The notes beneath the pieces were generated by a model. It was not told where the DNA came from. It did no database searches and saw only the letters and a list, made by a program, of their open reading frames with translations. Both the position numbers and the translations under genes were made by a program. 64,000 nt of DNA from Candidatus Thiodiazotropha sp. LNASS1 (GTDB lineage Bacteria > Pseudomonadota > Gammaproteobacteria > Chromatiales > Chromatiaceae): the NCBI RefSeq assembly GCF_964212655.1, contig NZ_OZ156465.1, positions 4,092,001-4,156,000 on the forward strand, given 5' to 3'. Below are positions 1-64,000 of this stretch, piece by piece. Numbering within the stretch: position 1 is the first letter of the stretch; each line of letters starts with the position of its first letter.

Positions 1-1464
1 AACGATGTGGCGGGTGTCGAGGAGGCCAAGGAAGAGGTATCCGAGATGGTCGACTTCCTGCGTGATCCCTCAAAATTCCAGAAACTCGGCGGCAAGATCC
101 CCAAAGGTGTGTTGATGGTCGGTTCCCCCGGTACCGGTAAGACTCTGCTTGCCAAGGCGATCGCCGGTGAGGCCAAGGTACCGTTTTTCACTATCTCGGG
201 TTCAGACTTCGTGGAGATGTTCGTGGGTGTCGGTGCCTCCCGGGTGCGCGATATGTTCGAACAGGCCAAGAAGCATGCGCCCTGCATCATTTTTATCGAC
301 GAGATCGATGCCGTGGGACGGCATCGTGGCGCCGGGCTCGGCGGCGGTCATGACGAGCGCGAGCAGACCCTGAACCAACTGCTGGTGGAGATGGATGGTT
401 TCGAGGGTAATGAAGGGGTTATCGTGATTGCTGCGACCAACCGTCCGGACGTGTTGGATCCGGCGTTGCTGCGCCCGGGCCGATTCGACCGCCAGGTGGT
501 GGTGCCCCTGCCCGATGTGCGCGGACGTGAACAGATTCTCAAGGTCCATCTGCGTAAGGTGGCTGCATCCGAAGATGTGAAGCCCGCCATCATTGCCCGT
601 GGTACACCCGGTTTCTCCGGCGCCGATCTGGCCAATCTGGTGAACGAGGCTGCCCTGTTCGCCGCTCGCGCCAATAAGACCCTGGTCGGCATGGAGGAGA
701 TGGAGAAGGCGAAAGACAAGATCATGATGGGCACGGAGCGCCGTACCATGGTGATGAGTGAAGACGAGAAGAAACTGACCGCCTATCATGAGTCGGGTCA
801 TGCCATCGTCGGCCGCCTGGTGCCGTCTCACGATCCGGTCTACAAAGTGAGCATCATCCCCCGTGGTAGAGCGCTCGGCGTTACCATGTTTCTCCCTGAG
901 GCTGATCGTTACAGCTACAGTAAAGAGCATCTGGAGAGTCAGATCTCCAGTCTGTTCGGTGGGCGAATCGCCGAAGAGCTGATCTTCGGAATCGACAAGG
1001 TCACCACCGGCGCCTCCAACGATATCAAGCGTGCCACCGATCTGGCGCGCAACATGGTCACCAAATGGGGCCTGTCGGAACGCCTCGGACCGCTGATGTA
1101 CAGTGAGGAGGAAGAGGAAGTCTTTCTCGGACGCTCGGTGACCCAACACAAGAATGTATCCGACGATACGGCGCATACCATCGATGAGGAGATCCGTAGC
1201 TTTATCGACCGCAACTATGAGCGCGCCGAGAAGATACTCGACGAGAATCTGGAAAAGCTCCATGTCATGGCCAAGGCGTTGATGAAATACGAGACCATCG
1301 ATACGCAGCAGATCGACGACATCATGGCAGGCAAGACGCCACGACCGCCAAAGGATTGGGATGAGGGCGATATCGGTTCTGATGATGATACCCGTCCGTC
1401 CGGCGAGTCTCCCTCTTCTGATGATGTCTCGGGGACTATCGGCGGTCCCGCCGGCCAGCACTGA
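1..1464 (+). CDS. ftsH: ATP-dependent zinc metalloprotease FtsH (5'-truncated by window edge)
   Basis: Membrane-anchored AAA+ protease that degrades misfolded membrane proteins and short-lived regulators. The reading frame is open from base 1, so the N-terminal membrane part (about 150 residues in the family) lies outside the window. Visible are Walker A (GSPGTGKT, bases 121-144), Walker B (CIIFIDEID), the second region of homology ([20 protein letters not shown]) and the zinc-protease motif HESGH at 787-801. The C-terminal tail is acidic and Ser/Gly-rich, as is common in proteobacterial FtsH. It is followed 15 bases later by folP, the usual gammaproteobacterial order. Confidence 0.97.
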
Positions 1465-1479
1465 TATAGCTGTTTCTCA

Positions 1480-2313
1480 TTGATTCTCGATTGTGCAGGA
1501 AAACAACTGGACCTGGGCTCACCCCAGGTCATGGGAATTCTCAACCTGACACCCGACTCGTTTTCAGATGGCGGGCGTTTCCTGAATCCAGACGTGGCTT
1601 TAAAGCACGCCCTGCACATGGTGGAGGAGGGTGCTGCCGTTATCGATATTGGCGGGGAGTCCACCCGCCCCGGTGCGCAGCCGGTATCGGTAGATGAAGA
1701 ACTCGATCGGGTTATTCCCATCATAGAAAGGCTGGCGCAGGCCATTCCCGTACCGATCTCCATCGATACCAATAAACCGTTGGTGATGCGTGAAGCGGTT
1801 TCTGCCGGTGCCGGCATGATCAATGACGTCATGGCGCTGCAGGAACCCGGTGCATTGGAGACGGCGGCCGAGATAGCAGTTCCGGTCTGCCTCATGCATA
1901 TGCAGGGGAAACCGAGAACCATGCAGGAGGCACCCCACTACGGGAACGTGGTGGACGAGGTCAGGCGATTCCTGCGGCAGCGTCTGGATGCGGGCGAAGC
2001 AGCAGGTATCAAGCGCCATAACATGATAGTCGATCCGGGGTTTGGCTTCGGTAAGTCACTTGAGCATAATCTGATCCTGTTGAAAGAACTGCAGGCGTTG
2101 GATGAACTCGCTGCCCCGGTACTGGTGGGGATATCAAGAAAATCGATGATCGGGTCGATACTCGGGAATCTGCCTGTGAACGAACGACTCATGGGGAGTG
2201 TCGCGGCGGCAGTGGTTGCCGTTATAGGAGGCGCCGCTATTATCAGGGTACATGATGTGCGTGAAACGGTTGACGCACTCAAGGTGGTGTCAGCGGTCAG
2301 ATCCGCCATATAG
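1480..2313 (+). CDS. folP: Dihydropteroate synthase
   Basis: Condenses 6-hydroxymethyl-dihydropterin diphosphate with p-aminobenzoate in folate synthesis; cytoplasmic TIM barrel. The 277-residue length is normal. Signature motifs are present: NLTPDSFSDGG near residue 20, GGESTRPG near 60, SIDTNKP, DPGFGFGK and the C-terminal IRVHDV. The start is a TTG at 1480. The only in-frame upstream codons before the stop at 1462 are not better starts, and the TTG gives the expected N-terminus (ILDCAGKQLDLGSPQVMGIL). No strong ribosome binding site is visible, so translation may be coupled to ftsH. Confidence 0.96.
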   Translation: MILDCAGKQLDLGSPQVMGILNLTPDSFSDGGRFLNPDVALKHALHMVEEGAAVIDIGGESTRPGAQPVSVDEELDRVIPIIERLAQAIPVPISIDTNKPLVMREAVSAGAGMINDVMALQEPGALETAAEIAVPVCLMHMQGKPRTMQEAPHYGNVVDEVRRFLRQRLDAGEAAGIKRHNMIVDPGFGFGKSLEHNLILLKELQALDELAAPVLVGISRKSMIGSILGNLPVNERLMGSVAAAVVAVIGGAAIIRVHDVRETVDALKVVSAVRSAI

Positions 2314-2331
2314 CTAATCGAGGATGGTTTA

Positions 2332-3678
2332 GTGAGTCGGAAATATTTTGGAACAGACGGGGTACGCGGGCGATTCGGTGACGGGCCGATCACGCCTGAA
2401 TTTGTGCTGAAGCTAGGCTGGGCCGTGGGCAGGGTTCTGGGTACAGAGGCCAAAAGCAGGGTGCTGATCGGAAAAGATACACGCATCTCCGGCTACTTGT
2501 TGGAATCGGCGCTCGAGGCCGGTCTGACGGCGGCCGGGGTGAACATCACCTTGTTGGGCCCCATGCCGACCCCCAGTGTTGCCTATCTGACCCGTACCCT
2601 ACATGCCCAGGCGGGAGTCGTCATCAGTGCTTCCCATAATCCCTATCAGGATAATGGCATCAAATTCTTTTCGGCCGAGGGCCTCAAACTCCCGGATGAG
2701 CTTGAGACCGCAATCGAGGCGGAGATGGAGAAGCCATTGGTGACAGTCGACTCATCCGACCTTGGCAGGGCGGAGAAGATGGCGGCAGAGGGTCGCTACA
2801 TCGAATTCTGCAAAAGCACGATTCCCCTCAAGACCCGCTTCAAAGGCATGAAGATCGTGGTCGATTGCGCCAATGGAGCTACCTATAACATCGCTCCCTA
2901 TGTCTTCGATGAGATGGGTGCGGATGTGATTGCCATCGGAAACCAGCCCAATGGATTCAATATCAATGATGGTGTCGGATCGACCTATCCCGAGTACCTG
3001 AAACAAGCGGTGTTGGAGCATAAAGCGGACCTGGGCATCGCCCTGGATGGCGATGGTGATCGACTGATCATGGTGGATGATCAGGGCAATGAGGTGGATG
3101 GTGATGAAATCCTCTATATCATTGCCTGTTCCAGGATGAGGCATGGTGTGCTCAAGGGTGCGGTTGTCGGTACCCTGATGAGTAATCTCGGACTCGAACA
3201 TGCGCTGAGGGAACATGGGGTGGTTTTCGAGCGGACCCAGGTGGGGGATCGCTACATCATGGAACGCCTCACTGAAAAAGGCTGGGTGCTCGGCGGCGAA
3301 CAGTCGGGGCACATCATCTGCCTTGACCGCACGACCACCGGCGACGGGATTATTGCCGCCCTGCAGGTATTGGAAGAGATGTACGCGACAAACAGTACCT
3401 TGCGTGAGTTGTGTGCCGGTATGAGCAAATACCCGCAAAAACTGACAAATGTCCATCTCGGCAGCCGAAACCCGCAAGAGATCATGGATTCGGAACGGGT
3501 GAGACGATCGGTTCGTGAAGCTGAGGTCGAAATGGGCAGCAGTGGGCGGGTTCTGCTCAGGCCCTCGGGTACGGAGCCACTGATACGTGTCATGGTGGAG
3601 GGGAATGACGGGACAAAGGTTGACGACCTGTCAGACCATATCGCCGCCACGGTGAAGGAACTGGTCGTCAGCGAGTAA
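2332..3678 (+). CDS. glmM: Phosphoglucosamine mutase
   Basis: Converts glucosamine-6-phosphate to glucosamine-1-phosphate for UDP-GlcNAc, peptidoglycan and LPS synthesis. At 448 residues it is full length. The N-terminus [12 protein letters not shown], the phosphoserine loop [16 protein letters not shown] (near residue 100), the metal loop DGDGDR (near 243), the sugar-binding GEQSGH and the phosphate-binding [12 protein letters not shown] are all seen. The start is GTG with GAGGA eight bases upstream. It lies 18 bases after folP, as in many Gammaproteobacteria. Confidence 0.97.
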
Positions 3679-3777
3679 GAAGTGCGAAGCTGAGCGGGTT
3701 CGCCATCGATTGAGATTGATTTCAAACCCATTGACCGTTAAGCTAGCGCGCTTTCTTTTGATCGCAGGAGTGAAGGC

Positions 3778-4530
3778 ATGCGTAGACCACTGGTTGCCGG
3801 AAACTGGAAGATGAACGGCTCTCTCGAGAGTGTTCGCAGCTTGCTTGACGGCATCAGTCGTGGTGTCGGTGATGTCAAGAGTGCAGAGGTGGCGGTCTGT
3901 CCACCCTATATCTACATACCTGAGGTGGAGAAACTGCTTTCGGGCAGCGATATCGCTTGGGGCGGCCAGGATCTGTCGACAGAGTCGTCCGGCGCCTATA
4001 CCGGTGAGATTGCCGCCTCCATGCTCAACGATTTCGGATGCAAATATGTCATTGTGGGGCACTCCGAGCGTCGCACCTACCATGCCGAGAGCGATCAACT
4101 GGTGGCAAAGAAATACGCAGTGGCGCGTGCTGCCGGATTGGTACCCATCCTCTGCATCGGCGAGACGCTTGAGGAACGGGAAGCTAGCACCACAAACGAA
4201 GTCGTGGCCCGACAGCTCGATGCAGTGATTGCGCTTGAGGGAGTCGATGCACTGGCTGACGGTGTTATCGCCTATGAGCCGGTTTGGGCCATAGGCACCG
4301 GGAAGACGGCTACCCCCGATCAGGCGCAGGAGGTGCATGCGTTCATTCGTTCCCGGGTGGCTGAGAAGAGCAGTGAAGTCGCGGAAGGGTTGCGTATACT
4401 CTATGGTGGCTCCATGAAGCCTGGTAACGCCGCGGAATTGATCGGGAAGCCCGATATCGATGGCGGTTTGATCGGGGGAGCCTCCCTGACGGCCGAGGAT
4501 TTCCTGGGTATCTGTACCGCAGCGGATTGA
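3778..4530 (+). CDS. tpiA: Triosephosphate isomerase
   Basis: Interconverts dihydroxyacetone phosphate and glyceraldehyde-3-phosphate in glycolysis and gluconeogenesis. The 250-residue protein begins RRPLVAGNWKMNGS (substrate Asn and Lys) and carries the catalytic His in VIVGHSERR, the catalytic Glu in AYEPVWAIGTG and the phosphate loop YGGSMKPGNA. An AGGAG lies about nine bases before the ATG. A 99-base gap from glmM leaves room for a separate promoter, but no convincing -35/-10 pair was found there. Confidence 0.97.
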   Translation: MRRPLVAGNWKMNGSLESVRSLLDGISRGVGDVKSAEVAVCPPYIYIPEVEKLLSGSDIAWGGQDLSTESSGAYTGEIAASMLNDFGCKYVIVGHSERRTYHAESDQLVAKKYAVARAAGLVPILCIGETLEEREASTTNEVVARQLDAVIALEGVDALADGVIAYEPVWAIGTGKTATPDQAQEVHAFIRSRVAEKSSEVAEGLRILYGGSMKPGNAAELIGKPDIDGGLIGGASLTAEDFLGICTAAD

Positions 4531-4566
4531 ATTCGTGATAACAGGCCCTATTAGGACATTAAGCAA

Positions 4567-5037
4567 ATGCAAACTATATTGACCGTGTTTCATATCTTCC
4601 TGGCCGTTGGCCTGGTGGGATTGATCCTGATACAGCACGGGAAAGGTGCGGACATGGGCGCTGCCTTCGGCAGTGGTGCCTCGGGTACGGTATTTGGTGC
4701 CAAGGGGTCCGCCTCGTTTCTGACCCGGACAACAGCCCTGCTGGCGACCCTGTTTTTTATCACCAGTATGGTGATGGCCTATTTTGCTTCCCAGAGAAAC
4801 GAACAGGTCGGTGTCATGGAGGCACTGGATCAGGCGCCTGCAGTTCAGGTGGAGGAGGTTCAGCAGAGCGACATACCGCCTGTGCCGGTCGAGAGCGACA
4901 TACCCGCTATTGTTCCGCCAGCTGAGGAGGCGACGCCTGCGATCGAGGCTGTGCCACCGGTCGAGCCGGCTGAGACGACCTCACAAACCGAGGCTGCCGC
5001 AACTGCCGAGGAGTCGAAGGAGCAGCTTAAGGAGTAA
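4567..5037 (+). CDS. secG: Preprotein translocase subunit SecG with extended C-terminal tail
   Basis: Small membrane subunit of the SecYEG channel. Two membrane segments (about residues 3-22 and 54-76) flank the typical loop LIQHGKGADMGAAFGSGASGTVFG, followed by GSASFLTRTTALLATLFF. At 156 residues it is longer than E. coli SecG (110). The extra is a C-terminal tail rich in Pro, Glu, Ala and Thr (PPVPVES, PPAEEATPAIEAVPPVEP), probably disordered. tpiA-secG-tRNA-Leu is a widely conserved neighbourhood. Confidence 0.95.
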   Translation: MQTILTVFHIFLAVGLVGLILIQHGKGADMGAAFGSGASGTVFGAKGSASFLTRTTALLATLFFITSMVMAYFASQRNEQVGVMEALDQAPAVQVEEVQQSDIPPVPVESDIPAIVPPAEEATPAIEAVPPVEPAETTSQTEAAATAEESKEQLKE

Positions 5038-5054
5038 GTGTCGATTAGATTTTT

Positions 5055-5139
5055 GCCGATGTGGTGGAATTGGTAGACACGCTATCTTGAGGGGGTAGTG
5101 GCGAAAGCCGTGCCGGTTCAAATCCGGCCATCGGTACCA
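5055..5139 (+). tRNA. tRNA-Leu (anticodon GAG)
   Basis: An 85-base class II tRNA with a long variable arm. The acceptor stem GCCGATG pairs with CATCGGT (one G-U at the end), followed by discriminator A and an encoded CCA. The anticodon arm is CTATC-TTGAGGG-GGTAG, giving anticodon GAG, which reads CUC/CUU leucine codons. The T arm contains GGTTCAAATCC. It lies just after secG. Confidence 0.97.
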
Positions 5140-5146
5140 ACAATGA

Positions 5147-5184
5147 AACGGTATTGGGTTATTTCTACCCAATACCGTTTTTTT
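5147..5184 (+). terminator. Rho-independent terminator after tRNA-Leu
   Basis: A 12-bp perfect stem (ACGGTATTGGGT with ACCCAATACCGT) closes a 7-base loop and runs straight into seven T residues. It should end the ftsH/tpiA-secG-tRNA-Leu transcript and insulate the nuo operon. Confidence 0.93.
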
Positions 5185-5243
5185 ATGGGTGCAAAAGTAT
5201 AATAACTAATTGAATTTATTGGGGATATCACTTTTCTTGCTAC

Positions 5244-5273
5244 TTGACACGATAATGCGGCAAAGGATAGACT
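5244..5273 (+). promoter_or_regulatory. Candidate sigma70 promoter of the nuo operon
   Basis: TTGACA at 5244-5249 is a perfect -35 hexamer. An 18-base spacer leads to TAGACT at 5268-5273, a 4/6 match to the -10 box. It lies between the terminator and nuoA, leaving a leader of roughly 60 bases. No operator could be assigned. Confidence 0.5.
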
Positions 5274-5338
5274 GCGGGCCTTCCCTGGAATTCGCTTAAA
5301 AATATAATGATTGAACGACACGAGGGGGCAGCACACTG

Positions 5339-5695
5339 ATGCTCGAAAACTATCTACCCATCTTGATATTTCTCTCTGTAGCCTTTGTGATGGGTGGTGT
5401 TGTAATAGCACTCGGTTTTCTGTTGGGTACAAGAAAACCCGATGACGAAAAACTCTCTCCCTATGAATGTGGATTCGAGGCATTCGAGAATTCACGCATG
5501 AAATTCGATGTGCGTTACTACCTGGTTGCCATCCTGTTCATCATCTTCGATCTTGAGATCGCCTTCCTCTTTCCCTGGGCTGTGGTATTGGATCAGATCG
5601 GTATGGTCGGATTCATCGCCATGATGGTTTTTCTCGTGATTCTCGTCATAGGCTTCATTTATGAGTGGAAGAAGGGAGCCTTGGAATGGGAGTAA
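5339..5695 (+). CDS. nuoA: NADH-quinone oxidoreductase subunit A
   Basis: Membrane-arm subunit of respiratory complex I. The 118 residues hold three membrane helices (about 8-30, 60-82 and 88-110). The conserved loop [39 protein letters not shown] (quoted only as a landmark: YECGFE and [11 protein letters not shown]) lies between helices 1 and 2-3 near the quinone site. AGGGGG lies upstream of the ATG. It is the first gene of a complete nuoA-N operon. Confidence 0.97.
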
Positions 5696-5743
5696 TCGGC
5701 CCGGAATCAGGAGAGTATTCACGACTGTTTGTGGAGGTGGATA

Positions 5744-6220
5744 GTGGGAATTGAGGGTATTCTGGAGAAGGGAGTCATTACCACTTCTGCAGATAAATTG
5801 ATCAACTGGGCGCGCACCGGTTCGATGTGGCCGATGACTTTCGGCCTGGCATGCTGCGCGGTGGAGATGATGCATGCCGCAGCTGCACGGTACGACATGG
5901 ATCGTTTCGGCATCATATTCCGGCCCAGCCCCCGGCAGTCAGACGTGATGATTGTAGCGGGCACCCTGGTCAATAAAATGGCCCCCGCTCTGCGCAAGGT
6001 CTACGATCAGATGGCAGAGCCTCGTTGGGTCATCTCCATGGGTTCGTGTGCCAACGGAGGTGGTTACTACCACTACTCCTACTCCGTCGTAAGGGGCTGT
6101 GACCGGGTGGTCCCGGTCGATATTTACGTACCGGGTTGTCCGCCTACCGCCGAAGCACTGCTGTATGGCGTGCTCCAACTTCAGGACAAGATTCGCCGTA
6201 CCAGTACCATTGCACGCTAA
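5744..6220 (+). CDS. nuoB: NADH-quinone oxidoreductase subunit B
   Basis: Peripheral-arm subunit carrying terminal [4Fe-4S] cluster N2, which passes electrons to quinone. The cluster cysteines are in [19 protein letters not shown] and [13 protein letters not shown] place the start at GTG 5744 (158 residues, beginning [10 protein letters not shown]) because GGAGGT lies just upstream and family members begin there. A TTG at 5729 would add only five residues and sits on the ribosome binding site. Confidence 0.96.
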
Positions 6221-6232
6221 GGTGGAGATAAC

Positions 6233-6952
6233 ATGAGCAGCAGTGCACAGAACGGGATGCATGATCGCCTTGACCGGCTGGCGGAGGATCTTACCCACGC
6301 ATTTGAAGAGACAGGCTGCAGCGTGGAACGCAGCTGTGGCGAAGTGACTCTGGTGGTGCCGGCCGAACAGCTGGGCGATGTGGCGTTACGACTCAGGGAT
6401 GACCAGCAGTTCGGTTTTGAGGAGTTGATCGACGTCTGCGGTGTCGACTATTCCACTTATGGTCAATCCGAATGGCAAACCGACAGCGCCCCCAATAGCG
6501 GATTCGGACGAGGTGTGACTCCGCTGGGAGAGTTGGAGTCGATGGAGTCGAATCGTTTTGCGGCCGTCTATCATCTGCTCTCCATCAGCCAAAACACACG
6601 ATTGCGTTTGCGGGTATTTGTCGATACCGAACAACCGATCGTCGCCTCAGTAGTCCCAGTGTGGCAGAGTGCGGATTGGTTTGAACGAGAGGCATTCGAT
6701 CTCTACGGCATCCTGTTCGACGGTCACCCCGATCTGCGACGAATTCTTACCGACTACGGTTTTATCGGTCATCCATTCCGCAAGGACTTCCCGCTTATCG
6801 GTCAGGTGGAGATGCGCTATGACCCGAATCTGAAGCGTGTCATTTACGAGCCTGTGAGCATCGATCCGCGTACTCTGGTACCGCGAGTGACACGAGAGGA
6901 CAACCGCTATCTCGATGAGGATAGCGCCATGCAGGATGCCAGCGATGCCTGA
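6233..6952 (+). CDS. nuoC: NADH-quinone oxidoreductase subunit C
   Basis: The 30-kDa peripheral subunit of complex I. The 239-residue protein has the family signature in its second half: [24 protein letters not shown] followed by [12 protein letters not shown] (landmarks [11 protein letters not shown] and HPFRKDFPL). NuoC is separate from NuoD here, unlike the fused NuoCD of enteric bacteria. Its last codons overlap the start of nuoD by eight bases. Confidence 0.96.
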
Positions 6953-8198
6953 GATCCATAACTACACCCTCAATTTCGGCCCTCAGCACCCCGCAGCCCA
7001 CGGCGTTCTGCGCCTGGTGCTGGAGATGGATGGGGAAGTGATCGAACGCGCCGACCCGCATGTTGGTCTACTCCATCGCGCCACCGAGAAATTGGCCGAG
7101 AGCAAGCCCTACAATCAAAGCATTCCCTACATGGACCGCCTCGATTATGTATCGATGATGTGTAACGAGCACGGATATGTCAGGGCGATTGAAAAGCTAC
7201 TGGGTATAGAGGCGCCTGTACGCGCGCAATATATTCGTACCATGTTCGACGAGATAACGCGCGTCCTCAATCATCTGATGTGGCTGGGCACCCATGCCCT
7301 GGATGTCGGGGCCATGACCGTTTTCCTGTATGCCTTTCGTGAGCGAGAGGATCTGTTCGACTGTTACGAAGCCGTGTCCGGCGCACGTATGCATGCGGCC
7401 TACTACAGACCGGGTGGTGTTTATCGGGATCTGCCGGATCAGATGCCCCAATACCAGGCCAGTCAGTGGGTTACCGGACGCGACGTAGAGATAAGAAACG
7501 AGGCCAGGCAGGGATCGGTACTCGATTTCATCGAAGACTTCAGCAACCGTTTCCCTGGGCTGGTGGATGAGTACGAAACCCTGCTGACCGACAACCGTAT
7601 CTGGAAACAGCGTACAGTGGGCATCGCTGTCGTCTCGCCGGAACGGGCGATGCAACTCGGTTTTACCGGCCCCATGCTGCGTGGTTCAGGTGTGGCCTGG
7701 GACCTCCGCAAAAAGCAGTCCTACGCCGCCTACGATCAGGTGGATTTCGATATTCCTGTGGGGAAAAACGGCGACTGTTACGACCGTTACCTGGTGCGGA
7801 TCGAGGAGATGCGTCAATCCAACCGTATCATCAAACAGTGCATTGATTGGTTACGGGCCAATCCGGGTCCGGTAATGCTGGATGACAACAAGATCGTCGC
7901 ACCCTCAAGGAATGACATGAAGGAGGACATGGAAGGACTGATACACCACTTCAAGCTTTTCACTGAGGGCTACTGCCCACCCGTAGGCGAGGCGTATGCG
8001 GCGGTCGAGGCGCCCAAAGGGGAATTCGGTTGTTACATCATCTCCGATGGCGCCAACAAACCCTATCGGCTGAAGATACGCGCACCTGGATTTCCCCATC
8101 TTGCGGCCATGGATGAGATGGTCAAGGGACACATGTTGGCCGATGTGGTCGCGGTAATAGGCACCATGGATGTGGTGTTCGGTGAAATAGATCGTTAA
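6945..8198 (+). CDS. nuoD: NADH-quinone oxidoreductase subunit D
   Basis: The 49-kDa subunit, which forms the quinone cavity with NuoB. It is related to the large subunit of [NiFe] hydrogenases but lacks the metal-site cysteines. Landmarks are [16 protein letters not shown] at the N-terminus, [26 protein letters not shown] and the C-terminal [14 protein letters not shown]. The ATG at 6945 gives the standard 417 residues and has AGGA eight bases upstream. ATG 6936 (three residues longer) is a weaker alternative. Confidence 0.96.
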
Positions 8199-8210
8199 GA
8201 AAGAAAAACC

Positions 8211-8717
8211 ATGACGACAGCAACTGCAAATGAAAAAAAGGAACTCTTCACCCCCGAAATCCGGGCGGAGATAGACCGTTGGATCGCCAAATACCCGGCG
8301 GAGTGGAAACAGTCCGCCGTAATGGGTGCGTTGATGGTGGTGCAGGACCGTAATGGTGGCTGGCTTACCACGGAGTTGATGGACCAGGTCGCGACTTACC
8401 TGGATATGCCGCCGATCGCCGTCTATGAAGTGGCAACCTTCTACTCGATGTACGAGCTCAAACCGGTGGGCAAGCACAAGATCTGTGTTTGCACCAATGT
8501 CTCATGCATGACCAACAAATCGGATTTGATCGTGGAGCACCTGGAGAAGAAGCTCGGTATCGGTTTCGGCGAGGTGACTGAGGATGGCCGTTTCTCTCTC
8601 AAAGAGGTGGAGTGCCTGGGTGCCTGCGGAGGCGCGCCGATGATGCAGATCGGCAGGCAATATTATGAAAACCTGACCCCGGAGATCGTCGATGCGATCC
8701 TGGAAGGCCTGGAGTAA
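8211..8717 (+). CDS. nuoE: NADH-quinone oxidoreductase subunit E
   Basis: The 24-kDa thioredoxin-fold [2Fe-2S] subunit (cluster N1a) of the NADH-oxidising module. The 168 residues contain the paired cysteine motifs CVCTNVSCM (about residues 91-99) and [11 protein letters not shown] (about 132-142). It is preceded by the usual N-terminal helical region ([13 protein letters not shown]). Confidence 0.97.
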
Positions 8718-8722
8718 ACCGG

Positions 8723-9997
8723 ATGGCCAACGAAGTCTGTTTAAGAACTCTGGATCTCGAACGCCCCTGGCTGCTTGAGCAGTACCAGAGTCGCGGCGGC
8801 TACGAGATGCTTAAGAAGATCCTCACCGAGAAGATGGCCCCTGAAGCGATTATCGATGAGGTCAAGAAATCGGGATTGCGAGGACGCGGTGGTGCGGGAT
8901 TCCCTACCGGACTGAAGTGGAGTTTCATCTCGCGCAATGCGCCTGGTCAGAAATATGTTGTTTGCAATTCGGATGAGGGTGAGCCCGGTACCTTCAAGGA
9001 TCGGGATATTCTGCGCTACAACCCCCACCAATTGATTGAAGGGATGGTTATCGCCGGTTATGCCATCGGTGCGGCCCGTGGATACAACTACATCCGTGGC
9101 GAGTTCTGGGAGCCCTACGAGCGTTTCGAGCAGGCCCTGGAAGAGGCGCGGAAAGCGGGTTATCTGGGTAAGGATCTGCTGGGATCCGGATTTGACTTCG
9201 AATTGCATACCCATCTGGGTGCCGGCGCCTATATCTGCGGCGAGGAGACGGCCCTGCTGGAGTCCATCGAAGGCAAGAAGGGTCAACCCCGTTACAAACC
9301 CCCATTCCCGGCCCATTTTGGTCTCTATGGCTGCCCCACCATCATCAACAATACCGAGAGTCTGGCCTCGATTCCGATGATCATGGAGAAGGGTGGTGAG
9401 TGGTTCGCCGACATCGGAGTGAAAAACAGCGGTGGCTCAAAGCTGTTCTCCATCTCCGGCAATATCAATAATCCGGGTGTATTCGAGATTCCCATGGGTA
9501 CGCCTTTCTCTGAACTGCTGGCAATGGCCGGTGGCATGAAGGATGGGCGCAAGATCAAGGCGGTCATACCCGGTGGATCCTCCGCCCCGGTTATTCCGGG
9601 TGATCAGATGATGGAACTGACCATGGATTATGACGCCATCGCCGGTGCGGGTTCGATGCTCGGTTCCGGTGCCGTCATCGTTCTGGATGATACCAACTGT
9701 ATGGTCAAGGTCCTGGAACGCATGTCCTATTTCTACCACGAAGAGTCTTGCGGCCAATGCACACCCTGTCGGGAAGGCACGGGCTGGCTCTATCGGATTG
9801 TGCATCGTATCGAAACCGGCCAGGGCCGCCAGGAGGATCTGGATCTGCTGGATGACGTGGCGGATAAGATCAGCGGCAAAACAATCTGCGCCCTGGGCGA
9901 TGCGGCGGCGATGCCGGTACAGGGAATGTTGCGCCATTTTCGGCATGAATTTCAGCATCACATCGATCATAAGCGTTGCATGGTCGGGCTCGGCTGA
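8723..9997 (+). CDS. nuoF: NADH-quinone oxidoreductase subunit F
   Basis: The 51-kDa subunit that binds NADH, FMN and [4Fe-4S] cluster N3. Seen are the glycine-rich nucleotide motif [16 protein letters not shown] near residue 53, the flavin-site [31 protein letters not shown], and the cluster cysteines [11 protein letters not shown] with a further Cys in TICALGDAA. At 424 residues it is full length, and it starts five bases after nuoE. Confidence 0.97.
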
Positions 9998-10022
9998 GGT
10001 CTTGAAGAGATAGAACACGAAG

Positions 10023-12380
10023 ATGACAGATTCTACAGTCACCATTGAAGTAGACGGCCAAGCGTTGCAGGCAGAGGCCGGCAGCATGCTTATCGATGTC
10101 ACCGATGCGGCAGGTATCCGTATTCCGCGGTTTTGCTACCACAAGAAGCTCTCTGTTTCAGCCAACTGCCGGATGTGCCTGGTCGAGGTGGAGAAGGTGC
10201 CGAAGCCATTGCCGGCCTGTGCGACGCCGGTCGCTGACGGCATGAAGGTCTACACCCGTTCCCCCAAGGCGCTGGCCGCCCAAAAGGGGACCATGGAATT
10301 TCTGCTCATCAACCACCCGCTGGACTGCCCGATCTGCGATCAGGGCGGCGAGTGTGAACTACAGGACGTCGCTATCGGTTACGGCCGGGATGTCTCCCGC
10401 TATAGCGAGGGCAAACGTGTCGTGGCGGACAAAAATATCGGGCCGTTGATTGCCACCGATATGACCCGTTGTATCCATTGTACCCGTTGTGTGCGTTTCG
10501 GTGACGAGATTGCGGGTATTCGTGAGATGGGGGCCACCGGTCGGGGAGAACACACCGTCATCGGTACCTACATCGAGAAAAGTGTGGATTCTGAACTCTC
10601 CGGCAACGTCATCGACCTCTGCCCGGTAGGCGCGCTGACCTCCAAGCCGTTCCGTTTCAATGCGCGGGCCTGGGAGTTGACCCAGGTGGATGCCATAGCC
10701 CCACACGACAGCCTGGGCTCGAATATCAATCTGCATCTGCGTGGCAACAAGGTCATGCGGGTACACCCCAGGGATAATGAGTCGATCAATGAAACCTGGA
10801 TTTCCGATCGAGACCGTTTCAGCTACGAGGGGCTCTACAGCAGCGACCGTCTGACCGCGCCGATGATCAAGAAGGATGGCGAATGGAAGGATGTGAGTTG
10901 GGATATGGCGCTCGAGATGGCTGCGGCGAGTTTGGGGGAGATCAATACGGCCGATCAGATCGGTGCGTTGGTTTCACCCACCGCGACCCTGGAAGAGCTC
11001 TATCTGACACAGAAAATGATGAACGGAATGGGTTGCAACAATATCGACAGCCGTTTGCGCCAAGGTGATTTCCGCCTCGACAACAGTCTCAAACAGGTCA
11101 ACTGGCTGGGTATGAAGATCGGTGAAATCGACAGTCTGAACGCCGCTCTCGTGGTAGGCGGCAACCTGCGCAAGGAGCAACCGATCCTGGCTCATCGCCT
11201 GCGCAAGGCTGCGTTGGCCGGCGCTGATATCCATCTCATCACGCCACAACAGCTGGAACTCAATTTCAAATCCCGGCAATCGATATGCGCGCCGGGTGAA
11301 ATGGTCAAACGCCTGGCGGCGGTGGCCAAGGCTGCCGGTGTCAAAGAGGGCGGCGCGATCGGAAGGCTGCTCGACACGGCCGATGCGGATGAGTTCGCCA
11401 AGGCGGCTGCCGAGGGACTTAAAAACGGTGATACATCAGCCGTGATGTTGGGGGCCATGGCTCAATCGCATCCCGACTTCTCCCTGTTATATTCACTCGC
11501 GGCCACCCTGGCAGAGGCCACCGGCGCCAAGCTGTCGATCGTGCCGGCCGCGGTCAACAGTGTTGGTGCGCAGCTGGCCGGCGCAGTCCCCTACCTGCAG
11601 GCGGGCGGCAAACCGGCAGAGAGTACCGGCCTGGATGCGTTAGGCATGCTTCAGCAGCCACGCAGAGGTTATCTGTTGCTGGGCGTTGAGCCCGGTATGG
11701 ATTTCTATAACGGCGCACTCTCGCAAACGGCATTGCAGAGCGCAGATACAGTAGTGGCCATCAGTGCCTATCGCAGCCCTGAACTGGAAGCCTGTTGCGA
11801 TATCCTGTTGCCGATGGCGATATTCACCGAGACTTCCGGCACCTATGTGAATGCCGAAGGTGCCTGGCAACAGTGCCGGGGGGCGGTCAAACCCCAGGGT
11901 GAGGCGCGACCCGGATGGAAGATACTTCGTGTCCTGGGCAATTTGCTGAATCAACAGGGATTCGATTATACCGATCCCGGCGAGATAGGTGATGAGCTGC
12001 GTCTCCTGTGCGAGGATGTATCGCTGGATAACAAGATCTCTCAAGCAACGGATCTGGAACCAAGACTCGGCATGGATGGTCTGCAGCGTGGCGGTGATAC
12101 GCCGCTCTATGCAACCGATCCCCTGGTACGCCGGGCAACGGCACTGCAGCAGACCAAGGATGCCGGCGAGGCGGTGATTCGGCTGCATCCGATAGAGGCC
12201 GAACGCCAGGGTCTCAACTCCGCAGAAAACGCATTGATCAAGCAGAACGGCTACCAGGCAACACTCCCTGTGGCATTGGACGATTCCATTCCACAGGGGT
12301 GTGTGTGGATCTCCACAGGATTGAGGGATACCTCAATGCTTGGCCAACCCTTTGGTGAAGTGACAGTGGAGAAGGCATAA
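10023..12380 (+). CDS. nuoG: NADH-quinone oxidoreductase subunit G
   Basis: The 75-kDa iron-sulfur subunit of 785 residues. The N-terminal ferredoxin domain has cysteines in CYHKKLSVSANCRMC and ACATPV. It is followed by the His-Cys3 site HPLDCPICDQGGEC, the [4Fe-4S] motif CIHCTRCVRFGDE, and a long molybdopterin-oxidoreductase-like domain that carries no Mo cofactor in this family. The C-terminal half is the more divergent part, as usual. It ends four bases before nuoH. Confidence 0.96.
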   Translation: MTDSTVTIEVDGQALQAEAGSMLIDVTDAAGIRIPRFCYHKKLSVSANCRMCLVEVEKVPKPLPACATPVADGMKVYTRSPKALAAQKGTMEFLLINHPLDCPICDQGGECELQDVAIGYGRDVSRYSEGKRVVADKNIGPLIATDMTRCIHCTRCVRFGDEIAGIREMGATGRGEHTVIGTYIEKSVDSELSGNVIDLCPVGALTSKPFRFNARAWELTQVDAIAPHDSLGSNINLHLRGNKVMRVHPRDNESINETWISDRDRFSYEGLYSSDRLTAPMIKKDGEWKDVSWDMALEMAAASLGEINTADQIGALVSPTATLEELYLTQKMMNGMGCNNIDSRLRQGDFRLDNSLKQVNWLGMKIGEIDSLNAALVVGGNLRKEQPILAHRLRKAALAGADIHLITPQQLELNFKSRQSICAPGEMVKRLAAVAKAAGVKEGGAIGRLLDTADADEFAKAAAEGLKNGDTSAVMLGAMAQSHPDFSLLYSLAATLAEATGAKLSIVPAAVNSVGAQLAGAVPYLQAGGKPAESTGLDALGMLQQPRRGYLLLGVEPGMDFYNGALSQTALQSADTVVAISAYRSPELEACCDILLPMAIFTETSGTYVNAEGAWQQCRGAVKPQGEARPGWKILRVLGNLLNQQGFDYTDPGEIGDELRLLCEDVSLDNKISQATDLEPRLGMDGLQRGGDTPLYATDPLVRRATALQQTKDAGEAVIRLHPIEAERQGLNSAENALIKQNGYQATLPVALDDSIPQGCVWISTGLRDTSMLGQPFGEVTVEKA

Positions 12381-12383
12381 CCG

Positions 12384-13439
12384 ATGGAATTCTTTATCAG
12401 CCTCTGGGGATCCCTTCCCGCCGAACTGCAGTATCTGATATGGACCTTGATCAAGATTATCGTCATCATCGCGCCGATAATGCTGTCGGTCGCCTACTTT
12501 ACCTATGCCGAGCGCAAGATCATCGGTTATATGCAGGTTCGCATCGGCCCCAATCGTGTTGGTCCGAAGGGTTGGTTGCAACCGATCGCTGATGCGGTGA
12601 AGTTGATGTTCAAGGAGATCGTGATCCCGGCAAAGGCCAATAAACTGCTGTTTGTTATTGCGCCTGCAATTACCCTGGGACCGGCATTGGCCGCCTGGGC
12701 GGTTTTTCCCTTTGATGAAGAGCTGGTGCTGGCGGATATCAATGCCGGGCTGCTCTATATCCTGGCGTTGACTTCGGTCGGTGTGTATGGCGTCATCATT
12801 GCCGGGTGGGCGTCCAACTCGAAATATGCTTTTCTCGGTGCGCTGCGTTCATCGGCACAGATCGTCTCCTATGAGATCGCCATGGGTTTCGCCCTGGTCG
12901 GTGTCTTGGTGGCCGCCGGCAGCCTAAATCTGGGTGATATCGTCAGGGCTCAGGAGGGGGGGATCTTCTCCTGGTTCTGGTTGCCGCTGCTGCCCCTGTT
13001 CGGTGTCTATGTGATCTCCGGTGTCGCCGAGACCAATCGCGCACCCTTTGATGTGGCGGAGGGTGAATCGGAGATCGTCGCCGGTTTCCACGTCGAATAT
13101 TCCGGCATGGTATTCGCGGTATTCTTTCTCGCTGAATATGCCAACATGATCCTGATCTCCGCACTGACGGCAGTCATGTTTCTTGGTGGCTGGCTTTCAC
13201 CCTTCCATGGCTGGCCGCTGCTCGGTCCGTTGTTCGACTGGGTGCCGGGATTTGTCTGGCTGGTGATGAAGACGGCCATTTTCATGTTTCTTTTTCTCTG
13301 GTTGCGTGCCACCTTTCCCCGCTATCGCTATGACCAGATCATGCGCCTCGGATGGAAGGTGTTCATTCCGATAACCATTGTCTGGATTGCTGTTGTAGGT
13401 CTCGCTGTGGTCTATCAAATGCCCTGGTGGTTCGACTGA
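12384..13439 (+). CDS. nuoH: NADH-quinone oxidoreductase subunit H
   Basis: Membrane subunit joining the peripheral and membrane arms and lining the quinone entrance. The 351 residues have about eight membrane helices. Hallmarks are [20 protein letters not shown] near residue 45, the acidic loop [23 protein letters not shown], and [19 protein letters not shown] near the C-terminus. Confidence 0.97.
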
Positions 13440-13450
13440 GGAGCCCTGCT

Positions 13451-13939
13451 ATGAAAGTGCTTTCAAACTATCTTAAGAGCCTTTTCCTGCTGGAGCTGTT
13501 TCGTGGCTTGAGTGTCACCGGACGCTATCTGTTCCGTAAAAAGTTCACTGTGATGTATCCGGAGGAGAAGGCGCCGGTCTCACCCAGATTTCGTGGTCTT
13601 CATGCCTTGCGCCGCTATCCAAGCGGCGAGGAGCGTTGCATTGCCTGCAAATTGTGTGAGGCGACCTGTCCGGCGCTGGCCATCACCATAGAGGCCGAAC
13701 CGAGGGAAGACGGCTCACGGCGCACGACCCGTTACGACATCGACCTGTTTAAGTGTATCTACTGCGGCTATTGCCAGGAGGCCTGTCCGGTGGATGCCAT
13801 TGTCGAGACCCGCATCTACGAGTACCACTTCGAGAATCGCGGTGAAAATATAATGACCAAAGAGAAGTTACTGGCGGTGGGCGATAAATACGAGGCGCAG
13901 ATTGCCGCCGATATCGAGGCCCAGTCGAAGTATCGCTAA
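13451..13939 (+). CDS. nuoI: NADH-quinone oxidoreductase subunit I
   Basis: The 23-kDa ferredoxin-like subunit carrying clusters N6a and N6b. Two motifs are seen: [12 protein letters not shown] and [12 protein letters not shown]. The ATG at 13451 gives 162 residues starting [11 protein letters not shown], the family's usual length and N-terminus. The frame is open further upstream into nuoH, but that extension has no family resemblance. Confidence 0.97.
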
Positions 13940-13980
13940 TTGACAGGCAACCTTTGAAACAGACAAGGGAAACCCAATAA

Positions 13981-14583
13981 ATGACACTTGAAAAGCTGAT
14001 TTTCTATGCCCTCTCTGCGGTGATCATCGCTGCAGCGATGATGGTTGTGACCCGGCGTAATCCTGTTCATTCAGCCCTCTTCCTGATTCTTGCGTTCGTC
14101 GCCTGCAGCGGCATCTGGCTGCTTGCGGAGGCGGAGTTTCTCGCCATCGTCCTGGTCCTGGTCTACGTGGGGGCGGTAATGGTGCTGTTCCTCTTCGTAC
14201 TGATGATGCTGGATATCGACCTTGCTGTCTTGCGCGCGGGATTCATCAAGATGCTGCCGCTGGGTGTGATCATGGCGATCGCCATGGCTGCGGAACTGAT
14301 ACTGATCGTCGGCCCCGACAATTTCGGCCTGGAACAATATGCCGCGCCGGCCAGGCATGCGGCGGATTACAGCAATACAGAGGAGCTGGGTAGCGTGCTC
14401 TATACGGTCTATATGTATCCGTTCGAGATTGCCGCGGTGATTCTGCTGGTCGCCATTATCGCTGCCATCGGCCTGACGATGCGTAAGCGCCCCGACACCA
14501 AGTATCTCGATCCCGCCACCCAGGTGGTGGTCAAGCGCGATGACCGGGTACGGATGGTCTCCATGGATGCTGAAAAGGGATGA
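13981..14583 (+). CDS. nuoJ: NADH-quinone oxidoreductase subunit J
   Basis: Membrane-arm subunit of 200 residues with five predicted helices. The third helix carries [17 protein letters not shown], including the family's conserved pi-bulge region. The stop lies eight bases before the nuoK ATG. Confidence 0.96.
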
Positions 14584-14590
14584 TGTAGAC

Positions 14591-14896
14591 ATGATTGCAC
14601 TTTCCGACTATCTCATTCTCGGCGCCATCCTGTTCGCAATCAGCATCGCGGGGATCTTCATCAACCGTAAGAACGTTATCGTTCTGTTGATGTGCGTGGA
14701 GCTGATGCTGTTGGCCGTGAACATCAACTTTGTCGCCTTCTCCCATTTTCTCGGTGATACCGCCGGACAGGTTTTTGTCTTCTTTATCCTCACTGTGGCC
14801 GCCGCCGAGGCTGCTATCGGCCTGGCCATTCTGGTGGTGCTGTTCCGCAGCAAGCGGAGCATCAATGTTGAGGATATGGATGTATTGAGAGGGTAG
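14591..14896 (+). CDS. nuoK: NADH-quinone oxidoreductase subunit K
   Basis: Antiporter-like small membrane subunit of 101 residues with three helices. The two conserved buried glutamates lie in [13 protein letters not shown] and [13 protein letters not shown], and the end is [14 protein letters not shown] 14591 is chosen because it gives the exact family length; a longer in-frame start inside nuoJ would add 17 residues with no family match. Confidence 0.97.
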
Positions 14897-14905
14897 GGAT
14901 TTATC

Positions 14906-15067
14906 AGTCCGCAAATGAACGCTAATAAACGCAAATGGTTTTTAAGTGTTTCATTTTCGGGACTTGGCTTAAAAGAGAACGAGTTTGAACACTAGGTATA
15001 TTGGTTCGCTGGATGATATGTCAGATGCATTAACAATATTAGCGTTCATTTGCGTTCATTTGCGGAC
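14906..15067 (+). repeat. Inverted-repeat element between nuoK and nuoL
   Basis: The 190-base nuoK-nuoL gap holds two related arms in opposite orientation. The left arm (about 14907-14938) begins GTCCGCAAATGAACGC. The right arm (about 15040-15066) is its reverse complement and ends CATTTGCGGAC. Both contain variants of the decamer AAATGAACGC, repeated twice in the right arm. The interior of about 100 bases has no ORF. It resembles a short non-autonomous palindromic or MITE-like insertion; no target duplication could be made out. Confidence 0.75.
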
Positions 15068-15086
15068 TTTTTAAAAAGAAACGGTT

Positions 15087-17075
15087 ATGGAAAATATCTA
15101 TCTGACAATTGTGCTGGCGCCGTTGGTGGGCGCCATCATAGCCGGCTTTTTCGGTGGTTCCATCGGTCGCAGCTGGTCTCATTGGGTGACAAGCACGGGC
15201 GTTGGCATCTCGACGTTGCTCTCGCTCTATGTGCTCAAGGGCTTCATGTTCGACGATGCCGAAATCTTCAACGGTTCCGTCTACACCTGGATGGTAAGCG
15301 ACGGCATCAACATGGAGGTGGGTTTCCTGGTGGATCAGCTGACCGCAGTGATGATCAGCGTGGTGACCTTCGTCTCTTTCTGTGTCCATATCTACACCAT
15401 CGGCTACATGGCCGACGACGCGCACAACTGGCCCAAGACAAGCCTGGCGGGGCGCAACTCCTATCAGCGCTTCTTCAGCTACATTTCACTGTTTACCTTC
15501 TCCATGCTGATGCTGGTCATGTCCAACAACTTCCTGCAGCTGTTCTTCGGTTGGGAAGCGGTGGGCCTGGTCTCCTATCTGCTGATCGGCTTCTGGTCGG
15601 TGCGGCCGACGGCGATCTTCGCCAACCTGAAGGCCTTTTTGGTCAACCGGGTGGGTGATTTCGGTTTCATTCTCGGCATTGCCGCCATCGCCATGTACAC
15701 CAACAGCCTCGATTATGCCGAGGTCTTTGCCAAGGCACCGGGCCTGGCCGATACCCAGATCCAGATCTGGGGCGACAGCAACTGGTCGTTGATGTCGGTG
15801 ATCGGTATCCTCCTGTTCATCGGGGCTATGGGCAAATCCGCGCAGGTACCGCTGCATGTGTGGCTGCCCGACTCGATGGAGGGCCCGACCCCGATCTCCG
15901 CCCTGATCCATGCCGCGACTATGGTGACCGCCGGTATCTTTATGGTGGCACGCATGTCACCCCTGTATGAGCTTTCGGAGACGGCGCTCAGCTTCGTGCT
16001 GGTGATCGGCGCCACAACCGCCTTCTTCACCGGTCTGATCGGTATCGTGCAGAATGACATCAAGCGCGTGGTGGCCTATTCGACCCTGTCCCAGCTGGGT
16101 TACATGATGGTCGCCCTGGGGGCCTCTGCCTACGCCGCCGGTATCTTCCACCTGATGACCCACGCCTTCTTCAAGGCACTGCTCTTCCTCGCCGCCGGTT
16201 CGGTTATTATCGGTATGCACCATGACCAGGATATCCGCAACATGGGCGGTGTGCGCAAATATATGCCGATCACCTACTGGACATCGTTACTGGGATCCCT
16301 GGCGCTGATCGGTTTTCCTTTCTTTTCCGGTTTCTTCTCCAAGGACGCCATCATCGAGGCGGTACACCACTCAACCATCGGTGGCTCAAGCTATGCCTAT
16401 GTGCTGGTGCTGGCCGGTGTCTTTGTAACCGCCCTCTACAGCTTCCGCATGTTCTTCCTGGTCTTCCATGGCGAGGGCCCCCGGGACGAGCACGCCAAGG
16501 CGCATCTGCACGAATCGCCCAAGGTGGTGACGATACCGCTGATCCTGCTGGCTATTCCCTCGGTGATCCTCGGTTACCTGACTATCGATCCGATGCTGTT
16601 TGGCGACTGGTTCAAGGATGTGTTCCATGTTCTGCCTGAGCACGATACGCTGGCGGCGGTACAGGCGGTAGTCCATAGCGGCAATGGCATGCTGGCGCAT
16701 ACTTATGCGAGTCCTGCCTTCTATCTGGCCATGGCCGGCTTGGGTTTGGCCTTTTACATCTATATGTTGAATCCGGCATGGGCGGATAAGATCAAATCGA
16801 TCGCGGCGCCCCTGTATACCCTACTGGACAAGAAATACTGGTTCGACGAGGCCTATCAGGTGGTTTTCGCTGCCGGCAGCCGCGGACTGGGCAAGTTTCT
16901 ATGGCTGGTGGGTGATCGCGGTCTTATCGACGGACTGGCGGTGAACGGTTCCGCCTACTCGGTGGGTTGGCTCGCTTCGGTGGTACGCCATCTGCAAAGC
17001 GGCTACCTCTACCACTATGCCATTGCCATGATTCTGGGTCTGCTGTTGTTGCTGACCTGGTTTGTATTCTTGTAA
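15087..17075 (+). CDS. nuoL: NADH-quinone oxidoreductase subunit L
   Basis: Antiporter-like proton-pumping subunit at the distal end of the membrane arm, 662 residues. Landmarks are NLKAFLVNRVGDFGF, GAMGKSAQVPLHVWLPDSMEGPTP (pump Lys and His), VAYSTLSQLGYM and the C-terminal long lateral helix region. The inverted-repeat element at 14906-15067 ends 19 bases before the ATG, so the ribosome binding region lies directly beside it. Confidence 0.97.
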   Translation: MENIYLTIVLAPLVGAIIAGFFGGSIGRSWSHWVTSTGVGISTLLSLYVLKGFMFDDAEIFNGSVYTWMVSDGINMEVGFLVDQLTAVMISVVTFVSFCVHIYTIGYMADDAHNWPKTSLAGRNSYQRFFSYISLFTFSMLMLVMSNNFLQLFFGWEAVGLVSYLLIGFWSVRPTAIFANLKAFLVNRVGDFGFILGIAAIAMYTNSLDYAEVFAKAPGLADTQIQIWGDSNWSLMSVIGILLFIGAMGKSAQVPLHVWLPDSMEGPTPISALIHAATMVTAGIFMVARMSPLYELSETALSFVLVIGATTAFFTGLIGIVQNDIKRVVAYSTLSQLGYMMVALGASAYAAGIFHLMTHAFFKALLFLAAGSVIIGMHHDQDIRNMGGVRKYMPITYWTSLLGSLALIGFPFFSGFFSKDAIIEAVHHSTIGGSSYAYVLVLAGVFVTALYSFRMFFLVFHGEGPRDEHAKAHLHESPKVVTIPLILLAIPSVILGYLTIDPMLFGDWFKDVFHVLPEHDTLAAVQAVVHSGNGMLAHTYASPAFYLAMAGLGLAFYIYMLNPAWADKIKSIAAPLYTLLDKKYWFDEAYQVVFAAGSRGLGKFLWLVGDRGLIDGLAVNGSAYSVGWLASVVRHLQSGYLYHYAIAMILGLLLLLTWFVFL

Positions 17076-17087
17076 AGGATCTTTAGC

Positions 17088-18599
17088 ATGATTGCCGATT
17101 GGCCTATCTTAAGTCTTACGGTCTGGCTTCCGATCATCGGAGGTTTCATGGTGCTCGCCAGTGGCGACCGTGAGGCGAACGCAACCAAGTGGACCGCCCT
17201 GATTATCGCTATCCTGACCTTTATCGTCAGTCTTCCGCTCTGGTTCGCCTTCGACAGTTCGACCTCGGCGATGCAGTTCGTGGAGCGGGTGCCCTGGATA
17301 CCCTCATTCGATGTAGAGTACTACATGGGCATTGACGGCATCTCCATGCCGCTGATCATCCTCACCACTTTCATTACCCCGCTGGTGGTCATCGCCGGTT
17401 GGGAGGTGATCAAGTATCGTCCTTCACAATACATGGCCGCCTTCCTGATCATGGAGGGGGTGATGGTGGGCGTCTTCTCGGCCCTGGATGCAATGCTTTT
17501 CTACGTGTTCTGGGAAGCCATGCTGATTCCGATGTTTCTCATCATCGGCATCTGGGGTGGCGCCAACCGGGTCTACGCCACCATCAAGTTCTTCCTCTAT
17601 ACCTTTCTCGGTTCCGTGTTCATGCTGGTCGCCCTGATCTACATGTACTTCCAGTCGGGCAGCTTCGATATCCTCGGCTTCCATACCCTTAAACTGAACC
17701 TGACCGAGCAAATCCTGATCTTCATCGCTTTCCTCCTGGCGTTTGCGGTAAAGGTGCCGATGTGGCCTGTTCACACCTGGCTGCCGGATGCCCATGTGGA
17801 GGCCCCGACCGGTGGATCGGTGGTCCTGGCGGCGATCATGTTGAAGATCGGCGGCTACGGCTTCCTGCGCTTCAGTCTGCCGATCACCCCCGACGCCAGC
17901 CACACATTGGATTGGCTCATCATAGGCATGTCCTTGATTGCGGTGGTCTACATCGGCTTCGTCGCCCTGATCCAGCAGGATATGAAGAAATTGATCGCCT
18001 ATTCGTCGATTGCCCACATGGGTTTCGTCACCCTGGGCTTCTTCATCGTCTTCATCATCAGCCAGAACAACGCGGGCAGCGGCGCCGCCCTGGGCATGGA
18101 AGGCGGCATGGTGCAGATGATCTCCCACGGTTTCATCTCGGCGGCCCTGTTCCTCTGTGTCGGAGTGCTCTACGATCGACTGCATAGCCGCGAGATCAAG
18201 GATTACGGTGGTGTGGTGAACACCATGCCGGTGTTCGGCGCCTTCATGGTCTTCTTCGCCATGGCCAATGCGGGACTGCCGGGCACCTCCGGTTTCGTCG
18301 GCGAGTTCATGGTCATCCTGGCCAGTTTCCGTGCCGATTTCTGGTATGCCTTCCTTGCTGCCACGACCCTGATTATCGGTGCCGCCTACACTCTGTGGAT
18401 GGTCAAGCGGGTGGTCTTCGGCGATGTCACCAACGAGGGCGTGGCGGCGTTGGAGGATATGAATCAACGTGAATATATCGTGCTGGGTACTCTGGCGGCG
18501 GCAGTGCTGCTGTTGGGTCTGTGGCCGGCACCCCTGGTTGAGGTAATGGATGCCTCCGTCAATAACCTGCTGCAGCATATCGCAGTGTCGAAACTTTAA
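17088..18599 (+). CDS. nuoM: NADH-quinone oxidoreductase subunit M
   Basis: Second large antiporter-like subunit, 503 residues and about 14 helices. Motifs are [36 protein letters not shown] (pump Glu), [23 protein letters not shown] (pump Lys) and [15 protein letters not shown]. It starts 12 bases after nuoL. Confidence 0.97.
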
Positions 18600-18628
18600 C
18601 TGGCGGAGCCCGACTCGGTAGCTTTCAA

Positions 18629-20077
18629 ATGCAATTCGATACAACACAACTGATCCCGGTACTGCCGGAAATATCTCTGCTGACCCTGGCCTGTGTGGTG
18701 CTGGTGGTCGATTTGTTCATCCGCGAGAGCCAGCGTATCGTCAGTTACGGTATCACCCAGGTGGGCCTGATGATCACCGCGGCCGTTACCTTGCTCGTCT
18801 CCCAGCCGGATACCCAGATCATTTTTGACGGCAGCTACATTCGCGATCCGATGAGCGATCTGTTGAAGCTGGGGATACTGGTTATCAGCTTTCTTGCCTT
18901 TCTCTACGCAAAGGACTATCTGCGCGACCGGGATCTGTTCAAAGGCGAATTCTATACCCTGGGCCTGTTCGCGGTGCTGGGCATGATGATCATGACCTCC
19001 GCCAACAGTTTCCTGACCATCTATCTGGGCCTTGAACTGCTGGCGCTCTGTCTCTATGCCCTGGTGGCCTTCAACAGAAATTCACCCCATGGCGCCGAGG
19101 CGGCCATGAAGTACTTTGTCCTGGGCGCACTCGCCTCCGGTATGTTGCTGTATGGTATATCGATGATCTACGGCGCCACCGGCACGCTCCGCTTTGACGA
19201 GTTGGCGCAGTTGGTGGATAAAGGCGACCTGAATCAACTGGTGATGGTGTTCGGTATCGTTTTCCTGGTGATCGGTCTGGCCTTCAAACTGGGTGCGGTT
19301 CCTTTCCATATGTGGGTGCCCGATATCTATCACGGTGCGCCTACCGCGGTTACCCTGTTTATCGGCAGCGCGCCAAAGATTGCCGCTTTCGCTCTGGCGA
19401 TGCGCCTGCTGGTGGATGGTTTGGCCGATCTGCACGCCGGCTGGGAGGGCTGGCAGGGGATGCTGATCATCCTCTCGGTGCTATCCATGGGCATCGGTAA
19501 TCTGATCGCCATCGCCCAGACCAATATCAAACGTATGCTGGCCTATTCCACCATCTCTCATGTGGGTTTTATCCTGCTCGGAATCCTGGCAGGTACCAAA
19601 GAGGGTTATACCGCGGCGATGTTCTATACCCTGGTCTATGCGCTGATGTCGGCTGGCGGTTTCGGTGTGGTGATCGCGCTTAGCCGCAAGGGCTTCGAGG
19701 CGGAGAACCTGGATGACTTCAAGGGGCTCAATCAGCGTAACCCCTGGTTTGCCGGTATGATGCTGCTGTTGATGTTTTCCATGGCGGGAGTGCCTCCCAC
19801 CGTTGGTTTCTTCGCCAAGCTGTTTGTGCTCGACGCCGTAGTCTCGGTCAATCTGACCTGGCTGGCCGTGGTGGGGGTTTTCTTTTCCATTATCGGGGCT
19901 TTCTATTACATCCGGGTCATCAAGCTGATCTATTTCGACGAGCCGGTGGATGAATCGCCGCTGACGGTGGGTATGGATACTCAAGTTATGCTTTCCCTGA
20001 ATGGTCTGGCGATGCTGATTCTAGGCCTGTTTCCGGCCGGATTACTCTCGCTCTGCAGCAGCGCAATCGGCAACTGA
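18629..20077 (+). CDS. nuoN: NADH-quinone oxidoreductase subunit N
   Basis: Third large antiporter-like subunit of 482 residues; it closes the 14-gene nuo operon. Seen are [38 protein letters not shown] and [15 protein letters not shown]. No terminator follows directly; the next element is the initiator tRNA promoter 20 bases downstream. Confidence 0.97.
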
Positions 20078-20096
20078 GTTTTCTGCTGTAAAGGAC

Positions 20097-20125
20097 TTGT
20101 CATCCGGCTGCAAGACGGGTAGTAT
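20097..20125 (+). promoter_or_regulatory. Promoter of initiator tRNA
   Basis: TTGTCA at 20097-20102 and TAGTAT at 20120-20125 are separated by 17 bases, the optimal sigma70 spacing. A C-rich stretch directly after the -10 box resembles the GC-rich discriminator of stringently controlled stable-RNA promoters. The tRNA begins 14 bases downstream. Confidence 0.7.
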
Positions 20126-20138
20126 GCCCCCTCCTTGA

Positions 20139-20215
<77 letters not shown>

Positions 20216-20230
20216 AACAAAAAAATGGAA

Positions 20231-20264
20231 AGCCAATCACTTAGCGGTGGTTGGTTTTTTTTTT
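20231..20264 (+). terminator. Rho-independent terminator after initiator tRNA
   Basis: An 8-bp stem (CCAATCAC with GTGGTTGG, one G-U) closes a 6-base loop and is followed by ten T residues. It ends the tRNA transcript. Confidence 0.9.
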
Positions 20265-20421
20265 ATAAATTATGACTACTTTGCACTGAGTAATCGGCGA
20301 TAATAGGTTGGTCGTTACTCGCCTCCATCTTGTGATGGGGCTGCCATCATTTGCCACGATTTAGCCCCTTTTACGCCATTCTGAGTCTGTATGCTGACTT
20401 CTCACTGCAGAGGAGTCCGTA

Positions 20422-21834
20422 ATGAGAGCGAAGTTCATTCTACCGTCCTTGATTGAGGCGAAAGGCCCGTTCTGGCGACCGATCAAATATTCACTTTTCC
20501 CACCACTGGGTCTGGCGACGCTGGCTGGCCATATGAATTGCGACGATGAGGTGGAACTGGTCGACGAGCACGTGGAGGAGATCAGACTCGATGATGTACC
20601 TGACCTGGTGGTGATCCAGGTCTATATCACCAATGCCTATCGCGCCTATGCCCTGGCCGATCACTACCGCGGCAAGGGATGTCATGTAATACTCGGCGGT
20701 CTGCATGTGACTGCCATGCCACACGAGGCCAGCAGACATGCCGATACCATCGTGATAGGACCTGGAGACGAGGTTTTCAGCCAGTTCCTGGAGGACTTTC
20801 GACGTGGCAGACCACGTCGTCTCTACTACACGCTTCGACGGTCGTTTGAGCGGATCCCTGATCTGCGTCGTGATCTGATCAAGCGGGAACACTACCTGGT
20901 GCCCAACTCCCTGGTGGTGAGCCGGGGTTGTCCACACCACTGCGATTTCTGCTACAAGGACGCATTCTTTCTTGGCGGACGCTCGTTCTATACCCAGCGG
21001 GTCGACCGGGCATTGGCCGAGATCGAATCGCTGCCCGGTCGCCATCTCTATTTCCTCGACGATCACCTGTTGGGACATCGTTACTTCGCCAGTCAGCTGT
21101 TCGAAGGTATGCGCGGCATGGGGCGTCTGTTTCAGGGGGCCGCTACCGTCGATTCTGTTTTGCGCGGCGACCTGATCGAAAAAGCGGTGGAGGCGGGGTT
21201 ACGCAGCCTGTTTGTCGGTTTTGAAACATTGAACAGCGCCAATCTAAAGGCTGCGAACAAACGTCAGTTTTCGCTCCGGGACTACTGGGCCGCGATCCGT
21301 CGACTCTCCGATCTTGGGGTCATGATCAACGGTAGCTTCGTGTTCGGTATGGACGAAGATGACGGGCAGGTTTTTCAGCGTACTGTGGATTGGGCGCTGG
21401 AGATGGGTTTGACCACCGCCACGTTTCATATCCAGACACCCTATCCGGGTACACGGCTTTTCGAGAAGCTGAAAAAGGAGGGGCGCCTGCTGACGGAAAA
21501 CTGGGATCGATACAACACCCGTGAGGTGGTTTTCCAGCCGAATAATATGACCGCAGAGGCGCTCAAGGCCGGTTATGACGAGGCCTACCGTTCATTCTAC
21601 AAATGGAGTTCGATTCTGCGCTCCAGCCTGGCGCACATCGATAGGCCGTCCCATGCGGTCAGGCAGTTCTGTTACAGTGCCGGTTGGAAGAAATTTGAGC
21701 CGTTCTGGAATGCGGCCATCAAGTTGAAACAACTGGGTGCCGCTCGCCCACTGCTGGAAACACTGCTCATGACGGAGCGGAGCGCCGCCACTCATCCGAC
21801 GGGACCGGGACACTGTGCGCCGCTAAAGCGGTGA
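20422..21834 (+). CDS. B12-binding domain radical SAM protein, function unknown
   Basis: A 470-residue class B radical SAM protein. The N-terminal third (about 1-125) is a cobalamin-binding Rossmann-like domain (FPPLGLATLAGHM, VILGGLHVTAMPHEA, IGPGDEVF). The radical SAM core carries the [4Fe-4S] motif CPHHCDFC with cysteines 170, 174 and 177, then the barrel strand YFLDDHLLG and a GFETLN motif. A C-terminal helical region of about 100 residues follows. Family members methylate unactivated carbons or make cyclic products; the substrate cannot be told. AGAGGAG precedes the ATG. The gene overlaps a truncated sugar transferase. Confidence 0.85.
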   Translation: MRAKFILPSLIEAKGPFWRPIKYSLFPPLGLATLAGHMNCDDEVELVDEHVEEIRLDDVPDLVVIQVYITNAYRAYALADHYRGKGCHVILGGLHVTAMPHEASRHADTIVIGPGDEVFSQFLEDFRRGRPRRLYYTLRRSFERIPDLRRDLIKREHYLVPNSLVVSRGCPHHCDFCYKDAFFLGGRSFYTQRVDRALAEIESLPGRHLYFLDDHLLGHRYFASQLFEGMRGMGRLFQGAATVDSVLRGDLIEKAVEAGLRSLFVGFETLNSANLKAANKRQFSLRDYWAAIRRLSDLGVMINGSFVFGMDEDDGQVFQRTVDWALEMGLTTATFHIQTPYPGTRLFEKLKKEGRLLTENWDRYNTREVVFQPNNMTAEALKAGYDEAYRSFYKWSSILRSSLAHIDRPSHAVRQFCYSAGWKKFEPFWNAAIKLKQLGAARPLLETLLMTERSAATHPTGPGHCAPLKR

Positions 21835-22094
21835 GCGGGAAGCGGGCCTTCGATCTGATTTTTGCGGCAATGGGACTGGTGCTCTTTTCACTGTTGCTGC
21901 TGATTATCCTGGTGCTGATACTGCTCGAATATGGCACTCCGGTTGTTTTTGCCCAGGAGCGTATCGGCCGGCATTTTCGACCCTTCACCCTCTACAAACT
22001 GCGCAGCATGCGCAACGGCAAGGTTACCCGGCCGCTGACCCGGGAGGATGCCCGTCGCCTGAATCTGTATGACGAGGATCTGCCCCGGTGTTGA
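21831..22094 (+). pseudogene. Truncated bacterial sugar transferase (undecaprenyl-phosphate phosphosugar transferase type)
   Basis: The 87-residue product begins SGKRAFDLIFAAMGLVLFS, a single membrane helix, then QERIGRHFRPFTLYKLRSM. This matches the N-terminus of the WcaJ/PglC-like family. Full-length members have about 190-200 residues; here the frame drifts after RSMRNGK and stops, so the DELPQL and GPRPL catalytic parts are missing. GTG 21831 overlaps the preceding stop. It is most likely the remnant of a deletion, although a small expressed protein cannot be excluded. Confidence 0.7.
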
Positions 22095-22697
22095 TTTGCA
22101 TTGAAAAATGACCCGCTTTTTGTCCCCAGCACTGAGTCACTACAATTTCTATAACTTTCTGATTTAGAGTTACTATTTGTGGAATAAACTGTTAAATACT
22201 AGATACAAAAAAACTCAACAAATGTTGATCAATATTTAGTGCAATTCAACATCCATGGTCTCTATATCTACTCGAGTGGCTGTCTCTTTGCAGAGCAGTG
22301 TGATGGTGTCCTATGCAACTCGGCATCCCTCGCTTATTCGGTTGCGTGCATTCTGTGGATACTACAACCTGAGTCTAATGAATATTCGGTGATTTGATAG
22401 AGTCGTATCCTTGAGGAACTCAAGGGGGCGTTAGGTTGCTGTGTTGATCTCATCAAGTCCTTTACAGTCATAATCCCAATAAATTCAAAGGAATAGCAAC
22501 TTTCTCGTTAAATCCTGGAACCTGCTTTATGCGCTATCAGGCTATTACTGTGCACTTTCAGGATTGCGTGACTTCTCGATGAAGTACTAGCGTGGTGTTA
22601 TTCGCAAACAACAAGCATCGACAGAATGTGTAGGGCAGGAATTTGGCATGTTGCCTGATTCGACGGCCAAGCGATTTCACCAGTTAGGAGGCTCAAT
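22095..22697. other. Gene-free stretch upstream of the molybdoenzyme operon
   Basis: About 600 AT-richer bases with no credible ORF or RNA gene. It contains a hairpin with a 7-bp perfect stem at 22409-22425 (CCTTGAG, loop GAA, CTCAAGG). Twenty bases further on is a palindrome TTGAT-CTC-ATCAA at 22444-22456. AGGAGG at 22686-22691 is the ribosome binding site for the next gene. No clear sigma70 promoter was recognised. Confidence 0.6.
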
Positions 22698-25313
22698 GTG
22701 AGTAGTTCGGAGAGAGTGGTTCAAAATTCGCTGAAACCCGGAAAGTGGGTACGCTCAACCTGCAAGATGTGTCTCCACTCTTGCACCAATTTGATTCATG
22801 TTACCGATGACGGGGTGGTCAACAAGATCGAGGGTGATCCCTCCAATCCGTCGAATAACGGCAAGCTTTGTCCCAAAGGCAACGCGGCCATTATGCGACA
22901 TTACGATCCGCAGCGTTTCAAGCAGCCGATGAGGCGCACGAATCCCAACAAGGGGCCCGGGGTCGATCCGAAGTGGGAGCCGATCAGTTGGGATGAGGCC
23001 TTTGATATCTGCGCTCGGGAAATCGGTAAGTCATTGAAAGAGGATCCGAGAAAGATCCTGCCTTCACTGGAAGATTTCCAGAAGATGCATATCTGGACCT
23101 GGCCTTTATCTTTCGGCAATTTCAACTGTTTCCAGTCTGCGGGCACCATATGTGGCGGGGCCTATCATCCTGCCAATGGTTATATTCATGCCTCCTTTGC
23201 CTCGATCAATGACGTTAAATACTGCAATTATTGGATAAACGACGGTACGGGCGATGGCTTTTCGTCCCATTTGCATGCGGCCGCCTCTTCCTACCATATG
23301 GCCAATGCCCGTGTTGATCGCGGTATGAAAGTCGTGACCGTAGAACCACGGCTTTCCATCTCCGGCGCCAAGTCCGAGGAGTGGGTGCCGATTAAGCCCG
23401 CCACGGATCGTCAATTTGCGTTGAGTTTGAGCCACGTTCTGATCAACGAAGGGTTGTGTGACTGGAAGTTTCTGAAACAGGACACCAACGCGCCCTATCT
23501 GGTCGGTGAGGACGGGCTTTTTGTTCGTGACCAAGATGGCGAAATCTGGGTGTGGGATGACAAAGCGGACAAAGCCAAGCTGTGGAATGATGAAACCATT
23601 GGTGATTTCGCACTTACCGGTGAATTTGAAGTCGCCGGTAAAAGGTGTAAGCCGGCTTTCCAGCGATTCAAGGATATCCTGGATGGCTGCAGTCCCGAGG
23701 AGATGGAGAAAATCACCACAGTGCCGCCGGATACGGTCAGGCACATAGCACGGGAGTTTGCGGAGGCGGCCCAGATTGGCGCGACCATCGAGATTGATGG
23801 CCGCACGCTTCCGTTACGGCCGGCCGCATACAATTATTATCGCGGCGCCCAGGGACGCAAGAAGGGCATGCAGGCCAATCACAGTTATAAGCTGGTCAAT
23901 TTTCTGGTCGGCAATATCGATGCGCCCGGCGGTCACTTGGGTGTGAACCTGGATGAAAAGACAATTGATTGGATGCGTTGCGAGCCGGGTGAGTGCGGCA
24001 TGATGAAAGGCGAACCCCATCAATTGGGCGTGGTGCCGCCGATGAGTTACCCGCCAAATGAATACCATTTGCTGAGCTATTTTCCGGTAGGCGTAAATCC
24101 ACCTCATTTGAATCTCAGTGTATGGAAGGACCCTGAGCAGTTCGGCATGGATTACAAGCCTGATGTGATGGTGATCTGCCACTCGAATCCGTTATGGGCA
24201 ATGCAGGGGCCCCGCGCAGGCTGGTTCGACATCATGCGTAATATGCGTTTTATCGTTTGCTGCGACATTATCCCCACCGAGACCACCGATTTCGCTGATG
24301 TGATCCTTCCTTCCAGCGATGTGCTCGAGACCTGGAACATGACCATGATCGAGCCGCCTTTCACAGAAGGGCAGTGTCTTCGTCAACCTGCAGTGGAGGC
24401 ATTGTACGACACCAAGAGCGAGGAGGAGATCTTTTACGAACTATCGGAGCGTTTGGAATTGGTCGACTCCTGGAACAATGTCATCAATATGGTGCTGGGA
24501 TTCCATCAGGTACCGGAATTGATGCTTGAGGCCGGTAAGAAATACTCCGACAAGGAGATCGCCGAGCGCAAAGGCAAGCTTTGGAACGGCAAGGATCTCG
24601 ACTGGTATATCGAGCACGGTCACTCTTCGACCTGGCGCCAGTCGAAGAAGGCCTATCGGCCCTGGGAGGGGATGCGACTGCTTTTTTATATTGAGGATAT
24701 GGTCACCATTCGCGAGGATCTCAAGGTAAAAATGAAAGAAAAGGGTGTTCCCTTTATCGATCAATGGCCCTGGGACGACTATCAACCGCTACCGACACCG
24801 GATCTGGATCCGATTCACCAGGAGCCGCCTGAGTACGATCTGTACGGCTTCTTTTTCAAAGATATCCAGATGAATTTCGGTGAGAGTCTGAGTAATCCCT
24901 GGATCAAGGACATCGTCTATCGGGATCCCGTGCATACCTCAATCCTTTTGAATAGCGGGACAATGCAGGCCAAAGGGCTGGAGAGCGGCGATATTATCAG
25001 GCTTGAGTCGCCTCATGGCGGTCCCATATATGGTCGTGTCGCGGGTGTGGAGACCATGCATCCCGATGCGGTTGGCGTTTCCAATTCACTTTCACGAATC
25101 CGCACGGAAAATCGTGCTGTACGCCATGCAGGCGGACATTTCAACGACATGCTGCCGTATGACTTGAAGAATACCGATGGTGTCACCGGTCAACCGGAAA
25201 CAGCCTGTCGCGTGAAGATCACAAAAGTGGATGACTGGCCGGAAAGTCTCAAGCAGGGCGGCACTGTGTATCAGATGGTTGACGAGATTGCGAAAGGCAA
25301 GGGGGCGCACTGA
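22698..25313 (+). CDS. Molybdopterin (bis-MGD) oxidoreductase, catalytic subunit
   Basis: An 871-residue DMSO-reductase-superfamily enzyme. The N-terminal [4Fe-4S] cysteines are 22, 25, 29 and 58 (CKMCLHSC and LCPKGNA). The Mo and pterin domains follow (WEPISWDEAF, YNYYRGAQGRKKGMQANHSY, DVILPSSDVLETWN), then a C-terminal molydopterin-binding barrel. There is no Tat signal, so it is probably cytoplasmic. Cys152 (GTICGGAYHPANG) lies where formate dehydrogenase-like enzymes place their Cys/Sec Mo ligand, but the adjacent His of formate dehydrogenases is absent. Start GTG has AGGAGG six bases upstream. It is translationally coupled to the ferredoxin subunit. Substrate unknown. Confidence 0.88.
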   Translation: MSSSERVVQNSLKPGKWVRSTCKMCLHSCTNLIHVTDDGVVNKIEGDPSNPSNNGKLCPKGNAAIMRHYDPQRFKQPMRRTNPNKGPGVDPKWEPISWDEAFDICAREIGKSLKEDPRKILPSLEDFQKMHIWTWPLSFGNFNCFQSAGTICGGAYHPANGYIHASFASINDVKYCNYWINDGTGDGFSSHLHAAASSYHMANARVDRGMKVVTVEPRLSISGAKSEEWVPIKPATDRQFALSLSHVLINEGLCDWKFLKQDTNAPYLVGEDGLFVRDQDGEIWVWDDKADKAKLWNDETIGDFALTGEFEVAGKRCKPAFQRFKDILDGCSPEEMEKITTVPPDTVRHIAREFAEAAQIGATIEIDGRTLPLRPAAYNYYRGAQGRKKGMQANHSYKLVNFLVGNIDAPGGHLGVNLDEKTIDWMRCEPGECGMMKGEPHQLGVVPPMSYPPNEYHLLSYFPVGVNPPHLNLSVWKDPEQFGMDYKPDVMVICHSNPLWAMQGPRAGWFDIMRNMRFIVCCDIIPTETTDFADVILPSSDVLETWNMTMIEPPFTEGQCLRQPAVEALYDTKSEEEIFYELSERLELVDSWNNVINMVLGFHQVPELMLEAGKKYSDKEIAERKGKLWNGKDLDWYIEHGHSSTWRQSKKAYRPWEGMRLLFYIEDMVTIREDLKVKMKEKGVPFIDQWPWDDYQPLPTPDLDPIHQEPPEYDLYGFFFKDIQMNFGESLSNPWIKDIVYRDPVHTSILLNSGTMQAKGLESGDIIRLESPHGGPIYGRVAGVETMHPDAVGVSNSLSRIRTENRAVRHAGGHFNDMLPYDLKNTDGVTGQPETACRVKITKVDDWPESLKQGGTVYQMVDEIAKGKGAH

Positions 25314-25930
25314 TGGCCAGAATGGGTATGGTCTTTGACCTGAAACGGTGTATTGGCTGCAATGCCTGCGTAATTGGCTGTAAACAGGAAAACAGTCTGC
25401 CGGACGGTGTGTTCTTCACTAAGACGCTGAGTGAGGATTATGGTGTCTATCCGTCTGTCAAACGCGTCTATATTCCGACCTTGTGCAACCATTGCGAGGA
25501 TGCTCCCTGTGAAAAGGTCTGTCCCAGCGGGGCAACTTACACTCGGGATGATGGCATTGTCATGGTGGATGGTGAAAAGTGTATCGGATGCGGGAGCTGT
25601 GCTGTGGCCTGTCCCTATGATCAACGCAGTCAGGTCTCAAAGGAGATGTTGGATAGGGGGCTATTCGGTGAAGGCCAATTAACCGATTTCGAGAAGCAAG
25701 GCTACGAGCGTTTCACACCGGGTACCGTTATCAAGTGTGACTTCTGCAGTAACCGGGTGGATGCCGGTCTTGATCCTGCCTGTGTGGTTACTTGTCCCAC
25801 CAATGCACGTATCTTCGGTGATTTTGATGATCCGGACAGCAAGCCCAATCGGGTAATGCGTGAACGGGGTGGCGGTCAAACCCCACTGGCGGAAAAAAAT
25901 ACCAAACCCAAGGTTTATTACATATCCTAA
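25313..25930 (+). CDS. Four-cluster ferredoxin subunit of the molybdoenzyme (DmsB/NrfC-like)
   Basis: Electron-transfer subunit of 205 residues. Four cysteine groups are visible: CIGCNACVIGC near residue 12, CNHCEDAPCEKVC near 60, CIGCGSCAVAC near 91 and CDFCSN with CVVTC near 143-165, fitting four [4Fe-4S] clusters. No signal peptide is present, matching a cytoplasmic catalytic subunit. Its ATG overlaps the preceding stop by one base. It would carry electrons between the Mo subunit and the membrane subunit. Confidence 0.93.
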   Translation: MARMGMVFDLKRCIGCNACVIGCKQENSLPDGVFFTKTLSEDYGVYPSVKRVYIPTLCNHCEDAPCEKVCPSGATYTRDDGIVMVDGEKCIGCGSCAVACPYDQRSQVSKEMLDRGLFGEGQLTDFEKQGYERFTPGTVIKCDFCSNRVDAGLDPACVVTCPTNARIFGDFDDPDSKPNRVMRERGGGQTPLAEKNTKPKVYYIS

Positions 25931-25938
25931 AGGAGCGG

Positions 25939-26844
25939 ATGATGTCGAATACAGATGCACCTTTGGTCGGCGATAGCTTTAAACTTGGTTACCGCTTCCA
26001 AAATTTCTGGGATGTGCCGATGGCCACAGCCTTTTTCTTCGGTGAGTTGGGTGCCGGTACCTTCCTGATATCGATGTACTTTGATTTTGTTGCCGGGATG
26101 ATCTTCGGTCTGATCAGCACTGGTGTTGGAAAGCCGCTTTTTCATTTGACCCACATGGGTGTACCGGCGAAATCCTGGCGGGCGATGCTTCGTCCGGACC
26201 GTTCCTGGATCAGTCGTGGCTTGATATCCATTATGGTCTTTGTCCCATTCGGGATACTGGTTGTACTGGATCAGACTTTTGGCTGGTCCGGCGGGGGAGC
26301 CGTGGGCAAGCTGATTCAGCTTATCGCAGTCGCTGCCGCACTGCTGGTGATGACCTATCAGGGATTCGCGATGTCACACTCCTCATCCATAGCCTTGTGG
26401 AACACGGGTTTGATGCCGGTTAGCAGTATGACTTATGCCTTGCTCGGCGGTGCCGCCGTCACCCTGCTTCTGGGTAATGTATTGAACAGTTTGGTCGATG
26501 CTGATCTGGTGTTGTTGCAAAAGCTGTTGCTAGCTTTGCTGGTGGTAACGCTAGCCATCCTGTTGAGTCTGCTTCATGCCGCTTATCACGGTACCCGGGG
26601 TGGGCAACAGTCGGTGACATTATTGATCAAAGAGAGTTTCTCATTGCCCTTTTATACTCTGGTTTTAGGTGCCGGTATTCTTCTTCCGCTTGTTTTGCTG
26701 TGGTTCGGGGGGAGCGCATTAGTGTCGGTATTTGTGGCTGCGACCGGCGTATTGGTCGGTTTCTTCAGCTATCGTGTTTTAATCTTCAAGGCAGGTGTCT
26801 ATGAGCCCCAAATTAGCTTTGCAGCCCGTCTTGGCCTGCACTAG
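25939..26844 (+). CDS. NrfD/PsrC-like membrane subunit of the molybdoenzyme
   Basis: A 301-residue integral membrane protein with about eight hydrophobic segments. The N-terminus carries the family-like FWDVPMATAFFFGELGAGTFL and a later region HLTHMGVPAKSWRAML. In this superfamily such subunits exchange electrons with quinone and anchor the complex. AGGAG at 25931-25935 favours ATG 25942 over 25939; the two differ by one residue. The 3' end overlaps fdhD by 44 bases, suggesting one operon. Confidence 0.87.
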   Translation: MMSNTDAPLVGDSFKLGYRFQNFWDVPMATAFFFGELGAGTFLISMYFDFVAGMIFGLISTGVGKPLFHLTHMGVPAKSWRAMLRPDRSWISRGLISIMVFVPFGILVVLDQTFGWSGGGAVGKLIQLIAVAAALLVMTYQGFAMSHSSSIALWNTGLMPVSSMTYALLGGAAVTLLLGNVLNSLVDADLVLLQKLLLALLVVTLAILLSLLHAAYHGTRGGQQSVTLLIKESFSLPFYTLVLGAGILLPLVLLWFGGSALVSVFVAATGVLVGFFSYRVLIFKAGVYEPQISFAARLGLH

Positions 26845-27748
26845 AGCCGTTACTGCCAATATTGTGGATAACAGCGGGAAACCAGGCGTGCGGCGTGTAA
26901 CATCACGTTACATTCCCGGGCCGGGTCAACCGGGTGTGGTGGAACAGAGTCCTGTAGTCGTTGAAGACGCCTTGACGTTGGATGTCGAGGCAATCGGTAC
27001 TTATACCCTGATGTGGACGCCTACCGATAATGTGCAACTTATGGCTAGCGGGTATCTTTCAGGGCATGGCCTGCTGAGCGAGGAGGTTCCCAGTGCGGCA
27101 CTTTCACTAGCTGCGGGTTTTGCCTTCACGGAAGGCTTGATTCAAAACCTGGATGATGTCGAGAGCCTGGCGGTATGTCCGGACAAGCCGGGCATCGTGC
27201 GCATGAAGCTCAAGAGTCCGGAAACGGTAGAAACACGAAGGCGCAACTTGGTGATGACGAGCTCCTGCGGGATATGCGGAAGCAGGGAAGTGGTCGAAAA
27301 CAATACCTTTGGCCTGAATAACGTACCTGATCGAATGCGACTGATGGGTAGGGGGGTCGCAGAACTGATGGAGGAGATGCGGCAGCGACAGGCCATTTTC
27401 GATGAGACAGGCGGTGCGCATGCGGCAGCTGTGTTTACTTCTGATGGGCGTATTCATGCTGTAGCCGAAGATCTTGGGCGACACAATGCCCTGGACAAGG
27501 TTATCGGGGCTACTCTGCTGAACGGCGAAGGGTTCAAGGCACGAGGTGTTCTGCTATCCAGTCGCCTGAGTCTGGAGATGGTGACCAAAGCGGTGCGCGC
27601 AGGTCTGGAAATTGTTGCTGCAGTCAGTGCGCCGACTTCATTGGCGATAGAAGTGGCGGAACGGTTTGGTGTGACCCTGTGCGGCTTTGTACGCAAAGGG
27701 CGCTTGACGATTTATTCCCATCCACATCGAATCGATCCGTTAGGGTGA
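26801..27748 (+). CDS. fdhD: Formate dehydrogenase accessory sulfurtransferase FdhD
   Basis: Transfers sulfur to the bis-MGD cofactor of formate dehydrogenase-type molybdoenzymes. The 315-residue protein has the sulfur-carrying pair C156-G-I-C159 in SSCGICGSREV, then AAVFTSDGRIHAVAEDLGRHNALDKVIG, SSRLSLEMVTKA and LCGFVRKGRLTIYSHP, all family landmarks. ATG 26801 has AGG eight bases upstream; GTG 26795 is a weaker option. Its linkage to 22698-26844 supports a Cys-ligated, sulfurated Mo centre in that enzyme. The N-terminal stretch of about 50 residues is longer than usual. Confidence 0.93.
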   Translation: MSPKLALQPVLACTRAVTANIVDNSGKPGVRRVTSRYIPGPGQPGVVEQSPVVVEDALTLDVEAIGTYTLMWTPTDNVQLMASGYLSGHGLLSEEVPSAALSLAAGFAFTEGLIQNLDDVESLAVCPDKPGIVRMKLKSPETVETRRRNLVMTSSCGICGSREVVENNTFGLNNVPDRMRLMGRGVAELMEEMRQRQAIFDETGGAHAAAVFTSDGRIHAVAEDLGRHNALDKVIGATLLNGEGFKARGVLLSSRLSLEMVTKAVRAGLEIVAAVSAPTSLAIEVAERFGVTLCGFVRKGRLTIYSHPHRIDPLG

Positions 27749-27958
27749 TGGGTGTCTGCCGGTAACAGCAATTGTTGGCTACATTAACCAGGCGCTGACT
27801 GCGTATTCCTTTCCATTACACGATGCATGACCGGCTTCCTTGAGAGTCAACTTGTTCACCCTGGCGTTCAAGACGCTATCAGGCGTGATTAATAGTATTC
27901 ATTTATAGTCCGCACTGCTGGCTGATTCGAGCGGATGTCAACATAGAGGAACCTGCAG

Positions 27959-28636
27959 ATGTCTGATTCGTTGCCGATTGTCGCCGTATTAGGTGGTACA
28001 GGTGATCTGGGTGGTGGTTTGGCTTATCAATTGGCCAAAGCCGGTTATCCGGTCATTATCGGATCCAGGGGTGAGGAGAAGGCCAAGGCTTCGGCAAAAG
28101 CCATGTCGGATCGGGTCGGGACATCGGTAGACGGTAGAGAAAACAGCGCTGCCGCGACAATTGCCGATGTGGTCATAATGACGGTTCCTTTTGCCAGTCA
28201 CGACAGTACCTTGAAAAGTGTCCGTGATGCGGTCCAGGGTAAGATATTTGTTGATGCCACCGTACCCCTGGTTCCACCAAAGGTAGCACGCGTCCAGCTC
28301 CCGGCGGATGGGCCGGCGGCTAAACAGTCCCAGATGTTGTTGGGTGAAAATGTTCGTGTCGTTTCCGCCTTTCAGAATATCGCAGCTACGCATTTGCAGT
28401 CAGACGATGGTCATCATAACGAATGTGATGTGTTGGTTTCAGGTAATGACCCGGAGGCACGGGATATGGTGGTCAAGCTTGCCAGGGATATTGGTTTGCG
28501 TGCTTGGCATGCGGGGGCAATCGACAATTCCGCTGTAGCCGAGGCGTTGACTTCGGTACTGATATTCTTAAACAAGCGCTACAAAATCAACGGTGCGGGT
28601 TTACGTATTACCGGCGAACCTGGTTCGGCAGTTTAA
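27959..28636 (+). CDS. NADPH-dependent F420 reductase (Fno/NpdG-like)
   Basis: A 225-residue Rossmann protein that would transfer hydride between NADP(H) and coenzyme F420. The N-terminal nucleotide loop GGTGDLGGG (residues 12-20), the NADP-phosphate pocket [26 protein letters not shown] and VSAFQNIAA match the archaeal Fno family. Proteins of this family occur in F420-free organisms, but here cofE, cofD, cofC and an F420-type oxidoreductase lie within 13 kb, which strengthens the call. It begins 12 bases before etfB, so it is probably co-transcribed with it. Confidence 0.82.
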
Positions 28637-28647
28637 GGGATTGGCTG

Positions 28648-29397
28648 ATGAAAGTACTGGTAGCTGTTAAAAGAGTTGTTGACTACAACATCAAGGTCCG
28701 TCCAAAAGCGGATGGATCAGATGTTGAGATAGCCAATGCAAAAATGTCCATGAATCCGTTTGATGAAATAGCCGTGGAAGAGGCGGTGCGAATGAAAGAA
28801 GCGGGTAGCGCTACAGAGGTGGTTGCTGTCTCCCTTGGTGAGACGGCATGCCAGGACATTGTCCGTACGGCGCTTGCCATGGGGGTGGATCGCGGCTTGC
28901 TGGTGGAGACCGATGAACGGTTGGAACCTTTGACTGTCGCCAAACTGCTTGTTGCTATCGTGGAGAGAGAGCAGTTCGATCTGGTTATTCTCGGTAAGCA
29001 GGCGATCGATGACGACAGTAACCAAACCGGTCAAATGCTGGCGGCGCTTTTGGGCTGGCCCCAGGCTACTTTCGCATCCCAAGTTCTGGTCGACGGTGAT
29101 CGGGTGCAGGTTACACGAGAGACAGATACCGGCAGCCAAACCCTCTCTTTTCAGCCGCCGGGCGTGGTGACCTCCGATTTACGCTTGAACGAACCGCGCT
29201 ATGTCAAATTACCGAATATTATGAAGGCCAAGAAAAAGCCCCTGGATAAGATCACGCCGGCAGAACTGGGTGTCGATATATCAGCTCGATTGGAGATTCT
29301 CTCTGTAGCTGAACCGGTACAGCGCAGTGGAGGCATCAAGGTTTCCGATGCAAAAGAGCTGGTGGAGAAACTCAGAAATGAAGCAAGGGTGATTTAA
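28648..29397 (+). CDS. etfB: Electron transfer flavoprotein subunit beta
   Basis: The 249-residue AMP-binding subunit of ETF, the electron acceptor for acyl-CoA dehydrogenases. The N-terminus [17 protein letters not shown], the signature [18 protein letters not shown] and the C-terminal [21 protein letters not shown] are typical. ATG 28648 is chosen; the frame is open upstream but the extension does not match the family. It is followed two bases later by etfA. Confidence 0.96.
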
Positions 29398-29399
29398 TC

Positions 29400-30344
29400 G
29401 TGACGATACTGGTTATCGCTGAACACAATAACAGTGAACTCAATGCTGCAACCCTGGCGGCAATCACTGCTGCGACTCAAATAAGCGATTCAGTCGATCT
29501 GCTGATCGTCGGCAATGGCTGTTCGTCGGTAGCCGAGAGCGCCGCGAGAGTACGGGGAGTGAGTCGTGTGGCATTGGCGGATGCCCCGGAATATGAGCAT
29601 CAGCTGGCGGAAAATGTCGCTCCATTGGTCGTCAGACAGGCTGAAGGATATACGCATCTGCTGATGCCGGCCACTGCTAATGGAAAGAACCTGATGCCTC
29701 GCGTGGCAGCACTGCTGGACGTGGCTCAGATATCAGACATTATCGCGATTGAATCGAGTGACTGCTTCCGACGTCCGATCTACGCGGGAAACGTCATCGC
29801 CACCGTGCGCTCGAAGGACCCGCTGAAGATTGTCACTGTACGTGCAACCGCCTTCGAGCCGGCCGTTGCAGAAGGTGGTAACGCACTCATTGATCAGATT
29901 GAGGCGAGCGGGGATACGGGCCTTTGCCGCTGGGATGGAGAGGAGCAGAGTGAATCGTCGCGGCCGGACTTGACTCAGGCCGAAGTGGTGGTCTCCGGCG
30001 GGCGCGGTTTGGGCAGTGCGGAGAATTTCCATCTGCTCGAGACCCTCGCCGACAGGCTTGGTGCGGCGATTGGCGCATCCCGCGCAGCCGTGGATGCGGG
30101 TTTTGTTTCTAATGATTTGCAAGTAGGACAAACCGGCAAGGTGGTTGCCCCCAAACTCTATATAGCTGTCGGTATTTCCGGTGCCATACAACATTTGGCC
30201 GGAATGAAGGAGAGCAAAGTGATCGTGGCTATCAACAAGGACGAGGATGCCCCCATATTCCAAATCGCCGACTATGGCATCGTTGGCGACCTGTTCGACA
30301 TCTTGCCTGCCTTGTTGGCTGAACTTGAACGGAGTGTTAATTGA
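29400..30344 (+). CDS. etfA: Electron transfer flavoprotein subunit alpha
   Basis: FAD-binding partner of EtfB, 314 residues, GTG start. The C-terminal FAD domain shows [53 protein letters not shown] and [25 protein letters not shown] (landmarks [22 protein letters not shown]). It would pass electrons from acyl-CoA dehydrogenases such as the one at 41656 to the ETF-quinone oxidoreductase encoded next. Confidence 0.96.
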
Positions 30345-30424
30345 ATCTGCCTTGCGGGGCAAAAAAAAGCGGGTCTTGGCAGTGATGATCAAATGCATGT
30401 TAACAGGCCCTAAAGCCGGAGCCT

Positions 30425-32080
30425 ATGATGCAACGTGAGAGCATGGAATATGATGTAGTCATCGTTGGCGGTGGTCCGGCAGGATTGGCTGCTGCAATAC
30501 GATTGCGCCAACTTGCCATGGCACAGAAAAGGGAACTCTCCGTATGTGTGCTTGAAAAAGGCGCTGAGATTGGTGCGCACATACTGTCAGGCGCTGTCAT
30601 CGATCCCTGCTCACTCGATGAATTGATTCCCGATTGGCGAGAGCAAGACGCACCTCTGACCACAGAGGTCAATCATGATCTTGTCTATTTTCTGCGGAAT
30701 GGGGAGAAGGCGTGGCAGGTGCCGAAACAGTTTGTCCCCGCCTCAATGCACAATCGAGGCAATTACATAGCCAGCCTGGGTAATCTATGTCGTTGGCTGT
30801 CTGAACGGGCAGAGACACTGGATGTCGATATATTTCCCGGATTTTCGGCTGCCGAGGTGCTTTACGGTGAGCATGCTGAAGTGGCTGGTGTCATCACAGG
30901 CGATATGGGATTGGCCGAAGATGGCAGTAAAAAGCCAAGTTTCGAGCCCGGTATGGAATTGCGCGCAAAATATACTCTGTTTGCAGAGGGTGCACGTGGT
31001 CACCTGGGTCAGCAGTTGGTCGTCAGGTATCAACTTGATGCCGGCGTGGGCGCACAGCACTATGGGCTGGGATTAAAGGAATTGTGGGATTGCAGTCAGC
31101 AAAAACATCAACAGGGATTGGTCATCCACGGCTCGGGTTGGCCATTGTCAGAGAGCGGCAGTGGTGGTGGATTCTTTCTGTATCACCTTGAGGACAACCA
31201 GATCAGTGTGGGCCTGATCGTCGATCTGAATTATCAGAACCCTTATGTTAATCCATACGAGGAGTTTCAACGTCTGAAACAGCACCCATTGCTCAAAGGT
31301 TATCTGACCGGTGGCCGCCGGGTGGCCTATGGCGCGCGTGTCATAAACAAGGGCGGTTTTCATGCCTTGCCCACCATGCACATGCCTGGGGCGCTTTTGA
31401 TCGGATGCGATGCAGGCACCCTCAACTACGCCAAGATCAAAGGCACCCATACGGCAATGAAGTCCGGCATGCTGGCTGCTGAAACAGTGTTCGAGTCTCT
31501 TGCTGAAGGGGGTCGGGGCGGAGAAGATCTGTACGCTTTTAACGATCGCTTCAAGGCATCCTGGCTTTGCGATGAGTTGTATCGCAGCCGCAATTTCGGC
31601 ACGGCACTGAAGAAATGGGGTTTATACTTCGGAGGGGCATACAATTATCTTGACCAGACCCTGTTTGGCGGCAAGTTTCCCCTGGATCTGCATGATGACA
31701 CAGAAGACCGCGACACCCTGAAACACGCGGCTGACTGCAAACGGATCGACTATCCTAAACCGGATGGCGAGATCAGCTTCGATCGACTCTCTTCAGTCTA
31801 TCTCTCCAATATCAGTCACGAAGAGGACCAGCCCTGTCATCTCAGATTGCAGGATAGTGTCGTTCCATTGGAAATCAATCTGGGACGTTACGATGCCCCT
31901 GAACAACGTTACTGTCCGGCCGGGGTCTATGAGATTCTCGACATGGAAGAGGGCCCCCAACTTCAGATCAACGCGCAAAACTGCATCCATTGCAAGACCT
32001 GCGATATCAAGGATCCTACCGCCAATATCACCTGGGTGACGCCGGAAGGCGGTGGGGGACCGAATTATCCGAATATGTGA
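30425..32080 (+). CDS. etfQO: Electron transfer flavoprotein-ubiquinone oxidoreductase
   Basis: Monotopic membrane flavoprotein of 551 residues that oxidises reduced ETF and reduces quinone. FAD binding VVIVGGGPAGLAAA lies near residue 10. GAHILSGAVIDPCSLDELIP, the quinone-site region, and the C-terminal [4Fe-4S] ferredoxin domain (RYCPAGVYE and CIHCKTCDIKDPTANITWV) are seen. GGAG at 30418 suits ATG 30428 as well as 30425. With etfBA it links acyl-CoA oxidation to the respiratory chain. Confidence 0.96.
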   Translation: MMQRESMEYDVVIVGGGPAGLAAAIRLRQLAMAQKRELSVCVLEKGAEIGAHILSGAVIDPCSLDELIPDWREQDAPLTTEVNHDLVYFLRNGEKAWQVPKQFVPASMHNRGNYIASLGNLCRWLSERAETLDVDIFPGFSAAEVLYGEHAEVAGVITGDMGLAEDGSKKPSFEPGMELRAKYTLFAEGARGHLGQQLVVRYQLDAGVGAQHYGLGLKELWDCSQQKHQQGLVIHGSGWPLSESGSGGGFFLYHLEDNQISVGLIVDLNYQNPYVNPYEEFQRLKQHPLLKGYLTGGRRVAYGARVINKGGFHALPTMHMPGALLIGCDAGTLNYAKIKGTHTAMKSGMLAAETVFESLAEGGRGGEDLYAFNDRFKASWLCDELYRSRNFGTALKKWGLYFGGAYNYLDQTLFGGKFPLDLHDDTEDRDTLKHAADCKRIDYPKPDGEISFDRLSSVYLSNISHEEDQPCHLRLQDSVVPLEINLGRYDAPEQRYCPAGVYEILDMEEGPQLQINAQNCIHCKTCDIKDPTANITWVTPEGGGGPNYPNM

Positions 32081-32100
32081 GCCGATGATACCTGCCTGGA

Positions 32101-33246
32101 ATGTCTATGACCAAGCGTAATCTTCCGTTGGCCGGATTTAAGGTCCTGGATCTTTCACGCATCCTTGCAGGGCCCTGGTGCACTCAATTATTTGGCGACC
32201 TTGGGGCGGAAGTGATCAAGATCGAGAGTCCCGAAGGTGATGGCACACGTCAGTGGGGACCGCCATTCTTCGATGGCAAATCGGCCTATTATCTCTCTGC
32301 GAACCGAAATAAAAAGTCTCGGGTGCTGGACTTCAAGAATCCCGGCGATCTGGCGGTACTGAAGGGATTGCTGCAATCTGCAGATGTGCTGATCGAAAAC
32401 TTCCGTGCCGGTACTTTGGACAAGTTCGGTCTGGATGGAGCATCAGCGCTCAAGCTCAATCCGCAACTGATCTATTGTTCGATCCACGGATTCGAACAGT
32501 GCAGTGACTGGGGAGCCAAGCCGGGATTCGATGCGCTGATCCAGGCCATGTCAGGTTTGATGAGTATCACCGGAACCGAAGAGGGTGAGCCGGTCAAGGT
32601 TGGGGTGGCTATCAGTGATATATTGGCTGGGCTCTATGCCGGTAATGCGATTCTTGCTGCATTGCTGGAACGTCAACACTCCGGGCGGGGACAGTTGATA
32701 GAGATACCCCTGTTCGATACCCAGGTGACCTGTCTGGCCAATGTGGTTTCAAACTTCCTCACCAGTCGCGAGGTGCCGAAGGCATTGGGTAGCGCCCACC
32801 CCAATATCGTACCCTATCAGTGTTTTGCAACGCTTAGCCAACCGGTGATGATTGCGGTGGGGACTGATAAGCAGTTTGCCAGTCTGTGTCAGGTGATGGC
32901 TGTGGACTGGCATCAACAGGATGATTACCGAACCAACCCCCGGCGGGTGGAAAATCGTCATCGGCTGGTGCCCCTGATCCAGGCTTTGATGTTGACCCGC
33001 ACCCGGGACGAGTGGCTGGCTATTTTTTCTGCCGGTGATTTTCCGCACGGCCCGGTCAACGATCTGGGTGATCTCTATGATCATCCCTATACCAAGGAAT
33101 CCGGTTTATTCTTAACGCTGGATGACGGTCGTACACCCGCCGTGCGCAATCCGATCAGATTCTCCAGAACCCCTCTGGATCGGTATGAGTCACCGCCGGA
33201 GTTGAACGGGCATCCGGATGCCAAGTTTGATTGTCTCGACGAATGA
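32101..33246 (+). CDS. CaiB/BaiF (class III) CoA-transferase
   Basis: Moves CoA between carboxylic acids by way of an aspartyl-CoA anhydride. The 381-residue protein begins LPLAGFKVLDLSRILAGPWC and has LGAEVIKIESPEGD, DVLIENFRAGTLDKFG and the likely catalytic Asp144 in PGFDALIQAMSG. Succinyl-CoA:glutarate CoA-transferases belong to this family. With glutaryl-CoA dehydrogenase at 41656 that is an attractive but unproven role. The stop overlaps the next gene by ATGA. Confidence 0.92.
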   Translation: MSMTKRNLPLAGFKVLDLSRILAGPWCTQLFGDLGAEVIKIESPEGDGTRQWGPPFFDGKSAYYLSANRNKKSRVLDFKNPGDLAVLKGLLQSADVLIENFRAGTLDKFGLDGASALKLNPQLIYCSIHGFEQCSDWGAKPGFDALIQAMSGLMSITGTEEGEPVKVGVAISDILAGLYAGNAILAALLERQHSGRGQLIEIPLFDTQVTCLANVVSNFLTSREVPKALGSAHPNIVPYQCFATLSQPVMIAVGTDKQFASLCQVMAVDWHQQDDYRTNPRRVENRHRLVPLIQALMLTRTRDEWLAIFSAGDFPHGPVNDLGDLYDHPYTKESGLFLTLDDGRTPAVRNPIRFSRTPLDRYESPPELNGHPDAKFDCLDE

Positions 33247-34187
33247 AAAAAGAGACCCAGACTGTCCCGGTTTCGTGCATGCGTGGTGCGCAACTGCCAA
33301 TCCCACTGGCCCATACCTACTTAGTGCTGACCGCTTTTTTTCTTGCCAGCAATCATGTCATTGGACGTGGTGTGCATGATGTCATTCCACCGGTGGGCCT
33401 CAATTTCTGGCGCTGGACAGCCGGGGCACTGATCCTGCTTCCCTGGGTCTTGAAGGGCGGTTCACCCGTCCGTGTGTTTCGTGGGAATATAACCACCTAC
33501 ATCCTGTTGGGCGGCTTCGTGACACTCAGCACCATGTTGATTCTGATAGCACTTCGCACAACCACTGCCGTCAATGTCTCTGTTATCAGCGTATTTCAAC
33601 CCATACTGACAGTTATCATCGCCGCTACCTTTCTGGGTGAAAGGTTACGAACAGTACAACTTGCGGGCATCTTTGCCGCCTGTACCGGCGTCGCTGTCAT
33701 GCTGTTTCACGGTAGCTGGTCGGCTGTCCTGGAGCTTGAAATCAATAGTGGTGATCTTTTGACCTTGTTGGCGGTATGCGGATTCTCTGCCTATGCCATC
33801 AATGTCTCCAGGATACCTTTAGAATTGAGTTCCCTGGAATCCCTCTTCGGCATTATCGTTACCGGTTGTATTATTCTGCTGCCTTTTTATCTGGTGGAAA
33901 CAATCTGGTTTATGATCATGCCGATGGATTTGGCTACTGTTGGCGTGGTTTTGGTGCTGGCGCTGACAGTCTCGGTTTTTGGCATGTTGATGTGGAACCA
34001 AGGTAACCAGGCTGTGGGTCCCAGTCGCGCTGCGGTATACCTCAATCTCATTCCTGTGTTTGCCGCAATCCTGGCTGCAGTTTTCCTGGGAGAGCATGTG
34101 TATTGGTTCCATTGGCTTGGAGCGGGTTTTATCGGTCTGGGAATCTGGCTGGTGGTGAAACGGGTGGGTAACGGCGATGGTAAATGA
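33243..34187 (+). CDS. DMT-superfamily transporter (EamA domains)
   Basis: A 314-residue inner-membrane protein with about ten helices in two EamA repeats (about 15-150 and 165-300). FLASNHVIGRG, PPVGLNFWRWTAGALILLP and TAVNVSVISVFQPILTVIIAATFLGERL mark the first repeat; AVGPSRAAVYLNLIPVFAAILAAVFLGEH (landmark LIPVFAA) marks the second. Such proteins usually export metabolites or amino acids. The ATG overlaps the CoA-transferase stop, so the two are co-translated. Confidence 0.87.
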   Translation: MKKETQTVPVSCMRGAQLPIPLAHTYLVLTAFFLASNHVIGRGVHDVIPPVGLNFWRWTAGALILLPWVLKGGSPVRVFRGNITTYILLGGFVTLSTMLILIALRTTTAVNVSVISVFQPILTVIIAATFLGERLRTVQLAGIFAACTGVAVMLFHGSWSAVLELEINSGDLLTLLAVCGFSAYAINVSRIPLELSSLESLFGIIVTGCIILLPFYLVETIWFMIMPMDLATVGVVLVLALTVSVFGMLMWNQGNQAVGPSRAAVYLNLIPVFAAILAAVFLGEHVYWFHWLGAGFIGLGIWLVVKRVGNGDGK

Positions 34188-34737
34188 AGATCTGCGGAAA
34201 GAGAGCGATCCTCCTGTCAGTATCATGATGTCACGCATGCCGTTGCCTGGAAAAGAACAGGAATTCGAGACATATCTCAATGGGATCACCGAGGCCGCCC
34301 AACGTCAGCCCGGGCATTTGGGGGTGAGTATCATTCGTCCCTCGGGTCAGGAGAGAAATTACTATATCCTGTTCAAGTTCGATAGACGATCAAACCTTGA
34401 ACACTGGGAAAAATCTGATGAACGGGCCCGTTGGCGCAGCATCGCCAAACAGGTCAGCGAGAAGCCGAAGCGTCATATGGTAACCGGCCTCGAAGCCTGG
34501 TTCACTTTACCGGATCAGGCAATGGTGGCACCTCCCCCTCTTTATAAAATGGCTGTGTTGGCATGGTTGGCGATCTATCTTTTGATCAGCGGTCTATTAT
34601 GGTTGATAGGACCGTTACTTGAACCCCATCCTCTGATGTTGCGTACCCTGATTCTTACCGGAATTGCGGTACCCCTCATGACTTTTCTGCTTATGCCATT
34701 GCTCACCCGGATCTTCAAAAACTGGTTGTATTCGTAA
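34177..34737 (+). CDS. Antibiotic-biosynthesis-monooxygenase (ABM) domain protein with two membrane helices
   Basis: A 186-residue protein. Residues about 10-100 form a dimeric alpha/beta-barrel ABM domain (VSIMMSRMPLPGKEQEFE, PGHLGVSIIRPSG, YYILFKFDRRSNLEHWE). Residues about 123-185 hold two hydrophobic helices separated by a short loop. ABM-type domains occur in quinone-forming monooxygenases and heme-degrading enzymes, but many have no known activity. The start lies within the 3' end of the DMT gene. A membrane-bound ABM next to redox genes could act on a hydrophobic or quinonoid compound; this is inference. Confidence 0.78.
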   Translation: MVNEDLRKESDPPVSIMMSRMPLPGKEQEFETYLNGITEAAQRQPGHLGVSIIRPSGQERNYYILFKFDRRSNLEHWEKSDERARWRSIAKQVSEKPKRHMVTGLEAWFTLPDQAMVAPPPLYKMAVLAWLAIYLLISGLLWLIGPLLEPHPLMLRTLILTGIAVPLMTFLLMPLLTRIFKNWLYS

Positions 34738-34910
34738 CAGAAAACCATCCCAGGCCGCATCGCTTCGTCCTGTCTGAATGCTCTTGTGGTCAATTGGGGT
34801 GCGTTCAGGTCTAAGAGTCGACAACAAAGCTTGCATATACTCAGGCAGAACTCATTCGTTTATGCGATTCAGCAACCCGTGGTGATAGACCTGGAAGAGA
34901 CGCCTATTTT

Positions 34911-35939
34911 ATGTCTGTCTCATTTGAAATCGGTATCTTACCCAATCGGCCGGTCAGTGAGTGTTTATCGTTGTCCGGGCAAGCCGAGGAGTATGGCTAT
35001 GGAGGGGTCTGGATTGCCGATTCCCAATGTGTAATGCGGGATGCCTACATACTGCTCTCGCAGATTGCGTTACAGACTTCCCGCATCCGGGTGGGCTCCG
35101 GGGTAACCAATGCCATCACCCGGCATCCTGCAGTACTGGCCAACAGCTGGGCAACCTTGCACGAAGTGTCCAATGGAAGAGCGATACTGGGTATCGGTGT
35201 GGGCGAAAGTGCCGTTCATACCCTGGGATTCAAACCTGACCGCCTGGCGGCCCTGGAAAATAAGATCACGCTGTTGCGGGCATTGATGAAAGGGCAGGAG
35301 GTGGAATATCAGGGATGCCGTTTTCACCTGGCCTGGTGTGATGTGACGGTGCCCATCGTCATGGCCTGTTCAGGTCCAAAATCCCTGCAACTGGGTGGCA
35401 GAGTTGCCGACGGCGTGCTGTTCCAGGTGGGAGCCGATCCTGCATTGGTGCGATATGCACTGGATAACATACGCCAAGGTGCTGAACAGGCGGGACGAAG
35501 GTTTGAAGAGATTAAACTGTATATGCGCGTCGCAACGGCAGTCTCACCACATCGGGATATGGCCCGGGATCAGATCAAGGGATATGCCTCGGTAGCCGCC
35601 GGGACAGTCTTCAAAACAGTTCCTCGTGAGTATTTTTCTGATGATTTGTGGAGCCAGCTCGAAGAGTTTAAAGCGAAATATGACTACTTTGAGCACGGTA
35701 GCAATCGGGCCAAACACCAGGCACTGTTGACCGACACGATTATTGATACTGTCTGTATCGCAGGTTCTCCGGAAGAGACGATTCCTCGCTTTAAGGCCAT
35801 AGCGGATATGGGTGTCGACGCCTTTGTGTGGCCGGCCAATATGGAGGATGCGGGGCATTTTATTCAAACGTTCGCCGATCGGGTGATGCCGGCGTTTGCT
35901 GCCGAGGGTCAGGCGATTACAAAGCAGGTGAAACGGTAA
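34911..35939 (+). CDS. F420-dependent LLM-class oxidoreductase (Mer-like)
   Basis: A 342-residue luciferase-like TIM-barrel protein. The N-terminus SFEIGILPNRPVSECLSLSGQAEEYGYGGVWIAD, the segment TSRIRVGSGVTNAITRHPAVLANSWATLHEVSNGRAILGIGVGES (landmarks GSGVTNAITRHP and LGIGVGES) and CSGPKSLQLGGRVADGVLFQVG (landmark GGRVADGVL) resemble methylenetetrahydromethanopterin reductase and glucose-6-phosphate dehydrogenases that use F420. LLM proteins may use FMN instead; linkage to cofEDC favours F420. The stop overlaps the next ATG (TAATG). Substrate unknown. Confidence 0.85.
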   Translation: MSVSFEIGILPNRPVSECLSLSGQAEEYGYGGVWIADSQCVMRDAYILLSQIALQTSRIRVGSGVTNAITRHPAVLANSWATLHEVSNGRAILGIGVGESAVHTLGFKPDRLAALENKITLLRALMKGQEVEYQGCRFHLAWCDVTVPIVMACSGPKSLQLGGRVADGVLFQVGADPALVRYALDNIRQGAEQAGRRFEEIKLYMRVATAVSPHRDMARDQIKGYASVAAGTVFKTVPREYFSDDLWSQLEEFKAKYDYFEHGSNRAKHQALLTDTIIDTVCIAGSPEETIPRFKAIADMGVDAFVWPANMEDAGHFIQTFADRVMPAFAAEGQAITKQVKR

Positions 35940-37018
35940 TGAACAACAACGAGAAGATGTTGGCAAGCGATGCTTTAGGATCCCGGTTATTTGTCATCGG
36001 CGGGATGTTGCTGATCGTAGCAGGGATGATTTTCGGCGATCTGTACGCTGTGTTCATATTGCATCCCAATGTGGATCGGATCTCAGCGGCTTTGGCAGGC
36101 GCCGCTTCGGCGATATCGAGCCATGACGTTGACACGGTGTGGCGGAATTTCGCTCAACTCGGCGGCTACCTTGAAAATGCCGGGACCAAGAAGGATACCC
36201 ATGTTCATATTATCCAGGTTGGTTACCTGGCACTGCTGTTAGCGTTTCTGCAATCCCGGGTTCGTTTGAATGATCGTTTGAAAGTAGTGCTTGCACGCCT
36301 GTTTTTGGCTATGGCCGTGGTGTTGCCGGTATCCATTTTTCTGATTCACTATGTTGGCCTGGTCTACAGTCCGTTGGAAAGCATCGGATGGGCCAGCATC
36401 AGCGCTGACCTCTCTGGATTGATTTTGGCCTTCATTGTCCTGATTCAGCTATGGGGGCTCATGGGAAGTGCAAGGAGTCGACCTGAGGCAGCTCCCTTCT
36501 CTCCCTCATTGGGTGAAATCGGCTGGCTGTTACTGAAGGGTGGGGCTGTGTTGGTCCTGCTTGGGTTTTTATTTGGCGCCTGGTACGCAGGGGTGCAAAT
36601 GCAAACGCATGAAGCACGCGAACTGGTCACCCTGAAAGAGATCATCGGGCAGGCGCATGGTGCGGATCAGGCAGCTACCGATCAATCCCTTCTGGCCTAT
36701 GGCCGGTTACAGGGAGAGCGGGCGGTGTCTATAGCTGCTCATGCCCATATGGTGGAATTCGGCATTTTGGCGATGATGACATCGTTGATCCAGCCGTTCG
36801 TCTATTTGTCCCTGGCCTGGCGCCGCCGCATGGCTGTGTTGTTGCTCACCGGTGGAGCCTTGTTGCCGGTTGCCGTCTATGCCGAGATCTGGTTTGGATT
36901 ATTGGCAGGCGGGGTTGCGGATATTGCCGGTTTGCTGGTCATCATCGCATTGACGGGTATGTTGGCGGGAGTCTTGCGTCATACGGGAGCCCTCGATAGC
37001 CAAGGGAGCCAAGCCTGA
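35939..37018 (+). CDS. Membrane protein with two copies of a His-motif repeat, unknown function
   Basis: A 359-residue integral membrane protein, not recognised as a named family. It looks like two copies of one unit of about 160 residues. Each has a first helix ending in an aromatic stretch (MIFGDLYAVF; FLFGAWYAGV), a polar loop, a helix opening with a paired His (H88-V-H90 IIQVGYLALL; H268-A-H270 MVEFGILAMM), then two helices (VVLPVSIFLIHYVG; ALLPVAVYAEIWFG). The His pairs at helix starts resemble heme ligands of oxidase-like proteins. ATG 35939 overlaps the LLM stop and the stop overlaps the next gene, so it belongs to the F420 operon. Confidence 0.75.
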   Translation: MNNNEKMLASDALGSRLFVIGGMLLIVAGMIFGDLYAVFILHPNVDRISAALAGAASAISSHDVDTVWRNFAQLGGYLENAGTKKDTHVHIIQVGYLALLLAFLQSRVRLNDRLKVVLARLFLAMAVVLPVSIFLIHYVGLVYSPLESIGWASISADLSGLILAFIVLIQLWGLMGSARSRPEAAPFSPSLGEIGWLLLKGGAVLVLLGFLFGAWYAGVQMQTHEARELVTLKEIIGQAHGADQAATDQSLLAYGRLQGERAVSIAAHAHMVEFGILAMMTSLIQPFVYLSLAWRRRMAVLLLTGGALLPVAVYAEIWFGLLAGGVADIAGLLVIIALTGMLAGVLRHTGALDSQGSQA

Positions 37019-37515
37019 TGAGCGCTACACAAAAACTCTTGACCTTAGCCGGCCTGGGTCTGGTCGCAATCAGTATGCTGTATGGTTTTTATTACGCCGT
37101 GTTCGATGAACATCAGACACTGGAAAAGATCGGTTTCTCTATGGCCAATGGTTTTGCCAAGGCGGCAGAGGGCGATCTTGCTGCGGCACAGACATCCCTG
37201 CAAGCCTATGCCGAAATCCGAATTGAGTATCTTCGGGAAGTGCACGGCCATGGCCATATGGCTGCGTTGGGCACCTTACTGATACTGATGGGGTTGTTTA
37301 TTGATCACGTTATCAGGTCGCAGGCAAAGCGCTTATTGATTTCGTGGATGATGGTTGTTGGTGCGGTTTTGTTGCCGCTCGGTGCATGGCTCGATGTTTT
37401 AGTGCGGGCCCCTGTTCCTAAAGTGTTATCCGTGGCCGGTGCCTCCTGTCTTGTGCTGGGTATGGTGGGCGTGATTTTCAGCCTGTTATTCACCGCAACT
37501 GAAAACAATGATTGA
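37018..37515 (+). CDS. Membrane protein with one copy of the His-motif repeat, unknown function
   Basis: A 165-residue protein with four predicted helices. It is built like one unit of its upstream neighbour: helix ending MLYGFYYAVFDEH, a polar loop, then H76-G-H78-G-H80 MAALGTLLILMG, and VGAVLLPLGAWLDVLV. The shared order (aromatic YAVF, His cluster opening a helix, then LLPxG/V) indicates common descent. It may pair with the 359-residue protein to give a three-unit complex. ATG overlaps the previous stop by one base. Confidence 0.75.
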   Translation: MSATQKLLTLAGLGLVAISMLYGFYYAVFDEHQTLEKIGFSMANGFAKAAEGDLAAAQTSLQAYAEIRIEYLREVHGHGHMAALGTLLILMGLFIDHVIRSQAKRLLISWMMVVGAVLLPLGAWLDVLVRAPVPKVLSVAGASCLVLGMVGVIFSLLFTATENND

Positions 37516-37526
37516 GGTGTTCGGCC

Positions 37527-38411
37527 ATGAGCAGGCATCTTCTGCTTGGCTTCCGAGCCTTTGATGCCCATGAGCTGCTGTGTCATTTCGCAGCCAGAGA
37601 GGCCGGTTACTATCAGAGCAGGGGATTGCGCATCTCACTACGGGATTTGACGTTTGATGGCCGGGCGCAGTCCTCGTTGCCATGTTTAAGTACTGCTTGT
37701 GCGGCGGGTCTGATGGAAATCCTGCAAGGGGTGGAGAGGCGATTGCTCTTGGTCGCCATGCGGCGACCGCTGTTCTGGCTTTACGGAGGATCCAACACAG
37801 AGAAGCTGGAGCAACTGGATGGTGGGCGGATTGCCGGCTATGTTGATTCTTCACCGCCTGCCCGTTTTTTAACCTGGAGACTGGCTGATGTTTCGTTTGA
37901 TCAATATCCTGCCATCGATCCCGTGCGCGACGATCTGATGCGTCTTGGCTTGTTGTTGTCGGGGGAAGTTGATGCCGGCCTGTTCAGTTCTGCCGTGAGT
38001 CCTGCCTATTTGGAGGAGTTGGGCCTGAATAATCTGATCTCACCAGCTGACTTGCCGGAGTTTCCCACAACGGGTCTGACCACAGAGCGTTGGGTGATAG
38101 AGCGTTTTCCCGAATTGGTGGACGATATGGTGGCAGCCCATGCCGAAGCGATAGCGCTGTTACATGATGATGATTTCCTGGCTTCGGTGTTAGAACAACT
38201 CAACATACTGGGTGGTTCAGCCGGACTGACTTCAAACCTTCGCCGCGCATTGACTGATGATGGGCGTATTGCCGAAACATTTGATCAATCCCCACTCCTG
38301 AGGCACCTGGCTCACAGCATGTGCAGAGAGACTATAAAACCCGATTCCTCGACAATTTTTGATTTTACAGCCTTGAACAGGTTTCTTGAGTCGAATCATG
38401 ATTGCCCATAA
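37527..38411 (+). CDS. NMT1/THI5-like periplasmic-binding-fold protein lacking a signal peptide
   Basis: A 294-residue protein with the outline of the NMT1/THI5 substrate-binding fold: LLLGFRAFDAHELLCHFAAREAGYYQSRGL at the N-terminus (landmark AREAGYYQSRGL), then LSTACAAGLMEIL and a C-terminal helical region. No signal peptide is seen and no ABC permease lies near, so transport is unlikely. Cytosolic members of this fold include thiamine-precursor and menaquinone-pathway enzymes. ATG 37527 is favoured over TTG 37512. It sits between the His-motif membrane proteins and cofE in the same overlapping run. Function unknown. Confidence 0.7.
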   Translation: MSRHLLLGFRAFDAHELLCHFAAREAGYYQSRGLRISLRDLTFDGRAQSSLPCLSTACAAGLMEILQGVERRLLLVAMRRPLFWLYGGSNTEKLEQLDGGRIAGYVDSSPPARFLTWRLADVSFDQYPAIDPVRDDLMRLGLLLSGEVDAGLFSSAVSPAYLEELGLNNLISPADLPEFPTTGLTTERWVIERFPELVDDMVAAHAEAIALLHDDDFLASVLEQLNILGGSAGLTSNLRRALTDDGRIAETFDQSPLLRHLAHSMCRETIKPDSSTIFDFTALNRFLESNHDCP

Positions 38412-39171
38412 CAATCATCACAATATTCAATTCCTGGCACTGGGTAATATCCCGTTAATCATGCCGGGGGACGATCTGGCATCGATTCTAGTAACAGCCA
38501 TGCAGGATCACGGACCGGCATGGCAGGATAAGGATATCCTGGTGGTCGCTCAAAAGATCGTCTCCAAGGCGGAGGGGCGATACGTAAAGTTGGACAGGGT
38601 GCAGCCCTCTGCCGAGGCCCTTCGTTTGGCTCAGGTGTGTTTAAAAGACCCACGCCTGGTGGAATTGATACTCAGGGAATCGCTGTATGTGGTGCGGGCA
38701 GTGCCCCATGTGTTGATTGTCAGGCATCGTCTCGGTCATGTCAGCGCAAATGCCGCTATCGACCACTCCAACATAGATGACGGTCATCAACAGGTATTGC
38801 TTTTACCCGAAGACCCGGATGCCAGTGCACATGCCTTGCGGGAGAGTATTAAGCAACAGACTGGCCTTACCCTCGGTGTGGTAATCAATGACAGCTTCGG
38901 CAGGCCCTGGAGGATGGGTACCTGCGGTGTATGCATCGGTAGCTCAGGTATTGTGACGTTAAAGGATTATAGGGGTGCGCAGGATCTATCGGGTCAACCA
39001 CTGGAGGTAACCGAAGTGGCATGGGGGGACGAATTGGCAGCAGCGGCTTCCCTGTTGATGGGGGCTGCCAACGAGGGCAGGCCTGCAGTGATCGTTCGTG
39101 GTCTTTCCATCACTGGCTCGGGAGACAGCAGTGATTTAATCCGTCCATTGGACAAGGACCTTTTTTTATAA
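38398..39171 (+). CDS. cofE: Coenzyme F420-0:L-glutamate ligase
   Basis: Adds glutamates to F420-0 using GTP. The 257-residue protein shows KDILVVAQKIVSKAEGRYVKL near residue 40 (landmark VVAQKIVSKAEG), HVSANAAIDHSNID, VVINDSFGRPWRMG and GDELAAAASLLMGAANEGRPAVIVRG (landmark ELAAAASLLMG), all CofE features. It is single-domain and lacks the C-terminal nitroreductase-like domain of mycobacterial FbiB. A TTG at 38386 could extend it by four residues. The stop overlaps the cofD ATG. Confidence 0.93.
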   Translation: MIAHNNHHNIQFLALGNIPLIMPGDDLASILVTAMQDHGPAWQDKDILVVAQKIVSKAEGRYVKLDRVQPSAEALRLAQVCLKDPRLVELILRESLYVVRAVPHVLIVRHRLGHVSANAAIDHSNIDDGHQQVLLLPEDPDASAHALRESIKQQTGLTLGVVINDSFGRPWRMGTCGVCIGSSGIVTLKDYRGAQDLSGQPLEVTEVAWGDELAAAASLLMGAANEGRPAVIVRGLSITGSGDSSDLIRPLDKDLFL

Positions 39172-40133
39172 TGTCGCAAAACAAAAAAAAGTATCTGGCA
39201 CTTTGTGGTGGTGTCGGTGGCGCGAAACTGGCATTGGGTTTAAGTCGGGTGCTTGAACCCGGTTGTCTTACCATCGTGGTAAACACCGGTGATGATTTCG
39301 AGCATCTGGGGCTATTGATATGCCCAGATATAGACACTGTCACATACACTTTGAGTGGAGTGGTTGAATCCCGGCAAGGATGGGGAAGGGCGGATGAAAG
39401 TTGGAATGTGCTCGATCAGGTTGAGCGACTGGGCGGTGAGACATGGTTTCGCCTGGGTGATAAAGATATTGCCTTGCACCTGGTGCGTCGTTCGTTGCTG
39501 GCACAAGGGCTCTCCCTGAGTGAAGTGACTGCACGCATCACGCGATCACTGGCGATCGATCATGCAATCATCCCCATGAGCGATGACCCGATACGAACCG
39601 AAGTAGTGGTGGATGGCGGTGTGATGTCATTCCAGCATTACTTCGTCAAAAAGCGTTGCCAGCCCAGGATTTTTGGTATTCGATATGACGGAGTGGAGAA
39701 GGCGAAAACCTCATCAGGTTTTATCGGCGCATTGAATGACAAGGAACTGGCCGGCGTGATTATCTGTCCGTCAAATCCCTTTTTAAGTATCGATCCTCTG
39801 CTGGCATTGCCGGGTGTCAGTGAGTTATTGCGAACGTTATCAGTCCCGGTCGTTGCAGTCTCCCCTATCGTTGGCGGTCGGGCGATCAAAGGGCCAACAG
39901 CAAAAATAATGCAAGAGCTGGATATGCCGGTAACACAGGAGGCCATTGCGGATCACTATCAAGGTCTGGTTTCGGGGCTGATGATCGATTCAGTCGACAA
40001 GGCGACAGCCTCAGAACTGAATAAGAGATTGGCCGTGCACACGAGTGATACCGTGATGACAAACACCACGCAGAAAGTCGCCTTGGCAAATCAATGCCTG
40101 GCATTCATTGATTCCCTGGATAAGAGCTCATGA
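39171..40133 (+). CDS. cofD: 2-phospho-L-lactate transferase (F420-0 synthesis)
   Basis: Joins the activated phospho-acid to Fo to make F420-0 or a dehydro form. The 320-residue protein begins KKYLALCGGVGGAKLALGLSRVL, the CofD/FbiA nucleotide loop, and has VVNTGDDFEHLGLLICPDIDTVTYTLSG (landmark NTGDDFEHLGL), FRLGDKDIALHLVR and IICPSNPFLSIDPLLALPG (landmark CPSNPFLSIDP). Start overlaps cofE by one base and the end overlaps cofC by four. Confidence 0.96.
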   Translation: MSQNKKKYLALCGGVGGAKLALGLSRVLEPGCLTIVVNTGDDFEHLGLLICPDIDTVTYTLSGVVESRQGWGRADESWNVLDQVERLGGETWFRLGDKDIALHLVRRSLLAQGLSLSEVTARITRSLAIDHAIIPMSDDPIRTEVVVDGGVMSFQHYFVKKRCQPRIFGIRYDGVEKAKTSSGFIGALNDKELAGVIICPSNPFLSIDPLLALPGVSELLRTLSVPVVAVSPIVGGRAIKGPTAKIMQELDMPVTQEAIADHYQGLVSGLMIDSVDKATASELNKRLAVHTSDTVMTNTTQKVALANQCLAFIDSLDKSS

Positions 40134-40837
40134 GTGAGATTTGGGCCTTGGTGCCACTGAAAACCCTGGCGCAAGTTAAGAAACGCCTCGCACCTGCGCT
40201 GACTGCGGAATTACGCAGAGAATTGGTGCTGGCAATGGCACAAGATGTAGTTTCAGCACTGCTTGGTGTTGATCTCATCACACGTGTCTTGCTGGTAACC
40301 AATGAATCGAGTGCAACGCATTCATTCACAGCCATGGGAGCGGATATTTTTGAACCTGAACGGTTGGGGGAGTTGAATCCGGAACTGGAGCAGGCGGCAG
40401 CTTATGCGAAATCACAGGGCGCCGAAGTGGTTCTGATAGTCCACGCTGACCTGCCCTTGCTGACCGCATTGGCTGTGCGGGAGTTCGTTACTACTGCTTC
40501 ACCCGCTATTCCCAAGGCAGCGGCCTGTAAAGCCGGTGCCGGAACCAATTTGTTGCTAACGGGTCTCCCACTGAAATTTCCGCTTGTTTTTGGATGCGAC
40601 AGCCTGAGTGGCTTCAGACAAAAGTTTACTGCGCTTAACAGGAAAATGGATGTGGTCATGCATCCATTGCTCGCCTTGGATATTGATACGCCGGATGATT
40701 TGCAAACTCTCTTGAGTAAAATCAAAAAGGGTGATCCTGTTGGAAAAGCAACAAAAGAACTATTACTCAGGGAAACGCTTGATCGGGATAAGATTATGAT
40801 GGAAACCAAGCGCTGGAGATTTACACGGACCTGTTAA
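40130..40837 (+). CDS. cofC: 2-phospho-L-lactate (or related) guanylyltransferase
   Basis: Activates 2-phospholactate, phosphoenolpyruvate or 3-phosphoglycerate with GTP for CofD; which one cannot be read from the sequence. The 235-residue protein begins EIWALVPLKTLAQVKKRLAPALTAELRREL, with the NTP-binding VPLK...KxRL signature. It then has VLIVHADLPLLT and a C-terminal LALDIDTPDDLQTLL. It is the last gene of the overlapping operon and converges with thiS 24 bases downstream. Confidence 0.94.
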   Translation: MSEIWALVPLKTLAQVKKRLAPALTAELRRELVLAMAQDVVSALLGVDLITRVLLVTNESSATHSFTAMGADIFEPERLGELNPELEQAAAYAKSQGAEVVLIVHADLPLLTALAVREFVTTASPAIPKAAACKAGAGTNLLLTGLPLKFPLVFGCDSLSGFRQKFTALNRKMDVVMHPLLALDIDTPDDLQTLLSKIKKGDPVGKATKELLLRETLDRDKIMMETKRWRFTRTC

Positions 40838-40861
40838 CAGAACCTGGTGAAAAGAATGAGG

Positions 40862-41062
40862 TTAGCCTCCGCCTAACATTTGAAAAGTCATTACTGCGTC
40901 ACCCTCTTTCAACTTACACTCAGACCAAGTTTGGTTACAGACAATCCGGTTGTTTAATGCAATTACCGTGTTGGGCTCGAATGGGGGTAGTTGCTCGATC
41001 AAGCTGGCAAGAGATGTATTGTCCGGCAGTTGATGGGGCACGTCGTTCAGGGTGATATTCAT
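40862..41062 (-). CDS. thiS: ThiS-family sulfur carrier protein
   Basis: A 66-residue beta-grasp protein ending in the diglycine tail MLGGG, where sulfur is loaded as a thiocarboxylate. The N-terminus MNITLNDVPHQLPDNTSLASLIEQL and the strand VIALNNRIVCNQTW match ThiS rather than the longer MoaD. No thiG, thiF or moeB lies beside it. It is transcribed toward cofC. It could serve thiamine synthesis, or supply sulfur to one of the local molybdoenzymes; the latter is speculation. Confidence 0.85.
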   Translation of the reverse strand: MNITLNDVPHQLPDNTSLASLIEQLPPFEPNTVIALNNRIVCNQTWSECKLKEGDAVMTFQMLGGG

Positions 41063-41655
41063 GGGATGACCATACCGGCTGGATATTATGTAGGATGGAT
41101 TACCTCATATTAGGACTTGTTGTATTAGATATTAATATACTAGTAGTTGGAAAAAACGTCTATACAATTGGCCGCTTGTCCACATAAATGAATTCTAAGC
41201 GTGATGATAAGTCGATAGCAAAACCCTTCGTCTACAGAATCCTGTCACCATGCAGGAAATGCACAAAGACAGTGACTGTTCTGTCATTTAATCAGATACA
41301 CGGATGGCATGGAAGGTGCATTCTACAGCCTATTCAGGCTGGTAATCAGAATCTGTTGCACTACTAGTCAATGGCCACGCTTTGTCAGGCAAGACGGTTT
41401 TGCAATGCCAAAATAGGCTGAACTAAAGAGCCCTTTGTTGAATAAAATTTCCTTGGTGTTTTTTTCAGCGGCTCGAGTAATGCGTTAGTGGTGCTGTTGG
41501 AGGTGTATCTGCTAATCGTTGCCTCGCTATTACCTAATCAGTACCAGGTGTAGGAAAATCCATTGAAGAAAGATGCTGTTTTTTGTCCTTTCTCTGGGAT
41601 TGATCGTAACAGGTATTAGGTTACCTCAGTTTTTAAATTGCCGGAGATTCTTGCT
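41063..41655. other. Gene-free stretch upstream of glutaryl-CoA dehydrogenase
   Basis: About 590 bases between two divergent genes, AT-rich around 41101-41200. No credible ORF, RNA gene, terminator or strong promoter was recognised. It must hold the divergent promoters for thiS (minus) and the acyl-CoA dehydrogenase (plus). GGAG at 41643-41646 serves the downstream start. Confidence 0.55.
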
Positions 41656-42831
41656 ATGGCCGCCCTGCCCAATTGGGACGATATATTTCTTCTTGAGAAA
41701 CAACTCGATGCTGATGAGCGCCTGGTTCGCGACACAGCGTATGAGTATTGCCAGGATAACCTCATACCAAGAGTGCTGAGCGCCAATCGGGATGAACGTT
41801 TCGATCAAGAAATACTTTCTGAGATGGGTGAGCTGGGTCTTCTGGGTGTAACGATCGATGGTTACGGTTGTGCTGGGCTGAACTATGTCAGTTATGGTCT
41901 TATTGCCCGCGAAGTTGAACGGGTGGATTCGGGTTATCGCTCTGCGATGAGTGTGCAGTCAAGCCTGGTCATGCATCCAATCAATGCTTATGGCAGCGAA
42001 GATCAAAAAGCGAAGTATTTGCCCAAGCTTGCGACAGCTGAGCTGATCGGCTGTTTTGGGCTTACAGAGCCGGATGCCGGGTCAGACCCAGGCGGAATGA
42101 AATCACGGGCAAAAAAAGTGGATGGCGGTTATCGTCTCAACGGTAGCAAAACATGGATCACCAATTCATCCATTGCTGATTTGTTTGTGGTCTGGGCGAA
42201 GGATGATGAGGATGTGATACGAGGCTTTCTTCTGGAGAAGGGTATGCAAGGATTGAGTGCACCCAAGATAGATGGCAAGTTCAGTCTGCGTGCATCCGTT
42301 ACCGGAATGATCATGATGAATGATGTATTCGTACCGGACGAAAACGTTTTTCCCGAGATAACTGGTCTAAAGGGGCCTTTCGGCTGTCTCAATCGGGCCC
42401 GTTACGGAATTGCCTGGGGTTCCATGGGTGCTGCCGAAGCCTGCTGGCATGCCGCCCGCCAATATACCCTGGAGCGTAAACAGTTTGGTCGCCCTCTTGC
42501 CGCCACCCAGTTGGTGCAAACCAAACTCGCCAATATGCAGACAGAGATCGCACTTGGATTGCAAGCGGCGCTAAGGGTTGGCCGGATCATGGATGAAGGG
42601 ATGTGGGATCCCACCATGATTTCGCTGATCAAGCGCAATAATTGCGGAAAGGCTTTGGACATCGCGCGTCACGCAAGAGATATGCACGGTGGTAACGGTA
42701 TTGCCGATGAATACCATGTGATCAGGCATATGATGAATCTTGAGGCGGTTAATACCTACGAAGGCACCTATGACATTCATGGATTGATCCTAGGTCGGGC
42801 GCAGACAGGTATTCAGGCTTTTACCGGGTAG
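41656..42831 (+). CDS. gcdH: Glutaryl-CoA dehydrogenase
   Basis: FAD enzyme that oxidises and decarboxylates glutaryl-CoA to crotonyl-CoA and CO2, passing electrons to ETF. The 391-residue protein carries [25 protein letters not shown] (landmarks [11 protein letters not shown] and [11 protein letters not shown]), whose Glu, Arg and Ser match substrate-carboxylate residues of human GCDH, plus [13 protein letters not shown] and the catalytic base Glu369 in [20 protein letters not shown] 41656 gives the usual N-terminus [16 protein letters not shown]. etfBA, etfQO and a CaiB-type CoA-transferase lie upstream. Confidence 0.94.
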
Positions 42832-42917
42832 CTTTCGATTTGGACAGTTGTACTGGATGGTTGAGGCCGGTTACGGCGGATATCCATCGATACTGAAACC
42901 ATGACTGGAGAGCGACT

Positions 42918-43868
42918 ATGATGGCTGATGAATGTCAACCAGGAGACAGTGTCCTCAAAGAGGACGCGCCATGTGAACATTGCGGGATCTTTACCCTGGG
43001 CGGCAATATCCCGATCCAGGGGGCATGGCGGGACATCGCTTATACACCCGTGAGAGATAATATCTGGTCTGTCAGTGAGGGCATCTATCGTTCTATATTC
43101 CTTAAGGGACGCAAGGGTGTGGTCGCCTTCGATACCCTGACGACACCAGGTACGGCGCGTGCCTATGCCGCATCAGTGGGAAGAGTCTTTCCACGTAACC
43201 CAATCCATACCATCGTCTATTCCCATGATCATCTGGACCACACCGGCTATGCTGAGGATATGGCGCCTGAAGCCCACATTATTGCTCATGAGTTGTGCGA
43301 TAAAGTTGTGCGCAGGCGACAATCGGACGGACAGTTGGCGGCAACGGAAACTTTTGTCGATGAGCGTAAGGCATTCAATATAGACGGCGTCGATTTTGAG
43401 CTGATCTACCCCGGACCCACTCATGGGGATGGGAATATCGCCGCCTATTTCCCTCAAAGCAAACTGTTGTTCATGGTGGATACAGTGATTCCAGGTGTCG
43501 GCTACACCTTTTTTCCAGACTGGCACCTGGCACCCTATGTACCGGTGATGAAACGCTTGCTCAGCCTCGATTGGGATCTGTTTGTTCCAGGGCATTTCTG
43601 GATCACTGATCGCCAGGGATTCATCGATAATCTCGCCTATTACGACCGAATGGCTGATATTGCACAACAGGCCATTTTCGACGATCTCGATCCGAATAAC
43701 TTCGCCGAGGTGCAAAAGTACACTGAAATGAATCTACGTAGTGAGTTTGGAGAATTGTTTCGCTTTCAAGAGTACTGCGCCATGAATTTATCCCGTTATA
43801 TGCAGCACTATTTAACCGGTGGCTGGGGAATTGAAGGTAACTGGCAACCCGATACTACACCGCTTTAA
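42918..43868 (+). CDS. Metallo-beta-lactamase-fold hydrolase (first of tandem pair)
   Basis: A 316-residue MBL-fold protein with the zinc motif SHDHLDHTG near residue 103, a downstream GPTHGDGNIAAYFPQSKLLFMVDT region (landmarks GPTHGDGN and LLFMVDT) and a third His in FVPGHFWITDR. No signal peptide. The family includes lactonases, thioesterases, sulfatases and glyoxalases. It precedes a clear paralogue by 15 bases. An extra N-terminal stretch contains CEHCGIF. Its role may be ring-opening or ester/thioester hydrolysis in the local pathway, which is inference. Confidence 0.85.
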   Translation: MMADECQPGDSVLKEDAPCEHCGIFTLGGNIPIQGAWRDIAYTPVRDNIWSVSEGIYRSIFLKGRKGVVAFDTLTTPGTARAYAASVGRVFPRNPIHTIVYSHDHLDHTGYAEDMAPEAHIIAHELCDKVVRRRQSDGQLAATETFVDERKAFNIDGVDFELIYPGPTHGDGNIAAYFPQSKLLFMVDTVIPGVGYTFFPDWHLAPYVPVMKRLLSLDWDLFVPGHFWITDRQGFIDNLAYYDRMADIAQQAIFDDLDPNNFAEVQKYTEMNLRSEFGELFRFQEYCAMNLSRYMQHYLTGGWGIEGNWQPDTTPL

Positions 43869-43883
43869 GCAAAGGGGATCGTT

Positions 43884-44813
43884 ATGGAGGAACTGAATAC
43901 CGGAATCTTTACCCATGACGGTGCCAGGCAGTATCTGGAACGTGAACCTGAATTGCATGTCGATCAGCTGTCGACAAGAATCTGGACGATTTGCGACGAT
44001 GTACGGCGGACGCTGTTTATCGAAGCCGATAACAGTGTTATCGCCTTTGATACATTGGCTACACCTGGTGCTGCCCGGGCCTATCGAAAGGCTATTGCCG
44101 CAACAATACCCAATAAGCCTGTACAGACCATTATCTACACGCATGATCATTTGGATCATGCCGGGTTTGCTGCAGATCTGGCGCCGGATGCCGAAATTAT
44201 CGCCGATGAAATGTGTGCCAAGGTCATCGAATTACGAAAGGCCAAAGGACAATTGCCGCCAACCCAATGTTTGTCGGGCAATCGTAACCGTCTCACGATT
44301 GACGGTTTTGAATTGATGCTGCTGAATCCCGGTCCAATCCATGGCACAGGCAATCTGGGCGCTTATTTCGAGCACGAAAAAATTCTCTTTTCATCAGATA
44401 CATTGTTACCCAATGCGCGTTACGGATTGCTACCTGATTACCACATCTGGAATCTGGTCAGATTCATGCGGGAGTTCCAGCAGCTTGACTGGACCACTTT
44501 CGTGCCGGGCCGGTATGAGGTGACGGATCGCGCCCGGTTTGATAAAGGCTGTGACTTCTTCATAGCGGTCAAGGCCGCAGCCCAACAGGCTTTCGCGGAA
44601 TTCGTACCCATCTGGGAATTGGATGCCATGGAGGCGTATGTGGGCGGCAAGCTACGTGAGCAGTTTGGTGATCTTGAGGGTTTTGATGAAAACATCGGTC
44701 TCATCGCTCTGCGGATTGTACATCACTATCTGATGGGTGGGTGGGGCCTTGAGGATACCTGGAATCCGGGAGTGCTCCTGGCGGATTCCTTAAATGATCC
44801 GATAGCAGAGTGA
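43884..44813 (+). CDS. Metallo-beta-lactamase-fold hydrolase (second of tandem pair)
   Basis: A 309-residue paralogue of the preceding protein, sharing the order of motifs: VIAFDTLATPGAARAY (first: VVAFDTLTTPGTARAY), THDHLDHAG, GPIHGTGNLGAYFEHEKILFSSDT (landmark GPIHGTGNLGAY) and the ending HYLMGGWGLEDTWNP (first: HYLTGGWGIEGNW). Where the first copy has FVPGHFWITD, this one has FVPGRYEVTD, so the His there is replaced by Arg. The two enzymes may therefore differ in metal binding or substrate. Confidence 0.85.
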   Translation: MEELNTGIFTHDGARQYLEREPELHVDQLSTRIWTICDDVRRTLFIEADNSVIAFDTLATPGAARAYRKAIAATIPNKPVQTIIYTHDHLDHAGFAADLAPDAEIIADEMCAKVIELRKAKGQLPPTQCLSGNRNRLTIDGFELMLLNPGPIHGTGNLGAYFEHEKILFSSDTLLPNARYGLLPDYHIWNLVRFMREFQQLDWTTFVPGRYEVTDRARFDKGCDFFIAVKAAAQQAFAEFVPIWELDAMEAYVGGKLREQFGDLEGFDENIGLIALRIVHHYLMGGWGLEDTWNPGVLLADSLNDPIAE

Positions 44814-44841
44814 ACGGATTGTCCGCATGAGGAATCTGTAA

Positions 44842-45399
44842 ATGAGTATCTGGTCAGAAATGGATCAGGCAAGCAAATCATTCATATCCGGTTTTTTCAA
44901 TGAATATGGTATTCGTATAATCAATATCACCAAGGGTGAAGACATCCGCAAAGATGAGGTCAGTCATGTGGAAATCGTCTTCGCTGCGGAGACCGATAGC
45001 GATGGCAAGGACACTGTGGTCTCCTTCAAGCTGACGGGACAAGCTTCGGATCTACATCGTTATATCTCCAGCATAGATTGTTCAACAAACCCCATTCTCG
45101 ACTTGACGGCTTCAGGAGAGAAACTGGTGGCTGGAGCAGTCAGGGGACGATTATGGCATTTCGTCAATACCATCAGCCCTCGCGTTGCCAAGATTCATAA
45201 AGAACAATCGATATTGGCAACCCGCCCTTTGGGTAAAACCTTTATCCTAAACAATAAAACTCAGTTTAAAGTACTGAAAGATGATGGTGAGGGACATCTC
45301 ACTATCGGCATTATCGATGGAGACGTCGTCAGGGAAGCCAAACTTTCGGCCAATGATCTGCTGGATGGCCTGTATGTTGGGATGATTGCGCCTGCCTGA
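44842..45399 (+). CDS. Hypothetical protein, 185 residues
   Basis: Not recognised. The protein is soluble, with mixed alpha/beta composition, no signal peptide and no cysteine motif. It begins SIWSEMDQASKSFISGFFNEYGIRI. A C-terminal part (about 125-185) with FILNNKTQFKVLKDDGEGHLTIGIIDG looks like a small beta domain. It follows the MBL pair by 28 bases in the same direction and so is probably co-transcribed with it; that location suggests an accessory role in the same pathway. Confidence 0.7.
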   Translation: MSIWSEMDQASKSFISGFFNEYGIRIINITKGEDIRKDEVSHVEIVFAAETDSDGKDTVVSFKLTGQASDLHRYISSIDCSTNPILDLTASGEKLVAGAVRGRLWHFVNTISPRVAKIHKEQSILATRPLGKTFILNNKTQFKVLKDDGEGHLTIGIIDGDVVREAKLSANDLLDGLYVGMIAPA

Positions 45400-45460
45400 C
45401 GGAAAAGCTGTTTTCGCATTCACTGAGTGCATCGTCATGATTAATCATGACGACGTCAGG
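45395..45460. repeat. Nested inverted repeats in a convergent intergenic region
   Basis: A 22-base perfect palindrome at 45432-45453, centred on ATTAAT, lies inside an outer pair CCTGACG (45395-45401) and CGTCAGG (45454-45460). It sits between the ends of two converging genes. There is no T-run, so it is not a classical terminator, but it could act as a cruciform or bidirectional stop, or as a protein-binding site. Confidence 0.7.
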
Positions 45461-45544
45461 GTGGTTTGTTGTTATTTCTGAATTCCCGAGAAAGGGCAAC
45501 CCAATAAGGGATATATGTTCGAGAATTAACCGTTTCAAGTAAGA

Positions 45545-46699
45545 TTAGAAACTTGTCTCTCCACCCTCGTACCATTTCACCGGTACACTGGAAAGGGCTT
45601 CCCCTCCATCCCTGCCGACTCTGTAGGTCTCTTGAAAGTACAGCGAGTGAGTGCGGTCTTCAGTCATAAAATGGGGATGCATTGAGCAGACCATGTTCTC
45701 CGGCAGGATAAAGTCAAACCCTTCTCCGATACGCGGCATCTCGATCATGGTCATGCCGATGGAGTGACCGCAGACATGACCGGAGCGATAGCCTCGATCG
45801 AAGATGGGCTTCATACACGCCTTGGCAATCGATTCTGCATTGTTGCCCGCCTTCATATGCTCCTTGGCAAGTTCATGGAACTCCTGATAGGCCAGCATCA
45901 TCTCCTGCATGGTCTTGTCGAGCCCGTTCGGGGCCAGCACGCGGGAAAACTCTACCCAATGACCACCTTCGCCGGAGATTTCCAGGCCGTACATCAAAGC
46001 ATCGCTGTCCCGGACAGGGCGTTGGCTTGGGAACACCATCTGCGGGGTTAGGGATCCCGCTGGGCCGGTCAAAACCATATCCATGGTATTGCGGCCGCAA
46101 CCGCGAGAGGCGAAGACATGTTCGGCCACACCCATCAATTCCGCCTCGGTTTTTCCGGGGGCATAGGCTTGGATGACCTTCAATACCCCCTCTTTGTTGA
46201 CCGCCATGGAATGGCGTACTGATGCCAGTTCTTCTTCGCTTTTTTGGGCGCGTGCATAATCGAAGGGTATTTCAAAGTCGACAAGCGTGAAATCACAGGC
46301 TGCAAGGGACGAGTAATCGCGTACATTGATGATGTACTCGAGACCGTAGATGCCCACCTGTTTGGCATGCCTGGCTTTCAGGTAATCGGCCATCCAGTCC
46401 CCGCAATGAGAGGGGAATTCCCGCTGCTGCAGAAAAGTCGCACTGTGATCGCCTACCCAAGTGGCTTCCCGCGGGAAGACGCAGACAGGCTCGCCTTCCA
46501 GAGGGATGACCACGTATGCGTAGCGATGCAGAATATGGAATCCGCACATATAACGTACAGCGCCCTCAAAGCCGCTGTATTCACTGCCACTGACAATCAG
46601 GTGGTCCAGGCCGTGTTTTTCCATGGCGGCGCGAATGTTGTCATAGCGGCGTTCGATCTCCGCCTTGCTGGGGCGATACGGGTTGCTGTGGTCGGTCAT
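45545..46699 (-). CDS. M24-family (Xaa-Pro peptidase/creatinase-like) protein with altered metal site
   Basis: A 384-residue pita-bread-fold protein with an N-terminal creatinase-type domain (about 1-150) and a C-terminal M24 domain. Family landmarks are CGHSIGMTMIEMPRIGEGF and FQETYRVGRDG. The canonical metal ligands are changed: the two Asp positions carry Glu (YGLEISGEGG and WVEFSR), and the usual Glu in the TxEPG loop is His (SMHPHF). It may bind metal differently, or act like metal-independent creatinase. The ATG overlaps the preceding gene's stop (ATGA). Substrate unknown. Confidence 0.85.
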   Translation of the reverse strand: MTDHSNPYRPSKAEIERRYDNIRAAMEKHGLDHLIVSGSEYSGFEGAVRYMCGFHILHRYAYVVIPLEGEPVCVFPREATWVGDHSATFLQQREFPSHCGDWMADYLKARHAKQVGIYGLEYIINVRDYSSLAACDFTLVDFEIPFDYARAQKSEEELASVRHSMAVNKEGVLKVIQAYAPGKTEAELMGVAEHVFASRGCGRNTMDMVLTGPAGSLTPQMVFPSQRPVRDSDALMYGLEISGEGGHWVEFSRVLAPNGLDKTMQEMMLAYQEFHELAKEHMKAGNNAESIAKACMKPIFDRGYRSGHVCGHSIGMTMIEMPRIGEGFDFILPENMVCSMHPHFMTEDRTHSLYFQETYRVGRDGGEALSSVPVKWYEGGETSF

Positions 46700-47634
46700 G
46701 GTTTCAGGTTCCTCCATTCATCCTCGCGCCAGGAGTATTCCAGGCCTTTGATGATATCGGTCATCGCCTCGTTCAGTGGTGTGGGAATGCCGATTTCCTT
46801 GCCGATGCGTGCGATGCCGCCATTGAGGGCATCGATCTCCGTGCCTCGCATGTTGAGTACATCGGTAAGCATACTGGGCGGGTGTTGATAGGCTTTTTCC
46901 CGACCATAGTCCAGTAAGGCATCGGGATCGCTATCCAATGTGACGCCCAAGGCCGCAGCTATGGCCTTACCCTCGTTGACCAGTTCACGCATGATACGAC
47001 GAACGCCGGGTTGATCACAGGCCACTCCATGAGGCAATCGAGTGAGCGCACCCATGGCGTTGGATGCCGAATTGAAGATCAGTTTGGTCCAGAGCGCGCC
47101 ACGCGCGTCCTCCATTGGTACGATATCGGCGCCACCACGGTTAAGCGCATCAGCCAGCTTATTGACTTCATCCATACTGGCGGGTTTAGGCAGAAAAGGG
47201 CTGATCCAGCTTTTACCTCCGGTGTCGTGATTCACCACACCTGGTTCGGTGACATGGCCGGCGGGAAACGTGGTGCCGAGAATAACCCTGGGTACATACT
47301 CGGCAATGATCTCCTCATTGCCGATGCCGTTTTGCACGGAGCATACCGCGCCATCGAGGAAAATGGGGGCTGTCGCTTCCATGGCGGGACGGGTGTGCAG
47401 TGTTTTTGCTGCGATGATGCCGAATTCGCATGCGGGAATTTGAGTGGCGTCAGTACGGGCATTGACGGGCACGACGATGTCAGTCAGTCCGGTCAGTCGA
47501 AGACCGCTTTTATTAATGGCATCGACATGTGGCTCGCTAGGGTCATAGGCCCAGACTTCTACATCCTCAAGACGAGCGAGGTGGGCGGCAAACAGACTGC
47601 CAATCGCCCCGCATCCGATAATACATACTTTCAT
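46696..47634 (-). CDS. Ketopantoate reductase (PanE/ApbA)-family oxidoreductase 1
   Basis: A 312-residue NADPH-dependent reductase. It has N-terminal IIGCGAIGSLFAAHLA, SVQNGIGNEEIIAEY (landmark VQNGIGNEE) and the catalytic-Lys region LWTKLIFNSASNAMGALTRL, and a C-terminal helical domain with TEIDALNGGIARIGKEIGIPTPLN (landmark IDALNGGI). It overlaps the M24 gene and lies 22 bases after a homologous gene. Two such genes in a catabolic operon suggest reduction or oxidation of 2-oxo or hydroxy acids rather than pantothenate synthesis; this is inference. Confidence 0.88.
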   Translation of the reverse strand: MKVCIIGCGAIGSLFAAHLARLEDVEVWAYDPSEPHVDAINKSGLRLTGLTDIVVPVNARTDATQIPACEFGIIAAKTLHTRPAMEATAPIFLDGAVCSVQNGIGNEEIIAEYVPRVILGTTFPAGHVTEPGVVNHDTGGKSWISPFLPKPASMDEVNKLADALNRGGADIVPMEDARGALWTKLIFNSASNAMGALTRLPHGVACDQPGVRRIMRELVNEGKAIAAALGVTLDSDPDALLDYGREKAYQHPPSMLTDVLNMRGTEIDALNGGIARIGKEIGIPTPLNEAMTDIIKGLEYSWREDEWRNLKP

Positions 47635-47656
47635 GCTTGCCTCGCTTAGTGTTTAT

Positions 47657-48613
47657 TCAACCAGACTTCCAGCTGGACTCGAGTGCCTTGACCAATCGAT
47701 ACAGTGTTTCATTGATTGGTGCGGGTATGCCGGCCTTGGCCGCTTCCCGGACAATGGAGCCGGTAATCCAATCGACCTCCGTCATGCGTTTGGCGCGAAC
47801 ATCCTCCAGCATGGACGGAACATGGGCGTAGTCATCGTTGCCTGTTTGTCCATGGCTGGTGGCCTCGATATTCATTTCCCAGGGGTCCTCGTACAGATTG
47901 ACACCTCGGGCAGCTGCCACGCGTTTTCCTTCATCCATGGCGGCATGGACCAAGTTGCCGAGATCCTTGATTTCACTGCAAGCCGCAAATGCCTTCACAT
48001 GTGGAAGATCGGATAATGCAGCGACTGAATTCACCACCGCGTTGAAGATCAATTTTGACCATTGGGCCGGTTGCAGGTCAGGGAAGGCCTCGGCCTTCAG
48101 TCCGGAACGGTTAATCAGTGCTTCGACCTCTTTTACTTGTTGGTATCGAGCATTGCCTTCGGCCCATGGACCTAACCAGGTAGCCGTATCAAGCTCATAT
48201 TCGACATGGGTATCGGAATGACGAAATCCGCTCATAAAGGTGACAGCGGAGATAATCGGCCAGTTACCATATTGGGCCACGAGCGCTTCGCATCCCAGCC
48301 CGTTTTGAACCGTCATTACCATGGCGTTGGGAAAGTGACCCTCAATGCGGCGGGCACTCTCTTCGACCGCATTGGCCTTGGTTGCGATAATGATCAAATC
48401 CACCTCGCCCAGATCGGCAGGATCGGTGGATGCGATGATTCTGCTGTGTAGATCGGATTTTCCACTGACCCGCAATCCCTTTTTAACGAGGTCGTTCGCG
48501 TGGGACTCGCGCCGGGTGAGTACGGTTGATTCGGCGACAGTGCCCAGGTGACCAGCGAAAAGGCTGCCGATAGAGCCTGCACCCAGCACACAGGTGCGTT
48601 TTATCGATCTCAT
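47657..48613 (-). CDS. Ketopantoate reductase (PanE/ApbA)-family oxidoreductase 2
   Basis: A 318-residue protein homologous to its downstream neighbour: VLGAGSIGSLFAGHLG, TVQNGLGCEALV, WSKLIFNAVVNSVAALSDL and MTEVDWITGSIVREAAKAGIPAPIN (landmark EVDWITGSI). The conserved Lys of SKLIFN is the likely catalytic residue. The divergence between the two copies implies different substrates, or a heteromeric enzyme. It is probably the first structural gene of the minus-strand operon. Confidence 0.88.
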   Translation of the reverse strand: MRSIKRTCVLGAGSIGSLFAGHLGTVAESTVLTRRESHANDLVKKGLRVSGKSDLHSRIIASTDPADLGEVDLIIIATKANAVEESARRIEGHFPNAMVMTVQNGLGCEALVAQYGNWPIISAVTFMSGFRHSDTHVEYELDTATWLGPWAEGNARYQQVKEVEALINRSGLKAEAFPDLQPAQWSKLIFNAVVNSVAALSDLPHVKAFAACSEIKDLGNLVHAAMDEGKRVAAARGVNLYEDPWEMNIEATSHGQTGNDDYAHVPSMLEDVRAKRMTEVDWITGSIVREAAKAGIPAPINETLYRLVKALESSWKSG

Positions 48614-48923
48614 TTTCGATGAGTTTCCCTTAGCTTAGGCAACGATCAGCATGGTAACGGTCTGCTGACAGATTCGTGCCTCTTGATTATTCCGGGGCAG
48701 AGCAAGAGGGCTAATATTCCCGGGTGATGGATTGTTTTTTGCAGCACACAATTGCAATGCTGATGGTGTGCTGCCAATCAGTTGGAGTCAGGCTAACGAT
48801 ACAGGTGAGGAAATTCTTGTTTAGCAATGCCGGTTATATTGATTGCCAGCGAACTCTCAAACAAAGAAATATTGATATGAAATTTGGATTTGATTGGGTA
48901 GATGGCGTCTGTCATCGACAGAA
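48614..48923. other. Gene-free stretch between araC-type regulator and panE-like operon
   Basis: About 310 bases. The minus-strand promoter of the panE-panE-M24 operon should lie here. No ORF with family resemblance, hairpin terminator or obvious operator repeat was recognised. Confidence 0.5.
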
Positions 48924-49922
48924 TTATTGATCATTCTCGACACTGTCAGATGTTTTGACCTGTTCCAGCAGTTTTTTTCGTAATTTACTGGGTGTGACAC
49001 TAAAGCGCTCTTTGAAGGCGCGACTAAAATGAGCGGAGTCGTTGAAACCCTTGTCGTAGGCTATTTCACTGATACTTTTTCCAATCATGGAGGCGTCTAA
49101 AATATCCTCACGGGCCGACTGCAGTCTGCGCTCCCAAATCCACTTGCATACCGTCGTGCCCGATTGCTTGAATAGATTGTGGAGATGGCGCATGGAAACC
49201 GCATTGGCCGATGCTACCTTTGCGGGGGTTAATTCGTGATCTGAGTAGTTCTCTTCGAGATAAGAGAGTATCCGGCACATCCGGGCGGCCTGCACACTGC
49301 CTTGCCTGGTCTTGTCCAGGCCGGATTCAGAACGTAATACCGCGCCTATCAATTCAAGGAGCTTGTCGGCAACGGTGTATTGTTCGGTCTCCGAGAGATT
49401 ATCGCATTCCTCCTCAAGAGATTTTAGGAGTGAAATAACGATATGCACCAAACCATTGCCAGTGTAGATATGAGCACCGAACTCGCATACTTTTCTACCT
49501 AACACACGCTCGTGAAACGTCCGGTGCGGAATGCGCAGCAAGAGCCTTTTGCTTTTCTCGGGAAATACAATGGTATAGGGAAGGCCGCCCACCAGGACAG
49601 CGATTGAGCCCGGTTCTACTGTAAATTTTGCATCCTCCTGTTCTATTTCACTGATTCCTTCCAGTTGTGTGAGGATCAGAAAGTCAAATGCAGAGTCATC
49701 CTCGATATCCTCAAGACGCCTACGCACTGTGAACGGATCGCTTTCTGAAAGGTAGATATTCAGCCTCGCCAACTGGTGGCTGGTTATGGAGTAGTTTTCG
49801 AATTCCCCGGTATGCGGATATGCGGAAATGCGAAAAATAGCCCCCGAAGCAGTATTCAGGAGTGAATTGGATTTGCTGTCCTGCGTTAACGAAATATCGC
49901 TGGTATCAGTAGCTTTGTTCAT
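48924..49922 (-). CDS. AraC/XylS-family transcriptional regulator
   Basis: A 332-residue regulator. The N-terminal part (about 1-200) is a cupin-like effector domain of the AraC-binding-like type (FLILTQLEGISEIEQEDAKFTVEPGSIAVL, landmark EPGSIAVL). The C-terminal part (about 215-320) has two helix-turn-helix motifs: LTPAKVASANAVSMRHLHNLFKQSG (landmark VSMRHLHNLFKQ) and ISEIAYDKGFNDSAHFSRAFKERF (landmark GFNDSAHFSRAF). AGAGGT precedes ATG 49922; an upstream ATG at 49958 is possible. It is the only regulator seen in the island and is placed to control the genes on either side. Confidence 0.9.
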   Translation of the reverse strand: MNKATDTSDISLTQDSKSNSLLNTASGAIFRISAYPHTGEFENYSITSHQLARLNIYLSESDPFTVRRRLEDIEDDSAFDFLILTQLEGISEIEQEDAKFTVEPGSIAVLVGGLPYTIVFPEKSKRLLLRIPHRTFHERVLGRKVCEFGAHIYTGNGLVHIVISLLKSLEEECDNLSETEQYTVADKLLELIGAVLRSESGLDKTRQGSVQAARMCRILSYLEENYSDHELTPAKVASANAVSMRHLHNLFKQSGTTVCKWIWERRLQSAREDILDASMIGKSISEIAYDKGFNDSAHFSRAFKERFSVTPSKLRKKLLEQVKTSDSVENDQ

Positions 49923-50403
49923 GCCCACCTCTATTGATTGGGTTGGGTCTTGGCTCATCGGGGCTCAAATCCATTCAGCATCCCTAACAGCGAAGGTAAT
50001 AGGGTTTACCCAAGCTGTCAAGGTGGAAAATCTTCAAAAAAAGAAAAGGTTAGCTAGCTGTAGTATGTCAAGGATTGTTACATTCCCGGCTCTGCCTGAA
50101 TTCCTGTTTGACGTTAAAAAACATGTGCCTATCCCCATCACTTCAGTTCATGCGATGGCGGCCTGTGTCAGAAATAGATCGTGAATTTTTTACCTGTAGC
50201 GGGGAGATAGCCGTATAGCAGGTATTTGCGTTGCATTGCACCATTAAGACAGGGCTGCCCAGTGGCTGCACGGCTAGTCAAATGATTGAACCTTGTCAAT
50301 CAAGATGTTGCTGTGGTTTCAGTTTAGCTTCGTAAATAGGCGAAAAATCAACTCTCCATAGCCAGGTGGCTTCAGGCACGATAAGGCCCAGATCCTAAGA
50401 AAT
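49923..50403. promoter_or_regulatory. Divergent regulatory region between araC-type gene and YCF48-MMPL operon
   Basis: About 480 bases between divergent genes. An inverted repeat GATTGA-N6-TCAATC lies at 50284-50301, about 100 bases before the YCF48 start, a suitable place for an activator or operator site. Promoter hexamers could not be assigned with confidence. Confidence 0.45.
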
Positions 50404-51477
50404 ATGATGCAAAAGAAGCTGGCATACATTCTGGAAACTCTATTATCCGCATCTATTGTGATTAGCTTGCTGTGGGTGGCGTTTTATGTCCATCCCAGTG
50501 CGGCGGTAAAGGATATCAAACCATCGCCGTTTGGAAAGCGCGAAAATTATTATGGTGTTGCAGCTCCCACCGGGGATGGGAAGTTGATTTGGGCGGTTGG
50601 TCGTAAAGGGCGGATTATTCGCACCGATGACGGTGGCAATAATTGGGTGATACAGAGCACGCCGGTTTCACACGTCCATCTTCAGGATATTGATACTTGG
50701 GATGAGCGCTCCGCTATTGTAGTGGGTGATCTCGGAGTAGTGATGGTGACCTCGGATAGTGGTGCATCCTGGCAGCGTAAGGAGCTTGAACTGCGTCAAT
50801 TCGGTGAGCAACTGATGCGTGTCGCAGTGGATGAATCCGATGGCCGGGCCTGGATAGTTGGCGCCATGGGCAGTGTCTTTATCAGTGATGATCGCGGTGA
50901 GACTTGGCATATCACCCATCCGGAAGAGGATCTCTCTTGGAACAGTGTCTCAATCTCACCAGACGGTACGGTTTGGCTGGTCGGTGAATTTGGTCGTGTC
51001 AGTAGATCCGACGACGGCGGCACCAGTTGGCAGCAGATAGAGGCAGGTGCCGAGCAAAGCCTGATGGATATCACTTTCAGTGATAGCAATCTCGGCATTG
51101 CGGTCGGGCTTGCCGGAACCCTGTTACTGACCGAAGACGGCGGCGAAACATGGTCGTCAATACCCGATATCACGACTAATCACATTTACGATGTGTCCTG
51201 GGACGGGCAACGGTTTGTCGCCGTAGGTGATGGTGGAATCCTGCTGACATCAGATGCCGGTGGAGGTGACTGGCACGCAGGTAAACTGGGACCTGACAAT
51301 TCACTCTGGTATACCGCGGTTGTTCCACTGAGTAATGGTTTATCGGATAGAGAATATCTTGCAGCCGGAGCCAATCTCGGCATCCATCAAAATGAACAGT
51401 GGATTCCTTATACGCATATGAAAAGAAAGCCTGAGGAGAGTGCCGATGCTGCGCAACAATCGAGGGCTACACTGTGA
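50404..51477 (+). CDS. YCF48/BNR-repeat protein, membrane-anchored
   Basis: A 357-residue protein with one N-terminal membrane helix (about 8-28) and a periplasmic beta-propeller. Asp-box-like repeats are clear: TDDGGNNW, TSDSGASW, SDDRGETW, SDDGGTSW, TEDGGETW and TSDAGGGDW. It resembles the YCF48/Hcf136 family; in proteobacteria such genes are often linked to MMPL, DUF1302 and DUF1329 genes, as here. It is translationally coupled to the transporter (TGATG). Confidence 0.88.
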   Translation: MMQKKLAYILETLLSASIVISLLWVAFYVHPSAAVKDIKPSPFGKRENYYGVAAPTGDGKLIWAVGRKGRIIRTDDGGNNWVIQSTPVSHVHLQDIDTWDERSAIVVGDLGVVMVTSDSGASWQRKELELRQFGEQLMRVAVDESDGRAWIVGAMGSVFISDDRGETWHITHPEEDLSWNSVSISPDGTVWLVGEFGRVSRSDDGGTSWQQIEAGAEQSLMDITFSDSNLGIAVGLAGTLLLTEDGGETWSSIPDITTNHIYDVSWDGQRFVAVGDGGILLTSDAGGGDWHAGKLGPDNSLWYTAVVPLSNGLSDREYLAAGANLGIHQNEQWIPYTHMKRKPEESADAAQQSRATL

Positions 51478-53846
51478 TGGATCACTTTACCCAACTCGTG
51501 CTTCGTCATCGGTTGATCCTGGTAAGCCTGATCGGATTCATTTCATTGGTGTTGGGTTACTACGCCTGGCAGGTGGAAATTCGAACTATCTTCACTGATC
51601 TGCAACCCGCAAATCATCCTTATGTCCAGACCAACGACAAATATAAAAAGGCGTTTGGTGGCGTCAATGTCGTTAGCATTATGGTTGAGGTGGAACAGGG
51701 TGATATTTTTCAGCTTGAAGTGTTGGAGACGATCCAGGCATTGCAGAAGGGTTTGCAGCACATCGATGCGGTCAATCAATTTCAGATTATATCCCTGGCC
51801 AGCAAGAAGCTGAAAAGCGTTGCTGCAACTTCAGAGGGTTTCTTTGCAGAACCGCTTATGTGGCCTGGTATCCCGAAGACGCAGGCGGAGATCGATGCAC
51901 TGCGCACTGCCACGGCGAATAATCCGATGGCCAGTGGAAACTTCGTTTCCTTTGATCTGAAAGCGGCACTGGTTACAGTGGACTTCATTGACCGGTTGAT
52001 CGATTACGACAAAGTATATCCTCAGCTCAAAGAGCTCATAGCGAAGGTGCAGAAACCCGGCATGAAGATCAGTTTGGTGGGTCAGCCGGTTTTGGCGGGT
52101 ATCGTAATTGAGCATTTGCCGGAAACCTTCAGCATAGTAATCGCTATCGTGGTGGCCATACTGGTAATCCTTCTACTGGCCAAGGGTACGATACGCGGTA
52201 TGTTGTTGCCCTTGCTGTCAGCAACGATTTCGTGTGCCTGGGCGTTGGGTATTGTTCACCTTTTAGGGGTTAATCTCGATCCTTTGGCAGTGGTCATTAC
52301 CTTTCTGATATCAGCGCGTGCGGTATCCCACGCAGTACAATTGATATTGGCATTCGACGCTGAACGGGCTGTTAACCACGAATTGAGCGCGCGTGATGCG
52401 GCGCGCATTTCACTGCGCAAACTTTTTCGTCCAGGCTTATTGGGGCTGGCAACCGATGCCGGGGCGATGGCAGTGGTTGCCTTGACGCCGATCCCCTTGT
52501 TGCAAAAGGCAGCGTTGATTGGAGCACTTTGGCTTGGCGCAATGGTGATCTGTACCATTATCCTGGTGCCTGTTCTACTATCCTGGACCCGGGTTCACCA
52601 CGAGCATCGTATTCTTCCGTTTCGCATGGACCCTGTTTTTAATGGAATACTGGAGGCCTGTTCCAAACTGGCTACTGAAAAGCGTCACGCGACCACAGTG
52701 GTAATAGTTGCTTTGATGATTTTGGTTGGTTCCGGGTTTCTCGCCAAAGACATCACCATTGGCGATGCCAATCCGGGCTCTCCGATACTCTGGCCGGAAT
52801 CCGCTTACAATCAAAATGACGCCTCGATCAATGAACGGTTCCCTGGAAGCGACCGTATGTTTCTGGTTGTGGCAGGTAAAGAAAACGATGTCCTGAAAAA
52901 TCCTGGTGTACTGGATAATATCTCCCGTTTTCAGCAGTACATCGAAGCCCAGCCGGAAGTTGGCGGAACCATGTCCCTGGCCGATGTGATACGCCCGGTC
53001 AATATGCTGATGCGTGAAGGCAATCCACGTTTCTATTCCGTCGCATATGATCAGAACTTCAACGCCGAGTTACTGTTTTTGGCCATGGCGGGATCGGATC
53101 CGGGTGATGTCGACCGCTTCACGGACTACAAGTTTCGCAATGGTGCGATCCAGATGAATTTCAGGGATCACAAGGGCGATACCATTCGCACCGCCATCCA
53201 GGCCATCAAAGATTATGCGCAACTCAATCCCATGGAAAAAGCCAGCTTCGAACTGGCCGGTGGATTGATCGGTGTATTAGCGGCGGTGAATGAGGTGATT
53301 TTTTCCGGTCAATTACAAAGCATTGCCCTGGCCTTGCTTATTCTCTTTATCTTCTGTGCCATAGCTTACAAATCACCGCAAGCAGGCTTGTTTTTTCTGC
53401 CACTGGTGCTGCTTTCCAATACCATTACCTTTGCATTCATGGCATGGCACGGAATTGGGCTGAATATCAATACACTCCCGGTGGCGGCTCTTGGTATCGG
53501 GCTGGGTGTGGATTATGCGTTTTATATTGCTGACCGTGTAAAGGAACGCTTTGAGGGCGGTGCTGATCTTGCTGAGAGTATACATTTCGCACTGAGCCGT
53601 GCAGGACGCGGAGTAATTGTCACCGCGTTAACCATGGTTGTATCCGTCATCCTTTGGTTCTTTTTATCTTCATTACGTTTTCAGGCGGAGATGGGCATGC
53701 TGATTGCCTTATGGATGACTGTCTCGGCAATCACCGCTCTTATCGTGATTCCATCCATGATCCATCTTTTTAAACCGAGTTTTCTTGTGGGGAGCAGCAC
53801 CCAAAACACACACCATCAATCGAATGTACTGTTCATGAGCAGATAA
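51477..53846 (+). CDS. MMPL/RND-superfamily transporter
   Basis: A 789-residue inner-membrane protein with the RND layout. Helix 1 (about 14-31), a periplasmic loop, then helices 2-6 (about 220-370), a second loop, then helices 8-12 (about 605-770). Motifs include LGVNLDPLAVVITFLISARAVSHAVQ and GIGLGVDYAFYIADRVKERF in the two transmembrane bundles. The family moves lipids and hydrophobic molecules using the proton gradient. ATG 51477 overlaps the previous stop; GTG 51474 is possible. Confidence 0.92.
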   Translation: MDHFTQLVLRHRLILVSLIGFISLVLGYYAWQVEIRTIFTDLQPANHPYVQTNDKYKKAFGGVNVVSIMVEVEQGDIFQLEVLETIQALQKGLQHIDAVNQFQIISLASKKLKSVAATSEGFFAEPLMWPGIPKTQAEIDALRTATANNPMASGNFVSFDLKAALVTVDFIDRLIDYDKVYPQLKELIAKVQKPGMKISLVGQPVLAGIVIEHLPETFSIVIAIVVAILVILLLAKGTIRGMLLPLLSATISCAWALGIVHLLGVNLDPLAVVITFLISARAVSHAVQLILAFDAERAVNHELSARDAARISLRKLFRPGLLGLATDAGAMAVVALTPIPLLQKAALIGALWLGAMVICTIILVPVLLSWTRVHHEHRILPFRMDPVFNGILEACSKLATEKRHATTVVIVALMILVGSGFLAKDITIGDANPGSPILWPESAYNQNDASINERFPGSDRMFLVVAGKENDVLKNPGVLDNISRFQQYIEAQPEVGGTMSLADVIRPVNMLMREGNPRFYSVAYDQNFNAELLFLAMAGSDPGDVDRFTDYKFRNGAIQMNFRDHKGDTIRTAIQAIKDYAQLNPMEKASFELAGGLIGVLAAVNEVIFSGQLQSIALALLILFIFCAIAYKSPQAGLFFLPLVLLSNTITFAFMAWHGIGLNINTLPVAALGIGLGVDYAFYIADRVKERFEGGADLAESIHFALSRAGRGVIVTALTMVVSVILWFFLSSLRFQAEMGMLIALWMTVSAITALIVIPSMIHLFKPSFLVGSSTQNTHHQSNVLFMSR

Positions 53847-53969
53847 CAAAGAGACCAAATCTTCACAAGAATGGGCTTGATATTCGATGGCGGATTATTT
53901 GACTAAAAAAGCTGACCGGGAGGTGTCGCCAAATCGGCATCACTTGTACCAACTTGAGAGAGGAGCGAC

Positions 53970-55499
53970 ATGAATAAACTAATAAGTAGAGGAGGATCGG
54001 CGGCAATTGCTTCAACACTGGCTTTCACCAGTATGACGGTAAGCGCCTTTGAAGTGGGTTCTTTGACTGTCAATGGTTATCTGCGGCAGTACATCAGTGT
54101 CAACCTGGAGGATCAGCCGGAAACCACCGATGATGATGCCTGGGAAACCCAGATGCTTCGAACATCGCTGTTTCTTGATGCCACTCTGCCGACAGGTCCG
54201 CTCAATTGGACCGGTCGTTTTCGGTTTTCAAAAGATGTTCAAACAGATTATGAAGATGATCTCGAAAACCTGACTGACTTGGGCGGTGGATTCAACAAAG
54301 CGGATTTTAAGGATGAATACGACGAGACCGAGCTCAAGGATGTGACAAGGGAACTGTTCTTCGATTGGGAGGTTAACGACCGTCTCAGTCTAAGAGTCGG
54401 AAAGCAGCAGGTTGTGTGGGGTGAGACCGACTTTTTTCATGCTACTGATGTCATTCATGGCTACGATTTCCGCTGGCGCTCTTTCCTGGTGCCGGAAAAC
54501 CAGGATGTACGCAAGCCACTGGGTTTGATCGTTGCGAATCTACTGGTGCCTGAAGCCAGCGGTGAGCTGCAACTGGTTTATCGACCCGGCTGGGACGATG
54601 ACGACGATGTGGGTAACCATATTCCTGCCTTCGGTGGCCGGTGGTCCCTGAACCGTAATAAGGGCTTCAATCTGATTGGCTCAGCGCCATTCGATTATCA
54701 CCACGAAGAAGGCGATGTGGATGATGCGCATTACGGCGCACGCTGGTCAGGGAGCCTGGGTGAAGACGATGCTGTCAATTACTCGGTAAGCTACTACCAC
54801 GGCCAGACCGGCTTTCAACAGGATCCGATCCTGGTTTGCAGCGATCAGTCGGCCTTCGGCACAGCAGCATGTACCGGACCTTTTAACGGCTTGGCTTTTA
54901 TCCTGCCGGAAACGGACACCATTGGCGCCAGCGCCTCGGGTTATATGGCGGGTATAGATACAGTGTGGCGGGCTGAATTCGCCTATTCGCCAGACCGACC
55001 CTTGGGTACCGCCTTTGGTGAGATTGTAGAGATCGATGCTTGGAATTTCGTCTTTGGGATCGATAAGACACTGCGTTTGCAGAATGCGTTGGGTACCAGC
55101 AGCCCCAGTCTGTTTACCGTGCAAGTATTCGACTGGTATCTGCCCGATGTGGACGACGAACCGACAGCAGCGGCTGGTGGCGATGTAGTCATGAATTTTA
55201 TCGGTTCAGGTAAATACGATGAACATAATGTCATCGCTTCAGCAATTCTAAACCTACCTTATGCCGGTGATCGCTGGACTGTCAGTTTGGTTGGTCTGGC
55301 GGATCTGACCAATGGTGGAGGTGCATTTATTCCAGCGGTCGAATGGGCGCCTGGTCCCAAATGGCGAATCAAACTCGAAGCTGACATCTTTTTCGGTGGC
55401 GATACTCAGACACCAGGTGGATTTCCGCCGGATGCCAGTGTATTCGGTGCTTTCGAGAACATGGATCAACTACTGCTGCGGGCGAGTTACCAGTTCTGA
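53970..55499 (+). CDS. DUF1302-family outer membrane protein
   Basis: A 509-residue exported protein. A signal peptide (about 1-27, ending VSAFEV) is followed by beta-rich sequence with many alternating aromatic residues, and it ends in LLLRASYQF, the aromatic C-terminus of outer membrane barrels. This matches DUF1302, found with DUF1329, YCF48 and MMPL genes in degraders of hydrophobic compounds. It has acidic segments (DDDDDVGNH). Likely role: uptake channel or binding protein in the outer membrane; not demonstrated. Confidence 0.9.
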   Translation: MNKLISRGGSAAIASTLAFTSMTVSAFEVGSLTVNGYLRQYISVNLEDQPETTDDDAWETQMLRTSLFLDATLPTGPLNWTGRFRFSKDVQTDYEDDLENLTDLGGGFNKADFKDEYDETELKDVTRELFFDWEVNDRLSLRVGKQQVVWGETDFFHATDVIHGYDFRWRSFLVPENQDVRKPLGLIVANLLVPEASGELQLVYRPGWDDDDDVGNHIPAFGGRWSLNRNKGFNLIGSAPFDYHHEEGDVDDAHYGARWSGSLGEDDAVNYSVSYYHGQTGFQQDPILVCSDQSAFGTAACTGPFNGLAFILPETDTIGASASGYMAGIDTVWRAEFAYSPDRPLGTAFGEIVEIDAWNFVFGIDKTLRLQNALGTSSPSLFTVQVFDWYLPDVDDEPTAAAGGDVVMNFIGSGKYDEHNVIASAILNLPYAGDRWTVSLVGLADLTNGGGAFIPAVEWAPGPKWRIKLEADIFFGGDTQTPGGFPPDASVFGAFENMDQLLLRASYQF

Positions 55500-55536
55500 C
55501 AGTGGGTTAAAAAAGATACTGAGGAGGATAAAGATT

Positions 55537-56838
55537 ATGATCAACAGCGAGAAAAACCTGCTGAGATCGATAGTGGTAGGACTGGTTTTTTCACTGTCAA
55601 CGACATCGGCCAGTGCTGAAGTTGCCGAAGGTACGGTGCTTAGCAAGAGTAATATTGATCAACTCTATGAAGATAGCTTTGACGGTCATAAGATAAAGGA
55701 TCTTTTGACCGAGAAAATGGAGATGATGATTCGGGATTTTGGTATGGTCATGCGTCTCGAAAAATCGACAGATGTTAAATTTCCCAGCCATTATTGGGAG
55801 GCCAGCAAGGCAAATCAGGGTAAGGCGACATTGAGTGCTGATGGTAAGACAGTGGAAGGCTTTGTGGCCGGTATCCCCTTTGCAGATATAACCGAGGACG
55901 ACCCGATGGCCGGCTGGAAGCTGGAGTGGAACCATTTCTATGCCAACCCTCTGATTGGTGACAGTTGGGCTGCCTCCGGAGATGTCTGGGTGACCACTAA
56001 CGAGGGTGGTGTCATAGACAATTTTAAAGCGGTTAGCGCTAAGGCGATTATGGAAGGACGCACTGAGGGAGAAGCAAAAATTGCCGGTGACAATGATCAT
56101 GCCAGTTACCTGCTGGTGTTGACTGAACCCTATGATGCGAAGGGATTGGGTGTATTTACCAAGCAGTACAATAATGGCAAACTGGATGACGGTTGGGTTT
56201 ACATCAAAAACCTTCGCCGTACCCGCCGTACCGCTGGCGGTAAGGCCTGGATGGACCCGCAACCGAAAATGGATCTGCTCAATGACGACAATCAGACAGT
56301 CTTGGGCTTTCCCGCTTTCTATCAGGACTTCAAGCTGATTGGGAAGCGTTGGATCCTGGCTGTGGTGAATGCGCCGGATCCAAATGTCGCACATGATCCC
56401 AAGGATTTCATCGATCTTGATAATCCACCCCATTGGGTGCCGACAACGGACGCCAATCCATGGCAGCCCCGTGAGGTTTGGGTTGTTGAAGGAATACCAC
56501 CGGAAGAACATCCTTATGGTAAAAAAGTGATGTATATGGATGTCAATTTTCCGATGTACTATCTGGCGGAAATCTATGACAAGAAGGGAGATTTCTGGCG
56601 CATCTGGCGGCAATCCTATTCACCCAGCAAGACGGCAAGTGGTGAACCGACCCTGGCCTTTATCATGACCCAGGCTATCGACTTTCAACGCCAGCGGGCT
56701 ACCTTCATTAACATCGAGCATATGTTCACCAACTGGCTTGAGCAGAAATGGTTTAATCAATCGGTGTTGCAAAAGGCTGCTTCCGGTGCCTTTCAAAAGG
56801 AGCTTGACTCAGTCCGGCAGCGCTACCTTAAAAACTAG
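55537..56838 (+). CDS. DUF1329-family envelope protein
   Basis: A 433-residue exported protein with a signal peptide (about 1-27, LVFSLSTTSASAEV). The family's aromatic-rich body includes GWVYIKNLRRTRRTAGGKAWMDPQP (landmark NLRRTRRTAGG) and PREVWVVEG. DUF1329 proteins are periplasmic or outer-membrane partners of DUF1302 proteins and are proposed to bind hydrophobic ligands. GAGGAGG lies ten bases before the ATG, and the gene follows DUF1302 by 37 bases. Confidence 0.9.
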   Translation: MINSEKNLLRSIVVGLVFSLSTTSASAEVAEGTVLSKSNIDQLYEDSFDGHKIKDLLTEKMEMMIRDFGMVMRLEKSTDVKFPSHYWEASKANQGKATLSADGKTVEGFVAGIPFADITEDDPMAGWKLEWNHFYANPLIGDSWAASGDVWVTTNEGGVIDNFKAVSAKAIMEGRTEGEAKIAGDNDHASYLLVLTEPYDAKGLGVFTKQYNNGKLDDGWVYIKNLRRTRRTAGGKAWMDPQPKMDLLNDDNQTVLGFPAFYQDFKLIGKRWILAVVNAPDPNVAHDPKDFIDLDNPPHWVPTTDANPWQPREVWVVEGIPPEEHPYGKKVMYMDVNFPMYYLAEIYDKKGDFWRIWRQSYSPSKTASGEPTLAFIMTQAIDFQRQRATFINIEHMFTNWLEQKWFNQSVLQKAASGAFQKELDSVRQRYLKN

Positions 56839-57168
56839 GATGCGTTGCTGAAGGTGCGCAATTGTTCGACTGTTTACGTGTCAAATATTGCGAATGATGA
56901 GCACAAAAAAAGGGCAAGGATGCCCTCAAAGCAATCACCAAAGTTTAGCTCGGATCTGTGCGGTTTTTCTATTGAATTTGAGACTAGACAAAGTCGGAGT
57001 AGAGCGCTTCGCAATGCTAGATATGGGTGGTTGATGATAGGAGTCGTGAAGCTTGGGAATAGTTTCACACCTCGGCTTGTATAATTTTGCTGATGTTTAA
57101 GTAGGGTCGCCGGAATAACCGGCATTGTGGCTCAGACTGATATTCAGCACCCGAACACGGGGAAGATC
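56839..57168. other. Gene-free stretch between DUF1329 gene and coxM
   Basis: About 330 bases with no family-like ORF. It contains a terminator in minus orientation (listed separately). GGGGAAG at 57158-57165 is the ribosome binding site for coxM. The promoter for the cox-like operon should lie here but was not identified. Confidence 0.55.
56904..56927 (-). terminator. Rho-independent terminator in minus orientation
   Basis: Read on the minus strand: a stem AGGGCA with TGCCCT closes a TCCT loop and is followed by seven T residues. No minus-strand gene lies upstream of it; the nearest genes are on the plus strand. On the plus strand it would be a hairpin without a T-run. Confidence 0.6.
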
Positions 57169-58065
57169 ATGTATCCAGCACCATTTCGTTACCATCGTCC
57201 CGCATCTCTGAGCGAGGCTGTGGAAATGCTAACCGGACTCGGAGAGACTGCCAAGCCGCTTGCGGGTGGGCAGACCCTCATACCTATCCTCAAACTCCGT
57301 ATGGATGAACCGTCGGACCTGGTGGATATCGCACGCTTACCGGCACTCCACTATTTGGACAATGCAGATGGTGTCATACGCATTGGCGCACTGGCCACAC
57401 ATGGACGTATTGGCAAGTCAGAGCTTTCTAAGGCGGTCCCGATACTTGGCGATTGTGCAAACGGCATTGCTGATGCGCAAGTCCGCTCCAAGGGAACCAT
57501 TGGTGGTTCGGTAAGCGCCGCAGATCCCAGTTGTGACTGGCCTGCATTACTTCATGTGCTCAATGCAGAGATTGTCTGCCAGGGTGAGAAAGGGAGTCGT
57601 ACCGTGTCGATTCGGGAATTTATCCAGGATTCCTACACCACGGCTCTAGTCGGCGGGGAACTGGTGACTGAAATACGTTTCAAAGCACCGCCGCCCAACA
57701 GTGGTGGTGCGTACATCGGGTTCAAAAAAGCGGCACCAGCCTATCCGGCCGCGTCTGCCGGTGTCCAGCTGACTCTCGCGGAAGGCAATGTATGTCAGGA
57801 AGCCAGTTTTGTTTTGGGTGCGGCAGGGCCGCGGCCTGTTGTATCGGCCGAGGCGGAAAGTCTGCTTCGCGACAAAACACTGAGTGCCGATCTGCTCAAA
57901 CAGGCAGCCGAAATTCTGTTGGAGGCCTCCGATCCGCCTGCCGATTCCAGGGGATCGGCCGAGTTCAAGCGGGCTATGCTGCAGTCGATCTTTATGAAGG
58001 CCGCGTTTCGCGCCATTGAGCGTGCCGGTGGAGAACTTATCGAAGGGGGACCTGAGTATGTCTGA
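57169..58065 (+). CDS. coxM: Molybdenum hydroxylase FAD subunit (CoxM-like)
   Basis: A 298-residue FAD-binding subunit of the xanthine oxidase/CO dehydrogenase family. [20 protein letters not shown] opens it; [13 protein letters not shown] (near residue 35) and [20 protein letters not shown] (near 108) contact FAD. It would pass electrons from the [2Fe-2S] subunit to an acceptor. ATG 57169 fits the family start and has GGGGAAG upstream; GTG 57127 would add 14 residues. The 3' end overlaps the next gene by eight bases. Confidence 0.93.
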
Positions 58066-58546
58066 TGAGGCGCAAACTGTATCGGTTGAGATCAGTATCA
58101 ATGGTTGTCGCTATCAACGTGAAGTTGAGCCGCGCTTGCTGCTGGTGGAATTTATCCGAGAAGAGGTGGGACTTACCGGCACCCATATCGGTTGTGATAC
58201 CAGTTATTGTGGTGCCTGCACGGTGATTCTGGATGGCGAACCGATAAAGTCGTGCACACTGTTTGCGGTACAGGCGGACGGCGGAGAGGTGGTTACGGTA
58301 GAGGGATTGGAGCAGGGTGAGGCGCTACACCCGATACAACAGGCGTTCTCGCAGCATCATGGCTTGCAGTGCGGTTTTTGCACGCCGGGTATGCTGATGT
58401 CTTCACTGGCGTTACTGGCAGAGAACCCGGCGCCATCCGAGAAGCAGATCCGCAAACAGTTGGGTGGGAACCTGTGTCGTTGTACGGGTTACCAAAATAT
58501 CATAAAGGCGGTGCAAGCCGCTGCAAAAGATATGCAGGAGGGTTAG
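58058..58546 (+). CDS. coxS: Molybdenum hydroxylase [2Fe-2S] subunit (CoxS-like)
   Basis: A 162-residue subunit with two [2Fe-2S] domains: plant-type ferredoxin cysteines in [18 protein letters not shown] and KSCTLFA, and the four-helix-bundle cysteines in [14 protein letters not shown] and [20 protein letters not shown] lies upstream of ATG 58058. It begins inside the end of coxM. Confidence 0.95.
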
Positions 58547-58550
58547 CTCC

Positions 58551-61500
58551 ATGGAGATGAAATTCGATGGCAGCTTTGATGTCAACCTGCCCAGAAAAGA
58601 AGTCTTTGAGATTCTGTCCGATCCGAATAAATTCGCCCCGATGCTGCCCACTTTTCACAGCATGGAAATGAAGGACGATCGTACAGCCTTGGTGCGCATC
58701 AAGGTGGGTATCGGCAGGATCAGCGGCACAGCATCCACGGAATTGACCTTGGAGGAGGCAGATGCGCCCGTACGAGCGCGATATGTCGGAAGGGGTAAGG
58801 TCATGCAGGGTGCGTATCAGATGATTTCCGCCTTCGATCTGGAGGAGATACCGAATGGCGGTACCCGAATCAACTGGATGGGAGAGACTCAACTGGTCGG
58901 CAAGATTCTCTCCCTGGCCGGTGGTGGCCTGAGGGGTTATGCGGAGAAAGAGATCAATCGATTGATCAGCAGTCTTCAGGAAGGTTTAACACCGGGTGTC
59001 GAGCTGCCCAAGGCGAAGCCCAAGCGTGAAGGCTGGTTGGCCCGCTCCATTCGCAAACTGCGTCATCATGACGATGAGCCCCAAGCGGTTGAAGAGAAGG
59101 GAGAGCTCCCTGTCGCACAGGCGGAAGAAACGTTTGCATTACAGCCCAGGGAGGTGCAGGAGATACAGCAGCAGGCAAGAGAACGAATAACGCGCGCGCT
59201 TCAGGCCAACTGTCAACAACAGCCCCTGAGCCGAAAGGAGGATGGTCGTCTGATTCGTGGACGCGGGCTTTTCGTTGACGACTATAAACCGGCTGGCACG
59301 CTGCATATGGCGTTGGTTCGTTCACCTTATGCCCATGCCAGGATTAAGCATATCGATACATCGGCCGCTGAGGCATTGCCCGGGGTGATCTGCACCCTGA
59401 GCGGGGATGAGATAAGCAAGCAGTGTCAGCCCTTTCTGCAAATCGGTCCGGAGCCCTGTAGCGCGATCAAGGACTATCCTCTGGCCGTCGGAAAGGTGCG
59501 CTATCAAGGGGACCCGGTAGTCGCCGTCGTCGCAGAGTCACTTCGCCTGGCTCAGGATGCGGTTCAGTTGGTGGAAGTGGAATATGAGACCCTCGATGTC
59601 ATCATTACCTGCGAGCAAGCGCTGCAGGACGAAGTGCTGGTACATGAGGATATGGGCACCAACATAGATTGGCAGGGTGTCTACGAGTACGGCGACCTGG
59701 ACAAGGCGTTTTCCGAAGCCGCCCATGTCGTCAAGATCGATAAACTGCACTTTCATCGTTTCGGCAGTACGGCGGTGGAACCCAATGCGGTTGTTGCAAC
59801 CTGGGATGACAGTCTGGGCGGCATTGACTATCTGGCCAATACCATCATGACAATACCGATCACCATGATCAGCATGGCGCTGGGCGTCAGTGCAGACCAC
59901 ATCCGTCTTCGCACCCACGATATCGGCGGATCGTTTGGCAATAAGATCGGCAACTATCCCTACATGGCGCTGGCCGCGCTGGCATCCCGCAAGACCGGCG
60001 GACGTCCTGTTAAGTGGGTTGAGACGCGCAGTGAGCATATGCAGGCCGGGAGTCAAGGCAGTGAACGGAGCTATTTCGATACCGAAGTGGCGCTTGACGA
60101 GAACGGCGTGATTACCGCGATCAAGTCCCGTCACGTGGATGATTGTGGCGCCTATCCCAGATACGAGCCCCTTGGCTGCGTGATATGGTCCCAGGTATTG
60201 CCGGCGGCCTATAAGCTGCGCAATATGCGTATCGACTTCTCCCAGGTGGTAACCAACAAGGGTCCCGCAGCGCCTAACCGGGGTTATTCCCGACTGCCCC
60301 ATATGTGGTTTATGGAACGGGTGGTCGACATCTGTGCACATAAGCTGAATATTCCCGCCGATGAAATGCGTTTACGCAATTACATCAGGGAATTCCCATA
60401 CGAGACGCCGAATGGCTGTGTTTACGATTCAGGGGATTTTGTCGCACTGCTCAACAAAGCCAAAGATCTGATCGGCTGGGATAAGTGGCGGCAGAAGCAA
60501 GCAAAGGCCAGACAGGAGGGATGCCTGATTGGAATTGGCATCGGAACCACGTTGGACTCGGGAACCAATAATTTCGGCCAATCGGTTATCGTCAATCCCG
60601 AATCACCATTTTCTGGCAATGCAGTGCCGGCGATGATCAAGCTCGATATCGACGGTTCGGTCAGTGTGGCGGTCGGCAGCTTTCCTCATGGACAGGGGCA
60701 CGAAACCGTGGTTTCCCAGGTGGTGGCGGAAGAGCTCGGCATTATCCCGGAAATGGTCAACGTGGCGGTTGGTTTCGATACCGCGCGTAACGTCCACTCG
60801 GGTCAATGCGGCACCTATGCCAGTCAGTTCGCAGTAACAGGCTTGTCTGCCGTGCATGGCGCCACGGAGATGCTTAAGAAGGAACTGAAGGAACTGGCTG
60901 CGTTCTCATTGGAGGCCGCCGAGGATGATCTGGAGTTTGGTCTGGGCGATATGGGGCCGGAGGTAAGGGTAAAGGGTACCGACCGGGGAATTAACTTCTG
61001 GGCACTATCAAATCTTGTGAATGCCAACAGTGCCCGCCTTCCACAAGCTTTGCGCAGTCTCAACCTCAACTGTCGTTATACCTATCGACCACCTTTCGAG
61101 GTGCCTGATCCGAAGTCCAAGTTCGGTAACCTGACACTGACCTATGCGATGCAGACCCATTTGGCGGTTGTGGAAATCGATCCCGCAACCGGGCAGGTAA
61201 AAATACTGGATTACGGCATTGTCGACGATTGCGGCAAGATGATTAATCCGATGATTGTGGAGGGCCAGTTGCATGGTGGCGCTGCCCATGGGTTAGGCGC
61301 GGCATTGCTCGAGAACCTGCCCTATGATGAGAGCGGTAATGTACTGGCCGGATCCTTTACCGACTATGCGCCGATCACCATCAACAATGTCCCCGAACTG
61401 AAACTCGACCATATGGAATCACCCTCGCCATTCAGTTACAACGGTGCAAAAGGTATGGGCGAAGGGGGCGGAGCGCCTCTCCATGCGATCTCATCAGCGG

Positions 61501-61625
61501 TACAGGATGCATTGATCGACAAGGGTATCGTCGTGCGCGGATCTCACTGTTCGCCGAATATGATCTTCGAGATGTTGCAAAATCCCGATGGCGATCAGGT
61601 TGTGACAGTGGAGCGGCGGGCTTGA
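58551..61625 (+). CDS. CoxG-CoxL fusion: SRPBCC domain joined to molybdenum hydroxylase large subunit
   Basis: A 1024-residue fusion. Residues about 1-145 are a CoxG/SRPBCC domain (FDVNLPRKEVFEILSDPNKF, VGIGRISGTASTEL, GKILSLAGGGLRGYAEKEI). Residues about 150-220 are a charged linker. About 225-1020 are a molybdopterin-cytosine-dinucleotide-type large subunit (GRGLFVDDYKPAGTLHMALVRSPYAHARI, DIGGSFGNK, FPHGQGHETVVSQV, GQCGTYASQ) with the catalytic Glu971 in GMGEGGGAP. The active-site loop is PNRGYSR (Asn576-Arg581), not the AYxCSFR of form I CO dehydrogenase or AYRGAGR of form II, so CO is unlikely to be the substrate. AGGAGGG lies eight bases upstream. Confidence 0.92.
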   Translation: MEMKFDGSFDVNLPRKEVFEILSDPNKFAPMLPTFHSMEMKDDRTALVRIKVGIGRISGTASTELTLEEADAPVRARYVGRGKVMQGAYQMISAFDLEEIPNGGTRINWMGETQLVGKILSLAGGGLRGYAEKEINRLISSLQEGLTPGVELPKAKPKREGWLARSIRKLRHHDDEPQAVEEKGELPVAQAEETFALQPREVQEIQQQARERITRALQANCQQQPLSRKEDGRLIRGRGLFVDDYKPAGTLHMALVRSPYAHARIKHIDTSAAEALPGVICTLSGDEISKQCQPFLQIGPEPCSAIKDYPLAVGKVRYQGDPVVAVVAESLRLAQDAVQLVEVEYETLDVIITCEQALQDEVLVHEDMGTNIDWQGVYEYGDLDKAFSEAAHVVKIDKLHFHRFGSTAVEPNAVVATWDDSLGGIDYLANTIMTIPITMISMALGVSADHIRLRTHDIGGSFGNKIGNYPYMALAALASRKTGGRPVKWVETRSEHMQAGSQGSERSYFDTEVALDENGVITAIKSRHVDDCGAYPRYEPLGCVIWSQVLPAAYKLRNMRIDFSQVVTNKGPAAPNRGYSRLPHMWFMERVVDICAHKLNIPADEMRLRNYIREFPYETPNGCVYDSGDFVALLNKAKDLIGWDKWRQKQAKARQEGCLIGIGIGTTLDSGTNNFGQSVIVNPESPFSGNAVPAMIKLDIDGSVSVAVGSFPHGQGHETVVSQVVAEELGIIPEMVNVAVGFDTARNVHSGQCGTYASQFAVTGLSAVHGATEMLKKELKELAAFSLEAAEDDLEFGLGDMGPEVRVKGTDRGINFWALSNLVNANSARLPQALRSLNLNCRYTYRPPFEVPDPKSKFGNLTLTYAMQTHLAVVEIDPATGQVKILDYGIVDDCGKMINPMIVEGQLHGGAAHGLGAALLENLPYDESGNVLAGSFTDYAPITINNVPELKLDHMESPSPFSYNGAKGMGEGGGAPLHAISSAVQDALIDKGIVVRGSHCSPNMIFEMLQNPDGDQVVTVERRA

Positions 61626-61662
61626 TTTCCCTGTATGGCCATGACGCCATGGTGTCACTGAT

Positions 61663-62607
61663 ATGAGTGGACATCAGCCTGCGGCGCATCAGTTTGATTC
61701 CATAGAAGCGGTGGAAGCCCGCTTTGCGGAACAGGGCTACGTGACTGATCGCATGTTGGCCACAACGGTCTACCTGGCCGTGTCATTGGGTAAGCCTGTT
61801 TTTCTCGAGGGTGAGCCCGGGGTAGGTAAAACGGAGGTGGCCAAGGTTATTGCCGGTACGCTGAACACTGAGCTGATTCGCTTACAGTGTTATGAAGGAC
61901 TTGATACGGCCCATGCACTGTATGAATGGAACTACCCGCGCCAGCTTCTTGAGCTTCGCTTACAGGAGGCCAGAGGGCTGAACCAGGAAGAGATTGGGCG
62001 TAATCTTTTCAGCGAAGAATTTTTATTGAAGAGACCCCTGCTGCGGGCGATCCAGAATGACGGTGTACAGACGCCTGTGTTGCTGATCGATGAGATAGAC
62101 CGTTCCGATGAAGAGTTCGAAGCGTTTCTGTTGGAAGTGCTTTCCGATTTTCAGATCACGATCCCTGAGATTGGTACCATCGAGGCCCGTTGCCGTCCGG
62201 TTGTAGTGCTTACCTCGAATCGAACACGCGAACTTCACGATGCCCTGAAACGACGTTGTCTTTATCATTGGATCGATTACCCAAACTTTAGTAAAGAGGT
62301 ACAGATCATTACAACGAGAGTGCCAGGCATAGAACCCAGGTTATCCGCGCAGATCTGTCGCTTCATGGAGCTGTTGCGTGACAAGGATTTTTATAAACGG
62401 CCCGGTATTGCAGAAACTATTGACTGGGCGAGTGCCTTATTGTCACTGAAAGTGACCGATCTTGATCATGCCTCCGCAGAAGCGACATTGGGCTGCATAC
62501 TCAAATATAGGGGGGATATCGAAAAACTCAGAGCGTTGGGGATCGAAGACCTGGTGCAACAGGCCCGGGTCGTGAGTCACTATGAAGCCGTTTCATCAGG
62601 CACCTGA
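61663..62607 (+). CDS. coxD: CoxD-like MoxR-family AAA+ ATPase
   Basis: A 314-residue AAA+ protein with Walker A GEPGVGKT (residues 50-57) and Walker B VLLIDEIDRSDEEFEAFLLEVL (landmark LLIDEIDRSDEEF), then VVLTSNRTRELHDALKRRCLYHW (landmark SNRTRELHDALKRRC). CoxD-type ATPases act with CoxE in maturing the Mo centre of CO dehydrogenase-like enzymes. It follows the large subunit by 37 bases and precedes a VWA protein, the typical coxDE arrangement. Confidence 0.92.
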   Translation: MSGHQPAAHQFDSIEAVEARFAEQGYVTDRMLATTVYLAVSLGKPVFLEGEPGVGKTEVAKVIAGTLNTELIRLQCYEGLDTAHALYEWNYPRQLLELRLQEARGLNQEEIGRNLFSEEFLLKRPLLRAIQNDGVQTPVLLIDEIDRSDEEFEAFLLEVLSDFQITIPEIGTIEARCRPVVVLTSNRTRELHDALKRRCLYHWIDYPNFSKEVQIITTRVPGIEPRLSAQICRFMELLRDKDFYKRPGIAETIDWASALLSLKVTDLDHASAEATLGCILKYRGDIEKLRALGIEDLVQQARVVSHYEAVSSGT

Positions 62608-62619
62608 CAGGTGATAGCT

Positions 62620-63777
62620 ATGATCGGTCAAACTCAACATCATGAAACCAGTATGTTCAAACAGGTTGTGCATTTTTCAAGGGTGTTGCATAACGAGGGA
62701 TTGTCAGTAAACCCAGCCAATCTGATCGATCTTTGCCGCTGTTTCGACTATGTTGATATACGGTCCCGGGATGATTTTTATACGGCGGCCTGCACCACAC
62801 TGTTATCGAATCGGGAAGACCTGGATCTGTTCGACCGCGTGTTTGAACGGTTTTGGGATGGAACATTGAAGTTGGGTATCAACGATGTGGATGATCGCCC
62901 AGGTGAACCCGGTAGTGGAGAGGGTAAAAAGGAAGCACGCACTGAGCATTTGGATAGTGAGGCTGATGATCCGGCTGATAAAGGTGAAGCTGAAGCTGAT
63001 GCCCTTTCCTACAGTGCCGATGAGATTCTGATGAAAAGGGATTTAGGCACATTGACGGATGAGGAGATCGATCAGGCCTCTCATCTGACAAAGGAACTGA
63101 TAACGGCAATCGCAACCCAATGGAGTCGGCGCAAGGCGCCTGATAAAAGGGGAGTGGCGCCGGATTTCAGACGGATGTTAAGACGCAATGCGTTGCACAG
63201 TGCTGAGGGCTTTGCCGAGATGCGTTATCTTTCCAGGCGCATTAAGAAAAATCGATTACTTCTGCTATGTGATGTCAGTGGTTCCATGCAGCGCTACAGT
63301 AAATTTATGATCCAGTTTATCTATGGCTTGCGAAATAAGATATCGGATCTGGAGGTGGCGGTGTTCTCTACCCGGGTAACGCATATAACTGATTTACTTA
63401 GGCGTAAAGGAATCGAAGCCTCTCTCTCTTCGGTTGCTGAAAAGGTTCAGGATTGGTCGGGAGGAACAGATATTGGTGGTTGTATTGGCGAATTCAACGA
63501 TCTTTATGCCGCTAAATTATTACGCTCCCGCTCTGTTGTTATCGTCCTTAGCGATGGTTGGGATCGTGGTGACGTGGATGTCATGCGTGAACAGATGTCA
63601 CGCCTGAAACGGCGGGCTTATAAACTACTCTGGTTGAATCCCCTGTTGGGATCTCAGGGGTATCGGCCTTTGTGTCAAGGAATGGCAACGGCTTTACCCT
63701 ATTTGGATTTTTTTCTTCCGGCACATAGTCTTGGGAGTCTTTCACAACTGGCTGAGACAATACGGAAGATGAACTGA
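62620..63777 (+). CDS. coxE: CoxE-like von Willebrand factor A domain protein
   Basis: A 385-residue partner of the MoxR ATPase. The C-terminal VWA domain has the MIDAS motif DVSGS from Asp218 (LLLLCDVSGSMQRYSKF), WSGGTDIGG and VLSDGWDRGD. The N-terminal half is charged and helical with an acidic, probably flexible linker (about 95-135). ATG 62620 has AGG nine bases upstream; GTG 62611 is possible. Last gene of the cox-like operon in the window; coxF is not seen. Confidence 0.92.
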   Translation: MIGQTQHHETSMFKQVVHFSRVLHNEGLSVNPANLIDLCRCFDYVDIRSRDDFYTAACTTLLSNREDLDLFDRVFERFWDGTLKLGINDVDDRPGEPGSGEGKKEARTEHLDSEADDPADKGEAEADALSYSADEILMKRDLGTLTDEEIDQASHLTKELITAIATQWSRRKAPDKRGVAPDFRRMLRRNALHSAEGFAEMRYLSRRIKKNRLLLLCDVSGSMQRYSKFMIQFIYGLRNKISDLEVAVFSTRVTHITDLLRRKGIEASLSSVAEKVQDWSGGTDIGGCIGEFNDLYAAKLLRSRSVVIVLSDGWDRGDVDVMREQMSRLKRRAYKLLWLNPLLGSQGYRPLCQGMATALPYLDFFLPAHSLGSLSQLAETIRKMN

Positions 63778-64000
63778 TTAGTAATAGGCTAAATGTCTGC
63801 CTATACTTAACCCTTAAAAATTTAGGGTGATTGTGATCAGTGTGACAAACCACATTTTATAACAATTGATCCCGGAAAATTGGGACATAATAAAAATTAA
63901 AGAAATATTAAAGAAATATTAAAGAAGCCATGATTAATGCCATCCTTGGTGTTATCAGAGCAAGGAAACAGAAATATGATTCTCTGTTTTCCTTAATTAC
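63778..64000. other. 3' flank of the cox-like operon
   Basis: AT-rich, with no gene. A direct repeat AAAGAAATATT occurs twice around 63899-63923. A hairpin candidate AAGGAAACAGA (63962-63972) with TCTGTTTTCCTT (63983-63994, one bulge) lies near the window end and may be a terminator; the downstream T-run cannot be judged here. Confidence 0.4.

Follow-up and report, generated by a model that had tools for sequence, protein, structure and literature searches.

Predicted biosynthesis and use of an F420-type cofactor on a putatively acquired ~78 kb island of a Candidatus Thiodiazotropha genome

The central part of the window, which is the whole analysed stretch of 64,000 nucleotides, harbors three overlapping F420 biosynthesis genes on the + strand. 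CofE, the F420-0:gamma-glutamyl ligase (38386–39171), CofD (39171–40133) and CofC (40130–40837) score above the NCBIfam cut-offs of TIGR01916 (263.2 bits, cut-off 180.65), TIGR01819 (285 bits, cut-off 257.45) and TIGR03552 (128.1 bits, cut-off 105), respectively. One base is shared by cofE and cofD and four bases by cofD and cofC, and the F420 gene set observed in the first-pass annotation is thus confirmed. The same annotation described the three genes and an LLM gene as a single overlapping run. Curated cut-offs and overlaps bear this out, except that the LLM gene is separated from cofE by three unnamed genes. The first encodes a membrane protein built from two copies of a repeat unit, both carrying a His-x-His pair (35930–37018), the second a membrane protein consisting of one such unit (37018–37515) and the third a protein of 294–299 aa (37512–38411). 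All three are on the + strand and none matches a Pfam or NCBIfam family. A 48% counterpart of the larger membrane protein is located beside CofE, CofD and Fno in G042, a genome of another gammaproteobacterial family. The third protein was present in one of the 398 phylum genomes searched, namely its own, and gave nothing below E 0.6 against the PDB. Assignment of this protein and of the membrane pair to known folds was dropped, since the PDB gave no useful match.

Upstream of this run, on the same strand, the 225 aa NADPH-dependent F420 reductase NpdG/Fno (27959–28636) matches TIGR01915 with 202.7 bits (cut-off 149.8), and its closest solved chain is the reduced F420:NADP oxidoreductase 5n2i (E 2.1e-38). 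The gene is positioned 6.3 kb 5' of the LLM gene and outside the LLM-cofEDC run, consistent with the upstream Fno-like reductase proposed before. It is followed, again on the + strand, by EtfB (28648–29397; PF01012, 138.4 bits), EtfA (29400–30344; PF01012 and PF00766, with a 64% homologue in L007), an ETF:quinone oxidoreductase (30425–32080; PF05187 and PF21162, with a 66% homologue in L007) and a CaiB/BaiF CoA-transferase of family III (32101–33246; PF02515, 393 bits). The start of EtfB was shifted from the listed ORF start at 28504 to [10 protein letters not shown]; in the copy of the related genome G003, stops are confined to the upstream extension.

LLM1 (34911–35939, + strand; PF00296, 201 bits) is a luciferase-like oxidoreductase, putatively of the F420 type, related to Mer, which also provides its best solved chains (E 1e-39). 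Its top F420-type model scores 211 bits against about 46 bits for the top FMN-type model (best 25 of 31 NCBIfam matches). A second protein, LLM2 (window-equivalent 91344–92441), shows the same order of models with 167 against about 46 bits among the best 25 models. For neither protein was a cut-off reached among these best 25 models, and because the F420-type scores stay below the cut-offs, the exact reaction of LLM1 is left unnamed. LLM1 and LLM2 are the only PF00296 matches of the whole genome. FDOR enzymes (PF04075) were considered as further F420 users and dropped, as the control for this family stayed silent. Relatives of LLM2 on plasmids were found in 22 records, all from haloarchaeal genera, with 26–30% identity among the 15 matches listed; relatives of the ArgE/DapE protein of the same region gave no plasmid match at 1e-40.

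The Fo synthase had been expected outside the window, elsewhere in the genome. A search of the full genome, a complete single contig of 4,746,093 bases, indeed retrieved FbiC (799 aa) at G000:C1:4186916–4189315, corresponding to window-equivalent 94916–97315, that is, 31 kb past the window end and 54 kb from cofC. The CofG half, which is the part covered by the profile score, matches TIGR03550 with 440.7 bits (cut-off 213.35), and both CxxxCxxC radical-SAM motifs were recognized by eye in the translation. FbiC was found in all six CofD-positive and in none of the 13 CofD-negative genomes searched.

These genes are embedded in one collinear block of about 78 kb, comprising 62 genes from MoOR-A to HBDH, all of which have collinear counterparts in G003. 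The block is collinear with G003:C2:635519–717304. Inside the window it extends from 22527 to 64000, and its right end is located at window-equivalent 100740 (genome C1:4192740). It contains both LLM genes, FbiC, Fno, a transhydrogenase, two molybdenum-hydroxylase sets and two Ame-like RND modules. In comparison with G003, dN/dS of the 62 genes ranges from 0.009 to 0.265; within the island, MBL1 is interrupted by an internal stop in G003. Among the best-listed models, no cut-off was passed by the acyl-CoA dehydrogenase, MBL1, M24, FAH, HMGL, ArgE/DapE and PuuE-like proteins, and ApbA1 and the 3-hydroxybutyryl-CoA dehydrogenase passed subfamily cut-offs only. Naming the substrate was therefore dropped. 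Most of the catabolic proteins fit broad families only.

Left of the block, a tRNA-Met (20139–20215, + strand) follows nuoN, and similarity to sibling genomes stops at or shortly past this tRNA (at 20217 in G009, 20235 in G015, 20261 in G004 and G003, and 20266 in G019). Att repeats were not found at the island ends, the 3' end of the tRNA is not repeated at the far end, and no integrase was seen by eye among the ORF translations. The idea of att repeats at the tRNA was dropped for this reason.

The precursor of the cofactor side chain is less easily assigned. Ser or Thr at position 162 of CofC (Mycetohabitans numbering) has been described as a marker of the 3PG-F420 route (PMC8764529). The CofC of the island retains the metal-binding Asp residues in the alignment and has 7p97, the 3PG-type CofC of the Mycetohabitans rhizoxinica system, as its closest solved chain. 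However, position 162 is Gly in this protein, as in all 12 aligned gammaproteobacterial CofCs including it (the row of G328 was not counted), and because of this Gly at the diagnostic position 3PG is not the predicted precursor. The PEP route of the FbiB/FbiE type employs an FMN-dependent dehydro-F420 reductase of the nitroreductase fold, either fused to CofE or separate, and neither form was found. CofE comprises 261 aa with PF01996 over residues 22–239 as the sole Pfam match and lacks a nitroreductase domain, and the complete genome yielded no PF00881 match at E 0.001, whereas 14 of 14 control genomes did; the known dehydro-F420 reductase is for these reasons missing. A CofE-nitroreductase fusion considered for G328 (465 aa) was rejected, as F420_ligase covers residues 222–441 without any other Pfam match at E 0.01 and its N-terminal stretch seems to result from extension in the wrong frame. 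According to a 2021 review, the lactate kinase CofB supplying 2-phospho-L-lactate has not been identified to date (PMC8498797), and the reductase or the 2-phospholactate source is described as likewise missing in archaea (PMC6450877). Options for the side chain are 2-phospholactate, a reductase other than the known one or an unreduced cofactor. Lacking any PF00881 match, this genome represents a clean case for finding the reductase or the 2-phospholactate source.

The missing reductase, together with a CofC identity of just 64–67% between carriers, would also fit a broken pathway, in which relic genes would take the synthesis no further than Fo or an unstable dehydro-F420. However, the G003 copies of fbiC, cofC, cofD, cofE and npdG are free of internal stops, dN/dS amounts to 0.093–0.123 for cofE, cofD, cofC and fbiC, and a nitroreductase gene is listed in none of seven proteobacterial plasmid stretches carrying cofD, whose gene tables are incomplete. 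A relic pathway is accordingly the least probable of the readings considered here, and a functional one is preferred.

CofD is present in four of 21 members of the genus (G000, which is the genome under study, G001, G003 and G011) and in none of 14 other members of the family, and the sister genome G009 lacks both CofD and FbiC. The same-genus genomes G001, G003 and G011 are Ca. Thiodiazotropha MAGs, in agreement with the gammaproteobacterial host assumed in the first-pass annotation; members of Ca. Thiodiazotropha are sulfur-oxidising symbionts of lucinid clams. The island flanks differ between two lineages, the second site being defined at its left end by one MAG (G003) and at its right end by two (G003 and G001). 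The PHA synthase of the left flank in G003 had no match at 1e-50 in 11 genomes, a result without weight for an empty site, as no genome gave any hit. A tree of the single gene NuoN likewise places the carriers at two positions, with G000 alone and G003, G001 and G011 together. Median dS is 0.90 for the island (62 genes) and 1.445 for the core (12 genes; Mann-Whitney p 4.8e-4, with genes treated as independent and several dS values close to saturation). From this pattern, the block most likely represents an acquired or exchanged island. Alternatively, the island may be ancestral to the genus and have been lost many times, with the two sites due to later rearrangement. Such a history would explain why the CofDs of all four carriers form one clade, why cofE, cofD and cofC (dS 1.46, 1.39 and 1.87) are as diverged as core genes and why the nucleotide identity between G000 and G003 in the island (75–90%) spans the value of the nuoN region (84.7%). 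However, a single gain demands about five losses on the one-gene NuoN tree and leaves the lower overall dS of the island and the different insertion sites unaccounted for, which makes an ancestral island unlikely, if not markedly so, and acquisition or exchange the preferred reading.

A donor outside the class was considered and dropped; the first-pass annotation had suggested CofD and CofE trees as a test of transfer. A single gammaproteobacterial CofD clade is rejected when G328 and Variovorax are included (p-AU 1.8e-46) but not after their removal (p 0.651), and the CofE set, for which a single clade is also rejected (4.8e-10), includes G328; the trees therefore do not demonstrate that the genus received the genes from another class, and they reveal no source outside the class. 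G042 contains relatives of 21 of the 62 island genes, with FbiC again placed within a catabolic gene run, arranged as LLM2-FAH-ArgE/DapE-FbiC and as FbiC-(other gene)-HMGL-ApbA2-ApbA1-M24-YCF48-MMPL. The other 41 genes have no counterpart on the three G042 contigs examined (the genome is 75% complete).

The linked genes, which occur jointly in a patchy set of genomes and are under constraint, lead us to infer that the bacterium probably produces an F420-type cofactor and employs it in a single catabolic programme, with synthesis and use both encoded on the putatively acquired ~78 kb island. As judged from the named families, FbiC would form Fo, CofC and CofD would attach a three-carbon phosphoacid to it, and CofE would add glutamates. 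NpdG would reduce F420 with NADPH, which may derive from NADH via the island transhydrogenase, and LLM1 and LLM2 would reduce a substrate with F420H2 as hydride donor; the presence of NpdG and two F420-type LLM proteins on the same island argues for the F420 use predicted earlier. The block has the appearance of a system for degrading an uncommon organic compound. The tetrapartite RND modules may handle a hydrophobic compound, which would be oxidised by the Mo-hydroxylases and reduced by the LLM proteins; C-N and C-C hydrolases would open and trim it, and acyl-CoA enzymes, ETF and ETF-QO could complete its breakdown into the quinone pool. The gene neighbours tentatively suggest a hydrophobic, nitrogen-containing and probably cyclic compound as the substrate class. 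Somewhat more speculative is a self-contained F420-dependent pathway for a hydrophobic N-containing compound, not described before and equipped with its own cofactor factory, in which dehydro-F420 might be used unreduced or be reduced by an enzyme of non-nitroreductase fold, possibly encoded on the island, with LLM1 itself or the unnamed genes that separate it from cofE as candidates.

Fo itself is a reported symbiosis factor of the Rhizopus symbiont Mycetohabitans (PMC11104420), and the nearest named relatives of the present genome are clam-symbiont MAGs. The deazaflavin could hence be needed mainly as Fo, serving a photolyase or being exported as a symbiosis factor, and the LLM proteins would be unrelated FMN enzymes. 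However, cofC, cofD, cofE and npdG, which are unnecessary for Fo alone, are under purifying selection, and both LLM proteins are closest to F420-type families. Use as Fo thus appears improbable, and a catabolic role of F420 is favoured.

According to the 2021 review, F420 has been confirmed biochemically in Alpha- and Betaproteobacteria, and the reason for its production in Proteobacteria is listed as an open question (PMC8498797). Just two symbiotic Gram-negative producers, Ca. Entotheonella factor and M. rhizoxinica, are named in a 2024 paper (PMC11104420). As the synthesis genes and those candidate users that have been found so far all map to a single island, the question here becomes what the island degrades. 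Proteobacterial plasmid cassettes (for example those of Aromatoleum aromaticum EbN1 plasmid 2, Sinorhizobium meliloti pSymA and Leisingera) resemble the island in that cofD lies near cofC, cofE, npdG and FbiC or CofG plus CofH in six of seven stretches and an LLM gene occurs in five; the cofE of pSymA, missing from the annotation, was found by our search, and in Leisingera PntAB adjoins, in analogy to the island transhydrogenase. The biosynthesis genes of the cassettes are mostly together, whereas here FbiC is separated by 54 kb from cofC, in a catabolic run of a 78 kb block. In the actinobacterial degradation of picrate and dinitrophenol, two LLM hydride transferases are paired with Fno, and Fno and two LLM proteins share a catabolic cluster, as they do here. 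The 2021 review describes LLM hydride transferases that act with F420 in this degradation (PMC8498797). The island displays no nitroaromatic sign, however, and its partners are Mo-hydroxylases, ApbA, M24, ArgE/DapE and RND modules. The 3PG-F420 system of Mycetohabitans rhizoxinica shares the Gram-negative, symbiotic setting and FbiC-CofC-CofD-CofE, but differs in the Ser of its CofC; P. rhizoxinica is reported in the review to be without known F420-dependent enzymes (PMC8498797). Sets of DUF1302, DUF1329 and RND proteins have been associated with tolerance of hydrophobic monoterpenes in Castellaniella (PMC6394551). As in the Ame tetrapartite RND transporter of Castellaniella defragrans, a DUF1302 outer-membrane protein, a DUF1329 periplasmic protein and an RND pump are part of a catabolic island, which here, in contrast to Ame, carries two copies of the module, YCF48-type proteins and the F420 genes.

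Each of the four F420 proteins that the first-pass annotation had assigned to the window, NpdG (27959–28636), the single-domain CofE (38386–39171), CofD (39171–40133) and CofC (40130–40837), scores above its curated NCBIfam cut-off. Since open frames of this length are combined with family-specific scores, the F420 genes cannot be chance frames. The Fo synthase, which had been expected elsewhere if the pathway was complete, was indeed located outside the window. A search of the whole genome, a single contig of 4,746,093 bases (listed as 100% complete and 0.08% contaminated) in which the window covers bases 4092001–4156000, yielded one TIGR03550 match above the cut-off: FbiC at 4186916–4189315, with 799 residues from the ATG and two radical-SAM halves. 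The earlier observation is confirmed, and its interpretation is supported and extended.

LLM1 (34911–35939) opens a tightly packed run, in which two membrane proteins and one protein without known family precede cofE-cofD-cofC. The genome contains only two PF00296 matches, LLM1 and LLM2 (4183344–4184441, 2.5 kb upstream of fbiC), both nearer to Mer and other F420-type LLM families than to FMN-type families and below all cut-offs among the models listed. The membrane protein pair (35930–37515), also without known family, is composed of three units related to one another, in all of which a His-x-His pair is conserved, and possibly represents a haem- or metal-binding redox unit. It was found in two of 369 genomes of the class, this one and G042 from another family, in the F420 cluster both times. 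The fast-evolving protein at 37512–38411 (61% to the same-genus island carrier G003, dN/dS 0.265) overlaps cofE and turned up in none of the other genomes among 398 of the phylum.

The F420 genes form part of an island of about 78 kb (22527–100740 in extended coordinates, the window numbering continued beyond 64000), which is collinear with about 635.5–717.3 kb of G003:C2. Counterparts exist there for each of the 62 genes, five of them (EtfB, AraC2, YCF48b, HMGL and MBL1) with stops in the aligned stretch. The first four stops fall within the first 38 residues and may reflect over-long starts; the MBL1 stop lies at residue 144 of 316, and the G003 copy is therefore interrupted. The island begins with a molybdopterin oxidoreductase (22698–27748) with Fe-S and NrfD subunits and FdhD, which is strongly conserved (A subunit 96.6%, B subunit 98.5% to G003) and finds its best NCBIfam match, below the cut-off, in PhsA.

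In the present genome, the block and one radical-SAM gene are flanked by nuoN/tRNA-Met on one side and by a response-regulator gene (101413, extended) on the other. The radical-SAM gene, a B12-binding type (20422–21834; PF02310, PF04055, PF13282) between the tRNA and the island, was not found in the G003 island or any fetched locus. In G003 the response-regulator region follows within 11 kb of nuoN/tRNA-Met, and the block starts about 177 kb off, flanked by a PHA-synthase gene (PF07167) and a crotonase gene (PF00378); its right end matches that in G001, another carrier. For the siblings G009, G015, G004 and G019, likeness to the present genome ends at or just past the tRNA (20217–20266), and a search at 1e-30 of the 20 kb following nuoN, fetched from these four and from G003, detected no island gene. 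A NuoN tree of 18 sequences places carriers in two positions, namely the present genome, sister to G009 without CofD, and G003/G001/G011. Within the genus, CofD occurs in four of 21 genomes (own counted); the same draw contained 14 more genomes of the family, all without CofD, and 21 others of the class, three with it. Sampled evenly across the class, it is present in 15 of 369 (own counted). FbiC accompanies it in 6/6 CofD-positive versus 0/13 CofD-negative genomes searched.

Most likely, judging from these comparisons, the block has entered lineages of the genus or passed from one of them to another; the main rival is presence in the common ancestor followed by loss. Relative to G003, median dS is lower in the island (0.90, 62 genes) than in the core (1.445, 12 genes, folP–nuoN; Mann-Whitney p 4.8e-4), values near or above 1 being rough and neighbouring genes not independent. 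However, cofE, cofD and cofC have core-like dS of 1.39–1.87. At 72528–79187 (extended; L010:9528–16187), dS drops to 0.24–0.38 in genes for DUF3179, methyltransferase, MobA-like, NnrS and OsmC proteins, which suggests recent exchange by recombination between lineages. Inspection by eye showed no evident integrase, and the search for a repeat of the tRNA end found none.

Besides the F420 genes, the island harbors two Mo-hydroxylase sets (the large subunit of the second recognised by similarity only), the C-N hydrolases M24, ArgE/DapE and PuuE-like, as well as FAH, HMGL, ApbA, acyl-CoA dehydrogenase, CoA-transferase, 3-hydroxybutyryl-CoA dehydrogenase and ETF/ETF-QO. That F420 serves this catabolic set is supported best by the gene company conserved in G042, a 75% complete genome in which 21 of the 62 genes have counterparts, spread over three contigs; two further hits, DUF1329b and XdhL, fall on paralogues of genes counted already and are left out. 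Contig 49 carries LLM2 (83% over 147 residues), FAH (63%), ArgE/DapE (77%) and FbiC (63%), in this order. On contig 256, FbiC (60%) is followed by a cyclase-family protein (PF04199), HMGL (67%), ApbA2 (69%), ApbA1 (75%), M24 (75%), YCF48 (49%), MMPL (65%) and DUF1302 (55%). Contig 210 encodes DUF1302, DUF1329, the two membrane proteins (48%, 40%), Fno (48%), CofE (49%), CofD (49%), CofC (31%) and a Cox-type Mo-hydroxylase (65–71%). In both genomes fbiC lies inside a catabolic run, and the catabolic enzymes (63–83%) are more similar than the F420 proteins (31–63%). The cyclase-family protein occupies the slot of the island PuuE-like protein (110.7 bits, below the cut-off of 424.6); by inference, both would cleave C-N bonds. 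A further stretch, L007:1420–11624 of an uncultured gammaproteobacterium, combines cofE, cofD and cofC with an acyl-CoA dehydrogenase (74% to the island), EtfBA (65%, 64%) and ETF-QO (66%).

By family role, FbiC is the source of Fo; a phosphoacid activated by CofC with GTP is coupled to Fo by CofD, the glutamates come from CofE, and NpdG uses NADPH to reduce the cofactor. Following these roles, Fo from FbiC would acquire its phosphoacid through CofC/CofD and glutamates through CofE before reduction by NpdG, with NADPH that could come from the island PntAB (85338–88294 extended), and the LLM proteins would consume F420H2. On a Leisingera plasmid (L102:1245–9967), a transhydrogenase pair with 56–57% to PntA/PntB adjoins F420 genes, hinting at a recurrent NADH-NADPH-F420 supply line. 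The Mo-hydroxylases, C-N hydrolases, FAH, HMGL, ApbA, acyl-CoA enzymes and ETF/ETF-QO would degrade the substrate to acyl-CoA; a hydrophobic, N-containing cyclic compound is a tentative suggestion from the gene families. Two DUF1302/DUF1329/YCF48/MMPL sets resemble the Ame system of Castellaniella, described as raising tolerance to monoterpenes (PMC6394551).

The mature side chain is reported to arise from 2-phospholactate, from PEP followed by a nitroreductase-fold reductase, or from 3-phosphoglycerate, the enzymatic source of 2-phospholactate being given as not identified (PMC8498797). Ser/Thr at CofC position 162 is described as the mark of the 3-phosphoglycerate route (PMC8764529). This position is Gly in all 12 gammaproteobacterial CofCs aligned (own counted; G042, G051 and further carriers not among them) and in 6/6 plasmid-borne proteobacterial ones. 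PF00881 has no match in the genome, with 14/14 control genomes positive. Near cofD, a nitroreductase gene is listed for Thermomicrobium but for no stretch among the seven annotated from proteobacterial plasmids, the PLSDB gene tables being incomplete. Together with the single-domain CofE, the Gly and the lack of PF00881 argue for either 2-phospholactate, a reductase of unrelated kind, or dehydro-F420 as the working cofactor. Ahead of the F420 cassette on Aromatoleum plasmid 2 lies a pyridoxamine 5'-phosphate oxidase family gene (L097:2196–2786). Split-barrel proteins of this type include F420 users, and its product may be one there.

The genus, Ca. Thiodiazotropha, is described as including sulfur-oxidising symbionts of lucinid clams; among the open-licence literature, no paper was found that joins Thiodiazotropha and F420, and genomic mentions may exist. 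A 2021 review gives F420 as biochemically confirmed in Alpha- and Betaproteobacteria, and the word Gammaproteobacteria is absent from its main text (PMC8498797). The symbiotic Gram-negative producers named in a 2024 paper are Ca. Entotheonella factor and M. rhizoxinica (PMC11104420). Proteobacteria with F420 cassettes have been described before; what sets this case apart is a catabolic island, probably exchanged, in a genus of clam symbionts, together with a clear-cut lack of the known reductase, and these two features make two open questions directly testable.
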